Assembly: GCF_900102185.1 (NCBI RefSeq)
Contig: NZ_LT629690.1
Coordinates: 1,550,001 to 1,614,000, forward strand
Direction: 5' to 3'
Origin: Terriglobus roseus
Lineage (GTDB): Bacteria > Acidobacteriota > Terriglobia > Terriglobales > Acidobacteriaceae
DNA: 64,000 nucleotides
Under the pieces are notes generated by a model. It saw only the letters and a list, made by a program, of their open reading frames with translations. It was not told where the DNA came from and did not search any database. Made by a program: the position numbers and the translations under genes. Shown piece by piece: positions 1 through 64,000 of the stretch (the first letter of the stretch is position 1; every line of letters starts with the position of its first letter).

Positions 1-588
1 GAAGCAGGCGTGGACTCCATGATGATCTCGCCCGGCTACACCTACGACAAGGCGCCGGACCAGAAGCACTTCCTCGGTCGCGCACGTTCGCGTAAGTTGT
101 TCCGCGCACTGCTGTCGAACCGCAAGAAGCGTTGGCAGTTCAACGCAAACCCCATCTTCCTGGAATTCCTGATGGGCAAGCGCGAACTCACCTGCACCCC
201 GTGGGGCATGCCGACGTTCTCCATCTTCGGATGGCAGAAGCCCTGCTACCTCCTGCAGGACGGCTATGCCGACACCTTCCAGGAACTGCTGGATGAAGTC
301 GATTGGGCTAACTACGGCACCGAAAGCGGCAACCCGCGTTGCGCCAACTGCATGGTGCACTCCGGTTATGAAGCTTCGGGCGTGAACTACACCTTCGGTT
401 CGCTGAAGGGCCTCATCGCTACGGCCAAGGCCATGTTCGGCGGGCTGTACGAAGACCCCGATGCACAGAAGCTGCTGAACGACTGGAAGCCCACCAACCA
501 CGGCCAGCTCGTGCAGATCGGCTCCGGCATCCTGTCGGCTGAGTCTGAACGCGTGAACCATTCTGAATCGCTGGTGGCAGGGGACTAA
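1..588 (+). CDS. hpnH: HpnH, adenosylhopene transferase (C-terminal part)
   Basis: This is the end of a radical SAM protein; the reading frame is open from base 1, so the start and the CxxxCxxC cluster site lie outside the window. HpnH adds a 5'-deoxyadenosyl group to diploptene, giving adenosylhopane, the first step of hopanoid side-chain building. The visible part carries the family's C-terminal domain (DUF3463 type) with a CANCMVHSGYE motif around codon 120 of the fragment and the preceding WGMPTFSIFGWQKPCY stretch. It is followed after two bases by a small gene and further on by hpnA and hpnG, which fits a hopanoid operon. Family assignment is from recognised sequence, not from a search. 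Confidence 0.9.
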   Translation, partial: EAGVDSMMISPGYTYDKAPDQKHFLGRARSRKLFRALLSNRKKRWQFNANPIFLEFLMGKRELTCTPWGMPTFSIFGWQKPCYLLQDGYADTFQELLDEVDWANYGTESGNPRCANCMVHSGYEASGVNYTFGSLKGLIATAKAMFGGLYEDPDAQKLLNDWKPTNHGQLVQIGSGILSAESERVNHSESLVAGD

Positions 589-590
589 GC

Positions 591-1043
591 ATGGCAACCG
601 AACAGCAGGAACACCTGAAGATTGAAGAACTGCAGCAGCTCAGCCCTGACCAGATTGAGGTCATGGCTGGCCGCGACCGCGAAAACCTCGAAGGCTGGAT
701 CCCGGCTCTCGCCACTGAGGCAGAGATCAAGGACGCGCTCGAAAAGGCATTCGACTATCGCGGCGACGTCACGCTCACGCTCAAGTCCGGCGAAGTCATT
801 GAGGGTTACCTCTACGACCGTCGTCAGGGTAAGACGCTCGACGATTCGCTGGTCCGCATGATGCCGTCCAAGGGTGAAGACAAGTCCCGTCGCAACATTC
901 CGTACAGCGAAATCGCCGCACTGAACTTCAGTGGCCGCGACACCGCCGCTGGCAAAACCTTTGAAGCCTGGGTCAAGAAGTACTGGGAAAAGAAGGCAGC
1001 AGGCGAAAAGAACATCCAGATCGAACCCGAAAAACTGGACTAA
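591..1043 (+). CDS. Uncharacterised 150-aa protein in hopanoid operon, possible Sm-like fold
   Basis: The product is small, charged and soluble, with no signal peptide or membrane segment. The middle (about residues 55-80) contains a DVTLTLKSGEVIEGYLYD stretch, which resembles the first strands of Sm/LSm-like small barrels (a strand, K-x-G turn, then G-x-L/V-x-x-D). The C-terminus is Lys-rich and may be helical. It starts two bases after the hpnH stop and is followed four bases later by the next gene, so all three are probably co-transcribed. The fold idea is inference from pattern only; no function in hopanoid chemistry can be assigned. It could bind RNA or be an adaptor for the membrane enzymes. 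Confidence 0.75.
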   Translation: MATEQQEHLKIEELQQLSPDQIEVMAGRDRENLEGWIPALATEAEIKDALEKAFDYRGDVTLTLKSGEVIEGYLYDRRQGKTLDDSLVRMMPSKGEDKSRRNIPYSEIAALNFSGRDTAAGKTFEAWVKKYWEKKAAGEKNIQIEPEKLD

Positions 1044-1047
1044 TTTC

Positions 1048-1425
1048 ATGAGCGAGAATCTGCAGCCTTTCCTGCAAGCGCAGGGCAGGCAATTGACCGC
1101 AGTCCTCAGCAACGACACCGGCGAAGGCGAGGAGATACTCCTCGCCTTCGGTGCCGATGCCCTCATCTTTCGTTGCAACGAGGACTCCGACGCCATCACC
1201 ATCTCCTTCGAACCCATCCCCGAGCTCGATGACGCTGACGACCTCACCACAGACCCGGCATGGAGCCGCTTCATCGGCAAGGAACTCTTTACCGGCTGGC
1301 TCATGCAGAACCAACAGGGCTACGCAGACGGAGCACTTCTCAGCTTCGACGGTGTAGTGCCTGAAGTTGGCTTGAACGTCGTAGCGGCTGCCTTTGAAGT
1401 GTTGGAGATTCGTCAGCGTTCGTAG
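1048..1425 (+). CDS. Uncharacterised acidic 125-aa protein, DUF6334-like
   Basis: The ATG at 1048 was chosen because it follows the previous stop by four bases; the frame is open further upstream but that would overlap the previous gene. The protein is acidic and soluble. The C-terminal part (IGKEL, then NQQGYADGALLSFDG) resembles small bacterial proteins of the DUF6334 kind, which are often found as single-domain proteins of unknown role. That resemblance is recalled, not searched. It is the third gene of the apparent hpnH transcription unit. No catalytic motif is visible. Confidence 0.65.
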   Translation: MSENLQPFLQAQGRQLTAVLSNDTGEGEEILLAFGADALIFRCNEDSDAITISFEPIPELDDADDLTTDPAWSRFIGKELFTGWLMQNQQGYADGALLSFDGVVPEVGLNVVAAAFEVLEIRQRS

Positions 1426-1497
1426 TGTGTGACAGATCTTTGTTGTAAAGACTTCAACTGGAATGTGGCTGGAATAATATTGGTAAGCAGGCGCCTT

Positions 1498-1980
1498 ATG
1501 GAAAACAAGTCCATCCGAAACTTCTCAACGTCGGTAAGATGGGCATCGCTGTGTGCGATTTGTTTTTGGACTCCTGATATTTTGATTCACCTGATTAAGA
1601 CAGATTCATCTCATCAAGCTTGGCTGGTGACAGCAGTCTGTCCAGTTGTTTTTCTCCTAAGCTACATAGGGCTAATCTTCTTCTCTAGGAAACAAATAAA
1701 TGCGCGTCACGCTTTTTTTGTAATGGTGGGAATATGGTGCTCTGGGGGAATTGCAACAATGATTGCCGCCTCTTCCGGAGGTGGTGGTTTTGTCTCCAGT
1801 TATAAAATTGCCATGGGGATTTCTCTATTAGGTGTTGTGTTTCCCCCGTTTACACTCTTCTTCACCACTTATGACGGTAGTTTGTTTGCCCTTTCCGTCG
1901 TTTCTATCCTTCTGATTCTTGACGCGGCATCGGGCGCTGCGGAATACATGAGAAGCCTGTTCCATCCCGCTACTGCATGA
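1498..1980 (+). CDS. AT-rich small integral membrane protein, unknown
   Basis: About 160 residues with four hydrophobic segments (roughly residues 15-30, 40-60, 72-95 and 105-150), consistent with a four-helix membrane protein. The ATG at 1498 is preferred over the upstream in-frame start at 1429, because the 1429 extension adds a short hydrophilic Cys-containing leader with no ribosome binding site. Base composition is clearly more AT-rich than hpnH and hpnA on either side, and codon use is less biased, which suggests a gene acquired later than its neighbours. It overlaps the hpnA start by four bases (ATGA), so it is translated together with hpnA. No family recognised. Confidence 0.6.
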   Translation: MENKSIRNFSTSVRWASLCAICFWTPDILIHLIKTDSSHQAWLVTAVCPVVFLLSYIGLIFFSRKQINARHAFFVMVGIWCSGGIATMIAASSGGGGFVSSYKIAMGISLLGVVFPPFTLFFTTYDGSLFALSVVSILLILDAASGAAEYMRSLFHPATA

Positions 1981-2981
1981 ACGTCTTCCTCACCGGTGCC
2001 ACCGGCTTCGTCGGTAGCCACGTAGCGCGCGCCTATGCTGCACAGGGCGCAAACCTCCGTCTACTCACGCGCAACAGCAGTAACCTCGCTTCTCTCGAAG
2101 GTATTGCCGCAGAGACCGTCACTGGCGACCTCCGCAACGCACCAGCGCTCCGCAGCGCTCTCGAAGGTTGCGATGCGCTCGTGCACGTCGCCGCCGACTA
2201 CCGTCTCTGGGTACCCGATCCAGACGACATGTACAAGGCAAACGTAGAAGGCACACGCGAACTTCTCAAGTTGGCCCGCGAAGTTGGCGTGCAACGCGTC
2301 GTGTACACCAGCAGCGTTGCCACAATGGGCTTCACAAAGACAGACACCATCGTCAACGAAGACACGCCCGTCTCCGAAGCCGACATGATCGGTCACTACA
2401 AGCGCAGCAAGTGGCTGGCAGAGCAGGAAGCCATCGCCGCTGCGCGTCTCGGCCAGTACGTGATGATCCTCAACCCCACAACACCCATCGGCCCGCTCGA
2501 CCGCAAGCCCACGCCCACGGGTCGCATCATCGTCGACTTCCTCAACAAGAACTTCCCGGCATACGTCGACACCGGACTCAACCTCGTGGACGTCGAAGAG
2601 ATCGCACGCATGCACGTCGAAGCACTCGACCGTGGCACTCCCGGCGAACGCTACATCCTCGGCGGCGAAAACCTCACGCTGAAGCAGATACTCGACCGCA
2701 TGGCAGCCATCAGCGGTTTGCCATCGCCCAAGCACAAGGTGCCGCACGCCGTTGCCATGGCCTTCGCCTTCTTCGACGAAAACATCACCGGCAAGCTTCG
2801 CGGCAAAGAACCCCGCGCCACCGTTGAAGCCGTCCGCATGGGCAAGAAGATGATGTGGGCCGCATCAGCGAAAGCAGAGAAAGACCTCGGCTTCCAGGTC
2901 AAACCCATCGACCACGCGCTCAAAGCAGCCATGGAGTGGTTCGTAGCGAATAACTACGCTCCTCAATACAGCAAAGCATGA
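1977..2981 (+). CDS. hpnA: HpnA, hopanoid-associated extended SDR (sugar epimerase/reductase)
   Basis: A 334-aa extended short-chain dehydrogenase. The NAD(P)-binding GATGFVGSHVA motif lies at residues 7-17, the catalytic YKRSK (Y-x3-K) near residue 141 and the serine in YTSSVAT near 110. This is the HpnA type, named as hopanoid-associated sugar epimerase; the exact substrate is not settled. It shares ATGA overlaps with the genes on both sides (start at 1977 within the previous stop, stop shared with the hpnG start), so tight co-expression is expected. Length is normal for the family. An anaplerotic dihydroflavonol-reductase label would be a generic alternative, but the hpnH/hpnG context supports HpnA. 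Confidence 0.88.
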   Translation: MNVFLTGATGFVGSHVARAYAAQGANLRLLTRNSSNLASLEGIAAETVTGDLRNAPALRSALEGCDALVHVAADYRLWVPDPDDMYKANVEGTRELLKLAREVGVQRVVYTSSVATMGFTKTDTIVNEDTPVSEADMIGHYKRSKWLAEQEAIAAARLGQYVMILNPTTPIGPLDRKPTPTGRIIVDFLNKNFPAYVDTGLNLVDVEEIARMHVEALDRGTPGERYILGGENLTLKQILDRMAAISGLPSPKHKVPHAVAMAFAFFDENITGKLRGKEPRATVEAVRMGKKMMWAASAKAEKDLGFQVKPIDHALKAAMEWFVANNYAPQYSKA

Positions 2982-3667
2982 TGAACGACGCCATCGTCAT
3001 CATCGCCGCAATGCCCGGCGAACTGAAGCCGCTCGTCCGTAGCTGGGCCGCACTCGAATCCGTGAACGGAGTCGACGGCTGGCAACACCCCGCAGGCCCC
3101 ATTATGGCCTTCGCAGGAGGCATGGGCGCCGCAGCAGCCACACGAGCCTTCGCCCGCGCCACGCAGGTCTGCCAACCGCTCACCATGCTCTCCGTAGGCT
3201 GGGCTGGCGCACTCCGCGAAGAGATTGCCCCCGGCAGCGTCATCAAAGCCAGCATGGTGCGCGACCTCAACACCGGCGAAATGTACGCAGCCGAAGGCAG
3301 CGGCGGTCTGCTGCTCACCTCATCCCGAGTCGCCAGCCGCGAAGAGAAACACCGCCTCGCTGGCACATACGACGGCTCCGTCGCCGTCGACATGGAAGCC
3401 GCCACCCTCGCGCGCCTAGCACTAGCCAACGGTCTCGGCTTCCGCGCCATCAAGGCCGTCAGCGACAGCCTCGAAGAAGAACTGCCGGACATGAACCCGT
3501 TCATCACGGCGCAAGGCAAATTCGCCACAGCACGCTTCGTCGCACACGTCGCCACAAAACCCCGCTACTGGAGTGCGCTTTCGCAATTCGGCAAACAGGC
3601 CAGCCTCGCCGCCAATAACCTCTGCAACGCCATAGCCGACGAGATCGGCATCGAACGCCCCCGTTAG
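2978..3667 (+). CDS. hpnG: HpnG, hopanoid-associated nucleoside phosphorylase
   Basis: A 229-aa protein of the purine/uridine phosphorylase fold. The N-terminus (IVIIAAMPGELKPL) and the SVGWAGAL glycine turn near residue 72 fit the PNP/UDP superfamily, and VAVDMEAATLARLA near residue 136 carries the M-E pair that normally contacts the ribose. In hopanoid producers HpnG removes adenine from adenosylhopane. Finding it directly after hpnA (4-base overlap) and downstream of hpnH supports that role. It is the last gene of the cluster visible here; a repeat-rich gap follows. A general nucleosidase would be the fallback call. Confidence 0.85.
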   Translation: MMNDAIVIIAAMPGELKPLVRSWAALESVNGVDGWQHPAGPIMAFAGGMGAAAATRAFARATQVCQPLTMLSVGWAGALREEIAPGSVIKASMVRDLNTGEMYAAEGSGGLLLTSSRVASREEKHRLAGTYDGSVAVDMEAATLARLALANGLGFRAIKAVSDSLEEELPDMNPFITAQGKFATARFVAHVATKPRYWSALSQFGKQASLAANNLCNAIADEIGIERPR

Positions 3668-3776
3668 CACTTCGTGCCGTTCTCGTCATCGCTTCGCGTA
3701 GTGCGAGCACTATGTGTTGGGAGGCACGACTTTAGTCGTGCCGGTGCAACGTTGATTAAGAAAGGGCTTTAGCCCC
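3667..3776. repeat. REP-like cluster of hairpins after hpnG
   Basis: Three short perfect hairpins follow the hpnG stop: GCAC-TTC-GTGC at 3667-3677, GGCACGAC-TTTA-GTCGTGCC at 3723-3742 and GGGC-TTTA-GCCC at 3764-3775. Two share a TTTA loop. The arrangement resembles repetitive extragenic palindromes seen in many bacteria; the first or second hairpin may also end hopanoid transcription, though neither has a U-run. Confidence 0.6.
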
Positions 3777-3830
3777 TGAGGTCAGTTCGTTGCAACCTGC
3801 AGGAGTGCAAGCAAACTCGATACACTAGTC

Positions 3831-4910
3831 ATGAACATGGAAGCCACACCCGCAACGCAAAAAGCCGCTGTCTACCGCGCCGTAAACGACGTCCGCATCG
3901 AAGAAGTCCCCGTCCCGCAGATCGGCCCCGGCGAAGTGCTGATGAAGATCCATACCTGCGGCATCTGCGGCACCGACCTCAAGAAGATCCACACCGGCTC
4001 GCACTCCGCACCCCGCGTCTTCGGCCACGAGATGAGCGGAACCGTCATCGCCGTCGGCGAAGGCGTCACCAACTTCAAGCCCGGCGACCGCGTCATGAGC
4101 TTCCATCACATCCCCTGCGGCACCTGCTATTACTGCCGCAAACAAACCTTCGCGCAGTGCGAGACATACAAGAAAGTCGGCGCAACCGCAGGCTTCGGCG
4201 AACCCTCCGGCGGCGGCTTTGCGGAGTACATCCGCGTCATGGATTGGATTGTCGAAAAGGGATTAGTTCACATACCGAACGACATCCCGTTCGAGCAGGC
4301 CGCATGGATCGAACCCGTCAACACCTGCTACAAGGCCATCGAACTCCTCGACCTGAAGGACGACGAAACGGTCCTCGTCATCGGCCAGGGTCCCATCGGC
4401 ATCCTGCTCGCAGCACTCGCAAAACGTAAAACACCGCAAGTGCTCACCAGCGACCTCTACGCCGAGCGCCACGCCGTCGCAAAGACCTACGGCCTCGATC
4501 ATCCGCTCGACGCCAACAGCGACGTCATCGCCGAATGCAAACGAGTCACCGAAGGCCGCGGCGCCGACGTCGCCCTCCTCGCAGTTGGCGCAAATAGCCT
4601 CATCACGCAGGCCATGAACGCCATCCGCCCCGGCGGCCGCGTCTGCCTCTTCGCACAGACCCAACACGGTGAAGCCCCCTTCGATCCCGCCGCCGTCTGC
4701 ATGGACGAAAAGACCCTCATGGGCTCTTACTCATCCTCAGTCGCCATCCAGGACGAAGCCATCGACCTCGTCTTCAACGGCTATCGCGACGGTACCTTCG
4801 ACCTCACCAAACTCATCTCCCATCGCTTCACGTTGGAAGACGCAGTGAAGGGAATCGACCTCGCCTCACACCCGGTAGCCGATAGCATGAAGATCGTCAT
4901 CCAGCCGTAA
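3831..4910 (+). CDS. Zinc-dependent alcohol dehydrogenase (MDR family)
   Basis: A 359-aa medium-chain dehydrogenase. Catalytic zinc ligands are C in HTCGICGTD (about residue 44) and the GHE of FGHEMSG (about 65-67). The structural zinc site is the four-cysteine lobe CGTCYYCRKQTFAQC (about residues 89-103). The nucleotide-binding loop is VIGQGPIGIL near residue 186. It groups with sorbitol/threonine-dehydrogenase-like enzymes; the substrate cannot be read. Start ATG 3831 has a second ATG two codons later. It lies on the same strand as the hopanoid genes but behind a 163-bp repeat-bearing gap, so it may be a separate unit, perhaps with the lipid kinase 32 bases downstream. Confidence 0.85.
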   Translation: MNMEATPATQKAAVYRAVNDVRIEEVPVPQIGPGEVLMKIHTCGICGTDLKKIHTGSHSAPRVFGHEMSGTVIAVGEGVTNFKPGDRVMSFHHIPCGTCYYCRKQTFAQCETYKKVGATAGFGEPSGGGFAEYIRVMDWIVEKGLVHIPNDIPFEQAAWIEPVNTCYKAIELLDLKDDETVLVIGQGPIGILLAALAKRKTPQVLTSDLYAERHAVAKTYGLDHPLDANSDVIAECKRVTEGRGADVALLAVGANSLITQAMNAIRPGGRVCLFAQTQHGEAPFDPAAVCMDEKTLMGSYSSSVAIQDEAIDLVFNGYRDGTFDLTKLISHRFTLEDAVKGIDLASHPVADSMKIVIQP

Positions 4911-4942
4911 CCACTTCCAATCGCGGTTCCCTCCGGAAAACA

Positions 4943-5866
4943 ATGCGCGGCATCCTGCTCTACAACCCGGCATCCGGAACATCACACGCCAGACGCGCAG
5001 CCGTCGTCGAAGACGTGGCAACAAGACTTCGAAGCCACGGCTACGAACTTGAAACCCTCGCCACCACACATCGTGGCAGCGCAGGCGATCAAGCAAGGGA
5101 AGCCATCGCAAACGGCGCAGAAGTCATCTTCATCTGCGGAGGCGACGGCACAATCCACGACGCCCTCCAAGGAATCGCAGGAACCACCGCAAAGCTAGCC
5201 ATCATCCCGCTAGGCAGCGCAAATGCCCTTTGCCGAGAACTCGGTATCCCACTGCATCCTTTGAAAGCAGCCGAGGCCTACCAACAGACATCGCAAAGAG
5301 ATTTACAACTAACGCGCTGCAAGACACCGCAAGGCGAGCGTCAATTCCTCATCATGGCCGGCGCAGGCCCTGACGGCGCATTGATGTACCGCATGCTCAC
5401 CGCATCCAAAGGCAAGCTAGGCCGTTGGACATACGCAATGCATGCGCTGCATCTCCTGCTACGCGCACGCTTCCATAAGTTTCAAGTGCGCTATGAAACG
5501 CTCGATGGCATATCTCACACAACCTCAGCCATTAGCGCAATGGCACTTCGCATCGGCAACCTCGGCGGCATCTTTCCCGGCATCGCACGCGGCGCTTCAT
5601 TAGACAACGCGCACATGCGTCTCTTCCTTGTAAAGCCACCAGCAATGCTGGGTCTGCCATTATGGTTCCTCTTCTCCTGGCTGCATCTCGATCGCTGGAA
5701 CCCATATCTTCAAACAGCAGACGTCCGCGCATTCCATTGCGAATCATTAGAGAACAAGGTCTACGCACAAGCTGACGGCGAATGGATCGGAACACTCCCG
5801 CTCTCAGCAGAACTCGACGAACAAACAATAACGCTCCTTATACCCAGCACAGAAGCGAAGCGCTAA
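4943..5866 (+). CDS. Diacylglycerol/sphingosine kinase-family lipid kinase
   Basis: A 307-aa protein of the LCB5/DagK_cat family. The N-terminal YNPASGTSHA phosphate-binding stretch and the GGDGTIHDALQ motif near residue 66 mark the nucleotide site; PLGSANALCRELG near 90 is the second conserved block. Members phosphorylate diacylglycerol, long-chain bases or related lipids at the inner membrane face. It starts 32 bases after the dehydrogenase and ends four bases before a convergent acetyltransferase gene. A hydrophobic patch near residues 235-245 may touch the membrane. Placement near hopanoid genes suggests envelope lipid work, but that is inference. Confidence 0.85.
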   Translation: MRGILLYNPASGTSHARRAAVVEDVATRLRSHGYELETLATTHRGSAGDQAREAIANGAEVIFICGGDGTIHDALQGIAGTTAKLAIIPLGSANALCRELGIPLHPLKAAEAYQQTSQRDLQLTRCKTPQGERQFLIMAGAGPDGALMYRMLTASKGKLGRWTYAMHALHLLLRARFHKFQVRYETLDGISHTTSAISAMALRIGNLGGIFPGIARGASLDNAHMRLFLVKPPAMLGLPLWFLFSWLHLDRWNPYLQTADVRAFHCESLENKVYAQADGEWIGTLPLSAELDEQTITLLIPSTEAKR

Positions 5867-5870
5867 AAAC

Positions 5871-6746
5871 TCAGAAGACGATCGATGGAAGCCACGCGCC
5901 AGCGGGCTCGTTATAAAACCCGGTACTCATCAACGTCATCGTTTGAACCACACGCAACCCATTCGCAAGACACCATCGCAATAACGCACTGTTGCGTGAA
6001 GGCACGAGCACTCCCGGCCCCGCAAACGACTCCACAGAAGCAAGCAACGCCTGCATATCAACATTCGTCTCCGCCGTCGAATGTCCAAAGAAACCAAGGT
6101 GAGTCGAGTATCCAGTCACACGATTCCCACGTTCCACCACGCGCGCAGATCCTTCTCGAATCGCATGTGCCAACTCCGCTTCACGATCAAATCCATGCAC
6201 GCGCCGTGCCAGTGCATTGCAGTCTGCCTCGTCTGCAGGAAGCGCCGCTCGCACAACACATCCAGCAACACTTCGTTCGCGAGTCTGCCCTTGCAAACAC
6301 GCAAGTGGTTCACGCACATCAAAACCAAGCGAGGCATACAGAGACAATGAACGATTGTGATATGCAGCCTGCACAAGTCGCACGCCTGCTGCGCCGTTCC
6401 GTTCCGCACGCTCCAGCACGGCCTCCATCAACTTGCGACCCATGCCAGCGTTCTGCACCTTCGGATCAATCGTGATCGGACCCACACCGTAGATCACAGC
6501 GTGCTCTGCAACAACGTTGCTACCCACAATGCGGCCGTCGCTCTCTGCAACCACGGCATAGAAACCCGGCGCAGAAAACATCATGGAAAGCAGCCCAACG
6601 CCAACTTCTGGTCCCGGCAGATCGCAGGGAAATCCGTGAGCCGCACTAATCGCAGCAAAGGCGTCATAGCAAATCAGCCCACACGTATGCGCGTCGTCAA
6701 TGGTGGCTGTTCGAATCTTGATCTCAGGCGATGCAATGGAAGACAT
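5871..6746 (-). CDS. GNAT acetyltransferase with C-terminal Acetyltransf_18-like half
   Basis: A 291-aa protein. Residues about 10-140 form a GNAT domain with the acetyl-CoA loop in VQNAGMGRKLMEAVL. The second half (about 160-291), with a GYSTHLGFFGHS stretch and FAGPGVLVPSRNS, looks like the second domain of YitH/HsfA-type double acetyltransferases. Substrate unknown. It ends four bases after the convergent lipid kinase gene; the next minus-strand gene upstream ends at 6812. Confidence 0.8.
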   Translation of the reverse strand: MSSIASPEIKIRTATIDDAHTCGLICYDAFAAISAAHGFPCDLPGPEVGVGLLSMMFSAPGFYAVVAESDGRIVGSNVVAEHAVIYGVGPITIDPKVQNAGMGRKLMEAVLERAERNGAAGVRLVQAAYHNRSLSLYASLGFDVREPLACLQGQTRERSVAGCVVRAALPADEADCNALARRVHGFDREAELAHAIREGSARVVERGNRVTGYSTHLGFFGHSTAETNVDMQALLASVESFAGPGVLVPSRNSALLRWCLANGLRVVQTMTLMSTGFYNEPAGAWLPSIVF

Positions 6747-6811
6747 AGTTACAGATACTCGATTTATTTATAACTTCATCGTTACTCTAAAGCTTGCGGA
6801 TAAGCGAACCC

Positions 6812-8032
6812 TTATCGAAAAGGCCCAACAGGAGCTTCGCCCGTATGCATCACGTCCTCCAATGTTTCCGCGGCAATCTTCGGTTCTTCCGTCTGCTGCT
6901 GTGGCTTTGGAACATCGCCGTTACCGTTGTTCGTGCCGTCTTGGACGCCCTGCCCACCTTGATCGCCGTCGGCTTTATCCGTTCCATTCGGCGCCGCGCC
7001 ATTCCTGCTCGAGGGCGGTAGTGGACTAGCCGGTCCTGGATCTTTCACGGACAACACTTTCTCGCTAAGCCGGTCAAGACTATCCGGCACCAATCGCTCA
7101 GCAAAGCCGGCCAGGAACGCCCACACAAACAGCTTCCCGTATTCGGCACTTGAAGAAAGCTGCAATGGATAGAGCGATGAGGCATGCGCAATGTCTGGTG
7201 GCATAAACGATGGAAACGCAATGCCCTGCAGAATCTGTCCAAGGAACATCAGCATCAACAAGACTGCAAAGATGCCGCCCAGCATGGGCGAAAGCCACAG
7301 ATAGTAGCCTGAGATATCCAGCCCAAGAACACTCACCAGTGGATCACCATCGCTCGGAATGTTCTGCATCCGTCGCTGTGAACTAACGAATCCACCAATG
7401 ATTCCGCAATAAATAACACCAAGCAAAGTCATCAACGAATGATCATGCTGAAACTTGTACGCGGCCAATCCCAGGAATGCCGTATACAGAACAACGCACC
7501 AGATACATGCCACCGTAAGCGATTTACGGATGCGCTCGCGCTGCGGAATCAGTGAGTAATACCAATGCAATATGTCGAGAACGCGACTCAGATCGGCACG
7601 AAGCAACTCGGCCTTGGCGGGAGTATCGGTTCCCGATGGCACCCCTGAATCAATGTACTTCTGGTAGATCGTGGGCGAGGCAATACTGCGTAAACGCTCG
7701 CGCATGATCCACGCATTGCGCTCCACCATATCCGTCGGCAACAACGAGAAGACGACGCTTTCCAAAAGGAAGATATCGCCCCACGTAAGATCGTCGGGTC
7801 GCTCACGAGACTTTTCAATCACTCGGTCTGCGCGTTGATCTGGAATGTTCAGGTTCACGTACAGCGCAACAATATGATCGAAGTAAGACCAACCATAAGG
7901 GGGCACGGTTGGTGGATCACGAAGATTCAATACCACCCCGAGCCGCCGCCACAACTTACGCCCGAAAATCATGGGAACACCCCATGTGAATTGTGAGTAG
8001 ATTCCAACACGGCTGGCGCCCGCGCACGCCAT
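6812..8032 (-). CDS. Multi-pass membrane protein with low-complexity C-tail, unknown
   Basis: About 406 residues. The first 150 or so are soluble and charged; about four hydrophobic segments follow (roughly residues 172-190, 198-215, 235-262 and 305-320). The last 80 residues are rich in Pro, Gly, Asn, Asp and Gln and probably disordered. ATG 8032 was taken; TTG 8035 and ATG 7972 are alternatives, none with a strong ribosome site. No family was recognised. A similar arrangement (cytoplasmic helical head, membrane block) occurs in sensor-like proteins, but no signalling motif is visible. Confidence 0.65.
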   Translation of the reverse strand: MACAGASRVGIYSQFTWGVPMIFGRKLWRRLGVVLNLRDPPTVPPYGWSYFDHIVALYVNLNIPDQRADRVIEKSRERPDDLTWGDIFLLESVVFSLLPTDMVERNAWIMRERLRSIASPTIYQKYIDSGVPSGTDTPAKAELLRADLSRVLDILHWYYSLIPQRERIRKSLTVACIWCVVLYTAFLGLAAYKFQHDHSLMTLLGVIYCGIIGGFVSSQRRMQNIPSDGDPLVSVLGLDISGYYLWLSPMLGGIFAVLLMLMFLGQILQGIAFPSFMPPDIAHASSLYPLQLSSSAEYGKLFVWAFLAGFAERLVPDSLDRLSEKVLSVKDPGPASPLPPSSRNGAAPNGTDKADGDQGGQGVQDGTNNGNGDVPKPQQQTEEPKIAAETLEDVMHTGEAPVGPFR

Positions 8033-8102
8033 CAATCCGTGTGAGACGGCAGACTAACGCAGGGCAAACTAAATACCAACACAATTTTTTGCGTGCTTCT
8101 GG

Positions 8103-8116
8103 CCTGTGAACACAGG
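8103..8116. promoter_or_regulatory. Short perfect dyad upstream of the membrane-protein gene
   Basis: CCTGTG-AA-CACAGG is a perfect 6-bp dyad in the 170-bp gap between the minus-strand genes at 6812-8032 and 8205-8642. It lies about 70 bases upstream of the membrane-protein start and could be an operator. Nothing else is evident in that gap. Confidence 0.3.
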
Positions 8117-8204
8117 TGTCGCAGGTTGTAAGTGAACCTTAGGGAAGTTAGCTCGACTTATGGAACCCGCTACTTAATTTTGAATAGTGCTGGCACCATC
8201 ACCG

Positions 8205-8642
8205 TTAGTTGAGTTCCTGCGCCAGTCCAATCAGAATCCCCTCGGGGCCGCGGAGATAGCAGAGCAAATACGAATTCTGATAACGCACCACTTCACCCAC
8301 AAGCTGCGCGCCGCGCATGCAAAGCCTCTCAAGCGTGTCATCAAGATCATCCACGGCAAACATCACGCGAAGATAACCCAAGGCATTCACCGGCGCATTG
8401 CGATGATCTTCAACAATCGCTGGCGTAACCAAGCGCGAGAGCTCAATGCGGCTATGCCCGTCCGGCGTGCGCATCATGGCAATCTCAACACGCTGATCAA
8501 CAAGTCCCGTGACACGTCCTGCCCATTCGCCTTCAATCGTTGTTCGTCCTTCCAACACAAGGCCTAGTTCGAGAAAGAACGCAATCGCCTCATCCAGGTC
8601 TTCAACGACGATGCCAACGTTATCCATCCGCTTCAATGCCAT
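8205..8642 (-). CDS. VOC (glyoxalase/bleomycin-resistance fold) protein
   Basis: A 145-aa protein with two beta-alpha-beta-beta-beta repeats: the first begins MDNVGIVVEDLDEAIAFF, the second near residue 91 with RVMFAVDDLDDTLERL. The position that is usually the first metal-binding His (H-V-x-I at the first strand) is Asn here, so a metal site is incomplete or shifted. RIELSR near residue 66 supplies a Glu that is often a ligand. Function cannot be specified beyond the superfamily. The gene stands alone between two minus-strand genes. Confidence 0.8.
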   Translation of the reverse strand: MALKRMDNVGIVVEDLDEAIAFFLELGLVLEGRTTIEGEWAGRVTGLVDQRVEIAMMRTPDGHSRIELSRLVTPAIVEDHRNAPVNALGYLRVMFAVDDLDDTLERLCMRGAQLVGEVVRYQNSYLLCYLRGPEGILIGLAQELN

Positions 8643-8706
8643 GCCGCGACTCTACAGGACGTTTGTTACAAGCGGCAACGGGCCTTACCAACGTTAAAGC
8701 CAATTG

Positions 8707-9096
8707 CTAAGAGTCGGTTGATGACGCAAATGGATCGTTGGTACCTCTCACATACGCCGCAGCGTCTTGGAAGTTGCGGCCAATTCTTTGGGCTTTGCTG
8801 AGAATCCAATCCGCAGTCTCCGCAGGGAAGATCTCCTTGGTCGTCTCGGAGAAGAGAGTCAACCACCGTTCAAAATGTTCGGGGTCAAGACCAAGTCCTA
8901 TGTGGCGCATTGCAGGGTCGCCTTTGTACCTGCCACTGGTGAGCAACACCGTTGACCAGAAATCCTTCAACAGGGAAAGATGATGCGGCCAATCAGAGAC
9001 GATGGCGTTGAAGATAGGGCCAATCTCGGGATCGATTCGAACCTTGGCGTAGAAGGCCTCTACCAGGTTCCCGATTTGCTCTTCCGTGATCTCCAC
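8707..9096 (-). CDS. Group III truncated haemoglobin
   Basis: About 129 residues from the GTG at 9096. The pattern MRHIGLGLDPEHFERWLTLF in the middle is characteristic of group III truncated globins, the His of EHFERW being the proximal haem ligand. DWPHHLSLLKDFW supplies helix E residues. The frame is open to a TTG at 9162, but that extra stretch runs into the end of a dispersed repeat (9155-9396), so the GTG directly before EITEEQIG is the better start. Such globins bind O2, NO or peroxide in the cytoplasm. No partner gene lies nearby. Confidence 0.85.
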   Translation of the reverse strand: MEITEEQIGNLVEAFYAKVRIDPEIGPIFNAIVSDWPHHLSLLKDFWSTVLLTSGRYKGDPAMRHIGLGLDPEHFERWLTLFSETTKEIFPAETADWILSKAQRIGRNFQDAAAYVRGTNDPFASSTDS

Positions 9097-9154
9097 AATC
9101 AATAACCTAACGTAGCCACAGGCAGCACACGACCAGGTCCGGCAGTCGAAATTC

Positions 9155-9396
9155 GGTGTCAAGCCCCCATGCCATCTAAACCCAACAAATCAAATGAAAT
9201 AGAGCTGGCATGTTATTTCAGGGGAATCACTACAATAGAAAACAGGGGTGGGCAAAGGGCATCAAGCCTAAGGCTAACCCCTTTAGAAAGACGATTTTGC
9301 CTGTAACCCCAATGGGCAGACGATTTTACAAGCACCATCGCCGTAAACTCAATAGATAGAAGATTTTAGGGAAACAGGGGGAGGGGGGCTACCCCT
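9155..9396 (-). repeat. Dispersed repeat copy 1 (inverted relative to copy at 15786-16022)
   Basis: Read on the minus strand, the element begins three bases or fewer after the stop codon of the response regulator gene with GGGGTAGCCCC and a C-rich run, then carries three AAAATC(G/T)TCT motifs, the blocks GCCCATTGGGGTTA and TTTCTAAAGGGGTTAG, a variable 30-40 bp stretch, and ends with CATGCCAGCTCTATTTC, TTTGATTTGTT and GGGGCTTGACA. The copy at 15786-16022 matches block by block. No ORF is carried. Confidence 0.85.
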
Positions 9397-10818
9397 CTAC
9401 TCCCGGTCCTTACGTTTCTTGATTTCCACGTTCAGGCGCTTGATCTTCTGGTTCAGCGTGCTGAGCGGAATCTTCAGGAACTCCGCGGCTTCCGTCTGGT
9501 TCCAGTTGCAACGTTCCAGTCGATCCGAAATGATGCGGCGCTCAATCTCTTCCATGATGTCGAAGAGACTGGAATCTGCCTTCGTGTCCAGAGCAGCAGC
9601 GGTGTAAACGGTTCCACTCAGCTGCTGCGGAAGAATCTCCAGCGTGACCGTTGGTGTGGACGACAGAACAACACCGCGCTCCATCGCGTTCTCCAGCTCA
9701 CGCACGTTTCCGGGCCACTCGTAATCCATCATGGCGCGCAAAGCATCAGGAGCAAGCGTACGCAACTCAAAGCCGTTCTCGTCGCTATAGCGCTTCAGGA
9801 AGTGCGCTGCCAGTAGCGGAATGTCTTCACGACGCTGACGCAGCGGCGGCAGATCCAGGTTGATGACAGACAGGCGATAGAACAGATCCTCGCGGAAGCG
9901 TCCTTCCTTCACTGCTGTCTGCAGGTTCACGTTCGTCGCAGCCACAATGCGGACATCAACGGCGATCTCCGTCGTTCCACCCACAGGAAGGAAGCGGCGC
10001 TCCTGCAACGCACGCAGCACCTTCGCCTGCGTATCAAGCGGCATGGTGCCAATCTCGTCCAGGAACAGGGTTCCGCCATCAGCAGCCTCGAACAGGCCCT
10101 TCTTCGTAGCGATGGCTGACGTGAAGGCACCCTTCACATGGCCAAAGAGCGTGGACTCCAGCAGGTCCGTTGGAACCGCGCCAGTATTGATGGCCACGAA
10201 CGGCTTGTCATGGCGTGGTGATGCGGTGTGAATGGCCTTGGCAATCAGCTCCTTGCCCGTACCACTCTCACCCTGGATCAACACGGTGGTCTTAGCCGGA
10301 GCCACCTGCGCAACCGTGTCCAGCAGCTTCGCCATCACATCGGACTTGCCCACGATGTTGTCGAAGGAGTAGCGCTGCTTGAGCGTGCGGCGAAGCTGTG
10401 TGACTTCCTGTAGTGACCGTTGCTTGGCAATGGCGGTGCGGATGTCGGCGAGTAGCTTCTCGTTATCCCACGGCTTCTGTACGAAGTTATCCGCGCCCGC
10501 GCGCAGAGCATCGACCACATTCCCGACCGTGCCATAAGCGGTGATCATGATCACCGGAAGCTCCGGCCGCATGCGCTTGATACGAGGCAGCAGATCGATG
10601 CCGCTCTCACCGGGCATCGAGAGGTCCAGCAGCAGCAGATCGTACTCGTTGGAGGAGAGCATCTCCAGGCCGGACTGGCCTTCAGGAGCCATCTCTACTG
10701 TGAAGCCCTCAAAGGTCAGCAGCGTCTCCAGGGAGTCGCGGATTCCGGCTTCGTCGTCGATGATGAGGATGCGTGCGCCCAGGGCGTTGCTAGTATCGAG
10801 TGTTGCTGCCTCAGGCAT
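9397..10818 (-). CDS. NtrC-family sigma-54 response regulator
   Basis: A 473-aa protein with receiver, AAA+ and HTH domains. Receiver: phospho-acceptor D65 in LLLLDLSMPG, acidic DD at 21-22, K115. AAA+: Walker A GESGTGKE at 183-190, Walker B LFLDEIG near 251. C-terminal Fis-type helix-turn-helix in NQTEAAEFLKIPLSTL. The sigma-54 contact loop reads GAFTSA (230-235) rather than the usual GAFTGA. It overlaps the upstream kinase gene by eight bases, so the two form a cognate pair. A dispersed repeat starts right after the stop. Confidence 0.92.
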   Translation of the reverse strand: MPEAATLDTSNALGARILIIDDEAGIRDSLETLLTFEGFTVEMAPEGQSGLEMLSSNEYDLLLLDLSMPGESGIDLLPRIKRMRPELPVIMITAYGTVGNVVDALRAGADNFVQKPWDNEKLLADIRTAIAKQRSLQEVTQLRRTLKQRYSFDNIVGKSDVMAKLLDTVAQVAPAKTTVLIQGESGTGKELIAKAIHTASPRHDKPFVAINTGAVPTDLLESTLFGHVKGAFTSAIATKKGLFEAADGGTLFLDEIGTMPLDTQAKVLRALQERRFLPVGGTTEIAVDVRIVAATNVNLQTAVKEGRFREDLFYRLSVINLDLPPLRQRREDIPLLAAHFLKRYSDENGFELRTLAPDALRAMMDYEWPGNVRELENAMERGVVLSSTPTVTLEILPQQLSGTVYTAAALDTKADSSLFDIMEEIERRIISDRLERCNWNQTEAAEFLKIPLSTLNQKIKRLNVEIKKRKDRE

Positions 10819-13726
10819 TCACTGTCCTTGTGTCCCGTGTAGTGTCCAGAGGGGTCTCGTCGGAACTGCCGACGTTCTCCACCGGGAACTCCAGTGTAAA
10901 CGTCGTCCCCGTACCGACCTTGCTATCCACATGGATCCGCCCCTGATGCTCCTGTACGATGCCGTAGGACACGGACAGCCCCAACCCGGTGCCCTTGTGC
11001 TGGCCCTGCCGAGGCGCGTTCTTGGTGGTGAAGAACGGGTCGTAGATACGGTGCAGATGCTCCGGCGCAATGCCACTACCGGTATCCGCAATACGAAGGG
11101 TGACATTCCGACCATCGTCGAAGCTGGCAACGCGGATGGTGCCACCACCACCTTCATTCATGGCATCCTTCGCATTCAACAACAAATTCAGGATCACCTG
11201 TTGGAGTTTGCCATGACTTCCATAGATCTTCGCCAGCGGAATCTGCAGGTCAATATCTACGTTGACCTTTGCCGTGCGTAGCTGGTGATCGATCAGAGTG
11301 AGCGTCTCACGTACGACCGAGTTCACATCGAGTGATGCAAACACCGTAGAGCTGGTACGTGAGAAGTTCAGCAGGTTATTGACGATCTCACTCGCGCGGA
11401 AGGTCTGCTGTGTGATCTTCTCCAACACAGGAGCCAATCGCTGATCGTCGCGCGTGTGCTTCTGCAGCATCTGCGCATAAGACGAGATCACTGCGAGAGG
11501 CGTGTTCACTTCATGCGCAACGCCCGCAGCCAACAGGCCGATAGAAGACAGCTTCTCAGCCTGCGTTAACTGGCCTTCGAGACGTGTGCGATCAGTGATG
11601 TCTTCCATCATCACCGTAGAACCGACGGAGACAAAGTCGCGTGTGAGCAGCGGTGCGATGGAGATATTCGCGGTGCGGCTTTCACCGGTCTGCAGATCCA
11701 GCTTCACCTTGGACAAGTGGTGCGTTCCGGGCTCATTCGCAGCCGCAAGGAATGTATCAAGGAACTCTGGTGAGAAAATCTCCGAGACGTGCTTCCCGAT
11801 CACCTCAGCGCGCGATAGTGCGTACAGCACTTCCATCTCGGTGTTCCAGCTCTCTACGCAGTTCTGCAGATCGAGCGTGAAGATGCCCACCTTGATAGAT
11901 TCAACAATGTTCTCATTGAACTCCTTCAGGCGCTCGAACTCGTTGATCTGCTTCTCGAGACGATTGAAGAGCTGCGCATTCTGGATGGCAATACCGATGT
12001 AACCCGCGAGTGACGCGAGCAGTTCCATGTCTTCCGACGAGAGGAAGTCGCCTTCTTGTGTACGTCCGAGGCCAATGATCGCGATAGGGCGATTGGAGTG
12101 TCCATTGCGTCCAAATACACGGCAAGGAAGGTAGTAGTTCAGGTCTAGCAGGGAAGCCACGCGTTGTTCAGCCGGTTCCAGATGGGGTAACAGCTGGGGG
12201 TTCTCGAAGAAGATGTGTTCTTGCGATAACAGTCCGAAGTTCAGGAAGGAGTTATGCGAGAGTTCTTCGGGGAGATCGGCCAGCACATTGTCTGGCATGC
12301 CATGCGAGGCTGCAAGCGTGAATGTGCGTCCGGCACCATCATCTGCGGCTACGAACACAGCCACACGCGACACCAAAAGCGTCTGAGACAAACGTTCAAC
12401 GACTGAGCGTGACAACGTTGTAAGGTCGGTTTGTGACGAGAGGCCGCGGCTGAACTCGATCAGCGTCTCGCGATAGTCATAGCGTTTGCGATCAAAGAGA
12501 CGATCTACGCGCGCCTGAATTGCTGCCTTAATGGGCTCGAAGATAAGTGCGGTGGCGATGATGCCAGCCATTAATCCCCAGACCCGCAGGTTGGGCAGCC
12601 GCGTATGTACCAGTTCACCTGTCAGAGCAACGACGCCGAAATACACGCCGACCAATGCAGCCGTTGCCAGCGTGTAGGTCACACCACGCTTGAAGATGAG
12701 GTCCGTATCCATCAGTCGGTAACGGACAATCGCCCATGCAAAGGTCAATGGCAGGAAGATTAGGGTGAAGCCGGCTGCGCGTGCCATGCCCAACGGCACA
12801 TCCGCATCGGCAAGATACGGAATGGCGTACAGCACGGTGAATGGCACCACTGAGAGCAGAGTTCCGCGCGTGAGCCACTTCAACTGTTGGCGCTCTAGCG
12901 GCTTATCCGCTGCGCGATAGCGGAAGAAGAAGACAGTCGCTGCGATGACGTAGTACAGAGCCAGATAGCCTACACCGATCTGATCCAGTCGATGCTTCAG
13001 ACGTTCCGTTGCAGACCACAGTTCAATGGCAACGACTTGAAGGCTGAAGATCAATGCGCCTGGAAGATACAGGAAGACGACGAGCGCCTTGCGACGCAGC
13101 GAGATTGCGCTTTCACCGAACGAGACCGCGAAGTGAAGGAACACGGCAGGTTGTAGCGTGCCAGCCAGCAATGCGCCCCAGTAGCAGATCCAGTCCAAGG
13201 TGTCGAAAGCACCCGTGTAGCGGAAGCTGTATAGGACACCGCTCACCAGACAGAAGACGTAGAAGTGCATCGCCTTGGGCGCGGTCCAACGTCGCAGTAG
13301 AACGTACATGCCGATGGCGAGGTAAGCCATGGCGATCAGTCGCAGCCCTTGGTTGCGGCTGTGGTCGGTGGGTTCCAGGATGACGGGAACGTCTAGCGGT
13401 GCGTTGCCGCGCACGAGGGAGTACGTTACGCGGCTATAGGTTCCGACGCGGTGCATCTCCCGTTCCAGCGGGGCGACGGTGAGAGTCTTATGCCCATCGG
13501 CGGCGACGAGGAGGTCGCCTTCGCGTACACCGGCACGGTGTGCCGGAGAGGTCAGGGGGACGCGCTCGGCGTGTAGGCCGCCGTCGGATTCCAGCCACCA
13601 CACGCCGTCAGTCGGTGCGTCGTAGGAGCCTTCCTGTAGGAAGTTAGCGATGCCAAGGGCACAGACCAGCAGCGTCACGAGCGCCAACACTACGGCGGTC
13701 ACGCGGGTTTGAAGCGCCTTGCCCAT
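10811..13726 (-). CDS. Large membrane histidine kinase with PDZ, GAF and PAS domains
   Basis: A 971-aa sensor kinase. Order: an N-terminal membrane helix (about 8-30); a PDZ-like domain (about 40-115, with AHRAGVREGDLLVAADG); a block of about eight membrane helices (130-400); a GAF domain (about 440-600); a PAS domain (about 610-720); HisKA with VAHEVNTPLA; and HATPase with NLLLNAKDAMNE, DTGSGI and GTGLGLSVSYG. Phosphotransfer to the downstream NtrC-type regulator is expected. ATG 13726 has a GGAGGAG site directly upstream. The PDZ plus membrane block suggests sensing a peptide or envelope signal; that is inference. Confidence 0.9.
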   Translation of the reverse strand: MGKALQTRVTAVVLALVTLLVCALGIANFLQEGSYDAPTDGVWWLESDGGLHAERVPLTSPAHRAGVREGDLLVAADGHKTLTVAPLEREMHRVGTYSRVTYSLVRGNAPLDVPVILEPTDHSRNQGLRLIAMAYLAIGMYVLLRRWTAPKAMHFYVFCLVSGVLYSFRYTGAFDTLDWICYWGALLAGTLQPAVFLHFAVSFGESAISLRRKALVVFLYLPGALIFSLQVVAIELWSATERLKHRLDQIGVGYLALYYVIAATVFFFRYRAADKPLERQQLKWLTRGTLLSVVPFTVLYAIPYLADADVPLGMARAAGFTLIFLPLTFAWAIVRYRLMDTDLIFKRGVTYTLATAALVGVYFGVVALTGELVHTRLPNLRVWGLMAGIIATALIFEPIKAAIQARVDRLFDRKRYDYRETLIEFSRGLSSQTDLTTLSRSVVERLSQTLLVSRVAVFVAADDGAGRTFTLAASHGMPDNVLADLPEELSHNSFLNFGLLSQEHIFFENPQLLPHLEPAEQRVASLLDLNYYLPCRVFGRNGHSNRPIAIIGLGRTQEGDFLSSEDMELLASLAGYIGIAIQNAQLFNRLEKQINEFERLKEFNENIVESIKVGIFTLDLQNCVESWNTEMEVLYALSRAEVIGKHVSEIFSPEFLDTFLAAANEPGTHHLSKVKLDLQTGESRTANISIAPLLTRDFVSVGSTVMMEDITDRTRLEGQLTQAEKLSSIGLLAAGVAHEVNTPLAVISSYAQMLQKHTRDDQRLAPVLEKITQQTFRASEIVNNLLNFSRTSSTVFASLDVNSVVRETLTLIDHQLRTAKVNVDIDLQIPLAKIYGSHGKLQQVILNLLLNAKDAMNEGGGGTIRVASFDDGRNVTLRIADTGSGIAPEHLHRIYDPFFTTKNAPRQGQHKGTGLGLSVSYGIVQEHQGRIHVDSKVGTGTTFTLEFPVENVGSSDETPLDTTRDTRTVNA

Positions 13727-13929
13727 CTCCTCCAGGATCCCGGGTACAGGTTAATTAGTAAGGTATATGCAAGTTGGTGGCCAATCCACAGCGGCCAGCG
13801 GAAGGCTGTTCACGCTGTTGCCATCGCAGGAATCATGTAGCTGTGTCATCTTCATGATACGCGCCAGAGCAGATCAGAATCCCTCGCAGCGGAAACATCT
13901 ACCAAATCCCATAGATAGCGATAGACCAC

Positions 13930-14011
13930 AGAGTTCACGAAGGTCAAACAGCACACACAGAAACCTGTCCTGTGAACTTCGTGTCTTCTTCGTGTCTTCT
14001 TCGTGAACTCT
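13930..14011. repeat. Inverted repeat with 11-bp tandem units
   Basis: The 301-bp gap between the kinase start and the M20 peptidase end holds an inverted pair, AGAGTTCACGAAG at 13930-13942 and its complement at 13999-14011. The right arm continues an array of three 11-bp units (CTTCGTGTCTT twice, then CTTCGTGAACT) from 13977. No ORF was supported in this gap. It lies just past the peptidase stop and could act as a weak terminator. Confidence 0.6.
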
Positions 14012-14027
14012 GCGGCCAGCGTTCCGG

Positions 14028-15056
14028 CTAGAGCTGCTTCGAAAGCTCGCTTGCGAGTTCCGCGTACTTGTCTACTGCTTCGAGGAGTTCGGACTTCAGA
14101 ACTTTTTCGTCGGGGGTGTGGGCTACGTGGATGGTACCGGGGCCCAGCAGGAGGGGTTCTCCCCAGTTGGTCAGGGAGGAGATATCCGTGGCGTACTTGG
14201 CGATCATGGTCTCGAAGCCGGGGAGGCGCTTCATACGTACCGCCGCCAGGTCGAGGGCGAACTTCACGTCACAGCGGTTGCCGACGACGCGAGTGATTGT
14301 GTCCTTGACGATCTGGGAGTCGCCGATGGTGCGGATGAGGACGTGGGCTTCGGCGGCGTCGGGGATGACGTTGGGGGCACGGCCCCCGCTGATGAGTCCC
14401 ACGTTCAGGGTGGACTCACCGATCTCGGGGTCGACCGGCAGTTGGGTGCGGGAGAGTTCGTGGAGGACATCCACCAGCTTGTCGATGGCGGACTCGCCTA
14501 GTTCGGGATAGGCGGAGTGGGCCATCTTGCCGCTGGCACGGAGTTCCACGCGCAGAGCGCCCTTGGTGGCGAGTGCCAGGCGGTTGGATGTTGGTTCACC
14601 GTTGATGAGGAAGCGGGAGCCTTTGCCGTCACGGTTGGCTACCTTGGCGCCGGCGGAGTCACGCTCCTCACCTACTACGTAGAGCAGGCCGACTGGAATG
14701 CCGCCCTTGTGCAGCTTCTCCGCGCCTGCTACCTGCGAGGCGAGGATGCCTTTGGCGTCGCAGGAGCCGCGGCCGTAGACGTAGGTGTCGTCCTCAGAGG
14801 ACGGGAAGTATGGCGGGACCGTGTCGAAGTGCGTGGAGAGGGTGATCTTCGGCTGTGTGCCGGGCATCTTCGCATAGAGGTTGAAGCGTTCGTCCGTGGC
14901 TCCGTTGACGCCCGGTTGTTCCACCGGTTGACGTTCCACTTCGTAGCCAAGGCCCTGCAAGTACTCGTGCAGGAAGAGTCCGCACGCTCCCTCAAAATAG
15001 GTGGTCGACTCGATGTCGACAAGCTGACGCGTCAGCGCAATAGGATCGATTGCCAT
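14028..15056 (-). CDS. M20-family metallopeptidase (ArgE/DapE-like)
   Basis: A 342-aa di-zinc amidohydrolase. STHFDTVPP (about residue 95) gives the first His/Asp, GRGSCDAKG (about 126) the bridging Asp, VVGEERDSAG (about 158) the catalytic Glu pair, and the closing HVAHTPDEKV the last His. Family members hydrolyse N-acyl amino acids or small peptides; acetylornithine deacetylase or succinyl-DAP desuccinylase are the usual annotations but the substrate cannot be fixed. It is divergent from the hydrolase starting at 15102, with 45 bases between starts. Confidence 0.85.
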   Translation of the reverse strand: MAIDPIALTRQLVDIESTTYFEGACGLFLHEYLQGLGYEVERQPVEQPGVNGATDERFNLYAKMPGTQPKITLSTHFDTVPPYFPSSEDDTYVYGRGSCDAKGILASQVAGAEKLHKGGIPVGLLYVVGEERDSAGAKVANRDGKGSRFLINGEPTSNRLALATKGALRVELRASGKMAHSAYPELGESAIDKLVDVLHELSRTQLPVDPEIGESTLNVGLISGGRAPNVIPDAAEAHVLIRTIGDSQIVKDTITRVVGNRCDVKFALDLAAVRMKRLPGFETMIAKYATDISSLTNWGEPLLLGPGTIHVAHTPDEKVLKSELLEAVDKYAELASELSKQL

Positions 15057-15101
15057 GGCCTAAGGATACCCGACAGCCAAATGGCATTCGGGCCAGTTAA
15101 C

Positions 15102-15785
15102 ATGGGTGTGATGGCCGGAACGATACAGACTGTTGAGACTCTACGCGGACCCGCGGGACGACTTGAGGCGCTGCTGAATGTGGGCGCTGCCGATGCCGCT
15201 TACAGTGCGGTGGTGTGTCATCCGCATCCTCCTTCGGGCGGCACGATGCATACGAAGGTGGTCTATCACGCGGCGAAGGCGTTCTCGCACTTCGGTGTTC
15301 CGGTGCTGCGGTTCAACTTCCGTGGAACCGGGTTGAGCGAAGGCACGCACGACAACGGACCGGGCGAGATTGCGGATGTGAAGGCTGCTCTCGATTGGCT
15401 ACAGCACGAGTACGGTTTGCCGATTCTGCTGGCTGGATTTTCGTTTGGCGCAAACATCGGCTTTCGGGCGGCTTGCGGGGATGACCGGGTGAAGGGGCTG
15501 GTGGGGCTTGGGATGCCGTTGCAGGCCGGTGGCCGGAGTTACTCGTATGAGTTCATGGCGCACTGTAACCAGCCGAAGCTGCTGCTGACCGGAGCGCAGG
15601 ATCCGTTTGCACCACGCCTCGTGATGGAGAGCTACTTCGATGAGGCTGGAGGCGACACCGAGATGCAGTGGATTGAGGGTGCAGAGCACTTCTTCGCTGG
15701 TGTTCCGGGATCGCCTCAAGCGAAGCTGGATCGGATGCGTCTGGCGATGCAGGATTGGCTTGGGCGGAAGTTTTTCGGGCTCTAG
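15102..15785 (+). CDS. Alpha/beta hydrolase, dienelactone-hydrolase-like
   Basis: About 227 residues. Nucleophile Ser in AGFSFGANIG (G-x-S-x-G), acid Asp in GAQDPFA and His in EGAEHFFAG form the triad. CHPHPPSGGTMHTKVV and RFNFRGTGLSEG are typical of the KANL3/Tex30-like group of small hydrolases. The ATG at 15102 is preferred; 15111 is a second ATG in frame. The frame stays open far upstream but that is the shadow of the divergent peptidase. The stop is followed immediately by a dispersed repeat. Confidence 0.82.
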   Translation: MGVMAGTIQTVETLRGPAGRLEALLNVGAADAAYSAVVCHPHPPSGGTMHTKVVYHAAKAFSHFGVPVLRFNFRGTGLSEGTHDNGPGEIADVKAALDWLQHEYGLPILLAGFSFGANIGFRAACGDDRVKGLVGLGMPLQAGGRSYSYEFMAHCNQPKLLLTGAQDPFAPRLVMESYFDEAGGDTEMQWIEGAEHFFAGVPGSPQAKLDRMRLAMQDWLGRKFFGL

Positions 15786-16022
15786 GGTACCCCCCTCCCC
15801 CCTGTTTTTCTAAAATCGTCTTTCTATTGGGTTTACGAGTTCAGTGGCTGTAAAATCGTCTGCCCATTGGGGTTAGAGGCAAAATCGTCTTTCTAAAGGA
15901 GTTAGGGCCACGCTTTCGCGCGGCCCTTTTCTCTCTGGTTCTATTTTAGTGGTTTGGCGGAAATAGCATGCCAACTCTATTTCTTTTGATTTGTTAGGGT
16001 TGAATGTTTTTGGGGCTTGACA
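15786..16022 (+). repeat. Dispersed repeat copy 2
   Basis: Starts at the base after the hydrolase stop with GGTACCCCCC and ends with GGGGCTTGACA. The AAAATCGTCT motif occurs at 15812, 15852 and 15881. It matches the minus-strand copy at 9155-9396 over most of its length, apart from a variable part that here is the hairpin at 15905-15926. Confidence 0.85.
15905..15930 (+). terminator. Hairpin with T-run inside repeat copy 2
   Basis: GGGCCACGC-TTTC-GCGCGGCCC forms a 9-bp stem with one mismatch, followed by TTTT. It would end transcription of the hydrolase gene. In copy 1 this position is replaced by unrelated sequence, so the hairpin is a variable insert of the repeat. Confidence 0.65.
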
Positions 16023-16042
16023 GCTTTCCGAGGCAGTCGGGT

Positions 16043-18793
16043 TCACTCCATTCTTAGGGCGTCCATGGGATTGATGGAGGAAGCGCGTTGCGCCGGGATG
16101 ATGGCGGCTATAGCTGCTGCGATGGCGAGGATGACGACCGAACTGGTGATGACGATGGCGTCGAGACCTGCAATCTCATAAAGCTGCGATTGAACGAAAC
16201 GGACGCAGAGCAGTGCCACCGGGATGCCGATGAGCATGCCGAGCGCGGTTTGAATGGTTGCGCCACGCAGGATCATGAGCATGACGGTGGAGCGGTTTGC
16301 ACCGAGGGCCATGCGGACACCGATTTCCTGGTTTCGGCGGACAACGGAATATGCAGTGACGCCGTACGATCCGATGGCTGCGAGCAGGAGTGCGAGTCCA
16401 CCGAAGAGCATGGTCAGTCGTGAGATCAAGCGTTCTTCGGTAAAGTTTGCGGCGATCTGTTGGTCGAACGTATCGAAGCGCACCACGGTGAGGTCGGGGT
16501 TAATGGATGCGAGCGTGTGCTGCGCGATGGCTTCCATGCCGTCGACAGGATGGTCTGTGGCGACAACCAAAGCGCCGGCGTAGAGGGCGTCATCCTTGTC
16601 GATGGGATCGGTTCTTGATTCCGGTTCCTGCATGGTGGGAATGAAGAACATGAGGTGATCCTTCCATCGCACGTTCTGATAGATGGTGTCTTCCACAACG
16701 CCGACGATCTCCCACGCGTTATTGGTATCCGCGCCGGGGAATCCGAAGTGTTGGCCGATGGGGTTTTCGCCGGGTTGGAATATTTTGCGAACGAAGGTTT
16801 GATTTACGACCGCAACGCGAGGCGCGGTGGGTGTATCGCGTTCATTGATGCCGCGGCCCATGAGGACGTGAGTCCCCACGGAATCGAAGTAGTCGCCGTT
16901 GATGCGAATGACGGATGAGATCGCTCCCTTCTGAGGATGTGCGTGTGCCTCTATTCCCCAGCCGTTGTTGTTGTCTTCCATGGGTGTGTATGAGGCGATG
17001 CCGACTTTTGTGACACCGGGTAATGCATGGAAGCGGTCTTCCATGGTGTGGTACAGCGCATCGAGCTGAAACTGTGTGTAGCCCGCTGCCTGCGGGTTGA
17101 TGTGAATGATGTAGCGATTGGTCGCGTTCAGTTTCATGTCAGAGCCTTGCAGCTTCTTGAGGCTTTGAAGGAACAGACATGCAGCGATGAGCAACACGAG
17201 TGAGAGCGCGATTTGAAAGACAACCAATCCCTTTTGCAGGAGTGATGCGCCGGAAGTGGAGGTGCGGGAGCTGCTGCGAAGCGCGTCTGCCGGTTGGGTT
17301 CGTGATGCGTTCCATGCTGGTGCGAGGCCGAAGAGAATGCCGGTGACGAGTGACAACGCACAGGCAAAGCCTACGACTGCAAGCGACGGTGTTGCGTGGA
17401 CAGGAATGCTGGCGGCATCAGGGAATGCGAGCGCTAGCAACATGCGTGTTCCTGCATAGGCCACGAGTAGACCTGCGATGCCGCCAAGGATGGCGAGAAG
17501 GACGCTTTCTGTAAGTAGCTGGCGGATGATGCGTGAACGCATGGCACCGAGCGCAGTGCGCACGGACATTTCTGTTGTTCGCGCGATGCCTCGCACCAAT
17601 AGCAGGTTCGCAATGTTGGCGCAGGCGATGAGAAGTACCAGACCTGCGGTGGCCATGAGCAGTTTTAGATGATCACCATACTGTTCCTTCATGGTGGTGA
17701 TGCCAGCGCCGCCGGGAGTAAGTGTGATGTGGAGTCTGGTGAGTTTCGCCTTGTCATGGTCGGGAGAGAAACGACCTACTGCGACAAGTTCATTGCGAAG
17801 TTCCGCGGTGATTTTCTGTTGTAACTGGGCGAGGTCCGTGCCGGGTTTGACACGACCGATCATGTACAGCCAGTTCTGCTTCGGATTGTGCACGTAAGGC
17901 ACATTCGCCAGTGCGGGCATGGTCTCGATGGGCAGGTAATACTCAGGCGGGTTGCGGATGAGTCGATCGCCGAAGAAGTTACGAGGCGCGATGCCGATGA
18001 TGGTGACGGGCCGTGTGTTGACGCGGAAGGTGCTGCCGATGACAGTGGGGTCGCCCTGGAAGCGTGTCTGCCATGCTTCGTAACTGATGACTGCGGTGGG
18101 CTGCGCTCCTTCTTTGTCGTCAGCTTCTGTGAAGAGACGTCCTGCATGGGGTTGCAGACCGAAGGTACGGAAGTAGTTGCCGGAGACGAATTCACCTGCG
18201 ACCGAGCGCGGTGGATCCTGTGTGCCTTCGCGTCGCACGACGATGGGACGATAGCCGAAGCCCGCCTGCATGGCGGCGAGCTCTTCAAACTCTGGCGTGT
18301 TCTTTTTTAAGTGCTCGTAGGCATCGGTGGAGAAGTACGACATGGAGTCGCTCATGCCCATGCCGACGCAGCAATCGTTGGTGTCGCCGAGGCGCACGAG
18401 CAATGCGGGATTTGCGACGGGGAGGTCTTTTTGCAGGACTGCATGTACGAGTGTGAAGATGGCCGCGTTGGCACCGATGCCGAGAGCGAGTGTTAACAGC
18501 GCGGTGATGGTGAATGCAGGCGTTCGACGAAGTTGTCGAAATGCGAAGAGGATGTCGGCACCGATGGTTTCAAGCAGGTTGGTGCCTCGGGATTCGCGAC
18601 AGTTTTCTTTCACCTGGGTCATGCCTCCGAATTCAAGTCGTGTTCTGCGGGTGGCTTCCTGCTGGGACATGCCGGAACGCATGTGTTTTTCAACCTGCTG
18701 ATCGAAGTGGAAGCGCAGCTCTTCATCGAGTTCGTTTTCGACGGTGGTCCTGCGAAACAGGGCTCGTAGACGAAAGATCAGATCGCTGAACAT
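16043..18793 (-). CDS. ADOP-type ABC permease (MacB/FtsX-like), first copy
   Basis: A 916-aa protein of the acidobacterial duplicated orphan permease type. The first 75 residues (ELDEELRFHFDQQVEK, then a RTRLEFGG block) are the family's N-terminal cytoplasmic part; a membrane helix follows near 95, then a large periplasmic MacB-like domain, three helices, a second periplasmic domain and three final helices ending in INPMDALRME. No ATPase gene is adjacent, as usual for this family. ATG 18793 has an AAGGAGG-like site. The PadR gene ends 12 bases upstream, so both are co-transcribed. Transported substrate unknown. Confidence 0.92.
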   Translation of the reverse strand: MFSDLIFRLRALFRRTTVENELDEELRFHFDQQVEKHMRSGMSQQEATRRTRLEFGGMTQVKENCRESRGTNLLETIGADILFAFRQLRRTPAFTITALLTLALGIGANAAIFTLVHAVLQKDLPVANPALLVRLGDTNDCCVGMGMSDSMSYFSTDAYEHLKKNTPEFEELAAMQAGFGYRPIVVRREGTQDPPRSVAGEFVSGNYFRTFGLQPHAGRLFTEADDKEGAQPTAVISYEAWQTRFQGDPTVIGSTFRVNTRPVTIIGIAPRNFFGDRLIRNPPEYYLPIETMPALANVPYVHNPKQNWLYMIGRVKPGTDLAQLQQKITAELRNELVAVGRFSPDHDKAKLTRLHITLTPGGAGITTMKEQYGDHLKLLMATAGLVLLIACANIANLLLVRGIARTTEMSVRTALGAMRSRIIRQLLTESVLLAILGGIAGLLVAYAGTRMLLALAFPDAASIPVHATPSLAVVGFACALSLVTGILFGLAPAWNASRTQPADALRSSSRTSTSGASLLQKGLVVFQIALSLVLLIAACLFLQSLKKLQGSDMKLNATNRYIIHINPQAAGYTQFQLDALYHTMEDRFHALPGVTKVGIASYTPMEDNNNGWGIEAHAHPQKGAISSVIRINGDYFDSVGTHVLMGRGINERDTPTAPRVAVVNQTFVRKIFQPGENPIGQHFGFPGADTNNAWEIVGVVEDTIYQNVRWKDHLMFFIPTMQEPESRTDPIDKDDALYAGALVVATDHPVDGMEAIAQHTLASINPDLTVVRFDTFDQQIAANFTEERLISRLTMLFGGLALLLAAIGSYGVTAYSVVRRNQEIGVRMALGANRSTVMLMILRGATIQTALGMLIGIPVALLCVRFVQSQLYEIAGLDAIVITSSVVILAIAAAIAAIIPAQRASSINPMDALRME

Positions 18794-18805
18794 ATGCGCT
18801 CCTCC

Positions 18806-19138
18806 TTACACGGCTTCAAGAACCTGGGCTACCGCTGCGGTGAGCTTTGCCCATGCTTCCTTTTCAACTTCGAGTTGATCGCGGCCCTTCTTGGAGAGTT
18901 CGTAGTATTTGGCGCGCCGGTTGTTCTCAGTGGTTTGCCACTTGGCCTTGATGAGGCCGCGGCGCTCGAGGCGATGGAGTGCGGGGTAGAGCGAACCTTG
19001 CTGGATGCGGAGTGCGTCGCTGGAGAGTTGTTGCACGCGTTCCGAGATGGCCCAACCGTGTTGTGAGCCGAGCGCGAGTGTGCGCAGGATCAGAAGATCG
19101 AGTGTGCCTTGTGGGAGGTCTAAGTAGTCGCCAGCCAT
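18806..19138 (-). CDS. PadR-family transcriptional regulator, first copy
   Basis: A 110-aa winged-helix protein. LPQGTLDLLILRTLALGSQHGWAI and QGSLYPALHRLERRGLIKA are the classic PadR recognition core; the end is a dimerisation helix. It precedes the ADOP permease by 12 bases and probably regulates both genes by binding near its own promoter. A long inverted repeat covers its ribosome site and upstream region. Confidence 0.93.
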   Translation of the reverse strand: MAGDYLDLPQGTLDLLILRTLALGSQHGWAISERVQQLSSDALRIQQGSLYPALHRLERRGLIKAKWQTTENNRRAKYYELSKKGRDQLEVEKEAWAKLTAAVAQVLEAV

Positions 19139-19140
19139 GC

Positions 19141-19197
19141 TTCCCCTTTCACTTCGACAGAAGAGTACATGGGGTTGTTGTAGAAGTGCAAGGGGAG
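19141..19197 (-). promoter_or_regulatory. Long inverted repeat, candidate PadR operator
   Basis: Two 19-bp arms at 19141-19159 and 19179-19197 pair in 16 of 19 positions around a 19-bp spacer; the core is CACTTC-x-ACA with TGTAGAAGTG. The inner arm covers the GGGGA ribosome site of padR, so a bound protein would block both transcription and translation start. Autoregulation by the encoded PadR is inferred. Confidence 0.55.
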
Positions 19198-19264
19198 AGT
19201 TTGAAGATTCGTTGGCGGGGCTATAGAGCAGGCCGTTGGCCCTTGTTTGCCTGCACGGACTTAC

Positions 19265-19310
19265 ACCTAGGCCTTCGGCCTAGGCTAATATCTGGTCGCG
19301 CCTTTGGCGC
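19265..19310. repeat. REP-like hairpin pair
   Basis: CCTAGGCC-TTC-GGCCTAGG (19266-19284) and GCGCC-TTT-GGCGC (19298-19310) are perfect hairpins in the 184-bp gap between the oxidase subunit stop and the PadR operator. They may end transcription of the oxidase gene; no T-run follows either. Confidence 0.55.
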
Positions 19311-19381
19311 TTAGGGCTTCGGCCGTTCGTGGGCCGTGGCTTTGCTAAGCGTTGTTGGGTTGGTCAGGTTTTACGGAGTGT

Positions 19382-20161
19382 TTATTGGCCCCAGATGAGC
19401 AGGGCGAAGAGGAAGATCCAGAGGACGCCCATGGCGTGCCAGTACCATGAGGTGCTGTCGACCATGATCTGGCGGGATTGGATTGTCTTCAGAGAGCGCA
19501 GGCCGACGATCGCGGCGACGAGCATGAAGATGCCGAGGATGAGATGGATGCCGTGGATGCCGGTGATGAGGTAGAAGAAGCGCGATGACGGGTTCGCGGA
19601 ATAGCGGATGTGCTGCGCGAAGAGCTGTCGCCATGCGACGATCTGTCCCCATACGAAGGCTGCGCCGAGGAGCGTGGTGGCGATGAGCCAGGGGAGCGCT
19701 TTGCGGCGTGTGGGGCTGCCGAGGCCAAGCCATTCTTCCATGACGTCGATCTCGCGGAAGACGCAGCGGCGTGCGAGTTCGATGGTGACGGAGGAGAGGA
19801 TCAGGACCGCTGTGTTGAGCCAGAGGATGGACGGGATGCCGATGGGGATCCACGTGCGGACGTAGTGGTTGTAGGCGTCGATGTGCGCGGCGTGCTTGGT
19901 GACGAAGAACGCGCTCACGAGCGTCATGAAGAAGATGAGGTCGCCCGCGAGGAACGAGAAGACGGCGAAGCGGTAGGTCTGGAGTTTTTCGCGAGGGCCT
20001 CGACGGCCTACGGGGTTGTTGCTCCAGTTGTCGCCATCGCCACCACCACCGGTGTGTTTGGGCTCGATGGGTGGGAGGCGTCCTCCGCCGATGTCGGCTT
20101 CGTCCGGGCGCCGGGGTGGGAGCTTTTCGACGACCTCATCGGGATGGAGGATGGTAGGCAT
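19382..20161 (-). CDS. Cytochrome c oxidase subunit III
   Basis: A 259-aa membrane protein with five or six helices from about residue 65 on. FAVFSFLAGDLIFFMTLVSAF, FYLITGIHGIHLILG and the closing WYWHAMGVLWIFLFALLIWG are conserved subunit III signatures. The N-terminal 60 residues are Pro/Gly/Asp-rich and hydrophilic. No other oxidase subunit is in the window, so it is a stand-alone gene here or the last of a dispersed set. It begins 79 bases after the pdxT stop on the same strand. Confidence 0.88.
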   Translation of the reverse strand: MPTILHPDEVVEKLPPRRPDEADIGGGRLPPIEPKHTGGGGDGDNWSNNPVGRRGPREKLQTYRFAVFSFLAGDLIFFMTLVSAFFVTKHAAHIDAYNHYVRTWIPIGIPSILWLNTAVLILSSVTIELARRCVFREIDVMEEWLGLGSPTRRKALPWLIATTLLGAAFVWGQIVAWRQLFAQHIRYSANPSSRFFYLITGIHGIHLILGIFMLVAAIVGLRSLKTIQSRQIMVDSTSWYWHAMGVLWIFLFALLIWGQ

Positions 20162-20240
20162 GGGTGCACAACGCCGTTATGGCCTTGATAGTACTCCGCA
20201 AATGAGCCGCGTGCATGTGACGTGGCTCACAGTGGCAAGG

Positions 20241-20846
20241 TTATCCGTTGTGCGCGGCGCGGACGGAGTCGAGGAAGAGTTCGTGGACGCGCTTGTCGGT
20301 CGAGAGTTCGGGGTGGAACGTGGCCGCTAGAAGATGGCCTTGGCGGACGAGGGTGGGGGAGCCGTCGCGTTCCGCGAGCGTTTCGACGCCGGGGCCAGTC
20401 TGGGTGATGCGCGGCGCGCGGATGTAGACCATTTCGAATGGGCCACCGGGTAGGGTGGTTTCCGCTTCGAGGATGCGGGAGTCGTTCTGGCGGCCGTAGG
20501 CGTTGCGTTCTACCGTGACGTCGAGCGCGCCGAGGGACTTCTGCTCGGGGTGGGTGACGTGTTTGGCGATGAGGATCACGCCGGCGCAGGTGCCGAAGGT
20601 GGGCTTGGACTGGACGAATTCCTGGAGCGCGTCGAAGAAGCCGCCGCGTTCAAGCGCCTTGAGGAAGGTGGTGGATTCGCCGCCGGGGATCACGAGGCCG
20701 TCGATGTTTGCCAGTTGCTCAGGCTTGCGGATGAGGACCGTTTTTGCGCCACATTGCTGGAGCATACGGGCGTGCGCGTCAAAGGCTCCCTGAAGCGCGA
20801 GAACGCCGATGGTTGGCTGGAAATTGGCGGTAGAACTGTCGGCCAT
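20241..20846 (-). CDS. pdxT: PdxT, glutaminase subunit of pyridoxal 5'-phosphate synthase
   Basis: A 201-aa class I glutaminase. IGVLALQGAFDAHARML at the start, VIPGGESTTFLKAL near residue 52, nucleophile Cys in FGTCAGVILIAK near 86, and the His/Glu pair in TFHPELSTDKRVHELF near 177 complete the catalytic set. PdxT supplies ammonia from glutamine to PdxS, which builds pyridoxal phosphate. pdxS is not in this window. The gene is divergent from the nitroreductase. Confidence 0.95.
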   Translation of the reverse strand: MADSSTANFQPTIGVLALQGAFDAHARMLQQCGAKTVLIRKPEQLANIDGLVIPGGESTTFLKALERGGFFDALQEFVQSKPTFGTCAGVILIAKHVTHPEQKSLGALDVTVERNAYGRQNDSRILEAETTLPGGPFEMVYIRAPRITQTGPGVETLAERDGSPTLVRQGHLLAATFHPELSTDKRVHELFLDSVRAAHNG

Positions 20847-20940
20847 GGTTCATGATAGCTGCATTTTTCTTTTGAGGAGTGAGGTGTGCCGCTGAAGTCG
20901 TAAGCCTGATGTGGATGGTTTGCCCAACTGCCGTTACACT

Positions 20941-21594
20941 GTGGCGGTGAGTGAGTCTTTGAAATCTCTCCCGGATGCCATCCGCGAACGTCGCAGCACG
21001 CCCTCGTTCGATGGCAGCCCGATTCCGGCAGAGGATATCCGTACGATTTTGGAGGCGGGGATTGCCGCGCCTTCTGGGTATAACGTTCAGCCGTGGCGGT
21101 TTGTCGTGGTGCAGTCGCCGGAGCAGAAAAAGAAGCTGCGCGCGGCCTGCTACAACCAGGCCAAGGTTGAAGAGGCGTCCGTGGTGATTGCCTGCTGTGG
21201 CGACGTGGATAGCTGGCGTCGTGATGCGGACGATATTGTTCGCATGGGGTTGGAAGGCGGCATGAGCGAAGGCTATGCCTCGCAGTTGAAGAGTTACGTG
21301 GAGAGTTATCTTCTGAGTTTGAATGCCGACCAGATGCATGGCTGGCTGAACAAGCAGGTAACGTATGCCGCGGCCTACATGCAGTTGACCGCCGAAGTGA
21401 TGGGCTATGACACGGCTGCCATGGAAGGCTTTGAACAGAACGAAGTGAAGGAAGCTCTGCGGCTGCCCTTGAGTTACTGGGTGGTGTCGCTGCTGGCGAT
21501 TGGAAGATTGAAGGGGCCGGATAAGTATGACGGCGGCCGCTTCGATCTGAATCATGTGGCCTTTGCGGAAGAGTTCGGGAAGCCGCTGCGGTGA
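20941..21594 (+). CDS. Nitroreductase-family flavoprotein
   Basis: About 217 residues. AIRERRSTPSFDG near the start (FMN-binding RRS) and AGIAAPSGYNVQPWRFVVVQ (S/N-x-Q-P-W) are the family hallmarks. The frame opens at GTG 20911 with further GTGs at 20941 and 20947; 20941 is used because family members normally begin shortly before the RRS motif, and no clear ribosome site decides. Natural substrate unknown; such enzymes reduce quinones, nitro compounds or enones with NAD(P)H. The stop overlaps the next start by four bases. Confidence 0.85.
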   Translation: MAVSESLKSLPDAIRERRSTPSFDGSPIPAEDIRTILEAGIAAPSGYNVQPWRFVVVQSPEQKKKLRAACYNQAKVEEASVVIACCGDVDSWRRDADDIVRMGLEGGMSEGYASQLKSYVESYLLSLNADQMHGWLNKQVTYAAAYMQLTAEVMGYDTAAMEGFEQNEVKEALRLPLSYWVVSLLAIGRLKGPDKYDGGRFDLNHVAFAEEFGKPLR

Positions 21595-22562
21595 GGCGCG
21601 GCATCACAATCGCGCTACTCGGAGTTGCGGCGTTGGTGGCCGTGGCGGGCGCCTATATTTACTGGAACCCCTTATGGCTGGTTGACCGGTCAGTGAATAT
21701 TTACCTGCGCGGTAAGGGGATTCAGCACCATTACGTGATGGTGGATGGCTACCGGATTCACTACCTGGAGGCCAAGCCTGAGGGGAATGGACCTGAGAAG
21801 CCGGTGCTGCTGGTGCATGGGCTGGGGGCTCGCGCTTCTGACTGGGCGAAGATGATTCCCGATCTGGCCAAGAGCGGGTACCACGTCTATGCGCCGGATC
21901 TGTTGGGGTATGGCGATTCGCCCAAGCCTGCCGATGGCGATTACACGCTGGATGGGGAAGAGCGCATTGCCACGGATTTTCAGCGGGCGTTGAAGCTGGA
22001 GCAGGTGGACCTGGGCGGTTGGTCCATGGGTGGCTGGGTTGCCATGAAGATGGCGCTGGATCATCCAGAGATGGTGCGGCGGTTGATGGTGTATGACTCG
22101 GCGGGAATGTACTTTGTTCTGGACTTTCCGCCTTCGCTATTTTCTCCGCATGACCGTGCCAGTTTCGATGCGCTGATGGACAAGATTGAGCCGAGCCGTT
22201 GGCGTACGAAGATTCCCTCGATCATGATTCCGGGGATGATCCGGCGTTTTCAAGAGAATCAGTTCATCGTGCAGCAGACGTTTGGCAGCATGTTGCATGG
22301 GCGGGAGTTGCTGGACTTCCGGTTGAGTGGTCTGAAGATGCCCATGCTGATTGTTTGGGGCACGGAGGATCGCCTGATTCCGCTGGATGTGGGACTGCGC
22401 ATGCATGATCTGGTGCCACAGTCTGTATTCCTGGGCGTGAGGAAGTGTGGTCATCTGACGGCAGCCGAGTGTGCGCCGCCGGTGGTGGACGAGACGATCA
22501 AGTTCCTGAATGCCGACCCACCGCTATCACGTTCTACCAGTTACGTGGACGCGCCGCAGTAG
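21591..22562 (+). CDS. Membrane-anchored alpha/beta hydrolase
   Basis: A 323-aa protein starting with GTG inside a GTGA overlap. Residues about 5-22 form a signal anchor. The fold follows: oxyanion VHGLGARASDW, nucleophile Ser in GGWSMGGWVAM, acid Asp in WGTEDRLIP and His in KCGHLTAAE. Close to monoacylglycerol-lipase or haloalkane-dehalogenase-like hydrolases, acting outside the inner membrane. Co-translated with the nitroreductase, which hints at a shared detoxification or lipid task. Confidence 0.82.
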   Translation: MRRGITIALLGVAALVAVAGAYIYWNPLWLVDRSVNIYLRGKGIQHHYVMVDGYRIHYLEAKPEGNGPEKPVLLVHGLGARASDWAKMIPDLAKSGYHVYAPDLLGYGDSPKPADGDYTLDGEERIATDFQRALKLEQVDLGGWSMGGWVAMKMALDHPEMVRRLMVYDSAGMYFVLDFPPSLFSPHDRASFDALMDKIEPSRWRTKIPSIMIPGMIRRFQENQFIVQQTFGSMLHGRELLDFRLSGLKMPMLIVWGTEDRLIPLDVGLRMHDLVPQSVFLGVRKCGHLTAAECAPPVVDETIKFLNADPPLSRSTSYVDAPQ

Positions 22563-22563
22563 C

Positions 22564-23193
22564 CTAGTCTTCCTTCCAGCGGTAGGCGGAGGGTTGCGGA
22601 AGGCCGATGTGGCCTAGTACGCGACAACTGAATTGACGAGCTATGTCATCCAGGGTCGACGGCTGAAAATACATGGCGGGGATTACGGGGTAGATGACTG
22701 CTCCGGCCTCTGCCGCAAGAGTCATGTTGCGCAGATGGATGCGGTTGAAGGGCGTTTCGCGAACGCAGAGAATCAGCGGTTGCTGTTCCTTCAAGGTGAC
22801 ATCTGCGGCACGATCGATGAGCCGTGCAGCCATACCGTTCGCTATGGACGCGAGCGTTCCCATAGAGCAGGGCAACACAATCATGCCGTCCGATGGGTGA
22901 CTGCCGCTGGCAACCGGGGCGGCGATGTCGTCATTGCGAAACACCGTGAACTTACTGGAAGGCGGGCCATCAAGGAGTGTTTCCAGAAGCGAAGCGCGAC
23001 CGCCGGTGAGGTTAAGTTCTTCTGTAACAACCCGCAACGCGTGATCCGACGCGATGAAGTGGACGGTTTCTACGCGATCGTCTGCGTTGAGAAGCCGAAG
23101 CAGATGCGCGGTGAAGAGCGCTCCGCTGGCACCTGTCATAGCAACTGTCAGGCGCGCCCCCGTGAGGTCGCGGCTTTGAGAAAATGGACTCAC
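22564..23193 (-). CDS. ubiX: UbiX, flavin prenyltransferase
   Basis: A 209-aa flavoprotein. LTVAMTGASGALFTAHLLRLL binds FMN; SMGTLASIANGMAARLIDRAADV and LCVRETPFNRIHLRNM are the conserved active-site segments. UbiX makes prenylated FMN, the cofactor of UbiD-type decarboxylases, from FMN and dimethylallyl phosphate. ubiD is not adjacent. It ends two bases after the hydrolase stop on the other strand. Confidence 0.92.
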   Translation of the reverse strand: MSPFSQSRDLTGARLTVAMTGASGALFTAHLLRLLNADDRVETVHFIASDHALRVVTEELNLTGGRASLLETLLDGPPSSKFTVFRNDDIAAPVASGSHPSDGMIVLPCSMGTLASIANGMAARLIDRAADVTLKEQQPLILCVRETPFNRIHLRNMTLAAEAGAVIYPVIPAMYFQPSTLDDIARQFSCRVLGHIGLPQPSAYRWKED

Positions 23194-23323
23194 GCCTTCG
23201 ATTATCGTCGAAAGCCAAAATTTTCACCGGAACATGCTGTTCCAGATTGCGTCTTAAAGAGTAGGCCGCGCCCCCCAAAGGCCGCCGCACAAACCATAGC
23301 CCGACGTCCTGAAGGAGATGCCC

Positions 23324-24379
23324 ATGCCGCGATTGCGACAGGCCGCTAACTTTCTCGCCGCCGCACTGTGCCTTGCGCTTTTTGCGCCACTGAGTGCGCA
23401 CGCCAACATCAGCCTGTTGGTGGAGGAGCCGTTTGGAACTTTCGGCGGGTTTAACCCTACCGGACACGCCGCCGTGTATCTGGATAATGTTTGCGCCGAT
23501 TCGCCGACTCGGCTGAGACTGTGCCACACCGGCGAGATGGGTGTGGTGATCAGTCGTTATCACCGCGTGGACGGCTATGACTGGGTTGCCATACCGCTGA
23601 TTCCATATCTGTATGCCGTGGAAGATATCGAGGACGTGCCGGAGACGGCTACGGTAACGCTGGAGAAGGAGTTGCGCGACCGCTATCGGCGGGCTCATCT
23701 GTTAAGTCTGGCGCCGAGCAAAGAAGACGGCAGCGCACCCGGTGGCGAATGGATCCAGTTGATTGGATCGTCGTACGATCGCCGCATCTTTGGTTTTCAA
23801 CTTCTGACGACGCGGGAACAGGATGAGGGCATTATTGCCCGACTGAATGACAGCCACAATCGAGGCCAGTTCAACCTGTTCTATCGAAACTGTGCGGACT
23901 TTGCTCGATCGATCCTGCGGAGTACGTTTCCGGGATCGATTCCAAGGAATTCCATGGCAGACTTCTGGCTGACCACCCCGAAGCATCTGGCTCGCTCGGT
24001 GACGAAGTTTGGCGCCAAGAATCCTGAGCTGAAATTCCACACCTTCCAGATTCCGCAGGTGCCGGGCAGCATTTCGCGCAGCCGAAGGGTGGATGGGATT
24101 GCTGAATCGCTGGTGCGGTCAAAGAAATACATTGTGCCGCTGGCGTTTTTCTCGCCTACTACGGCTGCGAGCCTGATGGCCGCATATATTGGCACCGGGC
24201 GTTTCAAAATGCCGAAGGACGCGCCTCTCATGGCGGAGTTACAAACGCCATCGCAGCCTGTGGGCATCATGATTGCAGATGATCGGATTCAACTACCAGT
24301 AACCCCACCGCCGTTTGTTGAAGCTAAGATGTGTTCCACTGTGGTTCCATTGCTTGAAGCTGAGGGCGGCGGCAACTGA
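23324..24379 (+). CDS. Secreted protein with permuted papain-like (NlpC/LRAT-type) motifs
   Basis: About 351 residues. A perfect AAGGAG site at 23312-23317 touches the ATG at 23318, so the ATG at 23324, six bases downstream of it, is the likely start. A signal peptide ends at AHA-NISL. PTGHAAVYLDN near residue 48 and FNLFYRNCADFARSIL near residue 187 give a His early and a Cys late, the order seen in permuted NlpC/P60 and LRAT-like enzymes. The call rests on these two motifs. A periplasmic peptidase or acyltransferase is possible. Confidence 0.6.
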   Translation: MPRLRQAANFLAAALCLALFAPLSAHANISLLVEEPFGTFGGFNPTGHAAVYLDNVCADSPTRLRLCHTGEMGVVISRYHRVDGYDWVAIPLIPYLYAVEDIEDVPETATVTLEKELRDRYRRAHLLSLAPSKEDGSAPGGEWIQLIGSSYDRRIFGFQLLTTREQDEGIIARLNDSHNRGQFNLFYRNCADFARSILRSTFPGSIPRNSMADFWLTTPKHLARSVTKFGAKNPELKFHTFQIPQVPGSISRSRRVDGIAESLVRSKKYIVPLAFFSPTTAASLMAAYIGTGRFKMPKDAPLMAELQTPSQPVGIMIADDRIQLPVTPPPFVEAKMCSTVVPLLEAEGGGN

Positions 24380-24443
24380 CTTGCTTCGATAGCAGTTTGT
24401 TTGTTGCCTGAGATTTCGAGCGTTGTACTACTGGGAGGTTGTC

Positions 24444-25505
24444 GTGCGTCTCATGCGTTCGTTGGTCTCTGCGTTTCTATCTACCTCATTGTTGTTGCCT
24501 GTTCCGGCCTCTGCCTGCACGCGTGCGGTGTATCACGGTGCGAATGGTGAGGTGATCACCGCGCGTTCCATGGACTGGAAGGTGGATGTTGGTACGAACC
24601 TTTGGGTTCTGCCGCGTGGTATGGAACGAAGTGGTGCTACAGGCCCACGTTCACTTCACTGGACATCGAAGTATGGCAGCGTGATCGCGAGCGGATACGA
24701 CATCTCCACTACGGATGGCATGAATGAAAAGGGCCTGGTGGTGAACCTGTTGTGGTTGGCTGAATCGGAGTATCCGAAGTTTGATGGAAGTAAGCCGGGA
24801 CTGGCGATTTCGCTTTGGGCGCAATACATGCTGGACAAGTATGCGACGGTGGCAGAGGCCATTGATGCGCTTGAAAAAGAGCCGCTGCTGGTGGCCACTG
24901 CGCAGGTGCCGGGCGAAGAGAGGCTGGCGAATCTGCATATGTCGATGTCGGATTCGAGCGGCGATAGTGCTGTTGTGGAGTATGTGAAAGGCAAGCAGGT
25001 GATTCATCATGGTCGGGAGTACCAGGTGATGACCAACTCGCCGACCTATGATGAGCAACTGGCGCTGACGTCGTATTGGAAAGAGATCGGCGGCACGACG
25101 ATGTTGCCGGGAACGAATCGGGCTGCTGATCGCTTTGCGCGTGCCTCGTTCTACATCAATGCGATCCCGAAGGCCGAAGATCCGGATATGGCTTTGGCCA
25201 GTGTGTTCAGCGTGATTCGCAATGTGTCAGTGCCATTCGGGATTACGACGCCGGATCAGCCGAATATCTCGTCGACGCGCTGGCGGACGGTGGCCGATCA
25301 GAAGCGGCTGGTTTATTTCTTTGAGTCGGCGCTGACACCGAATGTGTTCTGGGTGAAGCTGAGCGATATTGATTTCTCGCATGAGACGGGCAAGGTGATG
25401 AAGCTGGATCTGGGTAAAGACCAGAGAAACACTTATGCCGGAAATGCCGCGAAAGACTTCAAGGAAACGAAGGCCTTTTCGTTTATGGGGCTGCCGGACA
25501 AGTAG
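24444..25505 (+). CDS. Secreted linear-amide C-N hydrolase (choloylglycine hydrolase family)
   Basis: GTG 24444 is preferred: a GGGAGG site ends five bases upstream. The signal peptide ends at ASA, leaving Cys25 as the first residue of CTRAVYHGANGEVITARSMDW, the N-terminal nucleophile and Arg of the penicillin V acylase/bile salt hydrolase family. MTNSPTYDEQL near residue 197 is the conserved Asn region. Cleaving the signal peptide would itself expose the catalytic Cys. In soil bacteria the substrates are often acyl-homoserine lactones or other amides; not determined here. Confidence 0.88.
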   Translation: MRLMRSLVSAFLSTSLLLPVPASACTRAVYHGANGEVITARSMDWKVDVGTNLWVLPRGMERSGATGPRSLHWTSKYGSVIASGYDISTTDGMNEKGLVVNLLWLAESEYPKFDGSKPGLAISLWAQYMLDKYATVAEAIDALEKEPLLVATAQVPGEERLANLHMSMSDSSGDSAVVEYVKGKQVIHHGREYQVMTNSPTYDEQLALTSYWKEIGGTTMLPGTNRAADRFARASFYINAIPKAEDPDMALASVFSVIRNVSVPFGITTPDQPNISSTRWRTVADQKRLVYFFESALTPNVFWVKLSDIDFSHETGKVMKLDLGKDQRNTYAGNAAKDFKETKAFSFMGLPDK

Positions 25506-25508
25506 CCG

Positions 25509-26093
25509 CTACTGATCCTTCAGCGCGAAGGCGACGATGGTGGTGCCGGTGATGCCGGTTTGTTCGTCGAGTGTGGCTTCGAGCGCAGGGTCGGGTAGGT
25601 GCAGTTCGGCCGCGGCGATGGTCTCTGTTGGCGCTCCTACAAAACACAGTTCGCAGACGCCGAATCCATCTTCTTCTGTGCGGACGGGCGGGCCGAAGGT
25701 GCGGCAGGTCATGGGCCGATGCGCGTAGAGATCGCAGGTGCCGGTGGCGGGATCGAGGACAGGACAGACGGCTTCATTGGCGAAGTCTTCGAATTGTTCG
25801 AGGGAGGCCTCGTCTTCGTAGAGGATGCCGGTGGCGGTGTCGCCGGGGAAGTCTGGGCTTAGGTCTGCGATGGATTGTTGAACGCGTTCTTGGATGCGTT
25901 GTTGCCTGTCTGGTTCGGTGATGCGGAAGCCTTCGCGGAGGCGTTCTGTGTCGAGCGGGCCGATGCGGAAGACGCCGGTGCAGCATTGGCTGCATCCCGG
26001 ACGACAGGCCAGCCATGGGCCGCTGCGACGGGTTGCGTCTGCGAGGGCGGCGTCCATGAGCTGGATGAGTTGACTGTCGTCGGGGGGCACCAT
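25509..26093 (-). CDS. YkgJ-family cysteine-cluster protein
   Basis: A 194-aa protein with CRPGCSQCCTG near residue 26 and CPVLDPATGTCDLYAHRPMTCRTFGPP near residue 112, the Cys set that in YkgJ/UPF0153 proteins binds Zn or an Fe-S cluster. The function of this family is not settled. It starts nine bases after the purB stop on the same strand. Confidence 0.85.
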   Translation of the reverse strand: MVPPDDSQLIQLMDAALADATRRSGPWLACRPGCSQCCTGVFRIGPLDTERLREGFRITEPDRQQRIQERVQQSIADLSPDFPGDTATGILYEDEASLEQFEDFANEAVCPVLDPATGTCDLYAHRPMTCRTFGPPVRTEEDGFGVCELCFVGAPTETIAAAELHLPDPALEATLDEQTGITGTTIVAFALKDQ

Positions 26094-26102
26094 GGCTGGC
26101 TC

Positions 26103-27422
26103 TTACTGCGCCTGGAGCTCGCTTAGGGGCTTGCCGAAGACGCGTTCGAAGATGGCGGGGACGTTGTTGAGGCGGCGGTTCACGTCGAAGGCGCGTGCGA
26201 TGCGTTCGGGCGAGAGCAGGCTGGTGATCTGCGGGTCGGCGGCGACGAGTTCCTTGAAGACGAGGTCTTCTTTCCATGCCTTCATCGCGAGGGTCTGGAC
26301 GGTCTTGTAGGCGTCTTCGCGGAGCATGCCGGCTTCTGCGAGGTCGAGCAGGAGCTGGCCGGAGAAGACGAGGCCGCCGGTGAGGTTCAGGTTCTTCAAC
26401 ATGCGCTCGGGGTAGACCATGAGCTTGTCGATTAGGTTGGTGGCCTTGCTGAGGGTGTAGTCGGCGAGGGTGGTGGTGTCGGGCAGGATGACACGCTCAG
26501 CGGAGGAGTGCGAGATATCGCGCTCGTGCCAGAGGGCAACATCTTCAAGTGCTACTTGAGAGTTTGCGCGCATCACGCGGGCAAGGCCGCAGATGTTTTC
26601 GCAGGTGATGGGGTTGCGCTTGTGCGGCATGGCGCTGGAGCCCTTCTGCTTTTCGCTGAAGAACTCTTCGGCTTCGCGGACTTCGGTGCGCTGCAGGTGG
26701 CGGATTTCGGTGCCGATCTTGTCGAGCGAGGACGCGATGATGGAGATGGCGCCGATGTATGCGGCGTGGCGGTCGCGCTGGAGAACCTGTGTGCTGACTT
26801 CAGCGGCCTTGAGGCCGAGGCGCTTGCAGATTTCTTCTTCCAACTGAGGGGTGACGGTGCCGTAGCTGCCGACTGCGCCGGAGAGCTTGCCTACGCGCAT
26901 GTCTTCAGCGGCGGCAGTGAAGCGCGTGATGTTGCGCTGGCACTCGGTGTACCAGAGGAGCAGCTTGAGGCCGAAGGTGGTGGGTTCTGCGTGGACGCCG
27001 TGCGTGCGGCCGATGCAGGGTGTGAGCGCGAACTCGATGGCGCGGCGCTTGAGGACGTCAGACAGCGCGTGCAGGCCTTCGAGGATGGTTGCGGATGCTT
27101 TCTTGAGCAGCAGGGCTTGCGCGGTGTCGACAACGTCAGTGGAGGTTAGGCCGAAGTGCAGCCAGCGGGATTCGGGGCCGACCTTTTCCGCGACGGCGGT
27201 GGTGAAGGCGATGACGTCGTGGCGTGTCTGGAGTTCGATTTCCTGGATGCGGGCGATTTCGAAGTCGCCCTTGGAGCGGATTGCCCTGGCGGCTTCCTGG
27301 GGGACGATGCCGGCGTCGGCGAGGACTTCGCTTGCGGTCGCTTCAACTTCGAGCCATGCACGGAACTTCGATTCGTCGGACCAGAGCTGGCGCATGGCGG
27401 GGCGTGTATAGCGATCGATCAA
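26103..27422 (-). CDS. purB: PurB, adenylosuccinate lyase
   Basis: A 439-aa fumarase/aspartase-superfamily lyase of purine synthesis, splitting SAICAR and adenylosuccinate. The superfamily signature GSSAMPHKRNP lies near residue 259, and HGVHAEPTTFG near 143 holds the catalytic His. The frame opens to 27551, but ATG 27482 and the opening ATG would overlap or touch the divergent gene at 27491. TTG 27422 has an AGAGG site nine bases upstream and gives the usual N-terminus (LIDRYTRPAM), so it is preferred. Confidence 0.93.
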   Translation of the reverse strand: MIDRYTRPAMRQLWSDESKFRAWLEVEATASEVLADAGIVPQEAARAIRSKGDFEIARIQEIELQTRHDVIAFTTAVAEKVGPESRWLHFGLTSTDVVDTAQALLLKKASATILEGLHALSDVLKRRAIEFALTPCIGRTHGVHAEPTTFGLKLLLWYTECQRNITRFTAAAEDMRVGKLSGAVGSYGTVTPQLEEEICKRLGLKAAEVSTQVLQRDRHAAYIGAISIIASSLDKIGTEIRHLQRTEVREAEEFFSEKQKGSSAMPHKRNPITCENICGLARVMRANSQVALEDVALWHERDISHSSAERVILPDTTTLADYTLSKATNLIDKLMVYPERMLKNLNLTGGLVFSGQLLLDLAEAGMLREDAYKTVQTLAMKAWKEDLVFKELVAADPQITSLLSPERIARAFDVNRRLNNVPAIFERVFGKPLSELQAQ

Positions 27423-27478
27423 GGGAACGTACCTCTTTGGCGTGGTGGCCGGGATAAGCGCAGGCTGCGCGCGCGCTA

Positions 27479-27494
27479 CCATTAAGTTTAATGG
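27479..27494. promoter_or_regulatory. Perfect dyad at the purB/TPR divergent junction
   Basis: CCATTAA-GT-TTAATGG is a perfect 7-bp dyad. It contains the ATG of the TPR gene on one strand and an ATG of the longer purB frame on the other. It could be an operator shared by both genes. Confidence 0.35.
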
Positions 27495-28684
27495 ACGCAC
27501 GAAGTCGCGATGTCGTGGTGGCACCTTTACCGTCGCAGGTGCAGGCCGCACGACGACGCCAGATGGTGAGAGACGGCCTCAAATTCCTGACACTTACGGT
27601 TGTTGCGCTGTTGATGAGTGGCGTAACGACGCTGCTGTTTCGCAGCTTTGAGTCGCACCGGGAGGTTCTGGCGGTGCGATGGGCGGAGCGTGGGCAGGAG
27701 GCGCTAGCTGCCGGGAAGCCAAAAGAAGCTGTTAATGCTCTGCACACTTCACTAGGGTTTCGACCCGATGTTCGTGAGAACCAGCTTGCCCTGGCGCGTG
27801 CGCTGGCGGCGAGTGGGCGCGTGATTGAGGCAGAGAATTACTTTTTGAACCTGTGGCAGACGCAGCCGGGCGATGGCGGCATCAACCTGGAGCTGGCTCG
27901 GTTGGTGCGGCAGCAGGGCAGGCCGTTCGATGCGATTCAGTATTACCGGGCCGCTGTGTTCGGTACATGGAACGGCGATGGTCCTGCGCGTCGGCGGGAT
28001 ATTCGGCTGGAGTTGTCGAGCTACCTGGTGGAACTGGGGCAGGGTAAGGCGGCTCGCGCGGAGTTGTTGATTGCGGCGGGGAATAATCCGGATGCGTCTT
28101 CGCAGCTTCGTATTGGTGAGGCGCTTGAAGCGGCAGATGCTCCGAAAGAGGCTGCGACAGCTTATCGCAATGCGATTGATGACAAGACATATGCTGCGAC
28201 CGCGCAGGCGAAGCTGGGCGAGCTTTGCTATGCGCAGGGTGACTATGCGTGCGCTGCAGAGGAGTTGACGCGCGCTTTGCGCAAGCCTTCGTGGACGGTG
28301 GAACAGAAGCAGCGCATGAGTACGTTGCAGGGGAATGCGGAGCGCATGCAGGCACTGGCGCTTTCGCATGATGTGCCCTCACAGATGCGCGCGGAGCATT
28401 TGTTGGACGCGTCGCGGATTGCGATGGCGCGCGTGAATGGATGCCTTGTGCAACATGCGGAACAGGCTGACATGATGCAGTTGCAGACGCAGTGGAAGGA
28501 CCTGGATACGGCAAAAAATCGTGTAGAGCTGCGGCATGACGACGATGTGCAGGATCAGTATCGGAAATTGATTTTCAGTAGTGAACGGAGCGCGGCCAAT
28601 GTTTGCGGCGCGCCCAAGGGGGACGATGCTTTGTTGCTTTACCTGGCGGACCATCCGGCGACGCAGTTCGGAGGTCAGTCATGA
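27491..28684 (+). CDS. TPR-repeat protein with one membrane helix
   Basis: A 397-aa protein. A single membrane helix near residues 33-52 follows a short cytoplasmic N-terminus. The rest is helical with several tetratricopeptide-like repeats (for example AERGQEALAAGKPKEAVNAL and AKLGELCYAQGDYACAAEEL). ATG 27491 has no recognisable ribosome site and lies in a dyad. It overlaps the ClC gene by four bases (ATGA), so the two are co-expressed. Likely an envelope scaffold; exact role unknown. Confidence 0.78.
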   Translation: MDARSRDVVVAPLPSQVQAARRRQMVRDGLKFLTLTVVALLMSGVTTLLFRSFESHREVLAVRWAERGQEALAAGKPKEAVNALHTSLGFRPDVRENQLALARALAASGRVIEAENYFLNLWQTQPGDGGINLELARLVRQQGRPFDAIQYYRAAVFGTWNGDGPARRRDIRLELSSYLVELGQGKAARAELLIAAGNNPDASSQLRIGEALEAADAPKEAATAYRNAIDDKTYAATAQAKLGELCYAQGDYACAAEELTRALRKPSWTVEQKQRMSTLQGNAERMQALALSHDVPSQMRAEHLLDASRIAMARVNGCLVQHAEQADMMQLQTQWKDLDTAKNRVELRHDDDVQDQYRKLIFSSERSAANVCGAPKGDDALLLYLADHPATQFGGQS

Positions 28685-30405
28685 GCGCTCAGGAACCGGC
28701 AGTGGTTTTGCAGGAGATGGAAGCGGCCGCAGAGCAGCAGGTGGAACATTCTTCGAAGCGTGAAGGACGACTGTTTCTTCTGCTCAGCATTTTTATTGGA
28801 TTGATCTCTGGCCTGCTGGTGGTTTCTTTCCGCATGGCCATTGAGTGGCTGACGGTGTTGCTGCAGGGATCGGCGCCTGCGCCGCACCAGTTGCGGTTGT
28901 TGATTGTGCCTACTGTGGTGGGTGTGGTGCTGGGCTTGATGACGCGCTACGTCTTTCCGGATGTGCGCGGTTCTGGTGTGAACCAGACCAAGGCTGCTCT
29001 GTACATTCACAACGGCTACATCTCGACCAAGACAATGATTGGCAAGTTTCTGCTTGCTGCTTTGTCGATTGGATCGGGGCAATCGTTGGGGCCTGAAGAT
29101 CCTTCGTTGCATTTGGGTGCAGGTGTGGCTTCGCGCATCGGGCGCTACGTGGGATTGTCTCGTGCGCGTATGCGACTGTTTGGGCCGGTGGGTGCAGCGG
29201 CAGGTCTTGCAGCGGCGTTCAATGCACCGATTACTGCTGTGCTGTTTGTGATTGAAGAAGTCATCGGCCAGTGGACCGCGGCGATTCTTGGATCGATTGT
29301 TTTGTCCGCTGTTTCTGCCGTTGTGGTGGCGCGATGGTTCTGGGGATCGCAAGCGATGTTCCGCGTTCCCAATGTGAATCTGCGTGATCCGCGCGAGTTG
29401 ATGGCCTACGCAGTGCTGGGTGTGATTGGCGGATTTGCATCGCTTGCGCTGACACGCGCGTTGGAATATCTGCGGCCTCGTCTGCGGAGTCTGCCTGCGG
29501 ATCGACAGGTGTTTGCGCCTGCGGTTGCTGGTTTGTTTGTTGGGGCGATCGCGTATCTTGGTCTGCCGCAGGTGTTGGGTGTGGGCTATGGCACGATGGA
29601 TGCCGCCATGCACGCGGAGTATACAGTTGGGTTTCTGTTGTTGTTGGCAGGGATCAAGCTGCTGACGACTACGTTCTCATTTTCATCGGGTGCGCCGGGT
29701 GGATTGTTTGCTCCTGCGTTGTTCATTGGCGCGATGCTGGGTTCTGCGGTGGGAACGTTTGAGCACCACTTCTTTCCGTCGCTTACTGGATCGGTGGGAT
29801 CGTATGCGTTGGTGGGCATGGGCGTGTTCTTTGCAGCGTTCATTCGGGCGCCGCTTACGAGCGTGTTCATGATCATGGAGATGAGCGGCAACTACACGAT
29901 TGTGTTGCCGGTGATTGTGTCGAACACGATTGCGTACATCATTTCGCGTTCGTTGCAGCCGGTTCCGATCCTTGAGGTGTTCACGCATCAGGATGGTTTG
30001 TATCTGCCGTCGCTGGAAGAGGAGCGCGAAGACACCGAACTGCGCGTGGAAGATGCGTTGCGGCCTGCGGATGTACCGGTGCTGAATGGCGGCGAGATGT
30101 TGAAGGAGTTGAGCGAGAGTGCCGTTGCTTCCGTTGTGCTGATCCGTTGCAGCGATGGTTGGTATGCCGCGCGGCAGACGGAGATGCAGGATCTGTTGCA
30201 GGCGGCGCAGATCAATGGCGACAAGACGCTGGAGCAGAGTGTGGCTGCCCGCAGGACGCCGATGCTGTTTCCGGATCAGCCGCTGGCGCATGCTTTGCCT
30301 TACTTCAAGAACTGGCCGTTGCTGCCTGTTTCCAATCGCGCGATGCGAGGCGTGGTGGAAGGTGTGGTGACGTTGCAGGATGTGTTGGACCGTTACCAGC
30401 AATAA
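28681..30405 (+). CDS. ClC-family chloride channel/transporter with C-terminal CBS region
   Basis: A 574-aa protein with about ten membrane helices. The region SLGPEDPSLHLGAGVAS holds the gating Glu and GAPGGLFAPALFIGAMLG is the G-x-F-x-P filter segment. The last 130 residues form a cytoplasmic CBS-like part (VEDALRPADVPVL and RAMRGVVEGVVTLQDVL). ATG 28681 is in an ATGA overlap. Whether it is an H+/Cl- exchanger or a channel cannot be read; acid-tolerant soil bacteria often use such exchangers. Confidence 0.9.
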   Translation: MSAQEPAVVLQEMEAAAEQQVEHSSKREGRLFLLLSIFIGLISGLLVVSFRMAIEWLTVLLQGSAPAPHQLRLLIVPTVVGVVLGLMTRYVFPDVRGSGVNQTKAALYIHNGYISTKTMIGKFLLAALSIGSGQSLGPEDPSLHLGAGVASRIGRYVGLSRARMRLFGPVGAAAGLAAAFNAPITAVLFVIEEVIGQWTAAILGSIVLSAVSAVVVARWFWGSQAMFRVPNVNLRDPRELMAYAVLGVIGGFASLALTRALEYLRPRLRSLPADRQVFAPAVAGLFVGAIAYLGLPQVLGVGYGTMDAAMHAEYTVGFLLLLAGIKLLTTTFSFSSGAPGGLFAPALFIGAMLGSAVGTFEHHFFPSLTGSVGSYALVGMGVFFAAFIRAPLTSVFMIMEMSGNYTIVLPVIVSNTIAYIISRSLQPVPILEVFTHQDGLYLPSLEEEREDTELRVEDALRPADVPVLNGGEMLKELSESAVASVVLIRCSDGWYAARQTEMQDLLQAAQINGDKTLEQSVAARRTPMLFPDQPLAHALPYFKNWPLLPVSNRAMRGVVEGVVTLQDVLDRYQQ

Positions 30406-30406
30406 G

Positions 30407-30432
30407 AAACGCCCTGCGAGTGCAGGGCGTTT
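30407..30432. terminator. Bidirectional terminator hairpin
   Basis: AAACGCCCTGC-GAGT-GCAGGGCGTTT is a perfect 11-bp stem starting one base after the ClC stop. It ends with T/A at both sides and serves the ClC gene and the convergent glutaredoxin gene. Confidence 0.85.
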
Positions 30433-30454
30433 CAGTATCAAATCGAGGGTGAAG

Positions 30455-30715
30455 TTATCCCGGTTGCTGGATACCGAACAGGGTCGACATCTCATCGAAG
30501 AGGAAGCCCTTGCCGGGGCGGTATGGCTGAATCCATTTGCCGTCGATGACGAATTGCGGGATGGCCTTCTTGCCTACGTTCTGAACAAGTTCATCAACAG
30601 CGCCGGGAGTCTTTTCAATGTTGACTTCGGTGTAGGGGATGTTGTGCTGCGTCAGGAAGCGCTTGGCGACGAAGCAGTCGCGGCACCAGTCAGCGGAATA
30701 AACCTTCAGATCCAT
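30455..30715 (-). CDS. Glutaredoxin-like thiol-disulfide protein
   Basis: An 86-aa thioredoxin-fold protein with the dithiol motif CRDC at residues 11-14, a cis-Pro in KKAIPQFVIDG, and no signal peptide. NrdH/glutaredoxin-like; it reduces disulfides in the cytoplasm. It begins 23 bases after the SDR gene, the last member of a P460-tadA-SDR-glutaredoxin series. Confidence 0.88.
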   Translation of the reverse strand: MDLKVYSADWCRDCFVAKRFLTQHNIPYTEVNIEKTPGAVDELVQNVGKKAIPQFVIDGKWIQPYRPGKGFLFDEMSTLFGIQQPG

Positions 30716-30738
30716 AGTTATAGTTTACTCCTTTGTCA

Positions 30739-31515
30739 CTATTGCTCGTGATAGTTGCGGATGAGTCCGCCGTCGACGAAATACGTGGAGCCAGTGACGT
30801 AAGCTGCTTCGTCGCTGGCGAGAAAGGCTGCGAGCGCAGAGACATCGTCCACTGTTCCCATGCGGCCCAACGGGATGTTTTGCAGTAACGCATTGAGCTT
30901 TGGTTTGTCATCCAGCAGAGACTGATTGATGGGTGTGATGATGGCGCCGGGCGCTATGTTGTTGACCGTAATGTTCTTTGGGCCGAGTTCCACGGCGAGG
31001 TCGCGCATGAGCATGCGTACGCCGCCCTTTGCTGCGCAGTAGCTGGCGAAGTGCGGGAAGACCATGTCTTCATGCACGGAGGAGATGTTGATGATGCGGC
31101 CAGGCATGTTCTTTGCAAGCAGGTTCTTCACGAAGGCCTGCGTGGTGAAGAAGACGCCCTTGAGATTCACGTTCAATACGAAGTCGTAATCCGTTTCCGT
31201 GACATCGACAAATTCCGATCCTTTTTCAACGCCCGCGTTGTTGATGAGGATGTCGAGCTTGCCGAAGGCTTCAATGCCGGATTGAACGAGCGATTGGCAA
31301 TCAGAGACTTTGGAGAGGTCAGCCTTTACGCTGATTGCTTTGCGGCCTAATGATTCGATCTGCTGCTTGGTCGTGTCTGCGCCTTTGGGATTGCCGGAGT
31401 AGTTGACGACGATGTCTGCACCGTCTTTTGCGAGACGGATGGCGATGCCTTGACCGATGCCGGATGACGAACCAGTGACGAGTGCTACTTTGCCTGCGAG
31501 TTTGCCTTCGCTCAT
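30739..31515 (-). CDS. Short-chain dehydrogenase (glucose 1-dehydrogenase-like)
   Basis: About 258 residues from ATG 31515; the frame is open to 31614 but that overlaps tadA. TGSSSGIGQGIA binds the cofactor, NNAG is the structural motif, the catalytic Ser is in INISSVHED and Y-x3-K is YCAAK. NNIAPGAIITPIN is the conserved post-active-site segment. The substrate may be a sugar such as glucose or a hydroxyketone. Gap to tadA is 22 bases. Confidence 0.85.
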   Translation of the reverse strand: MSEGKLAGKVALVTGSSSGIGQGIAIRLAKDGADIVVNYSGNPKGADTTKQQIESLGRKAISVKADLSKVSDCQSLVQSGIEAFGKLDILINNAGVEKGSEFVDVTETDYDFVLNVNLKGVFFTTQAFVKNLLAKNMPGRIINISSVHEDMVFPHFASYCAAKGGVRMLMRDLAVELGPKNITVNNIAPGAIITPINQSLLDDKPKLNALLQNIPLGRMGTVDDVSALAAFLASDEAAYVTGSTYFVDGGLIRNYHEQ

Positions 31516-31537
31516 GCGGAGTTGGATGCAGAGAAGG

Positions 31538-31984
31538 CTATCGGCGGGCTCGAAAAAAGTTGGTGAGCATGGTGCTGCAGTCTTCGGCGAATATGCCGGA
31601 GACGACCTCAACACGATGGTTGAGGCGCGGATGATTCATCACTTCGAGCACAGAGCCACAGGCGCCTGCCTTGGGGTCGGCTGCTGCGTAGACGAGGCGG
31701 CCGAAGCGTGCGTGGAGGATGGCTCCCGCGCACATGGCGCAGGGCTCTAATGTGACGACGAGTGTGCAGCCGGTGAGCCTGTAATTGTGCAGGTGTTGCG
31801 CCGCATTACGCATGGCGACGATTTCAGCGTGGGCCGTGGGATCGTTGTCGCGGATGACGCGATTGTTGCCGCGGCCAATGATCTGGCCATCGAGAAGGAC
31901 GATTGCGCCGACGGGAACTTCGCCTTCTGCCTCAGCGGCGTGCGCTTCAGCGATGGCTTCGTACATGGCTTCCTGATCGGTCAT
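31538..31984 (-). CDS. tadA: TadA, tRNA-specific adenosine deaminase
   Basis: A 148-aa zinc deaminase. HAEIVAMRNA holds the zinc His and the catalytic Glu; PCAMCAGAILHARF the two zinc Cys. It makes inosine at the wobble position 34 of tRNA-Arg(ACG). Length and layout are those of the bacterial enzyme. It lies 12 bases after the cytochrome gene and 22 before the SDR gene on the minus strand. Confidence 0.93.
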   Translation of the reverse strand: MTDQEAMYEAIAEAHAAEAEGEVPVGAIVLLDGQIIGRGNNRVIRDNDPTAHAEIVAMRNAAQHLHNYRLTGCTLVVTLEPCAMCAGAILHARFGRLVYAAADPKAGACGSVLEVMNHPRLNHRVEVVSGIFAEDCSTMLTNFFRARR

Positions 31985-31996
31985 CTACTTCTGAGT

Positions 31997-32584
31997 TTAC
32001 TTGGTTGCTGCGGGTGTTGATTCGGCGCGGTAGACGTCGCTGAGGGTGTCCTTTTGTTTCGCGATGGGAAGGGCGGTTGGATAGAACTGCGTGAAGCTGG
32101 TATCGACTGCGCCGTGCGATTCGTGGCAGGTGTAGCAGCTTGCGGGCTTGGGAACGAGATGTTCTGCGCCGTCTTTGCCGCGCACGTAGAAGAACCATTC
32201 GTTGCCGCGCTTCTGATGGATTTCCAGGCCGCTGACTTCACCGTTTTGTGTGTGGCCGCCCTTGTTGATGGAGGTGTTTTCTTCTGCGGTGCGGTTCTCA
32301 AGGACGAAGGTTGTTCCGTCGGGCCAGTGGCCGGTTTGCTTGAAGGATGTCCACGCTTCCGGATTGACGAAGACGTTGTCAAAGACGGAGTGATGTTCCT
32401 GCGTGAGTCCGACTGCGCCTGGTGCGGCGTACGTCATGTCAATGCCGCTGGTCATATAAATCCATTCGCGATAGCTGGCGGGAATGGCGATGGATTTTTC
32501 AGGCTGCAGTGCAGCATCTACGGTGTGTGCCGCGACGATGAAGATGCAGAGAAACGATGCTGCGGCCAGGAAAGCCTTGTGCAT
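31997..32584 (-). CDS. Cytochrome P460-type haem protein
   Basis: A 195-aa exported protein. The signal peptide ends near residue 24 (VDA). The haem motif CYTCH lies near residue 159, and the WIYMTSGIDMTY, KTGHWPDGTTFVLE and EWFFYVRGKDGAEH segments are typical of the cytochrome P460 family, whose studied members oxidise hydroxylamine. The cross-linking Lys cannot be identified with certainty. Start ATG 32584. Twelve bases separate it from tadA. Confidence 0.88.
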   Translation of the reverse strand: MHKAFLAAASFLCIFIVAAHTVDAALQPEKSIAIPASYREWIYMTSGIDMTYAAPGAVGLTQEHHSVFDNVFVNPEAWTSFKQTGHWPDGTTFVLENRTAEENTSINKGGHTQNGEVSGLEIHQKRGNEWFFYVRGKDGAEHLVPKPASCYTCHESHGAVDTSFTQFYPTALPIAKQKDTLSDVYRAESTPAATK

Positions 32585-32656
32585 GATGATCTCCGATACG
32601 GCTGATTGGCGAGGACACTTTCAGATTACATGCAGTGACGCGCGCACAAAACGAAA

Positions 32657-32689
32657 CAGCGCTCGCGATGGATTCCTCTGCGAGCGCTG
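32657..32689 (-). terminator. Terminator after the agmatine deiminase gene
   Basis: CAGCGCTCGC (32657-32666) pairs perfectly with GCGAGCGCTG (32680-32689) around a 13-base loop; on the minus strand the stem is followed by TTTCGTTTT. It sits 20 bases past the aguA stop. Confidence 0.75.
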
Positions 32690-32709
32690 CGTTTTCTTTT
32701 GTGTCGTGT

Positions 32710-33747
32710 TTATGCGGGCTCCTGCTGCGTCATGCAATGCAGAGCGCCGAGTCCCCAGATGAAGTCGCCGCAGTGGATGCCGACGATTTTGCGGGTGGGG
32801 AACTGGTCCGCGAGGATGTTGAGTGCGATGCGGTCGTTCGCGTCGTTGAAGGTTGGGACGAGGACGAGGTCGTTCGCGATGTAGAAGTTGGCGTAGCTGG
32901 CGGGCAGGCGTTCGCCGTCGAAGATGACCGGTGCGGGCATGGGCAGTTCGATGACGTTGTAGGGCTTGCCGTTGGGCTGACGGAAGCTGCGCAGACGGTC
33001 GAGATTTTCGGCGAGCGGCAGGTGATTTTCGTCGGCGGTGTTGTGCTCGGTGGCGGCGACGATGGTGTCAACGGCGGTGAAGCGTGCGATGTCGTCGACG
33101 TGGCCGTGCGTGTCATCGCCTGCGCAGCCGCGGTTGAGCCAGAGTACCTGGTCGATGCCGAGGTAGTCGTGGAAGCAGGTTTCAAGCTGCTGCTTGCTGA
33201 TGCCCGGGTTGCGCTGCTGGACTTCGCTGAGCAGGCACTCTTCGGTGGTGAGCAGGGCGCCTGCGCCGTTGACGTCGATGGAGCCACCTTCGAGGACTAC
33301 GCGATGATCACCGATCATGGGCTCGAAGCTCTTCATGGCGTAGTGCTTGGCAACGTGCGAGGGGATGAGGTCGTCGTTGTGCCAGTTGGGGTACTTGGCC
33401 CAGGCGTTGAACTTCCAGTTGGTGATGGCTACTTCGTTAGCCTTCTTAACGAAGATGGGGCCGCTGTCGCGAAGCCAGATGCGGTCTGTCTTCCAGAGAT
33501 GGAAGTGGATGCGTGCGAGGTTGGCGCCTGCGCGGGTGAGGATGCGCGTGGCGACTTTTTGTGCGCGCTCGTCGTTAACGAGGATGTTTACGTCTTCGAC
33601 CTGCGAGAGGTTCTTGACGATCTCCGAGTAGACCCAGGGGATGGGCTGGAACTTGCCGGGCCAGTCTTCGGCGTTGTGCGGCCATGCGATCCAGGTGGAG
33701 GTGTGTGCGTCCCACTCTGCGGGCATGCGGTAGTCAGTATTGCTCAT
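32710..33747 (-). CDS. aguA: AguA, agmatine deiminase
   Basis: A 345-aa guanidino-modifying enzyme that turns agmatine into N-carbamoylputrescine and ammonia. ATG 33747 has AGGA eight bases upstream and gives the standard N-terminus MPAEWDAHTSTWIAWPH; the frame to 33822 is not needed. Catalytic His in DDTHGHVDDIARF near residue 210 and nucleophile Cys in ALHCMTQQEP at the C-terminus are visible. Together with the amidase and the arginine decarboxylase upstream it completes arginine to putrescine. Confidence 0.95.
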   Translation of the reverse strand: MSNTDYRMPAEWDAHTSTWIAWPHNAEDWPGKFQPIPWVYSEIVKNLSQVEDVNILVNDERAQKVATRILTRAGANLARIHFHLWKTDRIWLRDSGPIFVKKANEVAITNWKFNAWAKYPNWHNDDLIPSHVAKHYAMKSFEPMIGDHRVVLEGGSIDVNGAGALLTTEECLLSEVQQRNPGISKQQLETCFHDYLGIDQVLWLNRGCAGDDTHGHVDDIARFTAVDTIVAATEHNTADENHLPLAENLDRLRSFRQPNGKPYNVIELPMPAPVIFDGERLPASYANFYIANDLVLVPTFNDANDRIALNILADQFPTRKIVGIHCGDFIWGLGALHCMTQQEPA

Positions 33748-33757
33748 AATTCTTGTC

Positions 33758-34135
33758 CTAAATGACGATTGTGCGGTCGCCCTGTGTAATGGTGACACTT
33801 TCGAATTGGTCGCTATCATCATGGAGCTTTATAGCGGTGCCATTCGAGAATTTGATCTTGAGTGTACGGTCGTCTTCGATGGTGAAGGACGAGCAATTGG
33901 TTCCGAGACACTGCAAGAGCGTGTCGGCGTGTTTCAAGAAGCTCTTATCGTCATTCCAAGGTGTCCCGTCAATCGTGGTAGACACGCGTGACTGGACACC
34001 GATGGAAAAGTTCGACTTCGTACCGTCAAGACCGGCAGAGAAATTGAGGATCAGATCGTATTTGCCAAAACTGACCTGAGTTAACTCGGTCCCTTCGTAA
34101 CAGTTCGTTTGCATTGCCATGTCGAACCGATACAT
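33758..34135 (-). CDS. Small unknown protein between aguA and aguB, DUF6188-like
   Basis: About 125 residues. ATG 34135 has an AGGAG site six bases upstream (a GTG one codon earlier is the alternative). The predicted structure is mostly beta strands, and the C-terminal part (DDRTLKIKFSNGTAIKLHDDSDQFESVTI) resembles DUF6188 proteins; this is recalled, not searched. Base composition is more AT-rich than its neighbours. It lies 10 bases from aguA and 17 from aguB and is in the same transcription unit. No link to polyamine chemistry is known. Confidence 0.7.
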   Translation of the reverse strand: MYRFDMAMQTNCYEGTELTQVSFGKYDLILNFSAGLDGTKSNFSIGVQSRVSTTIDGTPWNDDKSFLKHADTLLQCLGTNCSSFTIEDDRTLKIKFSNGTAIKLHDDSDQFESVTITQGDRTIVI

Positions 34136-34152
34136 CACCGACTCCTAAGTTC

Positions 34153-35064
34153 TTAAAGCAGAAAGCGCTTGGTGATGCCTTCGTAGGCGTCGATGCGGCG
34201 GTCGCGTAGGAAGGGCCAGTGCTGGCGCGTGACTTCGACGAGTGCGGGGTCGAGGGTTGCGTAGAGGATTTCTTCCTTGTCGTGCGAGGCTTTTGCGATG
34301 ATGCGGCCGAAGGGATCGGCGATGAAGCTGCCGCCCCAGAACTCGAGGCCTGCGCCTTCCGGGCCGGGCATGCTTACGCCTTCGTGGATCACGTCGCCCT
34401 GTTCATGGCCAACGCGATTTACGGCGCATACCCACACGCCGTTGCTGATGGCGTGGGCGCGCTGCGTGGTCTGCCATGCGTCGTACTGAGCTTCGCCGTA
34501 CTCTTCCTTCTCGCTGGGGTGCCAGCCGATGGCTGTGGGGTAGAAGAGGATCTCTGCGCCCTTGAGTGCGGTGACGCGTGCGCCTTCGGGATACCACTGG
34601 TCCCAACAGACGAGTGTGCCGATGTTGCCAGCGGTGGATTCGAGTGCGCGGAAGCCGAGGTCGCCCGGTGTGAAGTAGAACTTCTCGTAGTAGAGCGGGT
34701 CGTCGGGGATGTGCATCTTGCGATAGACGTCCGCGATGTGGCCGTCGCGTTCGATGGTGACGGCAGTGTTGTGATACAGGCCCGGCGCGCGGCGCTCAAA
34801 GAGCGATGCGATGACGACGACCTTGTTGTCTCGTGCGATTTGCGAGATGCGTTCGGTCGATGGGCCGGGGATGGATTCGGCGGTGGCGAAGAGTGCATGG
34901 TCTTCGCGCTGGCAGAAGTATTGTGCGCGGAAGAGCTCCGGCAGGCAGATGAGTTCTGCGCCGTTCTTCGCGGCTTCTTCAATGCGCGCTGCGGCTTTAT
35001 CGAGATTCTTCTGCGTGTCGGGCTCGCAGCTCATCTGGATGAGGGCTACGTTGGTCTTCTTCAT
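34153..35064 (-). CDS. aguB: AguB, N-carbamoylputrescine amidase
   Basis: A 303-aa nitrilase-superfamily enzyme. The catalytic triad is Glu in CLPELF, Lys in RKMHIPD and Cys in LVCWDQWYPEGARV. It hydrolyses N-carbamoylputrescine to putrescine, CO2 and ammonia; the HWPFLRDRRIDAY end is typical of this subgroup. ATG 35064 follows a GGGAG site; the longer frame to 35196 is not supported. It is followed by the small unknown gene and aguA. Confidence 0.93.
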   Translation of the reverse strand: MKKTNVALIQMSCEPDTQKNLDKAAARIEEAAKNGAELICLPELFRAQYFCQREDHALFATAESIPGPSTERISQIARDNKVVVIASLFERRAPGLYHNTAVTIERDGHIADVYRKMHIPDDPLYYEKFYFTPGDLGFRALESTAGNIGTLVCWDQWYPEGARVTALKGAEILFYPTAIGWHPSEKEEYGEAQYDAWQTTQRAHAISNGVWVCAVNRVGHEQGDVIHEGVSMPGPEGAGLEFWGGSFIADPFGRIIAKASHDKEEILYATLDPALVEVTRQHWPFLRDRRIDAYEGITKRFLL

Positions 35065-35172
35065 CTTGCGGTGCTCCCTTCGTGTAGGGCGGACTCTGGC
35101 CCTTGGTCCAGTCTGTGGCGCTTGTAGCATCGATTCTTCTATTGCGTGTAAACGCTGGTTGAATGCCTGGTT

Positions 35173-35221
35173 CGCGCTTTGCGCGGATGCCCACATCTCA
35201 GAATCGAGATGTGGGGCATCC
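35173..35221. terminator. Strong hairpins after the threonine aldolase gene
   Basis: CGCGC-TTT-GCGCG at 35173-35185 and a 15-16 bp stem GGATGCC..CATCTC / GAGATG..GGCATCC at 35185-35221 lie between the ltaE stop and the aguB start. The second stem begins three bases past ltaE but has no T-run; it may stabilise the mRNA end or act as a REP-like element. Confidence 0.6.
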
Positions 35222-35224
35222 GGT

Positions 35225-36271
35225 TTAGCTCATGATGGCGCGGATGTCTGCTGCGAGTTGATCAACGCGCGCTGGGTCAGTGTCCCAGGCGAACATGAAG
35301 CGTGCGCCGCCACCGATGAAGGTGTAGAAGCGCCAACCGCGATCGCGAAGTTGTTGCAGATGCGGTTCGCTTGCGAGCAGGAAGACAGCGTTGGCTTCCA
35401 CGTCAAACATGATGCTGGCGTTGGCTACATCTGCGATGGCGGCATGCAGGCGCTTCGCCATGGTGTTGGCGTGTTCGCCATTGCGCTTCCATGCGCCGCT
35501 TTCCAGCATGCCCACCCAGGGTGATGAGAGATAGCGCATCTTGGAGGCGAGCTGGCCTGCCTGTTTGCAGCGATAGTCGAAGTCTTCCGCGAGGGCGCGG
35601 TTGAAGAACAAGATGGCTTCACCGACGGCCATGCCGTTTTTGGTTCCACCAAAGCAGAGAACTTCCACGCCGGACTTCCACGTCATCTCTGCGGGTGTGC
35701 AACCGACGTGCGCGATGGCGTTGGCGAAACGTGCGCCGTCCATGTGCAGGTGCATCTTCAACTCGCGTGTGGTTTCGCTGATGGCTTTGAGCTGATCGAG
35801 CGTGTAGACGCGGCCTGTTTCCGTGGACTGTGTGATGGTGACAGCTTTGGGGCGAGGGAAGTGAATGTCCTGACGCGAGGTGGCGAGGGTTCGGATGGCT
35901 TCGGGAGTCATCTTGCCGTCGATGGTCTGCGCGGTGAGGAGCTTGCTGCCGTTGGAGAAGAACTCGGGTGCGCCGCACTCGTCGGTTTCCACGTGCGCTG
36001 TCTGTGCGCAGATGACGGAGTGGTAGCTCTGGCAGAGCGATGCGAGCGACATGGAGTTGGCCGCGGTGCCGTTGAAGGCGAAGAAGACTTCGCAGTCTGT
36101 TTCGAAGAGATCGCGGAAGAGGTTGGAGGCCCGTGCTGTCCATGGATCGTCACCGTAAGGGGTGGCGTGGCCGTGGTTGGCTTCCTGCATGGCAGCCCAT
36201 GCTTCAGGGCAGATTCCGGAGTAGTTGTCGCTGGCGAACTGTTGCGAATTATCAGTGCTGATGTGGCTCAT
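35225..36271 (-). CDS. ltaE: LtaE-type low-specificity threonine aldolase
   Basis: A 348-aa PLP enzyme, fold-type I. SDNYSGICPEAW at the start and DPWTARASNLF are conserved; HMDGARFANA near residue 177 holds the cofactor-binding Asp/Arg, and CFGGTKNGMAVGEA near 209 the PLP Lys. It cleaves threonine or allo-threonine to glycine and acetaldehyde. It lies within the polyamine gene region but between two terminators, so a separate transcript is likely. A tie to polyamine synthesis is not known. Confidence 0.9.
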   Translation of the reverse strand: MSHISTDNSQQFASDNYSGICPEAWAAMQEANHGHATPYGDDPWTARASNLFRDLFETDCEVFFAFNGTAANSMSLASLCQSYHSVICAQTAHVETDECGAPEFFSNGSKLLTAQTIDGKMTPEAIRTLATSRQDIHFPRPKAVTITQSTETGRVYTLDQLKAISETTRELKMHLHMDGARFANAIAHVGCTPAEMTWKSGVEVLCFGGTKNGMAVGEAILFFNRALAEDFDYRCKQAGQLASKMRYLSSPWVGMLESGAWKRNGEHANTMAKRLHAAIADVANASIMFDVEANAVFLLASEPHLQQLRDRGWRFYTFIGGGARFMFAWDTDPARVDQLAADIRAIMS

Positions 36272-36315
36272 CTCACCTCATTCGATGAAGCAAACGTGCT
36301 TCTCGATGGACAGAG

Positions 36316-36346
36316 AAAGAGCGCTGGCTTGTGGCCAGCGCTCTTT
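36316..36346 (-). terminator. Terminator after the arginine decarboxylase gene
   Basis: AAAGAGCGCTGGC (36316-36328), loop TTGTG and a perfectly complementary 13-base arm (36334-36346). On the minus strand the stem ends in CTCTTT, with a TTT end. It sits between ltaE and the pdaD stop. Confidence 0.85.
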
Positions 36347-36370
36347 GCAGATTCCAGTTGCTGCGGAGCG

Positions 36371-36940
36371 CTACTTCTCCTCGTCATCCATGATGAGGAT
36401 GGCGGCGGCGATGGTGGTGGTCCACAGGCCCTTCTTGTCGCCAACGGCTGACTGCGTAACGTTTGCCGTGCGGACGATCTTGTTGGAGATGCGGTAGATT
36501 TCCTTCTTCTCGTCCCAGCTCTTGTCGGGATCGAACTCCACATCGAGGGTGGTGGCGAGCATTTCTGCTGCCAGCTCTTCCGCGTAGTCACCGGCCTGAT
36601 CTTCGGTTTCGCCGAAGCTGTGGTGCTCCGAGAGATAGCCGTAGGTGTTGCGATCGGTGGGGATAGCCACGCCGATGGATGAAACGCAGAGGCGGTGTGC
36701 TTCACGCGTGCTGTTTTCCGCGACCACTGCAAAGACGACCTCGCCGGGGTTCAGGTACTTCAGACCTTCCTTGCGGGTAATCAGCTTGCACTTGGGCGGG
36801 AAGATGGACGACACACGCACCAGATTCTGTGCCGCGATGCCGGCGTCGCGCAGCGCCATCTCAAACGACGTCAGTCGTTCCTTGTGCTTTCCTACGCCCT
36901 TCGTGAAGAAGATGCGCTTCGGAACCATGTTCATGCCCAA
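36371..36940 (-). CDS. pdaD: PdaD, pyruvoyl-dependent arginine decarboxylase
   Basis: A 189-aa proenzyme. [13 protein letters not shown] contains the S44-S45 self-cleavage site, where the second Ser becomes the pyruvoyl group. [16 protein letters not shown] and [18 protein letters not shown] are conserved. It turns arginine into agmatine, the substrate of AguA three genes downstream. Pyruvoyl enzymes of this kind occur in archaea, Chlamydia and a range of other bacteria including this phylum. ATG 36940 or the ATG four codons later. Confidence 0.93.
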
Positions 36941-37242
36941 TGTAGTCGTAGCCTCCAGACTGATTCGAAGACTGCTGCGATAAGCAGAAGCCCAAATGAA
37001 ATTATCACACGTTGGAGGCTTTGCCGGGGCGTTTGGGCAACGAGATTTGCGGGAATCGCAAATATTTACATGCGCGTAAGACGGCCTATTTTTTCGTACT
37101 CCAGAACGTCAATCTTCAGTAGGGCTTTGTGCCGAATTTCTGCTAATTTAAGAATCGGTGATTCACCGCCTTTTCACACCACATCTGTAGCGAAAACCTA
37201 CCGGGTACTGGCAAAGCCAGCCTGGGGGAACTAAGGAGTCGT
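36941..37242. promoter_or_regulatory. 302-bp divergent region between pdaD and glnA, with dyad
   Basis: No gene seen. It should hold the pdaD and glnA promoters. A perfect dyad ATTTGCG-GGAAT-CGCAAAT is at 37045-37063 and a short hairpin CTGGC-AAA-GCCAG at 37208-37220, just before the glnA ribosome site AAGGAG (37233-37238). The dyad could be a nitrogen or polyamine regulator site; no consensus is recognised. No sigma-54 pattern was found here. Confidence 0.4.
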
Positions 37243-38673
37243 ATGTCCGGCAATTACCGCGATTTTCTCGAACTGTCGTATGCAGAGCTCGAAGACCTCA
37301 ACCTTGCAGCTAAGGATCAGCGCAAGAAGCGCGTAGCAATCGACAAGATTCAGGAAGAGCGTCTGAAGTACCTGACGGACACGAAGGGCATTAAGGCCGT
37401 CACGGTGCTGTTCAGTGACCTGGAAGGTCGCCTGCACATGCTTGACTATGACAAGAAGTTTCTGGTCAACAGCTATGACAACCTGACCTTTGATGGTTCC
37501 TCTATCCGTGGCTTTACGGCGCAGAAGGAATCCGATCTTCGCCTTGGCCTGGACTGGAACGCGTTCTACTGGACGCCGTCGGATGTCTTCGGCACCGGCA
37601 AGGTCATGGTCTTCGGCGAAGTCATCGATAAGAACGGCGCGCCGTATGCTGCCGATCTGCGCGGCATCCTGAAGCAGTATGCGAACAAGATGTATGACGA
37701 GAAGGGCTACACGCTGAACGCTGCGAACGAAGTTGAAGGCTTCCTGTTCGAGGGCGTGGATGCAGAGCGCAGCTATCACAAGACCGGCTCGTTTGAGTAC
37801 GTGAACGCTGGTGGCTACTACCACTCGCTGCCTGGCGATCCGCTGCGTGAGTTCATTGACACCGCTGCGGAAGTACAGCGCGCGATGGGCTTCGAAAACG
37901 AGAAGGACCACCCGGAAGTGGCTCCGTCGCAGTTCGAAATCAACTACACCTATGGTGATGTGGTTTCTGCTGCTGACCAGATTCAGCTGTACAAGCTGAT
38001 CTGCCGCCAGGTGGCTACGCAGATGGGTATGACCGCATCGTTCCTGCCCAAGCCGGTTACCGGCGTGAATGGCAGCGGCATGCACACCAACGTTTCCATC
38101 ACCAAGGACAAGAAGAACCTCTTCTTCGACAAGGCCGGCGAAGAGAACATGTCGGATCTGGCATGGAGCTTCATCGACAAGATTCTCACGCACGGCAATG
38201 ACATCTGCCTGCTGCTGAACTCGTCAGTGAATGCGTACCGCCGTCTTGATCCGCACTTCGAAGCTCCGAACCAGATCAAGGCTTCGGCTACCGATCGTGG
38301 ATCGATGGTTCGTATTCCCATCGGCAACGAGAAGTCGGCACGTGTTGAGGTTCGTTCGGTTGGTCCGGATGCGAACCCCTACGGCGTGCTGTACTCGGTC
38401 TTCAAGACCGGTCTCGACGGACAGGTTGGCAACATTGAAAACCTGCGTCAGGCTGCTCGTTACCTGCCGGACAACATCTACACAGCCATCGAGAACTTCC
38501 AGGGATCGGAGTGGATCACGAGCCTGCTGGGTTCGGATGTGAAGGAGCGCTTCGCTGAGCTGAAGAAGGCTTCAGCAGATCGTTGCCCGCGTCTTCTGGG
38601 CACGGTGGTCAAGGGCAGCGAAGTCCAGTTCCACCACGAAGTCTACAACCAGCTCCTCTGGGGCCAGTTCTAG
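37243..38673 (+). CDS. glnA: GlnA, type I glutamine synthetase
   Basis: A 476-aa enzyme. FDGSSIRGF (about residue 82), the metal ligands of ANEVEGFLF and PSQFEINYTYG, the substrate-binding NGSGMHTNVSI (about 277) and the ATP segment RRLDPHFEAPNQI are in place. It assembles as a dodecamer and makes glutamine from glutamate and ammonia. The adenylylation Tyr loop (usually NLY-x-LPPEE) is not obvious in the expected C-terminal position, so regulation may differ from the enterobacterial enzyme. Start ATG 37243 has AAGGAG four bases upstream. Confidence 0.95.
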   Translation: MSGNYRDFLELSYAELEDLNLAAKDQRKKRVAIDKIQEERLKYLTDTKGIKAVTVLFSDLEGRLHMLDYDKKFLVNSYDNLTFDGSSIRGFTAQKESDLRLGLDWNAFYWTPSDVFGTGKVMVFGEVIDKNGAPYAADLRGILKQYANKMYDEKGYTLNAANEVEGFLFEGVDAERSYHKTGSFEYVNAGGYYHSLPGDPLREFIDTAAEVQRAMGFENEKDHPEVAPSQFEINYTYGDVVSAADQIQLYKLICRQVATQMGMTASFLPKPVTGVNGSGMHTNVSITKDKKNLFFDKAGEENMSDLAWSFIDKILTHGNDICLLLNSSVNAYRRLDPHFEAPNQIKASATDRGSMVRIPIGNEKSARVEVRSVGPDANPYGVLYSVFKTGLDGQVGNIENLRQAARYLPDNIYTAIENFQGSEWITSLLGSDVKERFAELKKASADRCPRLLGTVVKGSEVQFHHEVYNQLLWGQF

Positions 38674-38741
38674 TGCTTCGGTACTTCGTACTGTTCTCGA
38701 CGTGCTTCGCACGTGTTCGTTGTAGCAGCTAAGAGATCAAG

Positions 38742-38766
38742 AGCCCGGCTTCGCGCCGGGCTTTTT
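38742..38766 (+). terminator. glnA terminator
   Basis: AGCCCGGC-TTCGC-GCCGGGCT with a T-run directly after it, a standard intrinsic terminator. Smaller hairpins GTAC-TTC-GTAC and CGTGC-TTC-GCACG precede it, just after the glnA stop. Confidence 0.9.
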
Positions 38767-38783
38767 GATTTTTGTGGTGGTTT

Positions 38784-39365
38784 TTAACGGCGATTATTCG
38801 GTAGGTGGATGCGGAAGACTACGCCTGCACCGAAGCGGATGTTTCGTTGGCGATCATCGATGCCGTTGGGTAGGTTGGTTTGCAGATAGTCAATCTGCAC
38901 CGGGCGCAGAAGGACTGCGTGGCTTAACGGGAGATCGATGCTTCCGCCGATTGCCATTGCGAGGTTTGTTGAGGTGTCTGTGTGCGTGTTGGTGGCGACG
39001 ATGAAGTCGCTATCGAAGCCGCGCACTGCACCGAAGAGCGCCTGTGCGTTGATACGGATGCGATGGATCGGCACGGTATAGCGTGGGCCTGCGAGCAGCG
39101 TGATTTCGCTGAGTCCACGTGTGCTTGCGGGAACACGATCGACGGTGCCGCCAGCGGCTTCTACTACTGCGCGTACATGAGGCAGGATGGGAATGGAGGC
39201 TTCAATTGCACCTCCTTGAAGGATGAAACATCCGCAGCTTCCTGGCGGTGCATTGGCTGCGGTGGCCGAGTATCGAAGGCCTACCTGCAGAGAGTTGTCG
39301 TGCATTTGCGCGTGTGCTGCGACGCATAACGATGCGGCAGCAAAAAGTGAAACAACAAGCTTCAT
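38784..39365 (-). CDS. Exported protein, probably a small outer-membrane beta-barrel
   Basis: A 193-aa protein from ATG 39365, which lies in an ATGA overlap with the NHL gene; the longer frame to 39506 lies inside that gene. The signal peptide ends near residue 20 (AHA). The rest alternates polar and hydrophobic residues (SLQVGLRYSATAA, LLAGPRYTVPI, IRFGAGVVFRIHL), as in small outer-membrane barrels, and ends in basic residues instead of a C-terminal Phe. No family named. Confidence 0.7.
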   Translation of the reverse strand: MKLVVSLFAAASLCVAAHAQMHDNSLQVGLRYSATAANAPPGSCGCFILQGGAIEASIPILPHVRAVVEAAGGTVDRVPASTRGLSEITLLAGPRYTVPIHRIRINAQALFGAVRGFDSDFIVATNTHTDTSTNLAMAIGGSIDLPLSHAVLLRPVQIDYLQTNLPNGIDDRQRNIRFGAGVVFRIHLPNNRR

Positions 39366-41545
39366 TGCGTGAGATCCAATTCCACCGGGACGGAGTGCGT
39401 GAGCGTGTCGCCCACTACGCCTGTGGTGGTAGCAGTGATGGTGCAGTTGTAGCGGTGCGTGTTGTCTGCGGGATTGGTAATGGAGGTAGTGCGAAAACCG
39501 CCGCATCCTTGCAGAGAGAGTGTGCCGAGGATGAGAAGGAAGGCTGGAAGGCGCTTGCGTTTGGGCGGGAAGATGCCGAGTAGAAGCAACGCGCTGAATA
39601 TGCCGGTGGGGATTGATGGATTGCGTGCGAGTGTTGCTGGGAGTTTGATCATCAGCGATACCGCGATGGGGTCGCCTGCGAGGGTGAAGGTGGATGGTGT
39701 GAAGGTGGCTGTGGCACCACTGGGCAGACCGCTGATGGTGAGTGTTGTTGTGTGATTCAGCGTGCCGTTCAGCGGTAGCAGCGTGATGGGGATGCTCACT
39801 GAGTTGTTGGCACCGCCGCTGTAACTGGTTGCGGATGTGGTGAGAGAGAAATCAGGCGCTGCGACTACTGTCTGCGTAATGGATGTGGAGGTGCTGGTGG
39901 CGTAGGCACTGTCGCCGCTGTAGATGGCTCGGAGTGTATGTGTGCCGGCAGTGAGCGATGCGGTGGAGAGTATGGCTGCGCCGGCAGTCAGCTGCACTGT
40001 GGCGATGTTGTTGCTGCCGTCCTGAAAGATGACGTTGCCTGTGGGAGGCGTTAACAGCGAACCTGCGACCGTTGCTGTGAGTTTGATCGGTGCCCCGGAA
40101 TAGCTGATGGAGCCGTCGCTGACGAGAGCGATTCGCGATGTTGCCAGGTTTGTGCCGGGTACTCCTATGCCTGTGAGTCGCAGCATGGAGGGCGGTGCTG
40201 AGGAGGATTGGACCAGGCCGATTGTTTGCGCGCTTCCGTTTGCTTGCGGAGTAAACGCTAACTGAAGGGAACACTGCGCCTTTGCGGCGAGTGTGAAAGG
40301 CGGCGTGCTGCAGTTGCCGTTTGAGGCTATGGAGAATGCTGGCGACAGTGTGACTGACGTGATCAGGAGCGGCGTGTCTGCGGCGTTCTGTAGCAGCAAT
40401 GTCTGCGTTGCAGAGGTTTGCCCGATGGGGATGCTTCCGAAGTCGAGCGAGGGAAGTGCGAGACGCTGCACCTGGTGGTTACGGCGGTCACTGATGGCGA
40501 TGTCGCCGTTAGCATTTGTTGCAACGGAAGAAGGGGAGTTGAGAGCGCCGGTTGCGAGCGTGCCCTGCTTACCGTTGCCAGCGAGATTGTTGTTTGCCGT
40601 GGTTGAGGTTTGCAGGACTTGTTGGAGTTGCGCGTCGGCAACGACGATGTTGCCTGAGGCGTCGAGGGTCATGCCCTGGGGACTACGGAAGGTTGTGTTG
40701 CCATACGCGCTAATGGTGCCGTCGGGTGAAAGCATGCGGATGCGGCGGGCATCGGTATCGGCGATGAGGATTGCGCCGTTGTTCAGAACCAGTAGAGATG
40801 CGGGTCTGCGGAACGTGGCATTCGTTGCGGAGCCTCCATCACCTGAATCGCCTTCTTTGCCTGTGCCAGCAACGGCGACGATGTTTCCGTTTGCGGCGAT
40901 GCGGCGGATGCGGTGATTGCCTGTGTCGGCGATGAGGAGAGTGCCGTCAGAGTCGAGGGCTAAACCGCTCGGATTGCGGAGCTGGGCGATCTTAGCGGGG
41001 CTGCCGTCGGCGGAGTCTCCGGGCTTGCCATTGCCCGCAATGGTGGTGATAGTTCCGTCGGGTGAGACGCTGCGGATGCAATGATTTCCGGTATCGGCAA
41101 TGAAGAGTGTTCCATCGGATTTGAGCGCGATGGACGTGGGGCGATTGAGGAGAGCTTTGGTGGCTGCGCCGCTATCGCCGTCGTAGCCTTCGCGTCCAGT
41201 TCCTGCGACAACGGTAAGTTGGCCTGCGGGAGTGATGCTGGTAACTATGTTGTTTCGACTATCTGCAACGAACAGATTGCCTGTCGCATCATAAACGACC
41301 GTACGAGGGGTTCCCATGCGGGTTGTAGTGGCATTTCCAGCGGCGGTTCTGCCGTCGCTGCCGTTGCCACTCAGGGTGGTTATTGTGTTGCCAGAGTTCA
41401 GAACCAGGCGAGTTTGTGACGGTATGGAAAATGCTATGAAGAGCAGAGCAAACGCCAATATGTGTCGCGAGCATCGGATGACACAAGGCACTGTACTGCG
41501 AATGTGGCCACGAATTATGGGGGCCACCAGGGGACTCAGCTTCAT
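39362..41545 (-). CDS. NHL-repeat/Ig-like surface protein with C-terminal anchor
   Basis: A 727-aa exported protein. After a long signal-like segment (hydrophobic about residues 28-42) come six or so NHL repeats (for example LFIADTGNHCIRSVSPDGTITTIAGNG, here quoted in part: IADTGNHCIRSV), a HYDIN/ASPM-like strand domain with LDFGSIPIG, and an Ig-like repeat with PTGNVIFQDGSN. A membrane helix near residue 665 followed by PPKRKR and a second helix with LQGCGG closes the protein, an arrangement common in acidobacterial surface proteins. Probably a beta-propeller displayed on the cell surface. Confidence 0.8.
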   Translation of the reverse strand: MKLSPLVAPIIRGHIRSTVPCVIRCSRHILAFALLFIAFSIPSQTRLVLNSGNTITTLSGNGSDGRTAAGNATTTRMGTPRTVVYDATGNLFVADSRNNIVTSITPAGQLTVVAGTGREGYDGDSGAATKALLNRPTSIALKSDGTLFIADTGNHCIRSVSPDGTITTIAGNGKPGDSADGSPAKIAQLRNPSGLALDSDGTLLIADTGNHRIRRIAANGNIVAVAGTGKEGDSGDGGSATNATFRRPASLLVLNNGAILIADTDARRIRMLSPDGTISAYGNTTFRSPQGMTLDASGNIVVADAQLQQVLQTSTTANNNLAGNGKQGTLATGALNSPSSVATNANGDIAISDRRNHQVQRLALPSLDFGSIPIGQTSATQTLLLQNAADTPLLITSVTLSPAFSIASNGNCSTPPFTLAAKAQCSLQLAFTPQANGSAQTIGLVQSSSAPPSMLRLTGIGVPGTNLATSRIALVSDGSISYSGAPIKLTATVAGSLLTPPTGNVIFQDGSNNIATVQLTAGAAILSTASLTAGTHTLRAIYSGDSAYATSTSTSITQTVVAAPDFSLTTSATSYSGGANNSVSIPITLLPLNGTLNHTTTLTISGLPSGATATFTPSTFTLAGDPIAVSLMIKLPATLARNPSIPTGIFSALLLLGIFPPKRKRLPAFLLILGTLSLQGCGGFRTTSITNPADNTHRYNCTITATTTGVVGDTLTHSVPVELDLTQ

Positions 41546-41657
41546 GGATTCAGGAGATTATCGCAGTTTTTGGGAGTCACGATCGAGGTACTAACACCTT
41601 TGGTACATAGTGAAGACCCACCTTTGGGGGTTAGCCTTACTACCAGCCTTGTAATTC

Positions 41658-41686
41658 GCATTGATTCCCAAATCGGGAACGAATGC
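41658..41686. promoter_or_regulatory. Three-part dyad upstream of the EAL gene
   Basis: GCATT-GA-TTCCC-AAATC-GGGAA-CG-AATGC: two nested perfect half-site pairs over 29 bases, in the 210-bp divergent gap between the NHL and EAL genes. It resembles a transcription factor operator; the factor is unknown. Confidence 0.5.
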
Positions 41687-41755
41687 TGGATGATTAAGGT
41701 GTGAGCTGGTCTTAAGGATTGCTGTTACTCACGTTGGAAGAGGCCAGTCAGGAGC

Positions 41756-42571
41756 ATGCAAGATTTGGAGTACCAATACTGGGTGCGTGAACAGGAACGC
41801 AGATTGCGAACTGCATCCCACTCGGGCCGCGTACGCGGTGGTATACCGAAATTTTCTATGGCTTTTCAGCCGATCGTGAATGTCGCCAGTGGTGCGATTT
41901 ACGGTTACGAGTCGCTTGTGCGCTCTGAGAGCGGCGACTCCGCTCATAGTGTTCTTTCGCGTGTGCCCACGGAACATTTCCATACCTTTGATCGCGCATG
42001 CCGTTCGAAGGCAATGTCTGAGGCGATCCGTTGCGGATTCCTCGAGACGGGCCCAACGCGTCTTTGCGTGAATGTGAATCCAAACGCTGCGATCAATGAG
42101 GCAAGCGACCTTCGCCGTACGTGCGATGAGGCCGCCGAGATGGGCTTTCCGCTGGAACGGCTTGTGCTTGAGTTGGTGGAAGACGAAGAGATCTGGGATC
42201 TGGCGAAGCTGAAACCCATCATCGATGAGTATCGCGAATACGGCGTGAAGGTGGCGATGGATGATTTCGGCGCGGGTTATTCCGGCCTGAAGCTGCTCTC
42301 GCGGCTGAAGCCCGATGTGATTAAGCTGGATATGGCGCTGGTGCATGCGATGGATGAAGACCGCACGTCGCAGGTGATTGTGAAGGCGATTGTGCAGGCT
42401 TGCTTTGAACTGGGTATCGTCACCATTGCAGAGGGCGTGGAGCGATATGACCAGGCAATGCGTCTGCGCGATATGGGAGTGGTGTTTCAGCAGGGCTATT
42501 ACTTTGCCCGGCCCGCCTTTGAGGCGCTTCCCACTGTCCAGTTCGAGTTGCCAGAGTTGCAGATCGGTTAA
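41756..42571 (+). CDS. EAL-domain c-di-GMP phosphodiesterase, stand-alone
   Basis: A 271-aa protein that is almost only an EAL domain. The signature E-A-L is ESL (residues 52-54) here; the remaining metal and substrate residues are present: Asn in CVNVNPNAA, Glu in ELVEDEE, DDFGAGYSGL, Lys in IKLDMALV, Glu in AEGVERY and Gln in FQQGYYFA. So activity is likely despite the variant. The AGGAG at 41750 lies one base before ATG 41756; TTG 41765 would be better spaced. c-di-GMP control of motility or surface life is the usual role. Confidence 0.88.
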   Translation: MQDLEYQYWVREQERRLRTASHSGRVRGGIPKFSMAFQPIVNVASGAIYGYESLVRSESGDSAHSVLSRVPTEHFHTFDRACRSKAMSEAIRCGFLETGPTRLCVNVNPNAAINEASDLRRTCDEAAEMGFPLERLVLELVEDEEIWDLAKLKPIIDEYREYGVKVAMDDFGAGYSGLKLLSRLKPDVIKLDMALVHAMDEDRTSQVIVKAIVQACFELGIVTIAEGVERYDQAMRLRDMGVVFQQGYYFARPAFEALPTVQFELPELQIG

Positions 42572-42591
42572 GCGATCCGCAACCCCTCTTT

Positions 42592-44577
42592 CTAAGCGAA
42601 GAAGAACTCTTTTGTGCGCAGTTCCTTGATGGTGTCGCGCAGCTTCGCAGCCTTTTCAAATTCAAAGTTCTTTGCGGCTTCGCGCATCTCGGTTTCAAGA
42701 CCGGCGATGTGCTTGTCCAGTTCCTGCTGCGATGCGAAGTCCTGCACGGATGCGTCGGTGGTGACATCGACGTAATCGGCCTCGGCGATGCCCACGAGCG
42801 CTTCTCCGATGGGACGTACGACGGACTGTGGAGTGATGCCGTGTTCTTCGTTGTAGGCTAGCTGCTTTTCGCGGCGTCGGCTGGTTTCGTCGAGTGCGCG
42901 GCGCATGCTGTCTGTCATGTTGTCGGCGTAGAGGATGGCGCGACCGTTGAGGTGGCGAGCAGCACGACCGATGGTCTGGATCAGTGATCCCTGCGAACGG
43001 AGGAAGCCTTCCTTGTCCGCATCGAGGATGGCGACGAGCGAGACTTCCGGAAGATCGAGGCCTTCGCGGAGAAGGTTGATGCCGATGAGGACGTCGTATT
43101 CACCTTTGCGTAGGTCACGCAGAAGTTTGACGCGTTCCAGGGTTTCGATTTCTGAGTGCATGTAACGGCACTTCACTCCGACTTCGGTGTAGTAGCCGCT
43201 GAGATCTTCCGCCATGCGTTTGGTTAGTGTTGTTACCAAAACACGTTCGTTCTTGCTGACGCGATCGCGGATTTCAGCGAGCAGGTCGTCGATCTGGCCC
43301 TTGATGGGACGGATTTCTACTGGCGGATCGACGAGACCTGTGGGACGGATGATCTGTTCGGTGACGACGCCTGCGGCCTTGGTGAGTTCGTACGGGCCGG
43401 GTGTCGCGCTGACGTAGATGATCTGGCCGGTGCGGTTCTCGAATTCGTCGAAGGTGAGCGGACGGTTGTCCATTGCAGAGGGCAGACGGAAGCCGTAGTC
43501 AACGAGATTGCCTTTGCGCGAGCGGTCGCCGTGCCACATGCCGTGAAGCTGCGGGACGGTGACGTGCGATTCGTCGATGAAGATCATGAAGTCGCGCGGG
43601 AAGTAATCGAAGAGTGTCGGTGGCGGTTCGCCGGGGAGGCGTCCGCTGAAGTGACGCGAGTAGTTTTCAATGCCGTGACAGTAGCCGACGGACTTGATCA
43701 TCTCAAGGTCGAAGCGCGTGCGTTGATGGATGCGTTGCGCTTCCACCATGCGACCTTCTTTCTCAAGCTGCGCTTCCCATTCGGTAAGTTCCTTAACGAT
43801 TGAATCGATCGCGGCGGACTTGCGTTCAGGCTGCACGACGTAGTGAGACTTGGGGTAGATGGGCAGGCGCGCGTACTTCTGCTTGACGGTGCCGAAAAGA
43901 GGATCGATCTGTGAGAGTGAATCGATCTCGTCGCCGAAGAGTTCAATGCGATAGGCAAGCTCGTCGTAGGTTGGGTAGACCTCGATGATATCGCCACGCA
44001 CGCGGAAGGTTCCGCGGCGGAAGTCGCCTTCGTTGCGCTCGTAGAGGATTTCGACGAGGCGGCGTGTGATGTCTTCGCGGCGGATCTTCTGGCCCTTCTC
44101 CAGCAGCATCAACATGCCGTAATAGGCTTCCGGTGAGCCGAGGCCGTAGATGCAGGAGACGGATGAGACGATGATGCAGTCGCGGCGTTCGAAGAGAGAA
44201 CGGGTTGCGCTGAGGCGCAGCTTGTCCAACTCATCGTTGATGGTGGCTTCCTTCTCGATGTAGAGGTCGCCGCTGGGGATGTAGGCTTCGGGCTGATAGT
44301 AGTCGTAATAGCTGACGAAGTATTCGACGGCGTTGTTGGGGAAGAACTGTTTGAACTCGTGATACAGCTGCGCGGCGAGTGTCTTGTTGTGCGCCAAGAC
44401 GAGGGCGGGGCGGTTGGCGGCTTCAATGACCTTCGCCATGGTGAAGGTCTTACCGCTGCCGGTGACTCCGAGGAGAACCTGATGCTTCTCTTCGTCGCGC
44501 AATCCCTGCGTGAGTTCGGCGATGGCCGTAGGCTGATCGCCCTGTGGTTTGTAGTCCGTCGCGAGCTGAAAATCCAT
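42592..44577 (-). CDS. uvrB: UvrB, excinuclease ABC subunit B
   Basis: A 661-aa helicase-fold protein of nucleotide excision repair. Walker [14 protein letters not shown] near residue 39, the beta-hairpin [12 protein letters not shown] near 94, [23 protein letters not shown] and the C-terminal UVR motif that binds UvrC ([22 protein letters not shown], cited by position 625-650). Length is normal. No dyad like the one at lexA was seen upstream. It ends 20 bases from the convergent EAL gene. Confidence 0.96.
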
Positions 44578-44660
44578 CCATTTAGTTTACCGTTTCTTCG
44601 CCTTTTTGCGGTGAAGATGCGGCTCGCCCAATGGATGGACTTTCTCCGGTATTCCGGGTT

Positions 44661-47318
44661 TTATTCCGTGCGCAGCGCATCCATGGGATTGGCGGTTGCT
44701 GCTTTGCGGGCCGGTAGAGCGCTGGCCAGGAAAGATGCCAGGCCAAGTACGACGCATGCCGCACCGAGAGTGAGCGGGTCCCAGCCGGAGACGCCGAAGA
44801 GAACAGACTTGAGCAGTGAGGCGGCGAGGACAGCGAGCAACAGGCCGCTTACGATGCCCGTGAGGCTGAGGCGTCCAGCTTCACTCAACACCATGGCGTA
44901 GATGGATTCGCGACGTGCGCCCAGCGCCATGCGGACGCCAATTTCGCGGGTGCGCAGAGAGATGGAGTAGCTGATGACGCCGTAGAGTCCAACGGCGCAG
45001 AGCAGGAGAGCTGCGATGGCGAATGCGCCGGAGAGCCAGGCTGCGCCGCGATGCAGTGTGGCGCTTTGTGAACTGTCGATGCGGTCGCGCATGGTCATTG
45101 CGTCGCTCAAATTGAGGTCGGGGTCGACGGAGCGGACGACTTTGGGGATGGCAGCGATGACTGCGGATTCTCCAGAGGCGACGCGAATGGCCAGAGCCGT
45201 CTGATCGGTGTTTTGATATGCCGAGTCATACGCGGCCGGCCAGATGGGATCGTCGAGGGAGCCTTCATGCAGATCGTCCACAACACCGACGATGGTCTTC
45301 ATGGATTTGGGCTCAAGCGTGGTGTTGCCATACGTCTTGCCGATGGGGTTCTGGCCGGGGAAATACTTCTCCGCGAAGGTGCGGTTGACGACTGAAACAA
45401 GCGGCTTGTCTGCGGTGTCCTGTTCGGAGATGTAGCGGCCTTTCAACAACGGTGTGCCGAGTGCCTGGAAGTATGTGGCCGAGGCGTTGCGTTCGTTGAT
45501 TTCGATGTGTTTCCCGTCGTAGGGACGATCCGGAAAGCGAATCCATTCGGTGTTGCCATTGAAGTTGACGGGCTGCGAATTTCCGAAACCTACTGCGGTG
45601 ACGCCGGGGATGGCGCGCAGCTTTTCAACGACTGCGTGCTGCATGGCGTAGACCTCAGGATCTTTTTCGTATTTCTTTGTGGTTCCGGTGACAACGACCG
45701 TTACAAGATGATCCGGGTTGAAGTTGAGATCCGTATGGAGCAGGTTCGCAAGGCTGCGTGAGAGTAGTCCTGCGCCCGCGAGCAGTACGACTGCTACCGC
45801 AACCTCTGCGATCACGAGTAGTGAGCCAACGCGATTCCAACTGAGGCTACCGGAGCCTGTACCGGCACTGCCTTCTGCGATGGCGCGCTGTAAGGCGTTC
45901 CATGAGATGCGCACTGCTGGCATGAGCGTGAAGAGGACGATGGCTCCGATGGCTACGGTGAGCGAGAAGAGTAGCGTGTCGCGGTTGATAGAGACTGCGT
46001 CGAAGAACGGCATCTGGTCACGCATGTTCTTGGGCACCAGAAGCATGATGGAACGGACGCTTGCGATTGCGAGCACGAGGCCGGTGGCTGCACCTGTAAG
46101 AACGAGTGTGACGCTTTCTGTTGCGAATTGACGGAACATGCGTCGGCGTGTGGCGCCGAGTGCGGTGCGTAATGCAAATTCGCGGCGGCGGCTTTCTGAA
46201 CGTGCGAGCAGCAGGCTTGCCACGTTTACGCATGCGATGAAGCAAAGCAATAGTGCTGCAGAGAGCAGAACGTAGAAGACAGGACGGATGTTGCGAACGA
46301 CCTCTTCTGTGAGCGGCTGGGCGATGCCACCCTGACCGCGATTGGAGTCAGGGTACTGCTGTTCCAGCCGATTGGCGATTGCTTTGACTTCCACGTCGGC
46401 CTGCTGGAATGTGATGCCGGGGTGCAGACGCGCTACGCCGTTGAGCGAGTGGCAACTGCGACGCGCTTCACAGTCACCAGTCTTTGGTGCGATGGCTGTC
46501 AGAAGTTGTAGACGGCCTCGCGGTGCGAATTGAAATTTCTCTGGGAGGACGCCAATGATGGTGTACTTGTCGCCACTCATTTCAATCGCGCGGTTGATCA
46601 CGCTGGGATCGTTGTGGAAGCTGTCGCGCCACAGATCGTAGCTGATCATCATGACCTTGCCAGCGCCGGGAAGATTATCCGACGAGGTGAAGTCGCGGCC
46701 TGCAGCGGGATGTAGCCCAAGCGTCGACAGGAAGTTGGCACTGACACGGATGGCTGGCTGGAAGACGAGGCCTTCGCCAATGCGCATCTGGTATCCGGCA
46801 TAGCGCCACACTGCGAAAGACTCGAAGCTCTTGGCCTGCTGATTCCAGTCCTGGTAGTCCTGCCAGGAGAGGTTAGCGGGCCCCATGATCTCAACCGTCT
46901 CAGTTACCCATGCCAGGCGTTTTGGATCGTGGAAGGGGAGCGGCTTGATCATGGCCGCGTCAACAAAGGCGAAGATAGCGATGCTGGCGCCGAAGCCGAG
47001 CGCAAGTGTGAAGATGGCAGTAAGAGTGAAGCCGGGCTTGCGTTGAAGTTGACGCAGGGCAAAGCGGAGGTCTTGAAGGAACTCTTCAACCGAGGGCAGT
47101 GTGCGACGATCGCGAACGGATTGCATGGTTTGTTCCAGTCCTCCTAATTGCAGTAGCGCCTGACGACGCGCTTCTTCGTGCGAGAGACCGCGGAGTTCGC
47201 CGTCCTCTGTCATCAATGCCAGATCGTGTGCGAGTTCCTCGCGCATGCTGGGTTCGCTGGACGGAGCTGTCCAGAGACCGCGCACGCGGATGAAGAAAGC
47301 ACGCAGAGCGGCGATCAT
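44661..47318 (-). CDS. ADOP-type ABC permease, second copy
   Basis: An 885-aa protein of the same family as the gene at 16043-18793. ATG 47318 shares ATGA with the PadR stop; the frame to 47459 lies inside padR. The N-terminal region (MREELAHDLALMTEDGELRG, then a repeat-like SHEEARRQALLQLGG) differs from the first copy but serves the same place. MacB-like periplasmic domains and FtsX helices follow, ending in ANPMDALRTE. No ATPase neighbour. Its substrate is unknown; only the core is clearly shared with copy one, so the two are not recent duplicates. Confidence 0.92.
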   Translation of the reverse strand: MIAALRAFFIRVRGLWTAPSSEPSMREELAHDLALMTEDGELRGLSHEEARRQALLQLGGLEQTMQSVRDRRTLPSVEEFLQDLRFALRQLQRKPGFTLTAIFTLALGFGASIAIFAFVDAAMIKPLPFHDPKRLAWVTETVEIMGPANLSWQDYQDWNQQAKSFESFAVWRYAGYQMRIGEGLVFQPAIRVSANFLSTLGLHPAAGRDFTSSDNLPGAGKVMMISYDLWRDSFHNDPSVINRAIEMSGDKYTIIGVLPEKFQFAPRGRLQLLTAIAPKTGDCEARRSCHSLNGVARLHPGITFQQADVEVKAIANRLEQQYPDSNRGQGGIAQPLTEEVVRNIRPVFYVLLSAALLLCFIACVNVASLLLARSESRRREFALRTALGATRRRMFRQFATESVTLVLTGAATGLVLAIASVRSIMLLVPKNMRDQMPFFDAVSINRDTLLFSLTVAIGAIVLFTLMPAVRISWNALQRAIAEGSAGTGSGSLSWNRVGSLLVIAEVAVAVVLLAGAGLLSRSLANLLHTDLNFNPDHLVTVVVTGTTKKYEKDPEVYAMQHAVVEKLRAIPGVTAVGFGNSQPVNFNGNTEWIRFPDRPYDGKHIEINERNASATYFQALGTPLLKGRYISEQDTADKPLVSVVNRTFAEKYFPGQNPIGKTYGNTTLEPKSMKTIVGVVDDLHEGSLDDPIWPAAYDSAYQNTDQTALAIRVASGESAVIAAIPKVVRSVDPDLNLSDAMTMRDRIDSSQSATLHRGAAWLSGAFAIAALLLCAVGLYGVISYSISLRTREIGVRMALGARRESIYAMVLSEAGRLSLTGIVSGLLLAVLAASLLKSVLFGVSGWDPLTLGAACVVLGLASFLASALPARKAATANPMDALRTE

Positions 47319-47656
47319 TTTGCAGCCTCTAAGGCCAGGAAGCGAGACATGATTTCGCTGGTCTGCTGCCAGCTCTTTGTCTCGGTGGCGAGGCGACGGT
47401 GGCCGGCGCGGGTGAGGGAATAAAACTTGGCGCGGCGGTTGTTGTCCGAGTTGCCCCACTCTGCTGCGATGTAGCCTTCCTGTTCCAGCTTTACGAGCGC
47501 GGGATAGAGCGTGCCGTAGTTGAGTGCAAGGAGGTCGCCGCTGGTTTGCTCAATGCGACGCGCGATGCCATAACCATGTTGAGCACCCATGCTTTGCAGG
47601 GTTTTCAGCACCATCAGGCTCAGGGTTCCTTGCCATACGTCCGCGCGTTCGTTCAT
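47315..47656 (-). CDS. PadR-family transcriptional regulator, second copy
   Basis: A 113-aa winged-helix protein with VWQGTLSLMVLKTLQSMGAQHGYGIA and YGTLYPALVKLEQEGYIAAEWG. Its stop overlaps the ADOP start by four bases, closer than the first pair. ATG 47656 has AGGAG seven bases upstream, inside a region with two CCATAGG-type dyads. Autoregulation and control of the permease are inferred. Confidence 0.92.
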   Translation of the reverse strand: MNERADVWQGTLSLMVLKTLQSMGAQHGYGIARRIEQTSGDLLALNYGTLYPALVKLEQEGYIAAEWGNSDNNRRAKFYSLTRAGHRRLATETKSWQQTSEIMSRFLALEAAK

Positions 47657-47676
47657 CGAGATCTCCTATAGGGAAC

Positions 47677-47694
47677 CCATAGGGACTCCTATGG
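47677..47694 (-). promoter_or_regulatory. Perfect dyad upstream of the second PadR gene
   Basis: CCATAGG-GACT-CCTATGG, a perfect 7-bp dyad, about 20 bases before the padR start. A second partial copy (CCTATAGGGAACCCATAGG) overlaps the ribosome site region. This is unlike the operator at 19141-19197, so the two PadR proteins probably have different specificity. Confidence 0.5.
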
Positions 47695-47873
47695 TTATCC
47701 AATAGAACACTGCGGCATAAATTTGGCAAGGAGATTCTCGCCGGTTTGCCTTTGTTGTTTGCTGTATACGCTGTTGAGATTGCCAAAGTTCGCGGAAAAT
47801 TTAGGTGTTTTGCGGGGTAAATTCGGGTGTACTCTGCGTGCATTATCTTCTGCCGTTTGTACAGGAGTTCCGC

Positions 47874-49286
47874 ATGGCGACTTCGTCTCTCGCGTTTGAT
47901 GAATCAGCACTGCCTGCTGGCGTTGCGGAAGAGCTGGCTGGGCCGCCCGAACCATCGCTGGGCCCGGTATCTCGTCAAGAGCGCATTGGTGCGTTGGATG
48001 TGCTGCGCGGATTTTCGCTGATGGGCATCCTGATCATGAACGTCACGGATTTTGCCTATGGCTATACCAACTACCTGGTGCCGTTGAGCATGCTTTCGCC
48101 TGTGTTTAATGGGCCACATGCAAAGGCAAATACTGTTGCGTGGATGTTGCGCTGGGTGCTGGCTGAAGGCAAGATGCGCGCAATGTTCAGCATGTTGTTT
48201 GGCGCAGGCGCGGTCTTGTTGACGGAGCGAGCGGAACGGCGCGGTGGCGGCGATCGTGTGGCGGACATCTATCTTCGTCGCAATATGTGGCTTGTGTTGT
48301 TCGGCATGCTGCATGCGCTTCTGATTTGGAATGGCGACATTCTTTTCTGGTACGGCATTACGGGTTTGATCTTCCTGTACCCCATGCGCCACTTGAAGTC
48401 CAAGACGCTGCGAAGGACCGCGGGATGGTTGCTGCTGGTGTGGGTACTGGCTGCGGGGATTGGGCGTAGTGTGGGCGCGTATTACACGAACAAGGGTGGC
48501 GTTGATGCCATTGCCAAGGTGCATGCTGGCAAGACGCTGACGGAGAAGGAACGCAAAGACATTGTGGAGAAGGTGTCGCAGGACAAGGACTGGAGCCGTC
48601 TGCGCGTGGATACAGAAAAAGATATTGCCGATCACAAGAGCTATGCCAAAGCGCTGGCTGCTGATGCGAAAGACGCGATCAAGTCAGAGCAGGCGATTCA
48701 GTTTGCGTTTCCGGATGTGCTGATCTTCATGCTGCTGGGCATGGCGCTGTACAAGAATGGATTTCTTACTGGCGAGCAACCCACGAAGGTGTACGTGTGG
48801 ACTGCGGTGATCGGCTATGCGATTTCATTGCCGCTGGGTGCGGCCGGGGCGATCATTGCGTGGAAGAGCGGTTTTGAGATTGTGAAGTCTACGATCTGGC
48901 TTTTTGCTCCCTACGATGTTTGTCGTGTGAGCGGTGCGCTGGCGAATGCCGCGTTGATTCTGTTGATTGTGCGTGCCGGTGCTTTGCGTTGGGCTACGAA
49001 GGCTGTTGCCAACGTGGGGCAGATGGCTTTGTCGAACTACCTGGCGACCAGTGTGATCTGCCGCTTCCTGTTTGTGTGGGGGCCAACGCACTGGTACGGC
49101 TACATGACGTACTACAAGGTGTATTACGTGATGGCGGGAGTTTGGGCGTTCAACCTGATCTTCAGCGCCATCTGGCTGCGCTACTTCCAGTTTGGTCCCG
49201 TGGAGTGGGCGTGGCGTTCGCTTACGTACTGGCATCGCCAGCCGATGAAGCTGCGTGTGGCGTCTGCGGAGACGGCCGCGGCTTAG
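47874..49286 (+). CDS. DUF418-family membrane protein
   Basis: A 470-aa protein. ATG 47874 has an AGGAG site about seven bases upstream; the longer frame to 47805 is not needed. RIGALDVLRGFSLMGILIMNV starts the DUF418/YeiB-type membrane block, with LFGAGAVLLTERAERRGG near residue 110; about ten helices, with a charged loop of about 90 residues near 215-300. The C-terminal LRYFQFGPVEWAWRSLTYW is the DUF418 signature. Members are proposed transporters or acyltransferase-like proteins; role open. Confidence 0.88.
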   Translation: MATSSLAFDESALPAGVAEELAGPPEPSLGPVSRQERIGALDVLRGFSLMGILIMNVTDFAYGYTNYLVPLSMLSPVFNGPHAKANTVAWMLRWVLAEGKMRAMFSMLFGAGAVLLTERAERRGGGDRVADIYLRRNMWLVLFGMLHALLIWNGDILFWYGITGLIFLYPMRHLKSKTLRRTAGWLLLVWVLAAGIGRSVGAYYTNKGGVDAIAKVHAGKTLTEKERKDIVEKVSQDKDWSRLRVDTEKDIADHKSYAKALAADAKDAIKSEQAIQFAFPDVLIFMLLGMALYKNGFLTGEQPTKVYVWTAVIGYAISLPLGAAGAIIAWKSGFEIVKSTIWLFAPYDVCRVSGALANAALILLIVRAGALRWATKAVANVGQMALSNYLATSVICRFLFVWGPTHWYGYMTYYKVYYVMAGVWAFNLIFSAIWLRYFQFGPVEWAWRSLTYWHRQPMKLRVASAETAAA

Positions 49287-49298
49287 TAAACTAAGAGC

Positions 49299-50753
49299 TT
49301 GGCGAACACTTCAAAGAGAGTCGAAGACCCGTCCACGCTTCGTGGTCATGCGCTGGCTGTTGCGTTGCTGGCAGCAGGTGCGCTGTTTATGGAGAACCTG
49401 GATGCGACGATTATCGCGACCGGGTTGCCAACGATGGCGCGTGACTTCGGCACGTCTGCCATTGCTGTGAATGTTGGTATTACGGCATACCTGTTGACAC
49501 TGGCGATTTTCATCCCGGTGAGCGGGTGGGTAGCAACGCGGTTTGGCGAGCGGCGCGTTTTTACATCGGCCATTCTGATCTTTACCTGCGCCTCTGCTTT
49601 GTGTGGGCTTAGCCATACGCTGCCGTTGTTTACTGCTTCGCGCGTGTTGCAGGGTATTGGCGGGTCGATGATGGTGCCCGTTGGGCGGTTGATGGTGCTG
49701 CGCGCTTCCACTAAGGCGCAATTGATGAAGGCGATTGCTTATACGATCTGGCCTGCATTGGTGGCACCGATCCTTGGCCCTCCGTTGGGTGGATGGATTC
49801 TGTCGTTTACGACGTGGCCGTGGATGTTTCTGCTGAACGTGCCGATTGGTGTGGTGCTGTTTGCGTTGGCGCTGAAGCTGGTTCCGAAGGATCGCGAGAC
49901 GGTTCGTGAGAGTTTTGATCTACCCGGGTTTCTGCTGGCGGGGTCCGCTTCCTTCTGCCTGATGTACCTGCTGGAGTCGCTGGAAGTGCAGCATGCTCCG
50001 GGGATGCAGGCGGCGGTGCTGCTGGTGCTGACTATTGTGTTGTCAGGGGCATTGGTGTGGTGGCTGCGTCGTGCTGAAAAGCCACTGTTTTCACTGGAAG
50101 TGTTTCGTATTGAGACATTCCGCGTGTCGAATGGCGCTGGATCACTGTTCCGGATGGCAGTGTTTTCCGTACCGTTCCTGTTGCCGCTGTTGTTTCAGGA
50201 GGCATTCGGTCTGAATCCGCTGGAGTCGGGATCGTTGACGATGGCGGTGTTTGCGGGGAATCTTGCAATGAAACCGCTGACTGGGCCACTGCTTCGTCGT
50301 TATGGCTTTCGGACGGTTTTGCTGTGGAATGGGACGTTGACTGCGGTGGCGCTGGTGGCTTGCGGATGGCTTCATGCAAACACGCCGAAGGTGATCACGC
50401 TGCTTGTCCTGTTTGCGGGAGGACTTGGCCGGTCGATGGAATTGACTGCATTGACGACCATGGGATTCGCGGACCTTCCGGAGAAGCTGAAGAACAGCGG
50501 CACCACGCTGGCTACGACGATTAACCAGATGACGACGAGCCTTGGTGTGGCTGTTTCTGCACTGGCTCTGCACGGAAGCGCACTGATGCGTGGTGGTGCG
50601 AGTGCCTTTGATTTTCGCGTGGCGTTTTGTGTGATGGCGGGCTTGGCAGCGTTGAGTTTGCCTTCGTACTGGACGATGCATCCTGCGGCGGGTGCGGCAG
50701 TGAGCGGAAACCTGATTCGGCAGGAACGGGAAGCGACGCCCGCGGAGGGTTAG
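49299..50753 (+). CDS. MFS drug exporter, DHA2 (EmrB/QacA) type
   Basis: A 484-aa transporter with about 14 membrane helices. ENLDATIIATGLPTMARDFG near residue 31 is the first-helix signature of the DHA2 group; GWVATRFGERRVF and RVLQGIGGSMMVPVGRLMVL are the following conserved parts. Start is TTG 49299, 12 bases after the DUF418 stop, with a weak AAGAG site. It probably exports toxic organic compounds with proton exchange. Its stop overlaps the stop of the convergent phosphatase gene. Confidence 0.85.
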   Translation: MANTSKRVEDPSTLRGHALAVALLAAGALFMENLDATIIATGLPTMARDFGTSAIAVNVGITAYLLTLAIFIPVSGWVATRFGERRVFTSAILIFTCASALCGLSHTLPLFTASRVLQGIGGSMMVPVGRLMVLRASTKAQLMKAIAYTIWPALVAPILGPPLGGWILSFTTWPWMFLLNVPIGVVLFALALKLVPKDRETVRESFDLPGFLLAGSASFCLMYLLESLEVQHAPGMQAAVLLVLTIVLSGALVWWLRRAEKPLFSLEVFRIETFRVSNGAGSLFRMAVFSVPFLLPLLFQEAFGLNPLESGSLTMAVFAGNLAMKPLTGPLLRRYGFRTVLLWNGTLTAVALVACGWLHANTPKVITLLVLFAGGLGRSMELTALTTMGFADLPEKLKNSGTTLATTINQMTTSLGVAVSALALHGSALMRGGASAFDFRVAFCVMAGLAALSLPSYWTMHPAAGAAVSGNLIRQEREATPAEG

Positions 50754-51463
50754 GGTAGAAGCGCCTGCAGGGCGTCGAGCCATTTGGTGGGGCTATCCAC
50801 CATGGCATCCGGGCCCGCTTCACGAAGTTTTTGAGGTGCCAAGCCGTAACTGCATCCGAGGCAGAGGACGCCGGCGTTGCGTGCAGTGGCAACGTCTACG
50901 TGGGAGTCGCCTACCAGAACGGTTCGTTGTGGGGATACCGGGCGGCCCAGCATTCGGGATGCTTCTTCCATCAATGCCTGCATGCCTTCGGGATCGGGCT
51001 TCTTGGTTGGGAAGCTGTCGCCGCCGTAATTGGCAAAGAAAAACTCGGACAGTCCGAGACCAGAACAGATGACGCGCGATGGGCGATATGGCTTGTTGGT
51101 AAGAATCGCCATCGGAAGAGATGGCGCAGCCGCACGAATCTTGCGAAGTTCACTGATCACGCCAGGATAGACGTAGGTGAAGTCGAGATTATGCGCGCGG
51201 TAATAGTCCAGGAAGAAGGGAATCGCTTGCGCGAAAGCTACTTCGTCCATGCCCCCGGTTGCTTCTAAGGCACGGCGGACGAGCATGGCAGCGCCATCGC
51301 CGATGAACTCTGCGATGCGGTGGGGTGGAAGTTGTTCGCGGCCCAGGAAGGCGAGGGTTGCATTGACCGACGCTGCTAAGTCTTGCTCCGAGTCAATCAG
51401 GGTCCCATCGAGATCGAAGACGAGAAGATCGCAGCGCAATTCGCCGCTGGTTTCCTCAGGCAT
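50750..51463 (-). CDS. HAD-superfamily phosphatase (phosphoglycolate-phosphatase-like)
   Basis: A 237-aa enzyme. The nucleophile Asp is in LLVFDLDGTLIDS, motif II Thr in AILTNKPYRP, Lys in PTKKPDPEG and the acidic pair in LVGDSHVDVATARNAG. A four-helix cap is inserted after motif I, as in Gph/PGMB-like enzymes. ATG 51463 is preferred; the longer frame is the lexA shadow. It overlaps lexA by eight bases and is transcribed after it. Confidence 0.88.
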   Translation of the reverse strand: MPEETSGELRCDLLVFDLDGTLIDSEQDLAASVNATLAFLGREQLPPHRIAEFIGDGAAMLVRRALEATGGMDEVAFAQAIPFFLDYYRAHNLDFTYVYPGVISELRKIRAAAPSLPMAILTNKPYRPSRVICSGLGLSEFFFANYGGDSFPTKKPDPEGMQALMEEASRMLGRPVSPQRTVLVGDSHVDVATARNAGVLCLGCSYGLAPQKLREAGPDAMVDSPTKWLDALQALLP

Positions 51464-52061
51464 ACTTGCGCAACATGCCGAGGACCTTACCCTGGATCGC
51501 AACACGGTCCGCCGGAGCGAAGATGGGGGCCATCTCATTGTTGGAAGGCTGTAGGCGGATCAGGTTGCCTTCCTTGTAATAGCGCTTCAGCGTGGCGTCG
51601 GAACCGTCTACGAGCGCAACGACAATCTCACCTTCACGCGCTGTATTGGTGCGCTCTACCAAGACATAGTCGCCGTTGACGATGTGTTCGTCGCGCATGC
51701 TGTCGCCACGAACTTCAAGGGCGAAGACTTCGCGGTTGCCGATGATCTCAGAAAGGGAGATGGATTCCGCAGTTTCAATGGCTTCCACGGGCCGGCCAGC
51801 GGCGATTCTGCCCATGAGGGGCAGACGCTCGTTCCCCTTGCGTGAGTTCCTTGGAGAGAGAACATCGATGGAGCGGCTGCGATTATGAGCGCGCTGCAGG
51901 AGGCCTTTGTTGTGCAGATTTGTGATGTGTTTGTGCACCGTGGCAAGCGAATTCAGGCCAAGACCAGCCGCAATTTCTTCATAGGAAGGGGAGTATCCCT
52001 TGCGCTGGGTAAAGCCGGAGAGGAAGTCCAAAACCTCTTTTTGTCGCCGCGTAATCGCCAT
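51456..52061 (-). CDS. lexA: LexA, SOS repressor
   Basis: A 201-aa repressor. The N-terminal winged helix (TRRQKEVLDFLSGF, then SPSYEEIAAGLGL) is followed by the peptidase domain: cleavage site A88-G89 in GRIAAGRP, Ser121 in RGDSM and Lys159 in ATLKR. ATG 52061 fits the family start (MAITRRQ). Directly upstream lie a good promoter and a dyad. In SOS response RecA triggers self-cleavage. Confidence 0.95.
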   Translation of the reverse strand: MAITRRQKEVLDFLSGFTQRKGYSPSYEEIAAGLGLNSLATVHKHITNLHNKGLLQRAHNRSRSIDVLSPRNSRKGNERLPLMGRIAAGRPVEAIETAESISLSEIIGNREVFALEVRGDSMRDEHIVNGDYVLVERTNTAREGEIVVALVDGSDATLKRYYKEGNLIRLQPSNNEMAPIFAPADRVAIQGKVLGMLRKYA

Positions 52062-52068
52062 GGCTGAA

Positions 52069-52096
52069 ATTGTAGCGAATAAAAAGCGAACTGCAA
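52069..52096 (-). promoter_or_regulatory. lexA promoter (sigma-70 type)
   Basis: On the minus strand TTGCAG (52096-52091), 16-bp spacer, TACAAT (52074-52069). The expected start of transcription is at or very near the lexA ATG at 52061, so the mRNA may have almost no leader. Confidence 0.65.
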
Positions 52097-52104
52097 GGTA
52101 AAAG

Positions 52105-52121
52105 TTTCTTGAACCAAGAAA
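52105..52121 (-). promoter_or_regulatory. Perfect dyad next to the lexA -35 box
   Basis: TTTCTTG-AAC-CAAGAAA, a perfect 7-bp dyad beginning eight bases upstream of the -35 hexamer. It might be the LexA operator of this lineage, although LexA sites usually overlap the promoter core. It could also serve the divergent regulator gene at 52287. Confidence 0.45.
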
Positions 52122-52286
52122 GCTAATGGGTGGTGCAGCCGTTCCCGATGTGGTACGACTCGCTGGCACCATTCTCACTGAATCATTGTTTTGTTCTCAT
52201 CTGCGCGTCATCTTGGATTGCAGATCGGACGCCGGATTGGAAAGTGCGCCCGCTATAGATGGACAAATTACGCAGGAGACAGAGCA

Positions 52287-53030
52287 ATGAGAGTGATGGT
52301 GGCAGAGGATGATGGGGCACTTTCTGTGTTTCTTAAGAAAGCGCTTGAATTGGAAGGGAATACGGTTCGCCTAGTAACAGATGGGGCCGGCGTATTAGAG
52401 GGCATTGAGGAAGACATGCCTGACCTGTTGGTGCTGGATCTGGGGCTTCCGCGGATGGATGGCGTGGATGTGCTGCGAGCACTGCACGGTCAGATCGACC
52501 TAATGTCCGTCCTGGTGTTGTCAGGTCGTTCGCAGCTTTCGGAAAAGATTGAATGTTTGAACCTGGGCGCGGATGACTATCTGTTGAAGCCGTTTTCCAT
52601 GTATGAGTTGCTGGCACGTTGTAAGGCGATTGGTCGGCGGCGTATGGGATCCTCTGCTGGTTTGTTGCAATGCGCGGGATTGCGTATGGACCGCATTAAA
52701 CGCAGTGTTTCCTATCACGAAGAGTTGCTGGACTTCACCTCAAAGGAATTTACGTTGCTGGAGTACCTGCTGCTGCAGAAGGGACGCGCTGTATCTCGTC
52801 GTGAACTCCTGCAGAATGTGTGGCAGATGTCGCCGGACGCCGGAACGAATGTGGTGGATGTTTATGTGAACTATCTCCGCCGTAAGCTGAGCGCAGTGGG
52901 CGCGTCGGGTTTGGTGCAGACGATGCGTGGCGAGGGATATGGCATTGCCGCGAAACAGAACGACGGTTTGCCGCGATTCGCAACCATGCCTATTGACGCT
53001 CGTTATCAAACGGCGTTGGAGGTTGCATGA
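52287..53030 (+). CDS. OmpR-family response regulator
   Basis: A 247-aa receiver plus winged-helix protein. Phospho-acceptor D51 in LLVLDLGLPRMDG, acidic pair at residues 8-9, Lys in GADDYLLKPFS. The C-terminal part (DFTSKEFTLLEYLL, then NVVDVYVNYLRRKL) is the OmpR DNA-binding domain. ATG 52287 has AGGAG eight bases upstream; the longer frame is not needed. It is the first gene of a three-gene ATGA-coupled series ahead of flgK. No complete kinase gene is nearby. Confidence 0.92.
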   Translation: MRVMVAEDDGALSVFLKKALELEGNTVRLVTDGAGVLEGIEEDMPDLLVLDLGLPRMDGVDVLRALHGQIDLMSVLVLSGRSQLSEKIECLNLGADDYLLKPFSMYELLARCKAIGRRRMGSSAGLLQCAGLRMDRIKRSVSYHEELLDFTSKEFTLLEYLLLQKGRAVSRRELLQNVWQMSPDAGTNVVDVYVNYLRRKLSAVGASGLVQTMRGEGYGIAAKQNDGLPRFATMPIDARYQTALEVA

Positions 53031-53269
53031 ACCAGATGGAGTTGACCATGGACGATGCTGCATTGGAAGAACTGGATGACGCAATCCACGCCTTGTCACA
53101 GCCTTTAACCGCGCTGTTGTTTGCTGTGGAGATGGCTGCTCTCCGCACGACACCCGATGAGATACAGGACGCATTGAACACTGCGCGCGCCGAGTGCCGC
53201 CGGGCAGTGGCGGAGTTGGAGCGAGTGCGTGAAGCCGCGGCGCGTCTTGAGGCGGGAGGGTCGCGATGA
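53027..53269 (+). CDS. 80-aa isolated histidine-kinase DHp-like protein
   Basis: Residues 12-35 read as the first helix of a HisKA dimerisation domain, with His21 in AIHALSQPLTALL, the pattern H-x-L-x-x-P-L-T-A of kinase H-boxes. Residues 42-75 are a second helix (EIQDALNTARAECRRAVAEL). No ATPase domain follows: the gene ends and the next one starts in an ATGA overlap, as it does at its own start. It therefore looks like a kinase fragment kept as a separate phosphotransfer or docking protein. Alternatives are an HPt-like carrier or a coiled-coil dimeriser. Confidence 0.65.
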   Translation: MNQMELTMDDAALEELDDAIHALSQPLTALLFAVEMAALRTTPDEIQDALNTARAECRRAVAELERVREAAARLEAGGSR

Positions 53270-54522
53270 ATTCAGTCGTGGCGGCGTCTGTTCAGCAACG
53301 TTCTGTGGTGTTGGTCACTCCGGATACGGAGTTGCGGCATAAGCTTTCCTCTTTGCTTTCAGATATGCGTTGGCAGGTCTTTCCAGCTTCCGGAGGGGCT
53401 GAGGCGATGATGCATCTCGGCAGCCTGGAGCCCGAGGCCATGATTGTGGATCACTGGCTTCCGGACCTGGATGCGTCGGAGTTTGCTGAGTATGCGGCGA
53501 CGGTTTGTCCTGCGACGGATATGTTGCAAATGGATGGTAGTTGCAACGGTTCTAAAGTGCGCAGCGCGCGGCGTAACGAGCTTCTTCATGCGTTGCGAGA
53601 GGCGCAAGAATGCTGCGTGGAGAGAACACCTGCAACCGGTGGATTTGATGGTGCGGCCTGGCTTCATGCGCCTGTTACGGTGCCCTTTGCTGCGCCGATG
53701 GCGGTGGTGAAAGAAGCGCTTCCTGAGGTTGCTGAAGAGGTCAAGATGCATCTTCCGGAGTTTGTTGGAGACGCTTTGAAGATGCGGGAGTTGGCGCAGC
53801 AGATCCGCTTGGTCGCCCCACATGCAACTGCGAATGTTCTTGTGTTGGGAGAAACGGGAACAGGAAAAGAGTTGGTTGCAAAGGCCGTGCACCGGTTGAG
53901 CCCTCGTGCAGGAAAGCCGTTTGTTGTGTTGAACTGTGCGGCAATTCCGGAACACCTGTTGGAAGCTGAGTTGTTTGGCCATACGCGCGGAGCGTTTACA
54001 GGGGCGGTTTCTTCGCGCATGGGGCGCATAGAAGCTGCGCATGGTGGAACGCTTTTTCTGGATGAAATTGGAGAGATGCCGCTGCCGTTACAGGCGAAGA
54101 TGCTGCGGTTTCTGGAGAACGGCGAGATTCAGAAGGTGGGTGAAAACGAGCCTATCCGTGTGGATGTGCGCATTGTTGCGGCGACGCATCAGCCTTTGGA
54201 AGAACTCGCTCGTGATCGGCGGTTCCGACCGGATTTGTATTATCGGCTTGCTGTATTTCCCGTGGAGATCCCGGCATTGCGGGAGAGGCGTGAAGATATC
54301 CCCATGCTGGTGGAACACACATTGCGCAAGCTTGGCGATAGCATGCCTCGTAAATCGATCAGCAGCGAAGCTCTTTCGCTATTGATGGAGCTTGACTGGG
54401 CAGGCAATGTTCGTGAGCTTTGCCACATGGTCCATCGCGCAGTGATTCTCTGCGGCGAGGAAGCGGGTATTCGGCCAGAACATATTCTGCTGCCGGGACG
54501 TTTCTCGGCGATGCAACATTAG
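53266..54522 (+). CDS. Sigma-54 activator with degenerate receiver and no DNA-binding domain
   Basis: A 418-aa protein. The first 115 residues are receiver-like, with D62 in MIVDHWLP but without the Thr/Lys pair and with a shortened end. The AAA+ domain has Walker A GETGTGKE (195-202), the sigma-54 loop GAFTGA (242-247), Walker B TLFLDEIG (262-269) and the R-finger part. After HILLPGRF the protein stops at residue 418, where a Fis-type HTH would normally begin. Activators of this kind work from solution, as in some flagellar systems. It stands ahead of a sigma-54 promoter and flgK. Confidence 0.88.
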   Translation: MNSVVAASVQQRSVVLVTPDTELRHKLSSLLSDMRWQVFPASGGAEAMMHLGSLEPEAMIVDHWLPDLDASEFAEYAATVCPATDMLQMDGSCNGSKVRSARRNELLHALREAQECCVERTPATGGFDGAAWLHAPVTVPFAAPMAVVKEALPEVAEEVKMHLPEFVGDALKMRELAQQIRLVAPHATANVLVLGETGTGKELVAKAVHRLSPRAGKPFVVLNCAAIPEHLLEAELFGHTRGAFTGAVSSRMGRIEAAHGGTLFLDEIGEMPLPLQAKMLRFLENGEIQKVGENEPIRVDVRIVAATHQPLEELARDRRFRPDLYYRLAVFPVEIPALRERREDIPMLVEHTLRKLGDSMPRKSISSEALSLLMELDWAGNVRELCHMVHRAVILCGEEAGIRPEHILLPGRFSAMQH

Positions 54523-54551
54523 AAAACTCGTAAACGAAACACATGTTGCAG

Positions 54552-54577
54552 TTAGGCCGCTCACAGGAGCGGCTTAA
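54552..54577 (+). terminator. Hairpin between the activator and flgK
   Basis: TTAGGCCGCTC-ACAG-GAGCGGCTTAA, a stem of 11 bp with one mismatch. No T-run follows; it could partly end the regulator transcript just before the flgK promoter. Confidence 0.55.
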
Positions 54578-54581
54578 CTCT

Positions 54582-54597
54582 TGGCCTTCTACGTGCA
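54582..54597 (+). promoter_or_regulatory. Sigma-54 promoter of flgK-flgL
   Basis: TGGC at 54582-54585 and TGCA at 54594-54597 give the -24 GG and -12 GC pair with exact spacing (GG to GC 12 bases, consensus TGGCACGN4TTGCA). Transcription should start near 54608, 37 bases ahead of flgK. The activator gene that could open this promoter ends 60 bases upstream. Confidence 0.65.
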
Positions 54598-54644
54598 TTT
54601 ATCGGCAGTAAGTTGAAGTGACTTTAGTCAGGAGGGAGGGATTC

Positions 54645-55997
54645 ATGCTTGAGATGCCAACAGCCGATGCACTGGAGCGCTATCTGACGCTGACCACGCA
54701 GCAGATGAAGTTGACTGCGACGAATATGGCGAATCAAAATACCGATGGCTACACGCGCCGTGTTGCGAGTTTTTCCAATAACGATACCGTGAATGTGAAC
54801 GGTATTTCGACCAGTTCCGGCGTGTCAGCGACTGTTACAGCACAGCGGGACCGTGTTCTGCAGCGATCTTTGCAGCAGGCGACAGAGGCTTCAAGCGCCA
54901 GCAGCGCACGGACCACGGCGCTTGATAATCTGCAATCGTTATTCATGATCGATAGCTCTGGTGATGATGCGTCTGGAATCGGCGCAGCAATCAGCAACTT
55001 CTTTAACAGCATGACCTCACTTGGGTCGTCGCCTTCAGATACCAATACGCGGCAGACGGCGTATACCGCTGCGCAAGCGCTAGTGACGACGATGAACCGC
55101 ACGGCGTCGCAACTTTCTTCACAGACGTCATCGCTCAATCAGCAGATTGGCACGTCTGTGGACCAGGTCAACAGCCTGCTCACGAATATTGCGTCCTTGA
55201 ACAAGCAGATTCAGCAATCGGGTGGTCAGGATACGGATGGTTTGCAGGACCAGCGTGACCAGGCTGTTCTCTCGCTAGCAAAACTGGTGGATGTGAATAC
55301 GGTCACGGCAACCGATGGAACAGTGAATCTGTCATTGTCCGATGGGACGCCTCTGTTAAGCGGAACGCAGGCGATGAACCTGAGCACGGCTACCGTCAGT
55401 GGCAACTTGCACATTCTTTCGAACGGAAACGATGTAACGAGTTCTGTTTTGTCAGGGAGTATCGGCGGCTTGCTGCAGGTTCGCGATCAGGATATTCCTG
55501 CGGTGCAGCAACAACTGGATGCGGTCGCCGTTGCGATTTCATCTGCAGTGAATGCCCAAAATGCCGCAGGGACTGATGCCAATGGAAATGCTGGAGGCGA
55601 CGTCTTTTCTGGCAACACGGCTGCAACGCTGAGTATGGCTATCAGCAGTGGTGGCGGCATTGCCGCATCGTCGGATGGAAGCAACGCTACAGCGATTGGG
55701 GCTGTGGCATCGCAGGCAATTGTGGGATCGATGACCGCGTCTGGAGCTTTTTCCACGATGATCACATCGTTGGGGCAAACGGTTTCCGGTGCCAGTACTA
55801 CAAAGTCCGCGAACGATGCCGTGCTGACACAAACCTCAACGCAAGTCGCGAATGTGTCGGGTGTCTCGTTGGATACGGAAGCCGCAAATCTTACACAGTA
55901 TCAACGTTCGTATGAGGCGGCGGCAAAGGTGCTGTCGATTGCGAATGAGCTAATGGCGCAGGCGATCAATCTTGGCCAGCAAACGACGGTGTCGTAA
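54645..55997 (+). CDS. flgK: FlgK, flagellar hook-associated protein 1
   Basis: About 450 residues from ATG 54645, behind a strong GGAGG site; the frame's first codon at 54618 lacks one. The N-terminal helix with TNMANQNTDGYTRRV is the conserved D0 motif (N-x-A-N-x-x-T-x-G-Y), and the C-terminal YQRSYEAAAKVLSIANELM the matching D0/D1 helix. FlgK joins hook and filament. The central domain is shorter than in enteric FlgK. flgL follows after 23 bases; no other flagellar gene is in the window. Confidence 0.9.
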   Translation: MLEMPTADALERYLTLTTQQMKLTATNMANQNTDGYTRRVASFSNNDTVNVNGISTSSGVSATVTAQRDRVLQRSLQQATEASSASSARTTALDNLQSLFMIDSSGDDASGIGAAISNFFNSMTSLGSSPSDTNTRQTAYTAAQALVTTMNRTASQLSSQTSSLNQQIGTSVDQVNSLLTNIASLNKQIQQSGGQDTDGLQDQRDQAVLSLAKLVDVNTVTATDGTVNLSLSDGTPLLSGTQAMNLSTATVSGNLHILSNGNDVTSSVLSGSIGGLLQVRDQDIPAVQQQLDAVAVAISSAVNAQNAAGTDANGNAGGDVFSGNTAATLSMAISSGGGIAASSDGSNATAIGAVASQAIVGSMTASGAFSTMITSLGQTVSGASTTKSANDAVLTQTSTQVANVSGVSLDTEAANLTQYQRSYEAAAKVLSIANELMAQAINLGQQTTVS

Positions 55998-56020
55998 CGC
56001 GACCAGCGGGAGAATGATTC

Positions 56021-56902
56021 ATGTTGAATAGCACCACCTCACTACAGCAAATGCTTGCGTCGCTCTCGAATCTGTCGGATCAGCAAACGCGCATCTCGCA
56101 GGAGATGTCTTCTGGCCTGCGCATCACTTCATTGGGGGATGACCCAGTGGCGTCGGGGCAGGCGGTGACTATGGCTGATGCATTGCGCCAGGATGCGGCC
56201 TTCTTGTCGACTGCCAGTAGTGCAACCAATCGCATGCAGACCGCGGACACTGCTTTGGGTTCTGTCGTGTCGCAGTTAACGTCGGCTATCAGCACCGCGA
56301 CGGGAGCGTTTAATGACACAGGAAACGCGACGACCCGTGCGACTGCTGCGCAATCTCTGACGTCTATTCGTGACACGATCGTCTCGCTTGCGAATAGCAG
56401 CTATGGCGGGGCTTATTTGTTCTCTGGATCTTCGGCCGTGACTCCGTTTACGGAAGATGCGTCTGGGAATGTGACCTATACCGGCAATACAGACGTTACG
56501 AGTGTTGGGTTGACGTCAGGTGGCACAGTAACTACGTCTCTTACCGGGAGTGATGTTTTTACGGCATCGGGAGCATCGGTCTTTGATGCTTTGAATAACA
56601 TCATCACCGCGTTGCAGAGTGGAACAACAACGGATGCTACATCACTTGTGGGTGGATTGCGGGATGCGTTGAATAATGTCATCTCGCAGCGTTCGACTTT
56701 GAATTCGGCCCAAAGCCGTATTTCGGGTGAGAGCGACTACATCACTGCGCAAAAGACCAACCTTCAGGCACAACAATCCACGCTGTTGTCTGCCGATACA
56801 GCGACGCTCGCGACGGAGCTTTCGGCGGTGACAACGCAGCGCTCCGCGTTGTTGAGCACGATTGCAGCCGTGCAAAAGGGAAGCCTCTTCGACTACCTGT
56901 AG
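56021..56902 (+). CDS. flgL: FlgL, flagellar hook-associated protein 3
   Basis: A 293-aa flagellin-like protein. The N-terminal helix with LSNLSDQQTRISQEMSSGLRI (positions about 17-37) and DDPVASGQAV, and the C-terminal TTQRSALLSTIAAVQKGSLFDYL region form the paired helices. FlgL is the second junction protein, between FlgK and the filament. A GGGAG site precedes ATG 56021. It is co-transcribed with flgK, and the transcript may end at the hairpin at 56912-56939. Confidence 0.9.
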   Translation: MLNSTTSLQQMLASLSNLSDQQTRISQEMSSGLRITSLGDDPVASGQAVTMADALRQDAAFLSTASSATNRMQTADTALGSVVSQLTSAISTATGAFNDTGNATTRATAAQSLTSIRDTIVSLANSSYGGAYLFSGSSAVTPFTEDASGNVTYTGNTDVTSVGLTSGGTVTTSLTGSDVFTASGASVFDALNNIITALQSGTTTDATSLVGGLRDALNNVISQRSTLNSAQSRISGESDYITAQKTNLQAQQSTLLSADTATLATELSAVTTQRSALLSTIAAVQKGSLFDYL

Positions 56903-56911
56903 CGGCAGTGT

Positions 56912-56939
56912 CATGCCGATATCCGGTACACTCGGCATG
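56912..56939 (+). terminator. Hairpin after flgL
   Basis: CATGCCGA (56912-56919) and TCGGCATG (56932-56939) are a perfect 8-bp inverted repeat with a 12-base loop, ten bases after the flgL stop. No T-run. Its last base is the first base of the next start codon, so it could also hold that start in a stem. Confidence 0.5.
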
Positions 56940-57166
56940 TGATTGGTGCGCTCAGTTTTCTATGGAACAGCACACGCGGAGCTAGGTTGCGTCCGTGGCG
57001 AAGCCCTTATCTTCTATGGCGCATTGAGACGTACTCCGGTATGCACGCAGAGGAGATTGGCGCGAAAGACGTAATGCGTTTCCTCTGGCAGGAGAAATGG
57101 CAGTTCCTGCGATTCCTTCGATGGACTGACGAGATCCGCAAAGAGAGCAAAACTCCTCATGCCTGA
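56939..57166 (+). CDS. Small Trp/Arg-rich protein ahead of the xylanase
   Basis: A 75-aa protein from GTG 56939. It is basic and rich in Trp (about seven) with no signal peptide or membrane helix: LWNSTRGARLRPWRSPYLLW, then YSGMHAEEIGAKDVMRFLW. The end overlaps the GH10 gene by eight bases, so translation is coupled. The family was not recognised. The start codon lies at the end of the inverted repeat following flgL. Confidence 0.65.
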   Translation: MIGALSFLWNSTRGARLRPWRSPYLLWRIETYSGMHAEEIGAKDVMRFLWQEKWQFLRFLRWTDEIRKESKTPHA

Positions 57167-58373
57167 TTCGCGTTCATTCAGTCGCAGAGAGTTGCTGCAG
57201 GGAGCTTCGGTGGTTGCGACCTCTGCAGCTATGACGACGTTGACTGGATGCGGCCCGAAGCGGATGTCGGGCTCCGCGCATGGATTACCGGGAGTGGACG
57301 TCAGCGGGCCTCACTCGTTGAAGGCACATGCGATGGATGCGCGAATGCTCTTTGGCTTCGCCGTCAACATTCAGAAGTTGCGTGACGATGCTGGGTATCG
57401 CGCTCTGGTAGAGCAGCAGTGCAGCATTATCGTCGCGGAAAATGCGATGAAATGGCAGGCGCTGCGGCCAGCAATCGATCAGTTTTCTTTCGCAGACGCG
57501 GATGCGTTGGTGGAATTTGCCTCCCGCCGTCACATCCGTCTCCGCGGGCATAACCTCTGCTGGCATGAGGCATTGCCGGAGTGGTTTTCCAGACAAGTGA
57601 CGGCGGTGAATGCGCGCCAGTTGCTGCGGGAGCATATCCGCACTGTGGCTGGTCGCTACGCCGGGCGGATGCATTCGTGGGATGTGGTGAACGAGGCGAT
57701 CGAGGTGAAAGATGGTCGTCCCGACGGCCTTCGGAACACACCCTGGCTGCAGCTGATCGGCACTGACTACATCGAGATGGCATTTCGGGTGGCGCGCGAT
57801 GCCGACCCGTCGGCGTTACTGACGTACAACGAGTACGGGATAGAGCAGGAAACGCAGGAAGCCGCTATGAAGCGGGCTGCGGTGCTTTTGATGTTACGGC
57901 GGTTAAAGCAACGCAATGTGCCGTTGGACGCGGTTGGTATTCAATCCCACTTACAAGCGCAACCCGCGTACGGTTACGGGGCTGGTTTGCGGCGGTTTGT
58001 GCAGGATTGTCGTGAGATTGGTCTAGAAGTCTTTGTTACGGAACTGGATGTGAACGACCGCACTTTGCCTTCGGACGTTTCGGCGCGGGATATTGGGGTG
58101 GCTAGTCGTTATCGCAGCTATCTGGATCTGTTATTGCCGGAAAGAAACGTGACGGCTGTATTGACGTGGGGCGTTTCGGATGACGGAACATGGTTAAACA
58201 ACGGCAAGGATCGGGCGAGGGAAGATGGCTTACCCCAACGTCCTCTGCTATTTGACGATCATCTGCGCGCCAAACCGGCATTTGTAGCTGTTCGGGATGC
58301 TTTTGATGCACGGCGGCAGACGGGTGCCTTGCGGAGTACCCCAACACAGCAGAAACCACTGCCGAAACTGTAG
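57159..58373 (+). CDS. GH10 endo-1,4-beta-xylanase, Tat-exported lipoprotein
   Basis: A 404-aa enzyme. The twin-Arg signal SRRELLQ at residues 8-14 is followed by a lipobox LTGC (28-31), so the folded enzyme is exported by Tat and anchored through Cys31. The GH10 barrel has acid/base E179 in WDVVNEAIE, nucleophile E295 in FVTELDVND, and HNLCWHEALPEWF near 131. It cuts xylan, consistent with plant-polymer use in soil. Why it sits next to flagellar genes is not evident. It overlaps the small upstream gene by eight bases. Confidence 0.9.
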   Translation: MPDSRSFSRRELLQGASVVATSAAMTTLTGCGPKRMSGSAHGLPGVDVSGPHSLKAHAMDARMLFGFAVNIQKLRDDAGYRALVEQQCSIIVAENAMKWQALRPAIDQFSFADADALVEFASRRHIRLRGHNLCWHEALPEWFSRQVTAVNARQLLREHIRTVAGRYAGRMHSWDVVNEAIEVKDGRPDGLRNTPWLQLIGTDYIEMAFRVARDADPSALLTYNEYGIEQETQEAAMKRAAVLLMLRRLKQRNVPLDAVGIQSHLQAQPAYGYGAGLRRFVQDCREIGLEVFVTELDVNDRTLPSDVSARDIGVASRYRSYLDLLLPERNVTAVLTWGVSDDGTWLNNGKDRAREDGLPQRPLLFDDHLRAKPAFVAVRDAFDARRQTGALRSTPTQQKPLPKL

Positions 58374-58380
58374 GTTGGCT

Positions 58381-58409
58381 TTGGCGAATCTTCGCCCCAG
58401 TGGTATCCT
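58381..58409 (+). promoter_or_regulatory. rpsO promoter (sigma-70 type)
   Basis: TTGGCG (58381-58386), 17-bp spacer, TATCCT (58404-58409). Expected start near 58416, about 40 bases ahead of the rpsO start codon. Confidence 0.6.
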
Positions 58410-58458
58410 GTTGCGTAGACCAATTCGGCTTTATTGAAATCAGGAGCACTACAAGACA

Positions 58459-58725
58459 GTGTTGGCAACAGTTAAAAAGAACGAGATTATCAGCAAGTAT
58501 CGTGTGCACGATACCGATACCGGCAGCCCCGAAGTGCAGATCGCTATTCTGAGCGAGCGCATCGGCCAGTTGACCGAGCACTTCAAGACGCACAAGAAGG
58601 ACCATGGTTCGCGCCGCGGCCTGCTGATGCTGGTGTCCAAGCGCCGCAGCCTGCTGGATTACCTGAAGAAGAACGACTCCGACCGCTACCGCGAAGTGAT
58701 CGCGAAGCTCGGCATCCGTAAGTAA
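58459..58725 (+). CDS. rpsO: Ribosomal protein S15
   Basis: An 88-aa protein with [35 protein letters not shown] and LLDYLKKND, the complete S15 pattern of the small subunit. The start codon is GTG 58459 (GTG-TTG), behind CAGGAG. The usual rpsO-pnp order is kept. In E. coli S15 represses its own mRNA through a leader pseudoknot; no such structure was traced here. Confidence 0.97.
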
Positions 58726-58794
58726 ATCTTCCTTCAAGTTATTCCGAGGGCCGCTTCTCGTGCATTCATTTATCGGGAGCACCGTATCTGCTGT

Positions 58795-58840
58795 GCCGGG
58801 ACGTTATCGTCCCGGCTACACGCTCTTTCAGAGGAGCGTG
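58795..58840 (+). promoter_or_regulatory. Hairpins in the rpsO-pnp gap
   Basis: GCCGGGACG-TTAT-CGTCCCGGC (58795-58816) and CACGCTC-8 bp-GAGCGTG (58819-58840) are perfect stems in the 290-bp gap. In E. coli the corresponding region is an RNase III-cut stem that lets PNPase control its own mRNA; these may have a like role. The remainder of the gap shows no gene. Confidence 0.5.
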
Positions 58841-59015
58841 AACGGTTGAGCCTGCCCTTCGGCACATCCAGTATTTTGTTCCGGACATCGTCTGGAATGA
58901 CCCTCGCATCGTCATTTTCAAGAATTTCGCGCCACGCAGGCCACCGTGCCGTGCGTGCGCATGCGCACGTCTGCGCAAATAAGTTTCCATATACCAAAAA
59001 GAGAGAATACCCGCT

Positions 59016-61409
59016 ATGAAGCAGGAGATTACCGTTGAACTTGCCGGTGGCAAGAGCATCACATTTGAAACGGGCCGCATTGCCAAGCAGGCATCGGGCG
59101 CTGCCTTTGTAAGCAGCGGCGACACCGTTATCCTGGCAACCGCCGTTGGCGCTCCGGAGCCGAAGGAAGGCATCGACTTCTTTCCGCTGACCGTTGAGTA
59201 TCGCGAAACCAGCTACGCCGGTGGCCGTATCCCCGGCGGTTTCATCAAGCGTGAAGGACGCCCTTCTGAGAAGGAAATCCTCACCTCGCGTCAGATTGAC
59301 CGCCCCATTCGTCCCCTGTTTGCTGAGACTTACCGCAACGAAACCCAGGTGGTTGCGTTCGTGTACTCCGCGGATAAGCAGAATGATCCCGACGCAATTG
59401 CCATCAACGCAGCATCCTGCGCTCTGGCTCTCAGCGACATTCCGTTCCTTGGCCCCATCGGTGCGGTTCGCATCGGCATCGTAGACGGCGAGTTCATCGT
59501 GAACCCCACCTATGAGGAGCGCGGTAAGAGCCTGCTGAACATCATGGTTGCCGGTACGAAGGACGGCATCACGATGGTGGAGTCTGGCGCGAAGGAAGTT
59601 TCGGAAGACAAGGCTGTTGAAGCGATCGAGTTTGCTCATGGGCAAATCAAGCTGATCTGTGCTGCTATCAACGAGCTAGCTGCAAAGGCTGGCAAGCAGA
59701 AGCGCGCTGTTGCAGAAGCAGAGGACCTGTCCGGCTACTACAACGAGCTGAAGTCGCAGGTAGGTGAGCGCCTGACCGATGCTCTGGACACGCAGAAGTA
59801 TGGCAAGACCGAGAGCTACGCGAAGATCGCTGAAATCAAGAGCGAGTTGAAGAAGGCTCTGCCGGAAGGCGATGCTGCCGCTGCCAAGAAGCTGGGCAAG
59901 GTCTACGAACTGTTGCGCGAAAACATCTTCCGCGAGCAGGTTCTGAAGAACCGCATTCGTCCCGACCGTCGCGCTTTCGATGAGGTTCGCAAGATCGATA
60001 TCGAAGTGGGCGTTCTGCCGCGCACGCACGGTTCGGCGTTGTTCACCCGTGGCGAAACACAGGCCCTGGTTACTGCAACACTCGGTACCGCAGACGATGC
60101 GCAGCGCCTGGAAACCTACGAAGGCGAAGTGAAGAAGCGCTTCATGCTTCACTACAACTTCCCGCCGTATTCCGTTGGTGAAGTTGGACGTATGACCGGT
60201 ACTGGTCGCCGGGAAATCGGCCACGGCGCTTTAGCTTCGCGTGCGATTGAAGCAGTTCTGCCGGATGAAAAGTCCTCGCCCTACACGCTGCGCGTGGTGT
60301 CAGATATCACCGAGTCGAATGGTTCCTCGTCCATGGCTTCGGTCTGCGGCGCTTCGCTGTCGCTGATGCAGGCTGGCATTCCGCTGAAGGCTGCTGTTGC
60401 TGGTATCGCTATGGGCTTGGTTAAGGAAGGCGACGACTACGCTGTCCTGACCGACATTGCTGGTGCGGAAGATCACTACGGCGACATGGACTTCAAGGTG
60501 GCCGGAACGCGCGAGGGCATTACCGCGCTGCAGATGGACATCAAGATCATGGGCATCACGCCGCAGATCATGCGTGAGGCTTTGGCGCAGGCCAAGGCTG
60601 CTCGCCTGTTCCTGCTGGACAAGATGGATGCGGTGATCGCGTCGGCTTCGGAAGAGAAGTCGCGCTACGCTCCGCAGATCAAGACCCTGCAGATTCCGAC
60701 GGACAAGATTCGTGACCTGATCGGACCTGGCGGCAAGGTAATCCGCGGCATTATCGAAGCCACACAGGTGAAGATCGACGTGGACGACAGCGGTAAAGTC
60801 GATGTTTCGTCGAGCGATCCGGATGGCCTCGCACGCGCGATCCAGATGATCAGTGATCTCACGGCTGTTCCTGAGCCGGGTAAGACCTACCTGGGCAAGG
60901 TAGTTCGTCTGGCAGAGTTCGGTGCATTTGTCGAAATCTTCCCCGGTACGGACGGCCTGCTGCACGTTTCTGAAATCGCAGAGCATCGCGTAAAGGACGT
61001 GAAGGACGAACTTCGTGAAGGCGATCAGGTTCTTGTGAAGGTACTGGCAATTGAAGGCAACCGCATCAAGCTCAGCCGTAAGGCTGTTCTGAAGGAGCAG
61101 CGTGCAAAGCTTGGCCTGCCTGAGCCAGAGACGGAACAGGCAAGCAGCGATCGCGGACCACGTCCGCCTCGTCCGGCAGCACCCGCACCGACGGAGACCA
61201 TCACGCTGGAAGGCGGCGATGACTTCGACGAGGATGATGATTTGGACGAAGAGGGCGAGGATGAAGGTGATGAGTCCGATGCAGCGAACCCGGATGCTCC
61301 GTCGCAGAACGCAGGCGACGCAGCTCAGGCGCAGCGTCGTCGTCGCCGCCGTCGTGGTGGACGTCGTGCACCTGGCGCTGGCGGTAACAACGGCGCACCT
61401 CGTGCGTAA
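59016..61409 (+). CDS. pnp: Polynucleotide phosphorylase with long acidic/Arg-rich tail
   Basis: A 797-aa exoribonuclease. Two RNase PH domains (GGRIPGGFIKREGRPSEKE near 70; second with TGTGRREIGHGALASRA near 395), a KH domain (IRDLIGPGGKVIRGI near 568) and an S1 domain (YLGKVVRLAEFGAFVEI near 630) are in order. From about residue 700 there is an added tail: an acidic run (DFDEDDDLDEEGEDEGDESD in part) and then about eight Arg in a row within a basic stretch. E. coli PNPase has about 711 residues, so the tail is extra. A strong terminator follows. Confidence 0.96.
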   Translation: MKQEITVELAGGKSITFETGRIAKQASGAAFVSSGDTVILATAVGAPEPKEGIDFFPLTVEYRETSYAGGRIPGGFIKREGRPSEKEILTSRQIDRPIRPLFAETYRNETQVVAFVYSADKQNDPDAIAINAASCALALSDIPFLGPIGAVRIGIVDGEFIVNPTYEERGKSLLNIMVAGTKDGITMVESGAKEVSEDKAVEAIEFAHGQIKLICAAINELAAKAGKQKRAVAEAEDLSGYYNELKSQVGERLTDALDTQKYGKTESYAKIAEIKSELKKALPEGDAAAAKKLGKVYELLRENIFREQVLKNRIRPDRRAFDEVRKIDIEVGVLPRTHGSALFTRGETQALVTATLGTADDAQRLETYEGEVKKRFMLHYNFPPYSVGEVGRMTGTGRREIGHGALASRAIEAVLPDEKSSPYTLRVVSDITESNGSSSMASVCGASLSLMQAGIPLKAAVAGIAMGLVKEGDDYAVLTDIAGAEDHYGDMDFKVAGTREGITALQMDIKIMGITPQIMREALAQAKAARLFLLDKMDAVIASASEEKSRYAPQIKTLQIPTDKIRDLIGPGGKVIRGIIEATQVKIDVDDSGKVDVSSSDPDGLARAIQMISDLTAVPEPGKTYLGKVVRLAEFGAFVEIFPGTDGLLHVSEIAEHRVKDVKDELREGDQVLVKVLAIEGNRIKLSRKAVLKEQRAKLGLPEPETEQASSDRGPRPPRPAAPAPTETITLEGGDDFDEDDDLDEEGEDEGDESDAANPDAPSQNAGDAAQAQRRRRRRRGGRRAPGAGGNNGAPRA

Positions 61410-61429
61410 CTCTCATTGATTGAGATAAG

Positions 61430-61466
61430 AGAAGACCGCGGCAAAATGCCGCGGTCTTCTTCTTTT
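61430..61466 (+). terminator. pnp terminator
   Basis: AGAAGACCGCGGC (61430-61442), AAAAT, then a perfectly complementary arm to 61460 and TCTTTT. A strong intrinsic terminator 20 bases after the pnp stop. Confidence 0.93.
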
Positions 61467-61555
61467 GACCTTGTCGCAACAGGCAGCACCGCTACATAAG
61501 CTATCCTGAAGATGCTTCCACTGTGCTCCCCATCTTTCAAACCCCTGGAAGGCGC

Positions 61556-63307
61556 GTGAACGCTTCAGCTATACGAAAAGTCCTTTGGATATACCTCCTG
61601 CTGCTGGTGCCGCTGGCTTGGTTTTCTGCGCAATATGATGGCTACGCCATTGATGGAGACGCCGTAGCCTACATGGACTTGGCCGACTTGATCCGTGGCC
61701 ATAACTTACACGCGGCAGTAAATGGTTATTGGCACCCGTTGTATCCAGCGTTTCTGGCTGCGGCGCAGACGATATTCCATACGAACCGATGGAATGAACT
61801 GGGTGCCTACTACGCGGTAAATGTCTTCATCTTCTTTCTCGAAGTGGGGAGCGTACTGCTTCTGGTGCACGGACTGGTGAGTCTGCGCAAGCGTCTGGCG
61901 CCCGCCATGGAGAGCCTGCTCTCTTTCGATCTGCTTTCGCTGTTTGGTCTTTCGCTTCTGGTGATTGCAACCACGCGAGAGCTCTCGTTGGACAAAGTTC
62001 GCACAGATAGTCTTCTGCAGGCGTTGATCTTCGGTGGTGTGGGACTGTTGCTGGAAGCTCTGGCTTCAGAGGGCAGCGTGGCGTTTGTTTATGCGGGATT
62101 GATGGGGCTGACGCTAGGGTTTGCGTATCTGACAAAGTCCTTCGCATTCCTACTGGCACTCTTGTGTGTAGCTACGCTTGTGGCATTCTCTGTGCTGTTT
62201 TGTAAGCGACGTATTCCGGTAGCACTTGCGCAAAGCGTTGTCGCATTGGTTCTATTTGGCGTTGTTGCTGGACCATACATCGCAGCGCTTTCCCGGCAAC
62301 ATCATCGTTTCGATTTTGGTGACTCTGGCAGTTTGAACTACATCTGGTATGTCTCCGGCACAGAGAAGATGCATCTGCAGCAGCGAATGACGGACTCATT
62401 CGGCTCTGCCACGGTCGAGTTGAAGCATCCTGAGCAAGAGTTGATGCGCACGCCCGGAGTCTACAGTTACACGCAAATGCAGCACGGGACGTATCCACCG
62501 TGGTTTGATCCAACGTACTGGAATGATCACATTACGGCGAAGTTTTCTCTGTCGCGTTTGATGGCACGTGATGAGCGCAACGTCGTTCTGATCTTTCGCT
62601 ACCTCTTCAATCATCCAGAGCCGCTGATTCTGTTGCTGGTTCTATTGCTGACGTGTGGAAGGCTTAACTGGCGCGGGCGTTACGCGTGGCCGATAGTGGG
62701 ATTGGGCATCCTGATATGGGCAATTTATTCCCTCGTGAATGTCGAAGAGCGATACGTCACAGCCGCGTATCTCCTGATTCTGATCGGGCTCTTCGGCGTG
62801 TTCGAAAGACGCGAACGATATGAGAGGGCTTCACTGATTGTGCCTTCTGCAATATTGCTTCTGTTTGCACTGTTACCTTTGGGAGCGATGGCGCGACAGG
62901 CAGCCGAAAATCGACGGCAACTTTCGATCATCGGACAGGTACCGGCATGGCGTGATGCGCAGATTTTTGGTGCAGCAGAAGGACTGCAGGCCATGGGGTT
63001 GAAGCCTGGCGACAGCATTGCCTGCATTGGAATGACTGCCTGCGTCAACGATTTTTACTGGGCGCGTGCGGCCGGTGTTCGTATTGTTGGTGAGATTTAT
63101 GCGCCTGAATCAAAGCATTTGGCCACGCAATTGGACACGATGCCGTACCGCCAACAGGCATTGGATGCTCTTCGCAGCCAAGGGGCAAAGGTGATTGTGG
63201 GCGCGTTTGATCCAGGAGAGATGAACACTAACCACCCCGCCACGGAAGGGTGGCAACGGCTTGGCGAGACGAGGTACTACGCTCTTCGTTTAAGTCCGAA
63301 GTCCTAA
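61556..63307 (+). CDS. Multi-pass membrane GT-C-like glycosyltransferase
   Basis: About 583 residues from GTG 61556, which has a GGAAGG site (61548-61553); the frame's GTG at 61523 lacks one. About 11 membrane helices. In the first loop YAIDGDAVAYMDLADLI and HPLYPAF carry the acidic residues typical of GT39/ArnT/PMT-like enzymes using polyprenyl-phosphate sugars. The last 100 residues form a soluble part (GDSIACIGMTACVNDFYWARAAG). It is followed after eight bases by a GT2 gene, so the pair may first make and then use a lipid-linked sugar. Glycan target unknown. Confidence 0.7.
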   Translation: MNASAIRKVLWIYLLLLVPLAWFSAQYDGYAIDGDAVAYMDLADLIRGHNLHAAVNGYWHPLYPAFLAAAQTIFHTNRWNELGAYYAVNVFIFFLEVGSVLLLVHGLVSLRKRLAPAMESLLSFDLLSLFGLSLLVIATTRELSLDKVRTDSLLQALIFGGVGLLLEALASEGSVAFVYAGLMGLTLGFAYLTKSFAFLLALLCVATLVAFSVLFCKRRIPVALAQSVVALVLFGVVAGPYIAALSRQHHRFDFGDSGSLNYIWYVSGTEKMHLQQRMTDSFGSATVELKHPEQELMRTPGVYSYTQMQHGTYPPWFDPTYWNDHITAKFSLSRLMARDERNVVLIFRYLFNHPEPLILLLVLLLTCGRLNWRGRYAWPIVGLGILIWAIYSLVNVEERYVTAAYLLILIGLFGVFERRERYERASLIVPSAILLLFALLPLGAMARQAAENRRQLSIIGQVPAWRDAQIFGAAEGLQAMGLKPGDSIACIGMTACVNDFYWARAAGVRIVGEIYAPESKHLATQLDTMPYRQQALDALRSQGAKVIVGAFDPGEMNTNHPATEGWQRLGETRYYALRLSPKS

Positions 63308-63315
63308 GTCATGCC

Positions 63316-64000
63316 ATGATGAATGCAATGAGCTCACAAGAAGCCGCACATACAGGTTCGTTGGAACTCACAGTTGTTATGCCCTGCTTGAACGAGGCTG
63401 AGACGCTTGCCGTTTGCGTCGATAAAGCAATGGCAGCACTGCGTGATAACAACATCGCGGGAGAAGTGGTGGTTGCGGACAACGGTTCCACCGACGGCTC
63501 GCAACAGATCGCCACAACTCACGGTGCGCGGGTAGTTAATGTACCTATCCGTGGTTACGGGGCCGCGCTGAATGCGGGCATTCTTGCTGCACAAGGCAAG
63601 TATGTGTTGATGGCGGACGCGGACGACAGCTATAACTTCACGCACATCCCGCGCTTTTTAGAAAAACTTCGCAACGGTGCAGATCTTGTTATGGGCAATC
63701 GCTTTGCCGGCGGGATTGGGCCGGGTGCGATGCCGCCGCTTCATAAGTATCTTGGTAATCCGGTTTTGAGTTGGATGGGACGTACGCTGTTCCACACACC
63801 TGTAGGCGATTTCCATTGCGGTATCCGTGCTTTCAGTAAGAGCGCGTACGAATCTCTCGCACTGCGCACCACCGGCATGGAGTTTGCCAGCGAGATGGTG
63901 GTGAAAGCGTCGCTGCAAAAACAGAACATTGTTGAAGTGCCCACGACGTTGCAGAAGGATGGCCGCAGTCGTCCTCCGCACCTGAAGACATGGCGTGATG
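63316..64000 (+). CDS. GT2-family glycosyltransferase (truncated by the window)
   Basis: The frame from ATG 63316 is open to the window end: 228 codons. TVVMPCLNEAETLAVCV, ADNGSTDGS near residue 55 and DADDSY near 100 are the GT2 nucleotide-sugar and metal motifs; MGNRFAGGIGPGAMPPLHKY and GDFHCGIRAFSK resemble dolichyl-phosphate glucose/mannose synthase-like enzymes. It likely makes a polyprenyl-phosphate sugar for the membrane protein gene eight bases upstream. ATGs at 63319 and 63328 are alternative starts. Confidence 0.88.
   Translation, partial: MMNAMSSQEAAHTGSLELTVVMPCLNEAETLAVCVDKAMAALRDNNIAGEVVVADNGSTDGSQQIATTHGARVVNVPIRGYGAALNAGILAAQGKYVLMADADDSYNFTHIPRFLEKLRNGADLVMGNRFAGGIGPGAMPPLHKYLGNPVLSWMGRTLFHTPVGDFHCGIRAFSKSAYESLALRTTGMEFASEMVVKASLQKQNIVEVPTTLQKDGRSRPPHLKTWRD

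Follow-up and report, generated by a model that had tools for sequence, protein, structure and literature searches.

The stretch of DNA analysed here (64,000 nucleotides from Terriglobus roseus; "the window") carries three regulatory genes followed by flagellar genes, all on the forward strand. We compared 57 loci with this trio, the window and 56 fetched. The first gene (52287-53030) encodes an OmpR/PhoB-type response regulator of 247 aa, which matches Pfam Response_reg and Trans_reg_C and has an intact receiver and a winged helix; the usual receiver residues (E7, D8, D9, D51, S79 and K101) are present (55 rows compared). The second (53027-53269) encodes an 80-aa DHp-only protein with the H-box HxLxQPLT, including His21. 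Its match to Pfam HisKA (E 1.7e-5, 25.2 bits) is slightly below the cut-off of 26.9, and Pfam finds no ATP-binding/HATPase family in the ORF, which is therefore not classed as a histidine kinase. The H-box His, Gln and Pro are conserved in 57/57 rows; with the His always kept, phosphotransfer or docking by this protein is possible. The third gene (53266-54522) encodes a sigma-54 activator (bEBP) matching Sigma54_activat and AAA_lid_14, with a degenerate receiver and an AAA+ domain whose GAFTGA is present in 55/55 rows. Only 27-45 residues follow GNVREL in 53/55 rows (the other two are unscorable), and Pfam gives no helix-turn-helix family at the C-terminus. The bEBP receiver matches Response_reg at only E 0.041; it keeps Asp62 in 55/55 rows, and the positions which we take to be the acid pair hold S/T/I/C and A/P/S in all 55, so that it is not classed as a functional receiver domain. 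Two ATGA overlaps join the three genes, which are a real and conserved operon, and the original prediction's description of the trio was borne out by coordinates and Pfam; the degenerate receiver and the missing helix-turn-helix of the bEBP go beyond it.

Downstream, a GC-rich hairpin (54550-54579), found at the same position in seven relatives of the genus, probably acts as terminator for the three regulator genes. It is followed by a -24/-12 (sigma-54) promoter-like site, TGGCCTTCTACGTGCA (54582-54597), which in intact relatives lies ahead of flgB. This terminator-promoter layout is common to the window, G032, G046, G097, G078, G351, G045 and G059 (G032 being our main intact reference). The count of -24/-12 motifs in the window is at chance (5 seen vs 4.33 expected) and is uninformative alone; the motif TGG-N9-TGC[A/T] was found 31-180 nt 3′ of the bEBP stop in 34/54 loci, vs 689/10,800 random 150-nt stretches drawn from the same loci. 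The sigma-54-type promoter thus has a conserved place, and this candidate promoter may be active.

The gene after this site is a chimera of 450 aa (54645-55997). Its first 30 codons (54645-54734) are the 5′ part of flgB, by comparison with the FlgB N-terminus of G032/G046, and they are joined in exact register to flgK, which a codon-by-codon comparison places from its native codon 32 (Gln) onward (54735-55997). The native FlgK N-terminus, the start of D0 (MGTLIGLL/MGSLIGLL in G032/G046), is replaced by these FlgB-like residues 1-30; the Flg_bb_rod model, which matches G032 FlgK, gives no match to the window protein. The remainder is a good FlgK: FlgK_D1 matches at 1.3e-58, and residues 17-442 pass the NCBIfam equivalog cut-off of TIGR02492 (271.4 vs 170.75 bits). 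Because the chimera scores as FlgK, family-model annotation would hide the fusion. An intact flgL (56021-56902; hook-filament junction protein, 293 aa; NCBIfam equivalog, 155.3 vs 127.2 bits) follows, and so the predicted succession of hairpin, -24/-12 site, flgK and flgL is indeed present.

Aligned as DNA with the flagellar cluster of G032, window positions 52912-54752 match cluster positions 1-1830 (82%) and 54732-59500 match 25665-30425 (85%); the two alignments overlap at the junction (54732-54752). Relative to G032, 23,855 bp (23.9 kb) are missing, from after flgB codon 30 to flgK codon 31 (G032 numbering). The G032 order is flgB-flgC-fliE-fliF-fliG ... flgM-flgK-flgL, with 23 named genes between flgB and flgK (flgA, fliH and flgD named only by matches below curated cut-offs), and the missing segment covers the genes for rod, hook, MS ring, switch and export gate, along with flgM and a sigma-28-like gene. 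The window genome (G000, a one-contig assembly) has no match to FliF PF01514, FlhA PF00771 or rod PF00460 at E 0.001. To say that flgK and flgL stand apart from the remaining flagellar genes, as had been suggested, therefore understates the case. The same junction is carried by two related species, G097 and G078, while the full flagellar set is still present in near relatives; FliF, Flg_bb_rod and FlhA were found in 0/3 of G000, G097 and G078 vs 3/3 of G032, G046 and G059. These three families were covered by the genome-wide searches; the FliG, FliM and FliN genes are located in the deleted segment. Flagellin is present in 6/6 of these genomes, and the three chimera carriers also keep FliD, FliS and MotB. 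A loss of motAB in G097 was considered and rejected, as motA and motB are located elsewhere in its genome (its MotB has a shorter tail, with the conserved part present). An inversion or translocation merely moving the cluster was rejected because the genome has no FliF, FlhA or rod genes at any other place.

We therefore propose, with a probability of about 0.92, that a large deletion in a flagellar cluster left this locus as its scar. In the genus, the trio, terminator and sigma-54 promoter head the main flagellar cluster; through the 23.9-kb loss, flgK came to lie in frame behind the promoter of flgB and its first 30 codons, and the window genome is left with the trio and flgB′-′flgK-flgL. 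As FliF, FlhA and the rod proteins, part of the gene set for building a flagellum, are missing from G000, this organism presumably cannot build one, and motility is likely to have been lost.

It had been predicted that the trio is a self-contained switch dedicated to the hook-filament junction genes flgKL, and the promoter does precede flgK-flgL in the window, with the operon intact and the same arrangement in G097 and G078. However, the trio-flgK-flgL order is not conserved, an outcome that the prediction itself had named as counting against it: fliF lies within 4 kb 3′ of the trio in 41/57 loci, with the order flgB-flgC-fliE-fliF in 40 of those 41, while FlgK directly follows the trio in only three of the 57 (G000, G097 and G078). 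The trio is, by this gene order, the head of the main flagellar cluster; window flgK starts with flgB codons and reached the sigma-54 promoter through the deletion, in a genome without FliF, FlhA or a rod protein, which makes a dedicated switch very improbable. A different doubt concerns the assemblies and the date. The junction could be an assembly artefact or, more likely, the strain could have lost the segment in culture before it was sequenced, which overlaps with the deletion-scar reading and differs from it in date alone. The one-contig G000 and two-contig G097 and G078 assemblies look as if they came from cultured strains, and motility loss in culture is known from Campylobacter jejuni (PMC7677240). 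Misassembly is very unlikely, because the same codon-precise result is found in three assemblies; a loss in culture would simply date the deletion, and taken together we regard this alternative as somewhat unlikely.

While the loss of flagellar genes is well supported, its recurrence is harder to account for. Three of 19 genomes of the genus have flagellin but no FliF, and all three FliF losses among genus genomes at least 89% complete are this flgB-flgK fusion. The chimera was not seen outside the genus: in 16/17 genomes with FlgK and without FliF the start of FlgK is normal, and in the other the gene is cut at its 5′ end (these 17 are a selected subset, several of them incomplete). Homologous recombination between flgB and flgK was rejected as a sufficient cause, their identity at the junction being 36-44% over 90 bp and their longest in-register runs 3-6 bp (8 intact genomes); nor do longer repeats make a hot spot, as G032, G046 and G351 have 10-12 bp repeats at other places that went unused. 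Among junctions with microhomology of 3 bp or more, only 0.09-0.20% fall in register, and so the same in-register junction in three separate lineages is not expected from random deletion, which leaves a simple deletion-scar account incomplete. The deletion might have arisen once and spread by recombination between species, or be ancestral, with the cluster regained in G351 and G032/G046: the junction is identical in the three carriers, which fall with G351, G032 and G046 in one larger clade (flank tree 92/94; FlgKL tree 99/98), and on the tree three changes could equal one gain and two losses. Against this, trees separate G000, G097 and G078, one origin appearing in 0/200 bootstrap trees; the sequence directly 3′ of the junction is native in the window (vs G046 flgK) and in G097 (vs G351 flgK), the two carriers covered by this comparison, G078 having no close relative; and in the cluster genes G032/G046 differ from G351 roughly as much as the species do. 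With only 90 bp of flgB, donor and native sequence cannot be told apart. The G032 RR rows in the cluster-gene divergence comparison, and the RR value computed with G032 as outgroup, are affected by one base missing inside the RR gene; an RR+EBP tree rerun with the intact gene left the conclusion unchanged. We thus hold a single origin to be improbable. Alternatively, once the basal body was lost, a non-flagellar use would remain for FlgK and FlgL, and perhaps for flagellin, FliD and FliS, so that only in-register fusions with a folded FlgK persist. The threefold in-register junction, the unused longer repeats, the three of three FliF losses, the intact ORFs and the low dN/dS all favour such selection. 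But MotA/MotB, useless without a flagellum, are equally constrained, which is what one would expect of a recent loss; with no export gate, flgM or sigma-28-like gene left, secretion or expression of filament proteins is unexplained; the chimera lineages may have a somewhat higher rate of FlgKL evolution, and FlgL changes more in G097 than in G351. Selection on the chimera seems to us unlikely, and so does its fuller form, in which at least three Terriglobus-type lineages would each have lost basal body and export gate independently, through one and the same codon-precise flgB::flgK fusion, because selection keeps FlgL and a correctly folded FlgK, and possibly also flagellin, FliD and FliS, for a flagellum-free use still under the sigma-54 trio.

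Returning to the deletion-scar reading, rates of change bear on its date. On the window branch there is no relaxed selection on FlgK, FlgL, FliC, FliD, MotA or MotB (dN/dS 0.057, 0.036, 0.026, 0.030, 0.025 and 0.046), and these low values fit a recent flagellar loss. For FlbD (0.114) and FliS (0.067) dN/dS is not clearly lower on this branch than in relatives, and for RR it is higher (0.198 vs 0.038 and 0.095). The rate of FlgK+FlgL relative to flanking genes is 2.67-2.81 on the three chimera branches and 1.10-1.85 on six others (ratios computed from rounded branch lengths); the branches with the fastest ratios are precisely those of the chimera carriers, a hint that some of the losses may be less recent.

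Flagella loss by large deletion is already known. A natural 33-kb deletion in the flagellar cluster of Xanthomonas fuscans 4834-R is associated with ISXfu2 and, as in the xanthomonads, tens of kb of contiguous flagellar genes are lost here in several species of a genus while other flagellar genes remain; unlike the insertion-sequence-associated deletion of 4834-R, the window junction is seamless and keeps the reading frame, at a codon that is identical in three species (PMC3826837). Species with a filament but no rotor proteins are reported to make up <0.3% of species (34/11365), and our three genomes resemble them in keeping flagellin with motor parts gone; they differ in being 3/19 genomes of one genus, in having a defined deletion, and in that our genome-wide search was for FliF rather than FliG/M/N (PMC12199754). 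Non-flagellated Lysobacter likewise have a partial flagellar gene set after flagella loss, but there flgK, flgL, fliC, fliD and motAB were jointly lost, along with flgB, fliE, fliG and fliM, and other parts kept, nearly the reverse of our case (PMC9927559). Judged by titles and abstract openings, we found no report of repeated flagella loss via one in-register gene fusion, and the literature search gave nothing specific on flagellar regulation in Acidobacteria. The three genomes provide naturally replicated cases of "half a flagellum", a rare state in which filament-side proteins are present but the MS ring and the export gate are not.

The intact relatives, for their part, offer a conserved flagellar trio in which a full OmpR regulator is combined with a kinase-less DHp protein and with a bEBP that lacks a DNA-binding domain, testable in a soil bacterium. 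Tentatively, the OmpR regulator may bind DNA in these relatives; the DHp dimer might exchange phosphate with it and dock on the degenerate bEBP receiver; and the bEBP, like Helicobacter pylori FlgR, would contact the sigma-54 polymerase without a DNA-binding domain of its own. FlgR too is an NtrC-type flagellar sigma-54 activator without a C-terminal DNA-binding domain, but its partner is the kinase FlgS, whereas the trio bEBP is partnered by a DHp-only protein and an OmpR regulator and, unlike FlgR, has lost the receiver acid pair (PMC9696931). The putative DHp-type helical hairpin, with a His that may shuttle phosphate, is like that of ChpT/Spo0B; ChpT, described as having no autokinase activity, retains an atypical ATPase-fold domain, whereas the trio protein has no second domain at its length of 65-111 aa in 54/57 rows (PMC3433190). 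The DHp proteins of the three other loci, L072, L085 and L091, are longer, at 196-232 aa.

The gene block of the original prediction was confirmed in every part: an OmpR-type regulator (52287-53030), an 80-aa DHp-only protein (53027-53269) and a bEBP, or sigma-54 activator (53266-54522), overlap at two ATGA junctions and are followed by a hairpin (54550-54579), a -24/-12 site (TGGCCTTCTACGTGCA, 54582-54597), flgK (54645-55997) and flgL (56021-56902). The window genome, a single contig of 4,851,966 bases, has one rpoN match and nine strong bEBP matches; four further bEBP-family matches, weak yet above the Pfam cut-off, are probably other AAA+ proteins. Another sigma-54 activator domain lies inside the window at 9856-10356, on the minus strand.

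In an order-wide search the DHp protein was matched in 58 of 249 genomes, and we compared 57 loci, namely the window and one stretch from each of the other matching genomes except G177 (56 stretches; of two G169 matches one was used). A bEBP match was present at 55 of the 57 loci, the window counted. FliF lay no more than 4 kb downstream of the trio at 41 loci, FlgK directly after it at three, and neither at eight, one of which has FliF at 4.6 kb; three stretches end too early to be scored and two loci are without a bEBP match. As the full flgB-flgC-fliE-fliF order was found in 40 of these 41 FliF-bearing loci (FlgB being unmatched in the remaining one), the main flagellar cluster is normally headed by the trio. 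A -24/-12-like site was found 31-180 nt past the bEBP stop at 34 of 54 loci, vs 689 of 10,800 random stretches. In the window and in seven relatives of the genus (G032, G046, G097, G078, G351, G045 and G059) the promoter comes immediately after a hairpin; the layout takes another form in G073 and G010, and is less clear in G043, G065, G038, G149 and G006.

Conservation extends to single residues of the regulators: D51 of the OmpR-type protein is present in 54 of 55 rows (the remaining row being a gap) and its K101 in all 55, His, Gln and Pro of the DHp protein are retained in 57/57, and GAFTGA and D62 of the bEBP in 55/55; the usual acid pair of the bEBP receiver is substituted in all 55. The bEBP tail after GNVREL is only 27-45 residues (53 scorable rows) and so holds no helix-turn-helix, a likeness to H. 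pylori FlgR, which is reported to lack this C-terminal DNA-binding domain and to work without an enhancer (PMC9696931). On the window branch the OmpR-type regulator is less constrained (dN/dS 0.198 vs 0.038 in G032 and 0.095 in G046). In stretches from more distant relatives (L072, L085 and L091) the DHp protein is longer (196-232 aa); these forms may carry a degenerate ATPase part, and the 80-aa protein may descend from such a form.

The nearest relatives, G032 and G046 (bEBP identity 89.9% and 89.0%), both contain the whole main cluster. At the DNA level window 52912-54752 aligns with positions 1-1830 of the G032 cluster and window 54732-59500 with 25665-30425, an offset of 23,855 bp. Between the two deletion points G032 has 23 nameable genes: flgC, fliE, fliF, fliG, fliH, fliI, flgD, flgE, fliL, fliP, fliQ, fliR, flhB, flhA, a sigma-70-family (sigma-28-like) gene, fliM, fliN, flgF, flgG, flgA, flgH, flgI and flgM (the naming of fliH, flgD and flgA resting on matches below curated cut-offs), together with unnamed ORFs and the remainders of flgB and flgK. 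At codon resolution, the window gene follows flgB through AAT (Asn30) and switches to flgK immediately afterwards. Thus flgKL has come under the trio by deletion, and the self-contained flgKL switch originally proposed was a scar misread as a circuit: the trio belongs to the main flagellar cluster, at its head.

The same FlgB-FlgK chimera is carried by G097 and G078. Genome Pfam searches for FliF, FlhA and rod-domain proteins found none in the three chimera genomes and all of these families in G032, G046 and G059, while flagellin was found in all six. The window genome has a second flagellar locus, where FliD, FliS, FlbD, MotA and MotB are open and Pfam-named. The same holds for FliC and FliD of both G097 and G078 and for the FliS of G097; the G078 FliS and the stator genes of both genomes are open by homology. 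At that second locus (L189, G000:C1:2477001-2494000) an 83-aa FlbD-family gene (8962-9213, Pfam E 5.1e-24) adjoins motA-motB and fliC-fliD-fliS, and its homologues are retained in G097 and G078. Unlike most genes, FliC and FliD there have dS of ~0.50 to G046 vs 0.86-0.89 to G032, which points to recombination at these filament genes. G351 has two equal motB matches (C1:2625020 and 3085540) and a best FliC match just 24% like that of the window, suggesting a duplicated or exchanged filament/stator region. G065, 98% complete, has FlgB and FliF, with FlgK not found; G049, of another genus, has FlgK and adjoining flg genes without FliF (C3:369985-370758 and L195) and an in-frame TGA within its motB match, which we read as an independent flagellar loss of another shape.

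Among 19 genomes of the genus, the window protein is matched as a single piece (residues 1-450) in G000, G097 and G078 and splits into separate FlgB and FlgK in 11, the FlgK part starting at residue 16-21, or at 79 in the fragmentary G344; two genomes have the FlgK part only, one FlgB only and two nothing. FliF was found in 15 of the 19, the fourth genome without it being G347 (80% complete). Flanking-gene trees join G097 with G351 (100/100) and the window with G032/G046 (100/100) and require three, one change sufficing in 0 of 200 bootstrap trees, and the regulator tree repeated this. Transfer of the weld finds no trace 3' of the junction: from the first codon on, the chimera of the window and that of G097 each have the sequence native to their own lineage (G078 being without a close relative). 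At the junction site flgB shares 36-44% identity with flgK across 90 bp in eight intact genomes, with in-register identical runs of 3-6 bp, and 10-12 bp repeats nearby went unused by the deletions. Among junctions with microhomology of 3 bp or more, 0.09-0.20% are in exact register (G032, G046, G351); for 5 bp or more, none are in G032 or G351, and in G046 the share is 0.5-0.9%, such junctions falling away from the observed codon. The chance of an in-register junction is therefore small for one event, and negligible for three independent ones unless the junction was selected or guided. Because few similarity patches are left once an in-register join is required, the shared codon probably adds little, and the real surprise would be the register; the repeated in-register weld remains surprising.

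Retention of FlgK for a special use would be one ground for such selection. Window-branch dN/dS is low (0.025-0.057) for FlgK, FlgL, FliC, FliD, MotA and MotB; the values of FliS (0.067) and FlbD (0.114) are inside or near the spread of both relatives. FlgL dN is 0.103 on the G097 branch vs 0.042 on that of G351; FlgK change is about equal, and MotA and MotB change less on the G097 branch. As MotAB, which should be useless without a flagellum, is equally constrained, these rates favour recent losses over a special use of FlgK. Speaking against recent losses, with little weight, is the FlgKL/flank branch-length ratio, which is highest on precisely the three chimera branches (2.67-2.81 vs 1.10-1.85 on six others) and derives from rounded, partly very short branch lengths.

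Among the papers listed in literature searches, none, judged by title and abstract opening, describes a flgB-flgK fusion or such a flagellar remnant. Large flagellar deletions are reported in several Xanthomonas species, with an insertion sequence linked to the one in strain 4834-R (PMC3826837), and a filament without rotor proteins is given for <0.3% of surveyed species (PMC12199754). The literature calls T. saanensis non-motile (PMC3570800), yet FliF, FlhA, rod proteins and flagellin are all present in G059, which we take to be T. saanensis SP1PR4, so motility in the genus may be conditional.
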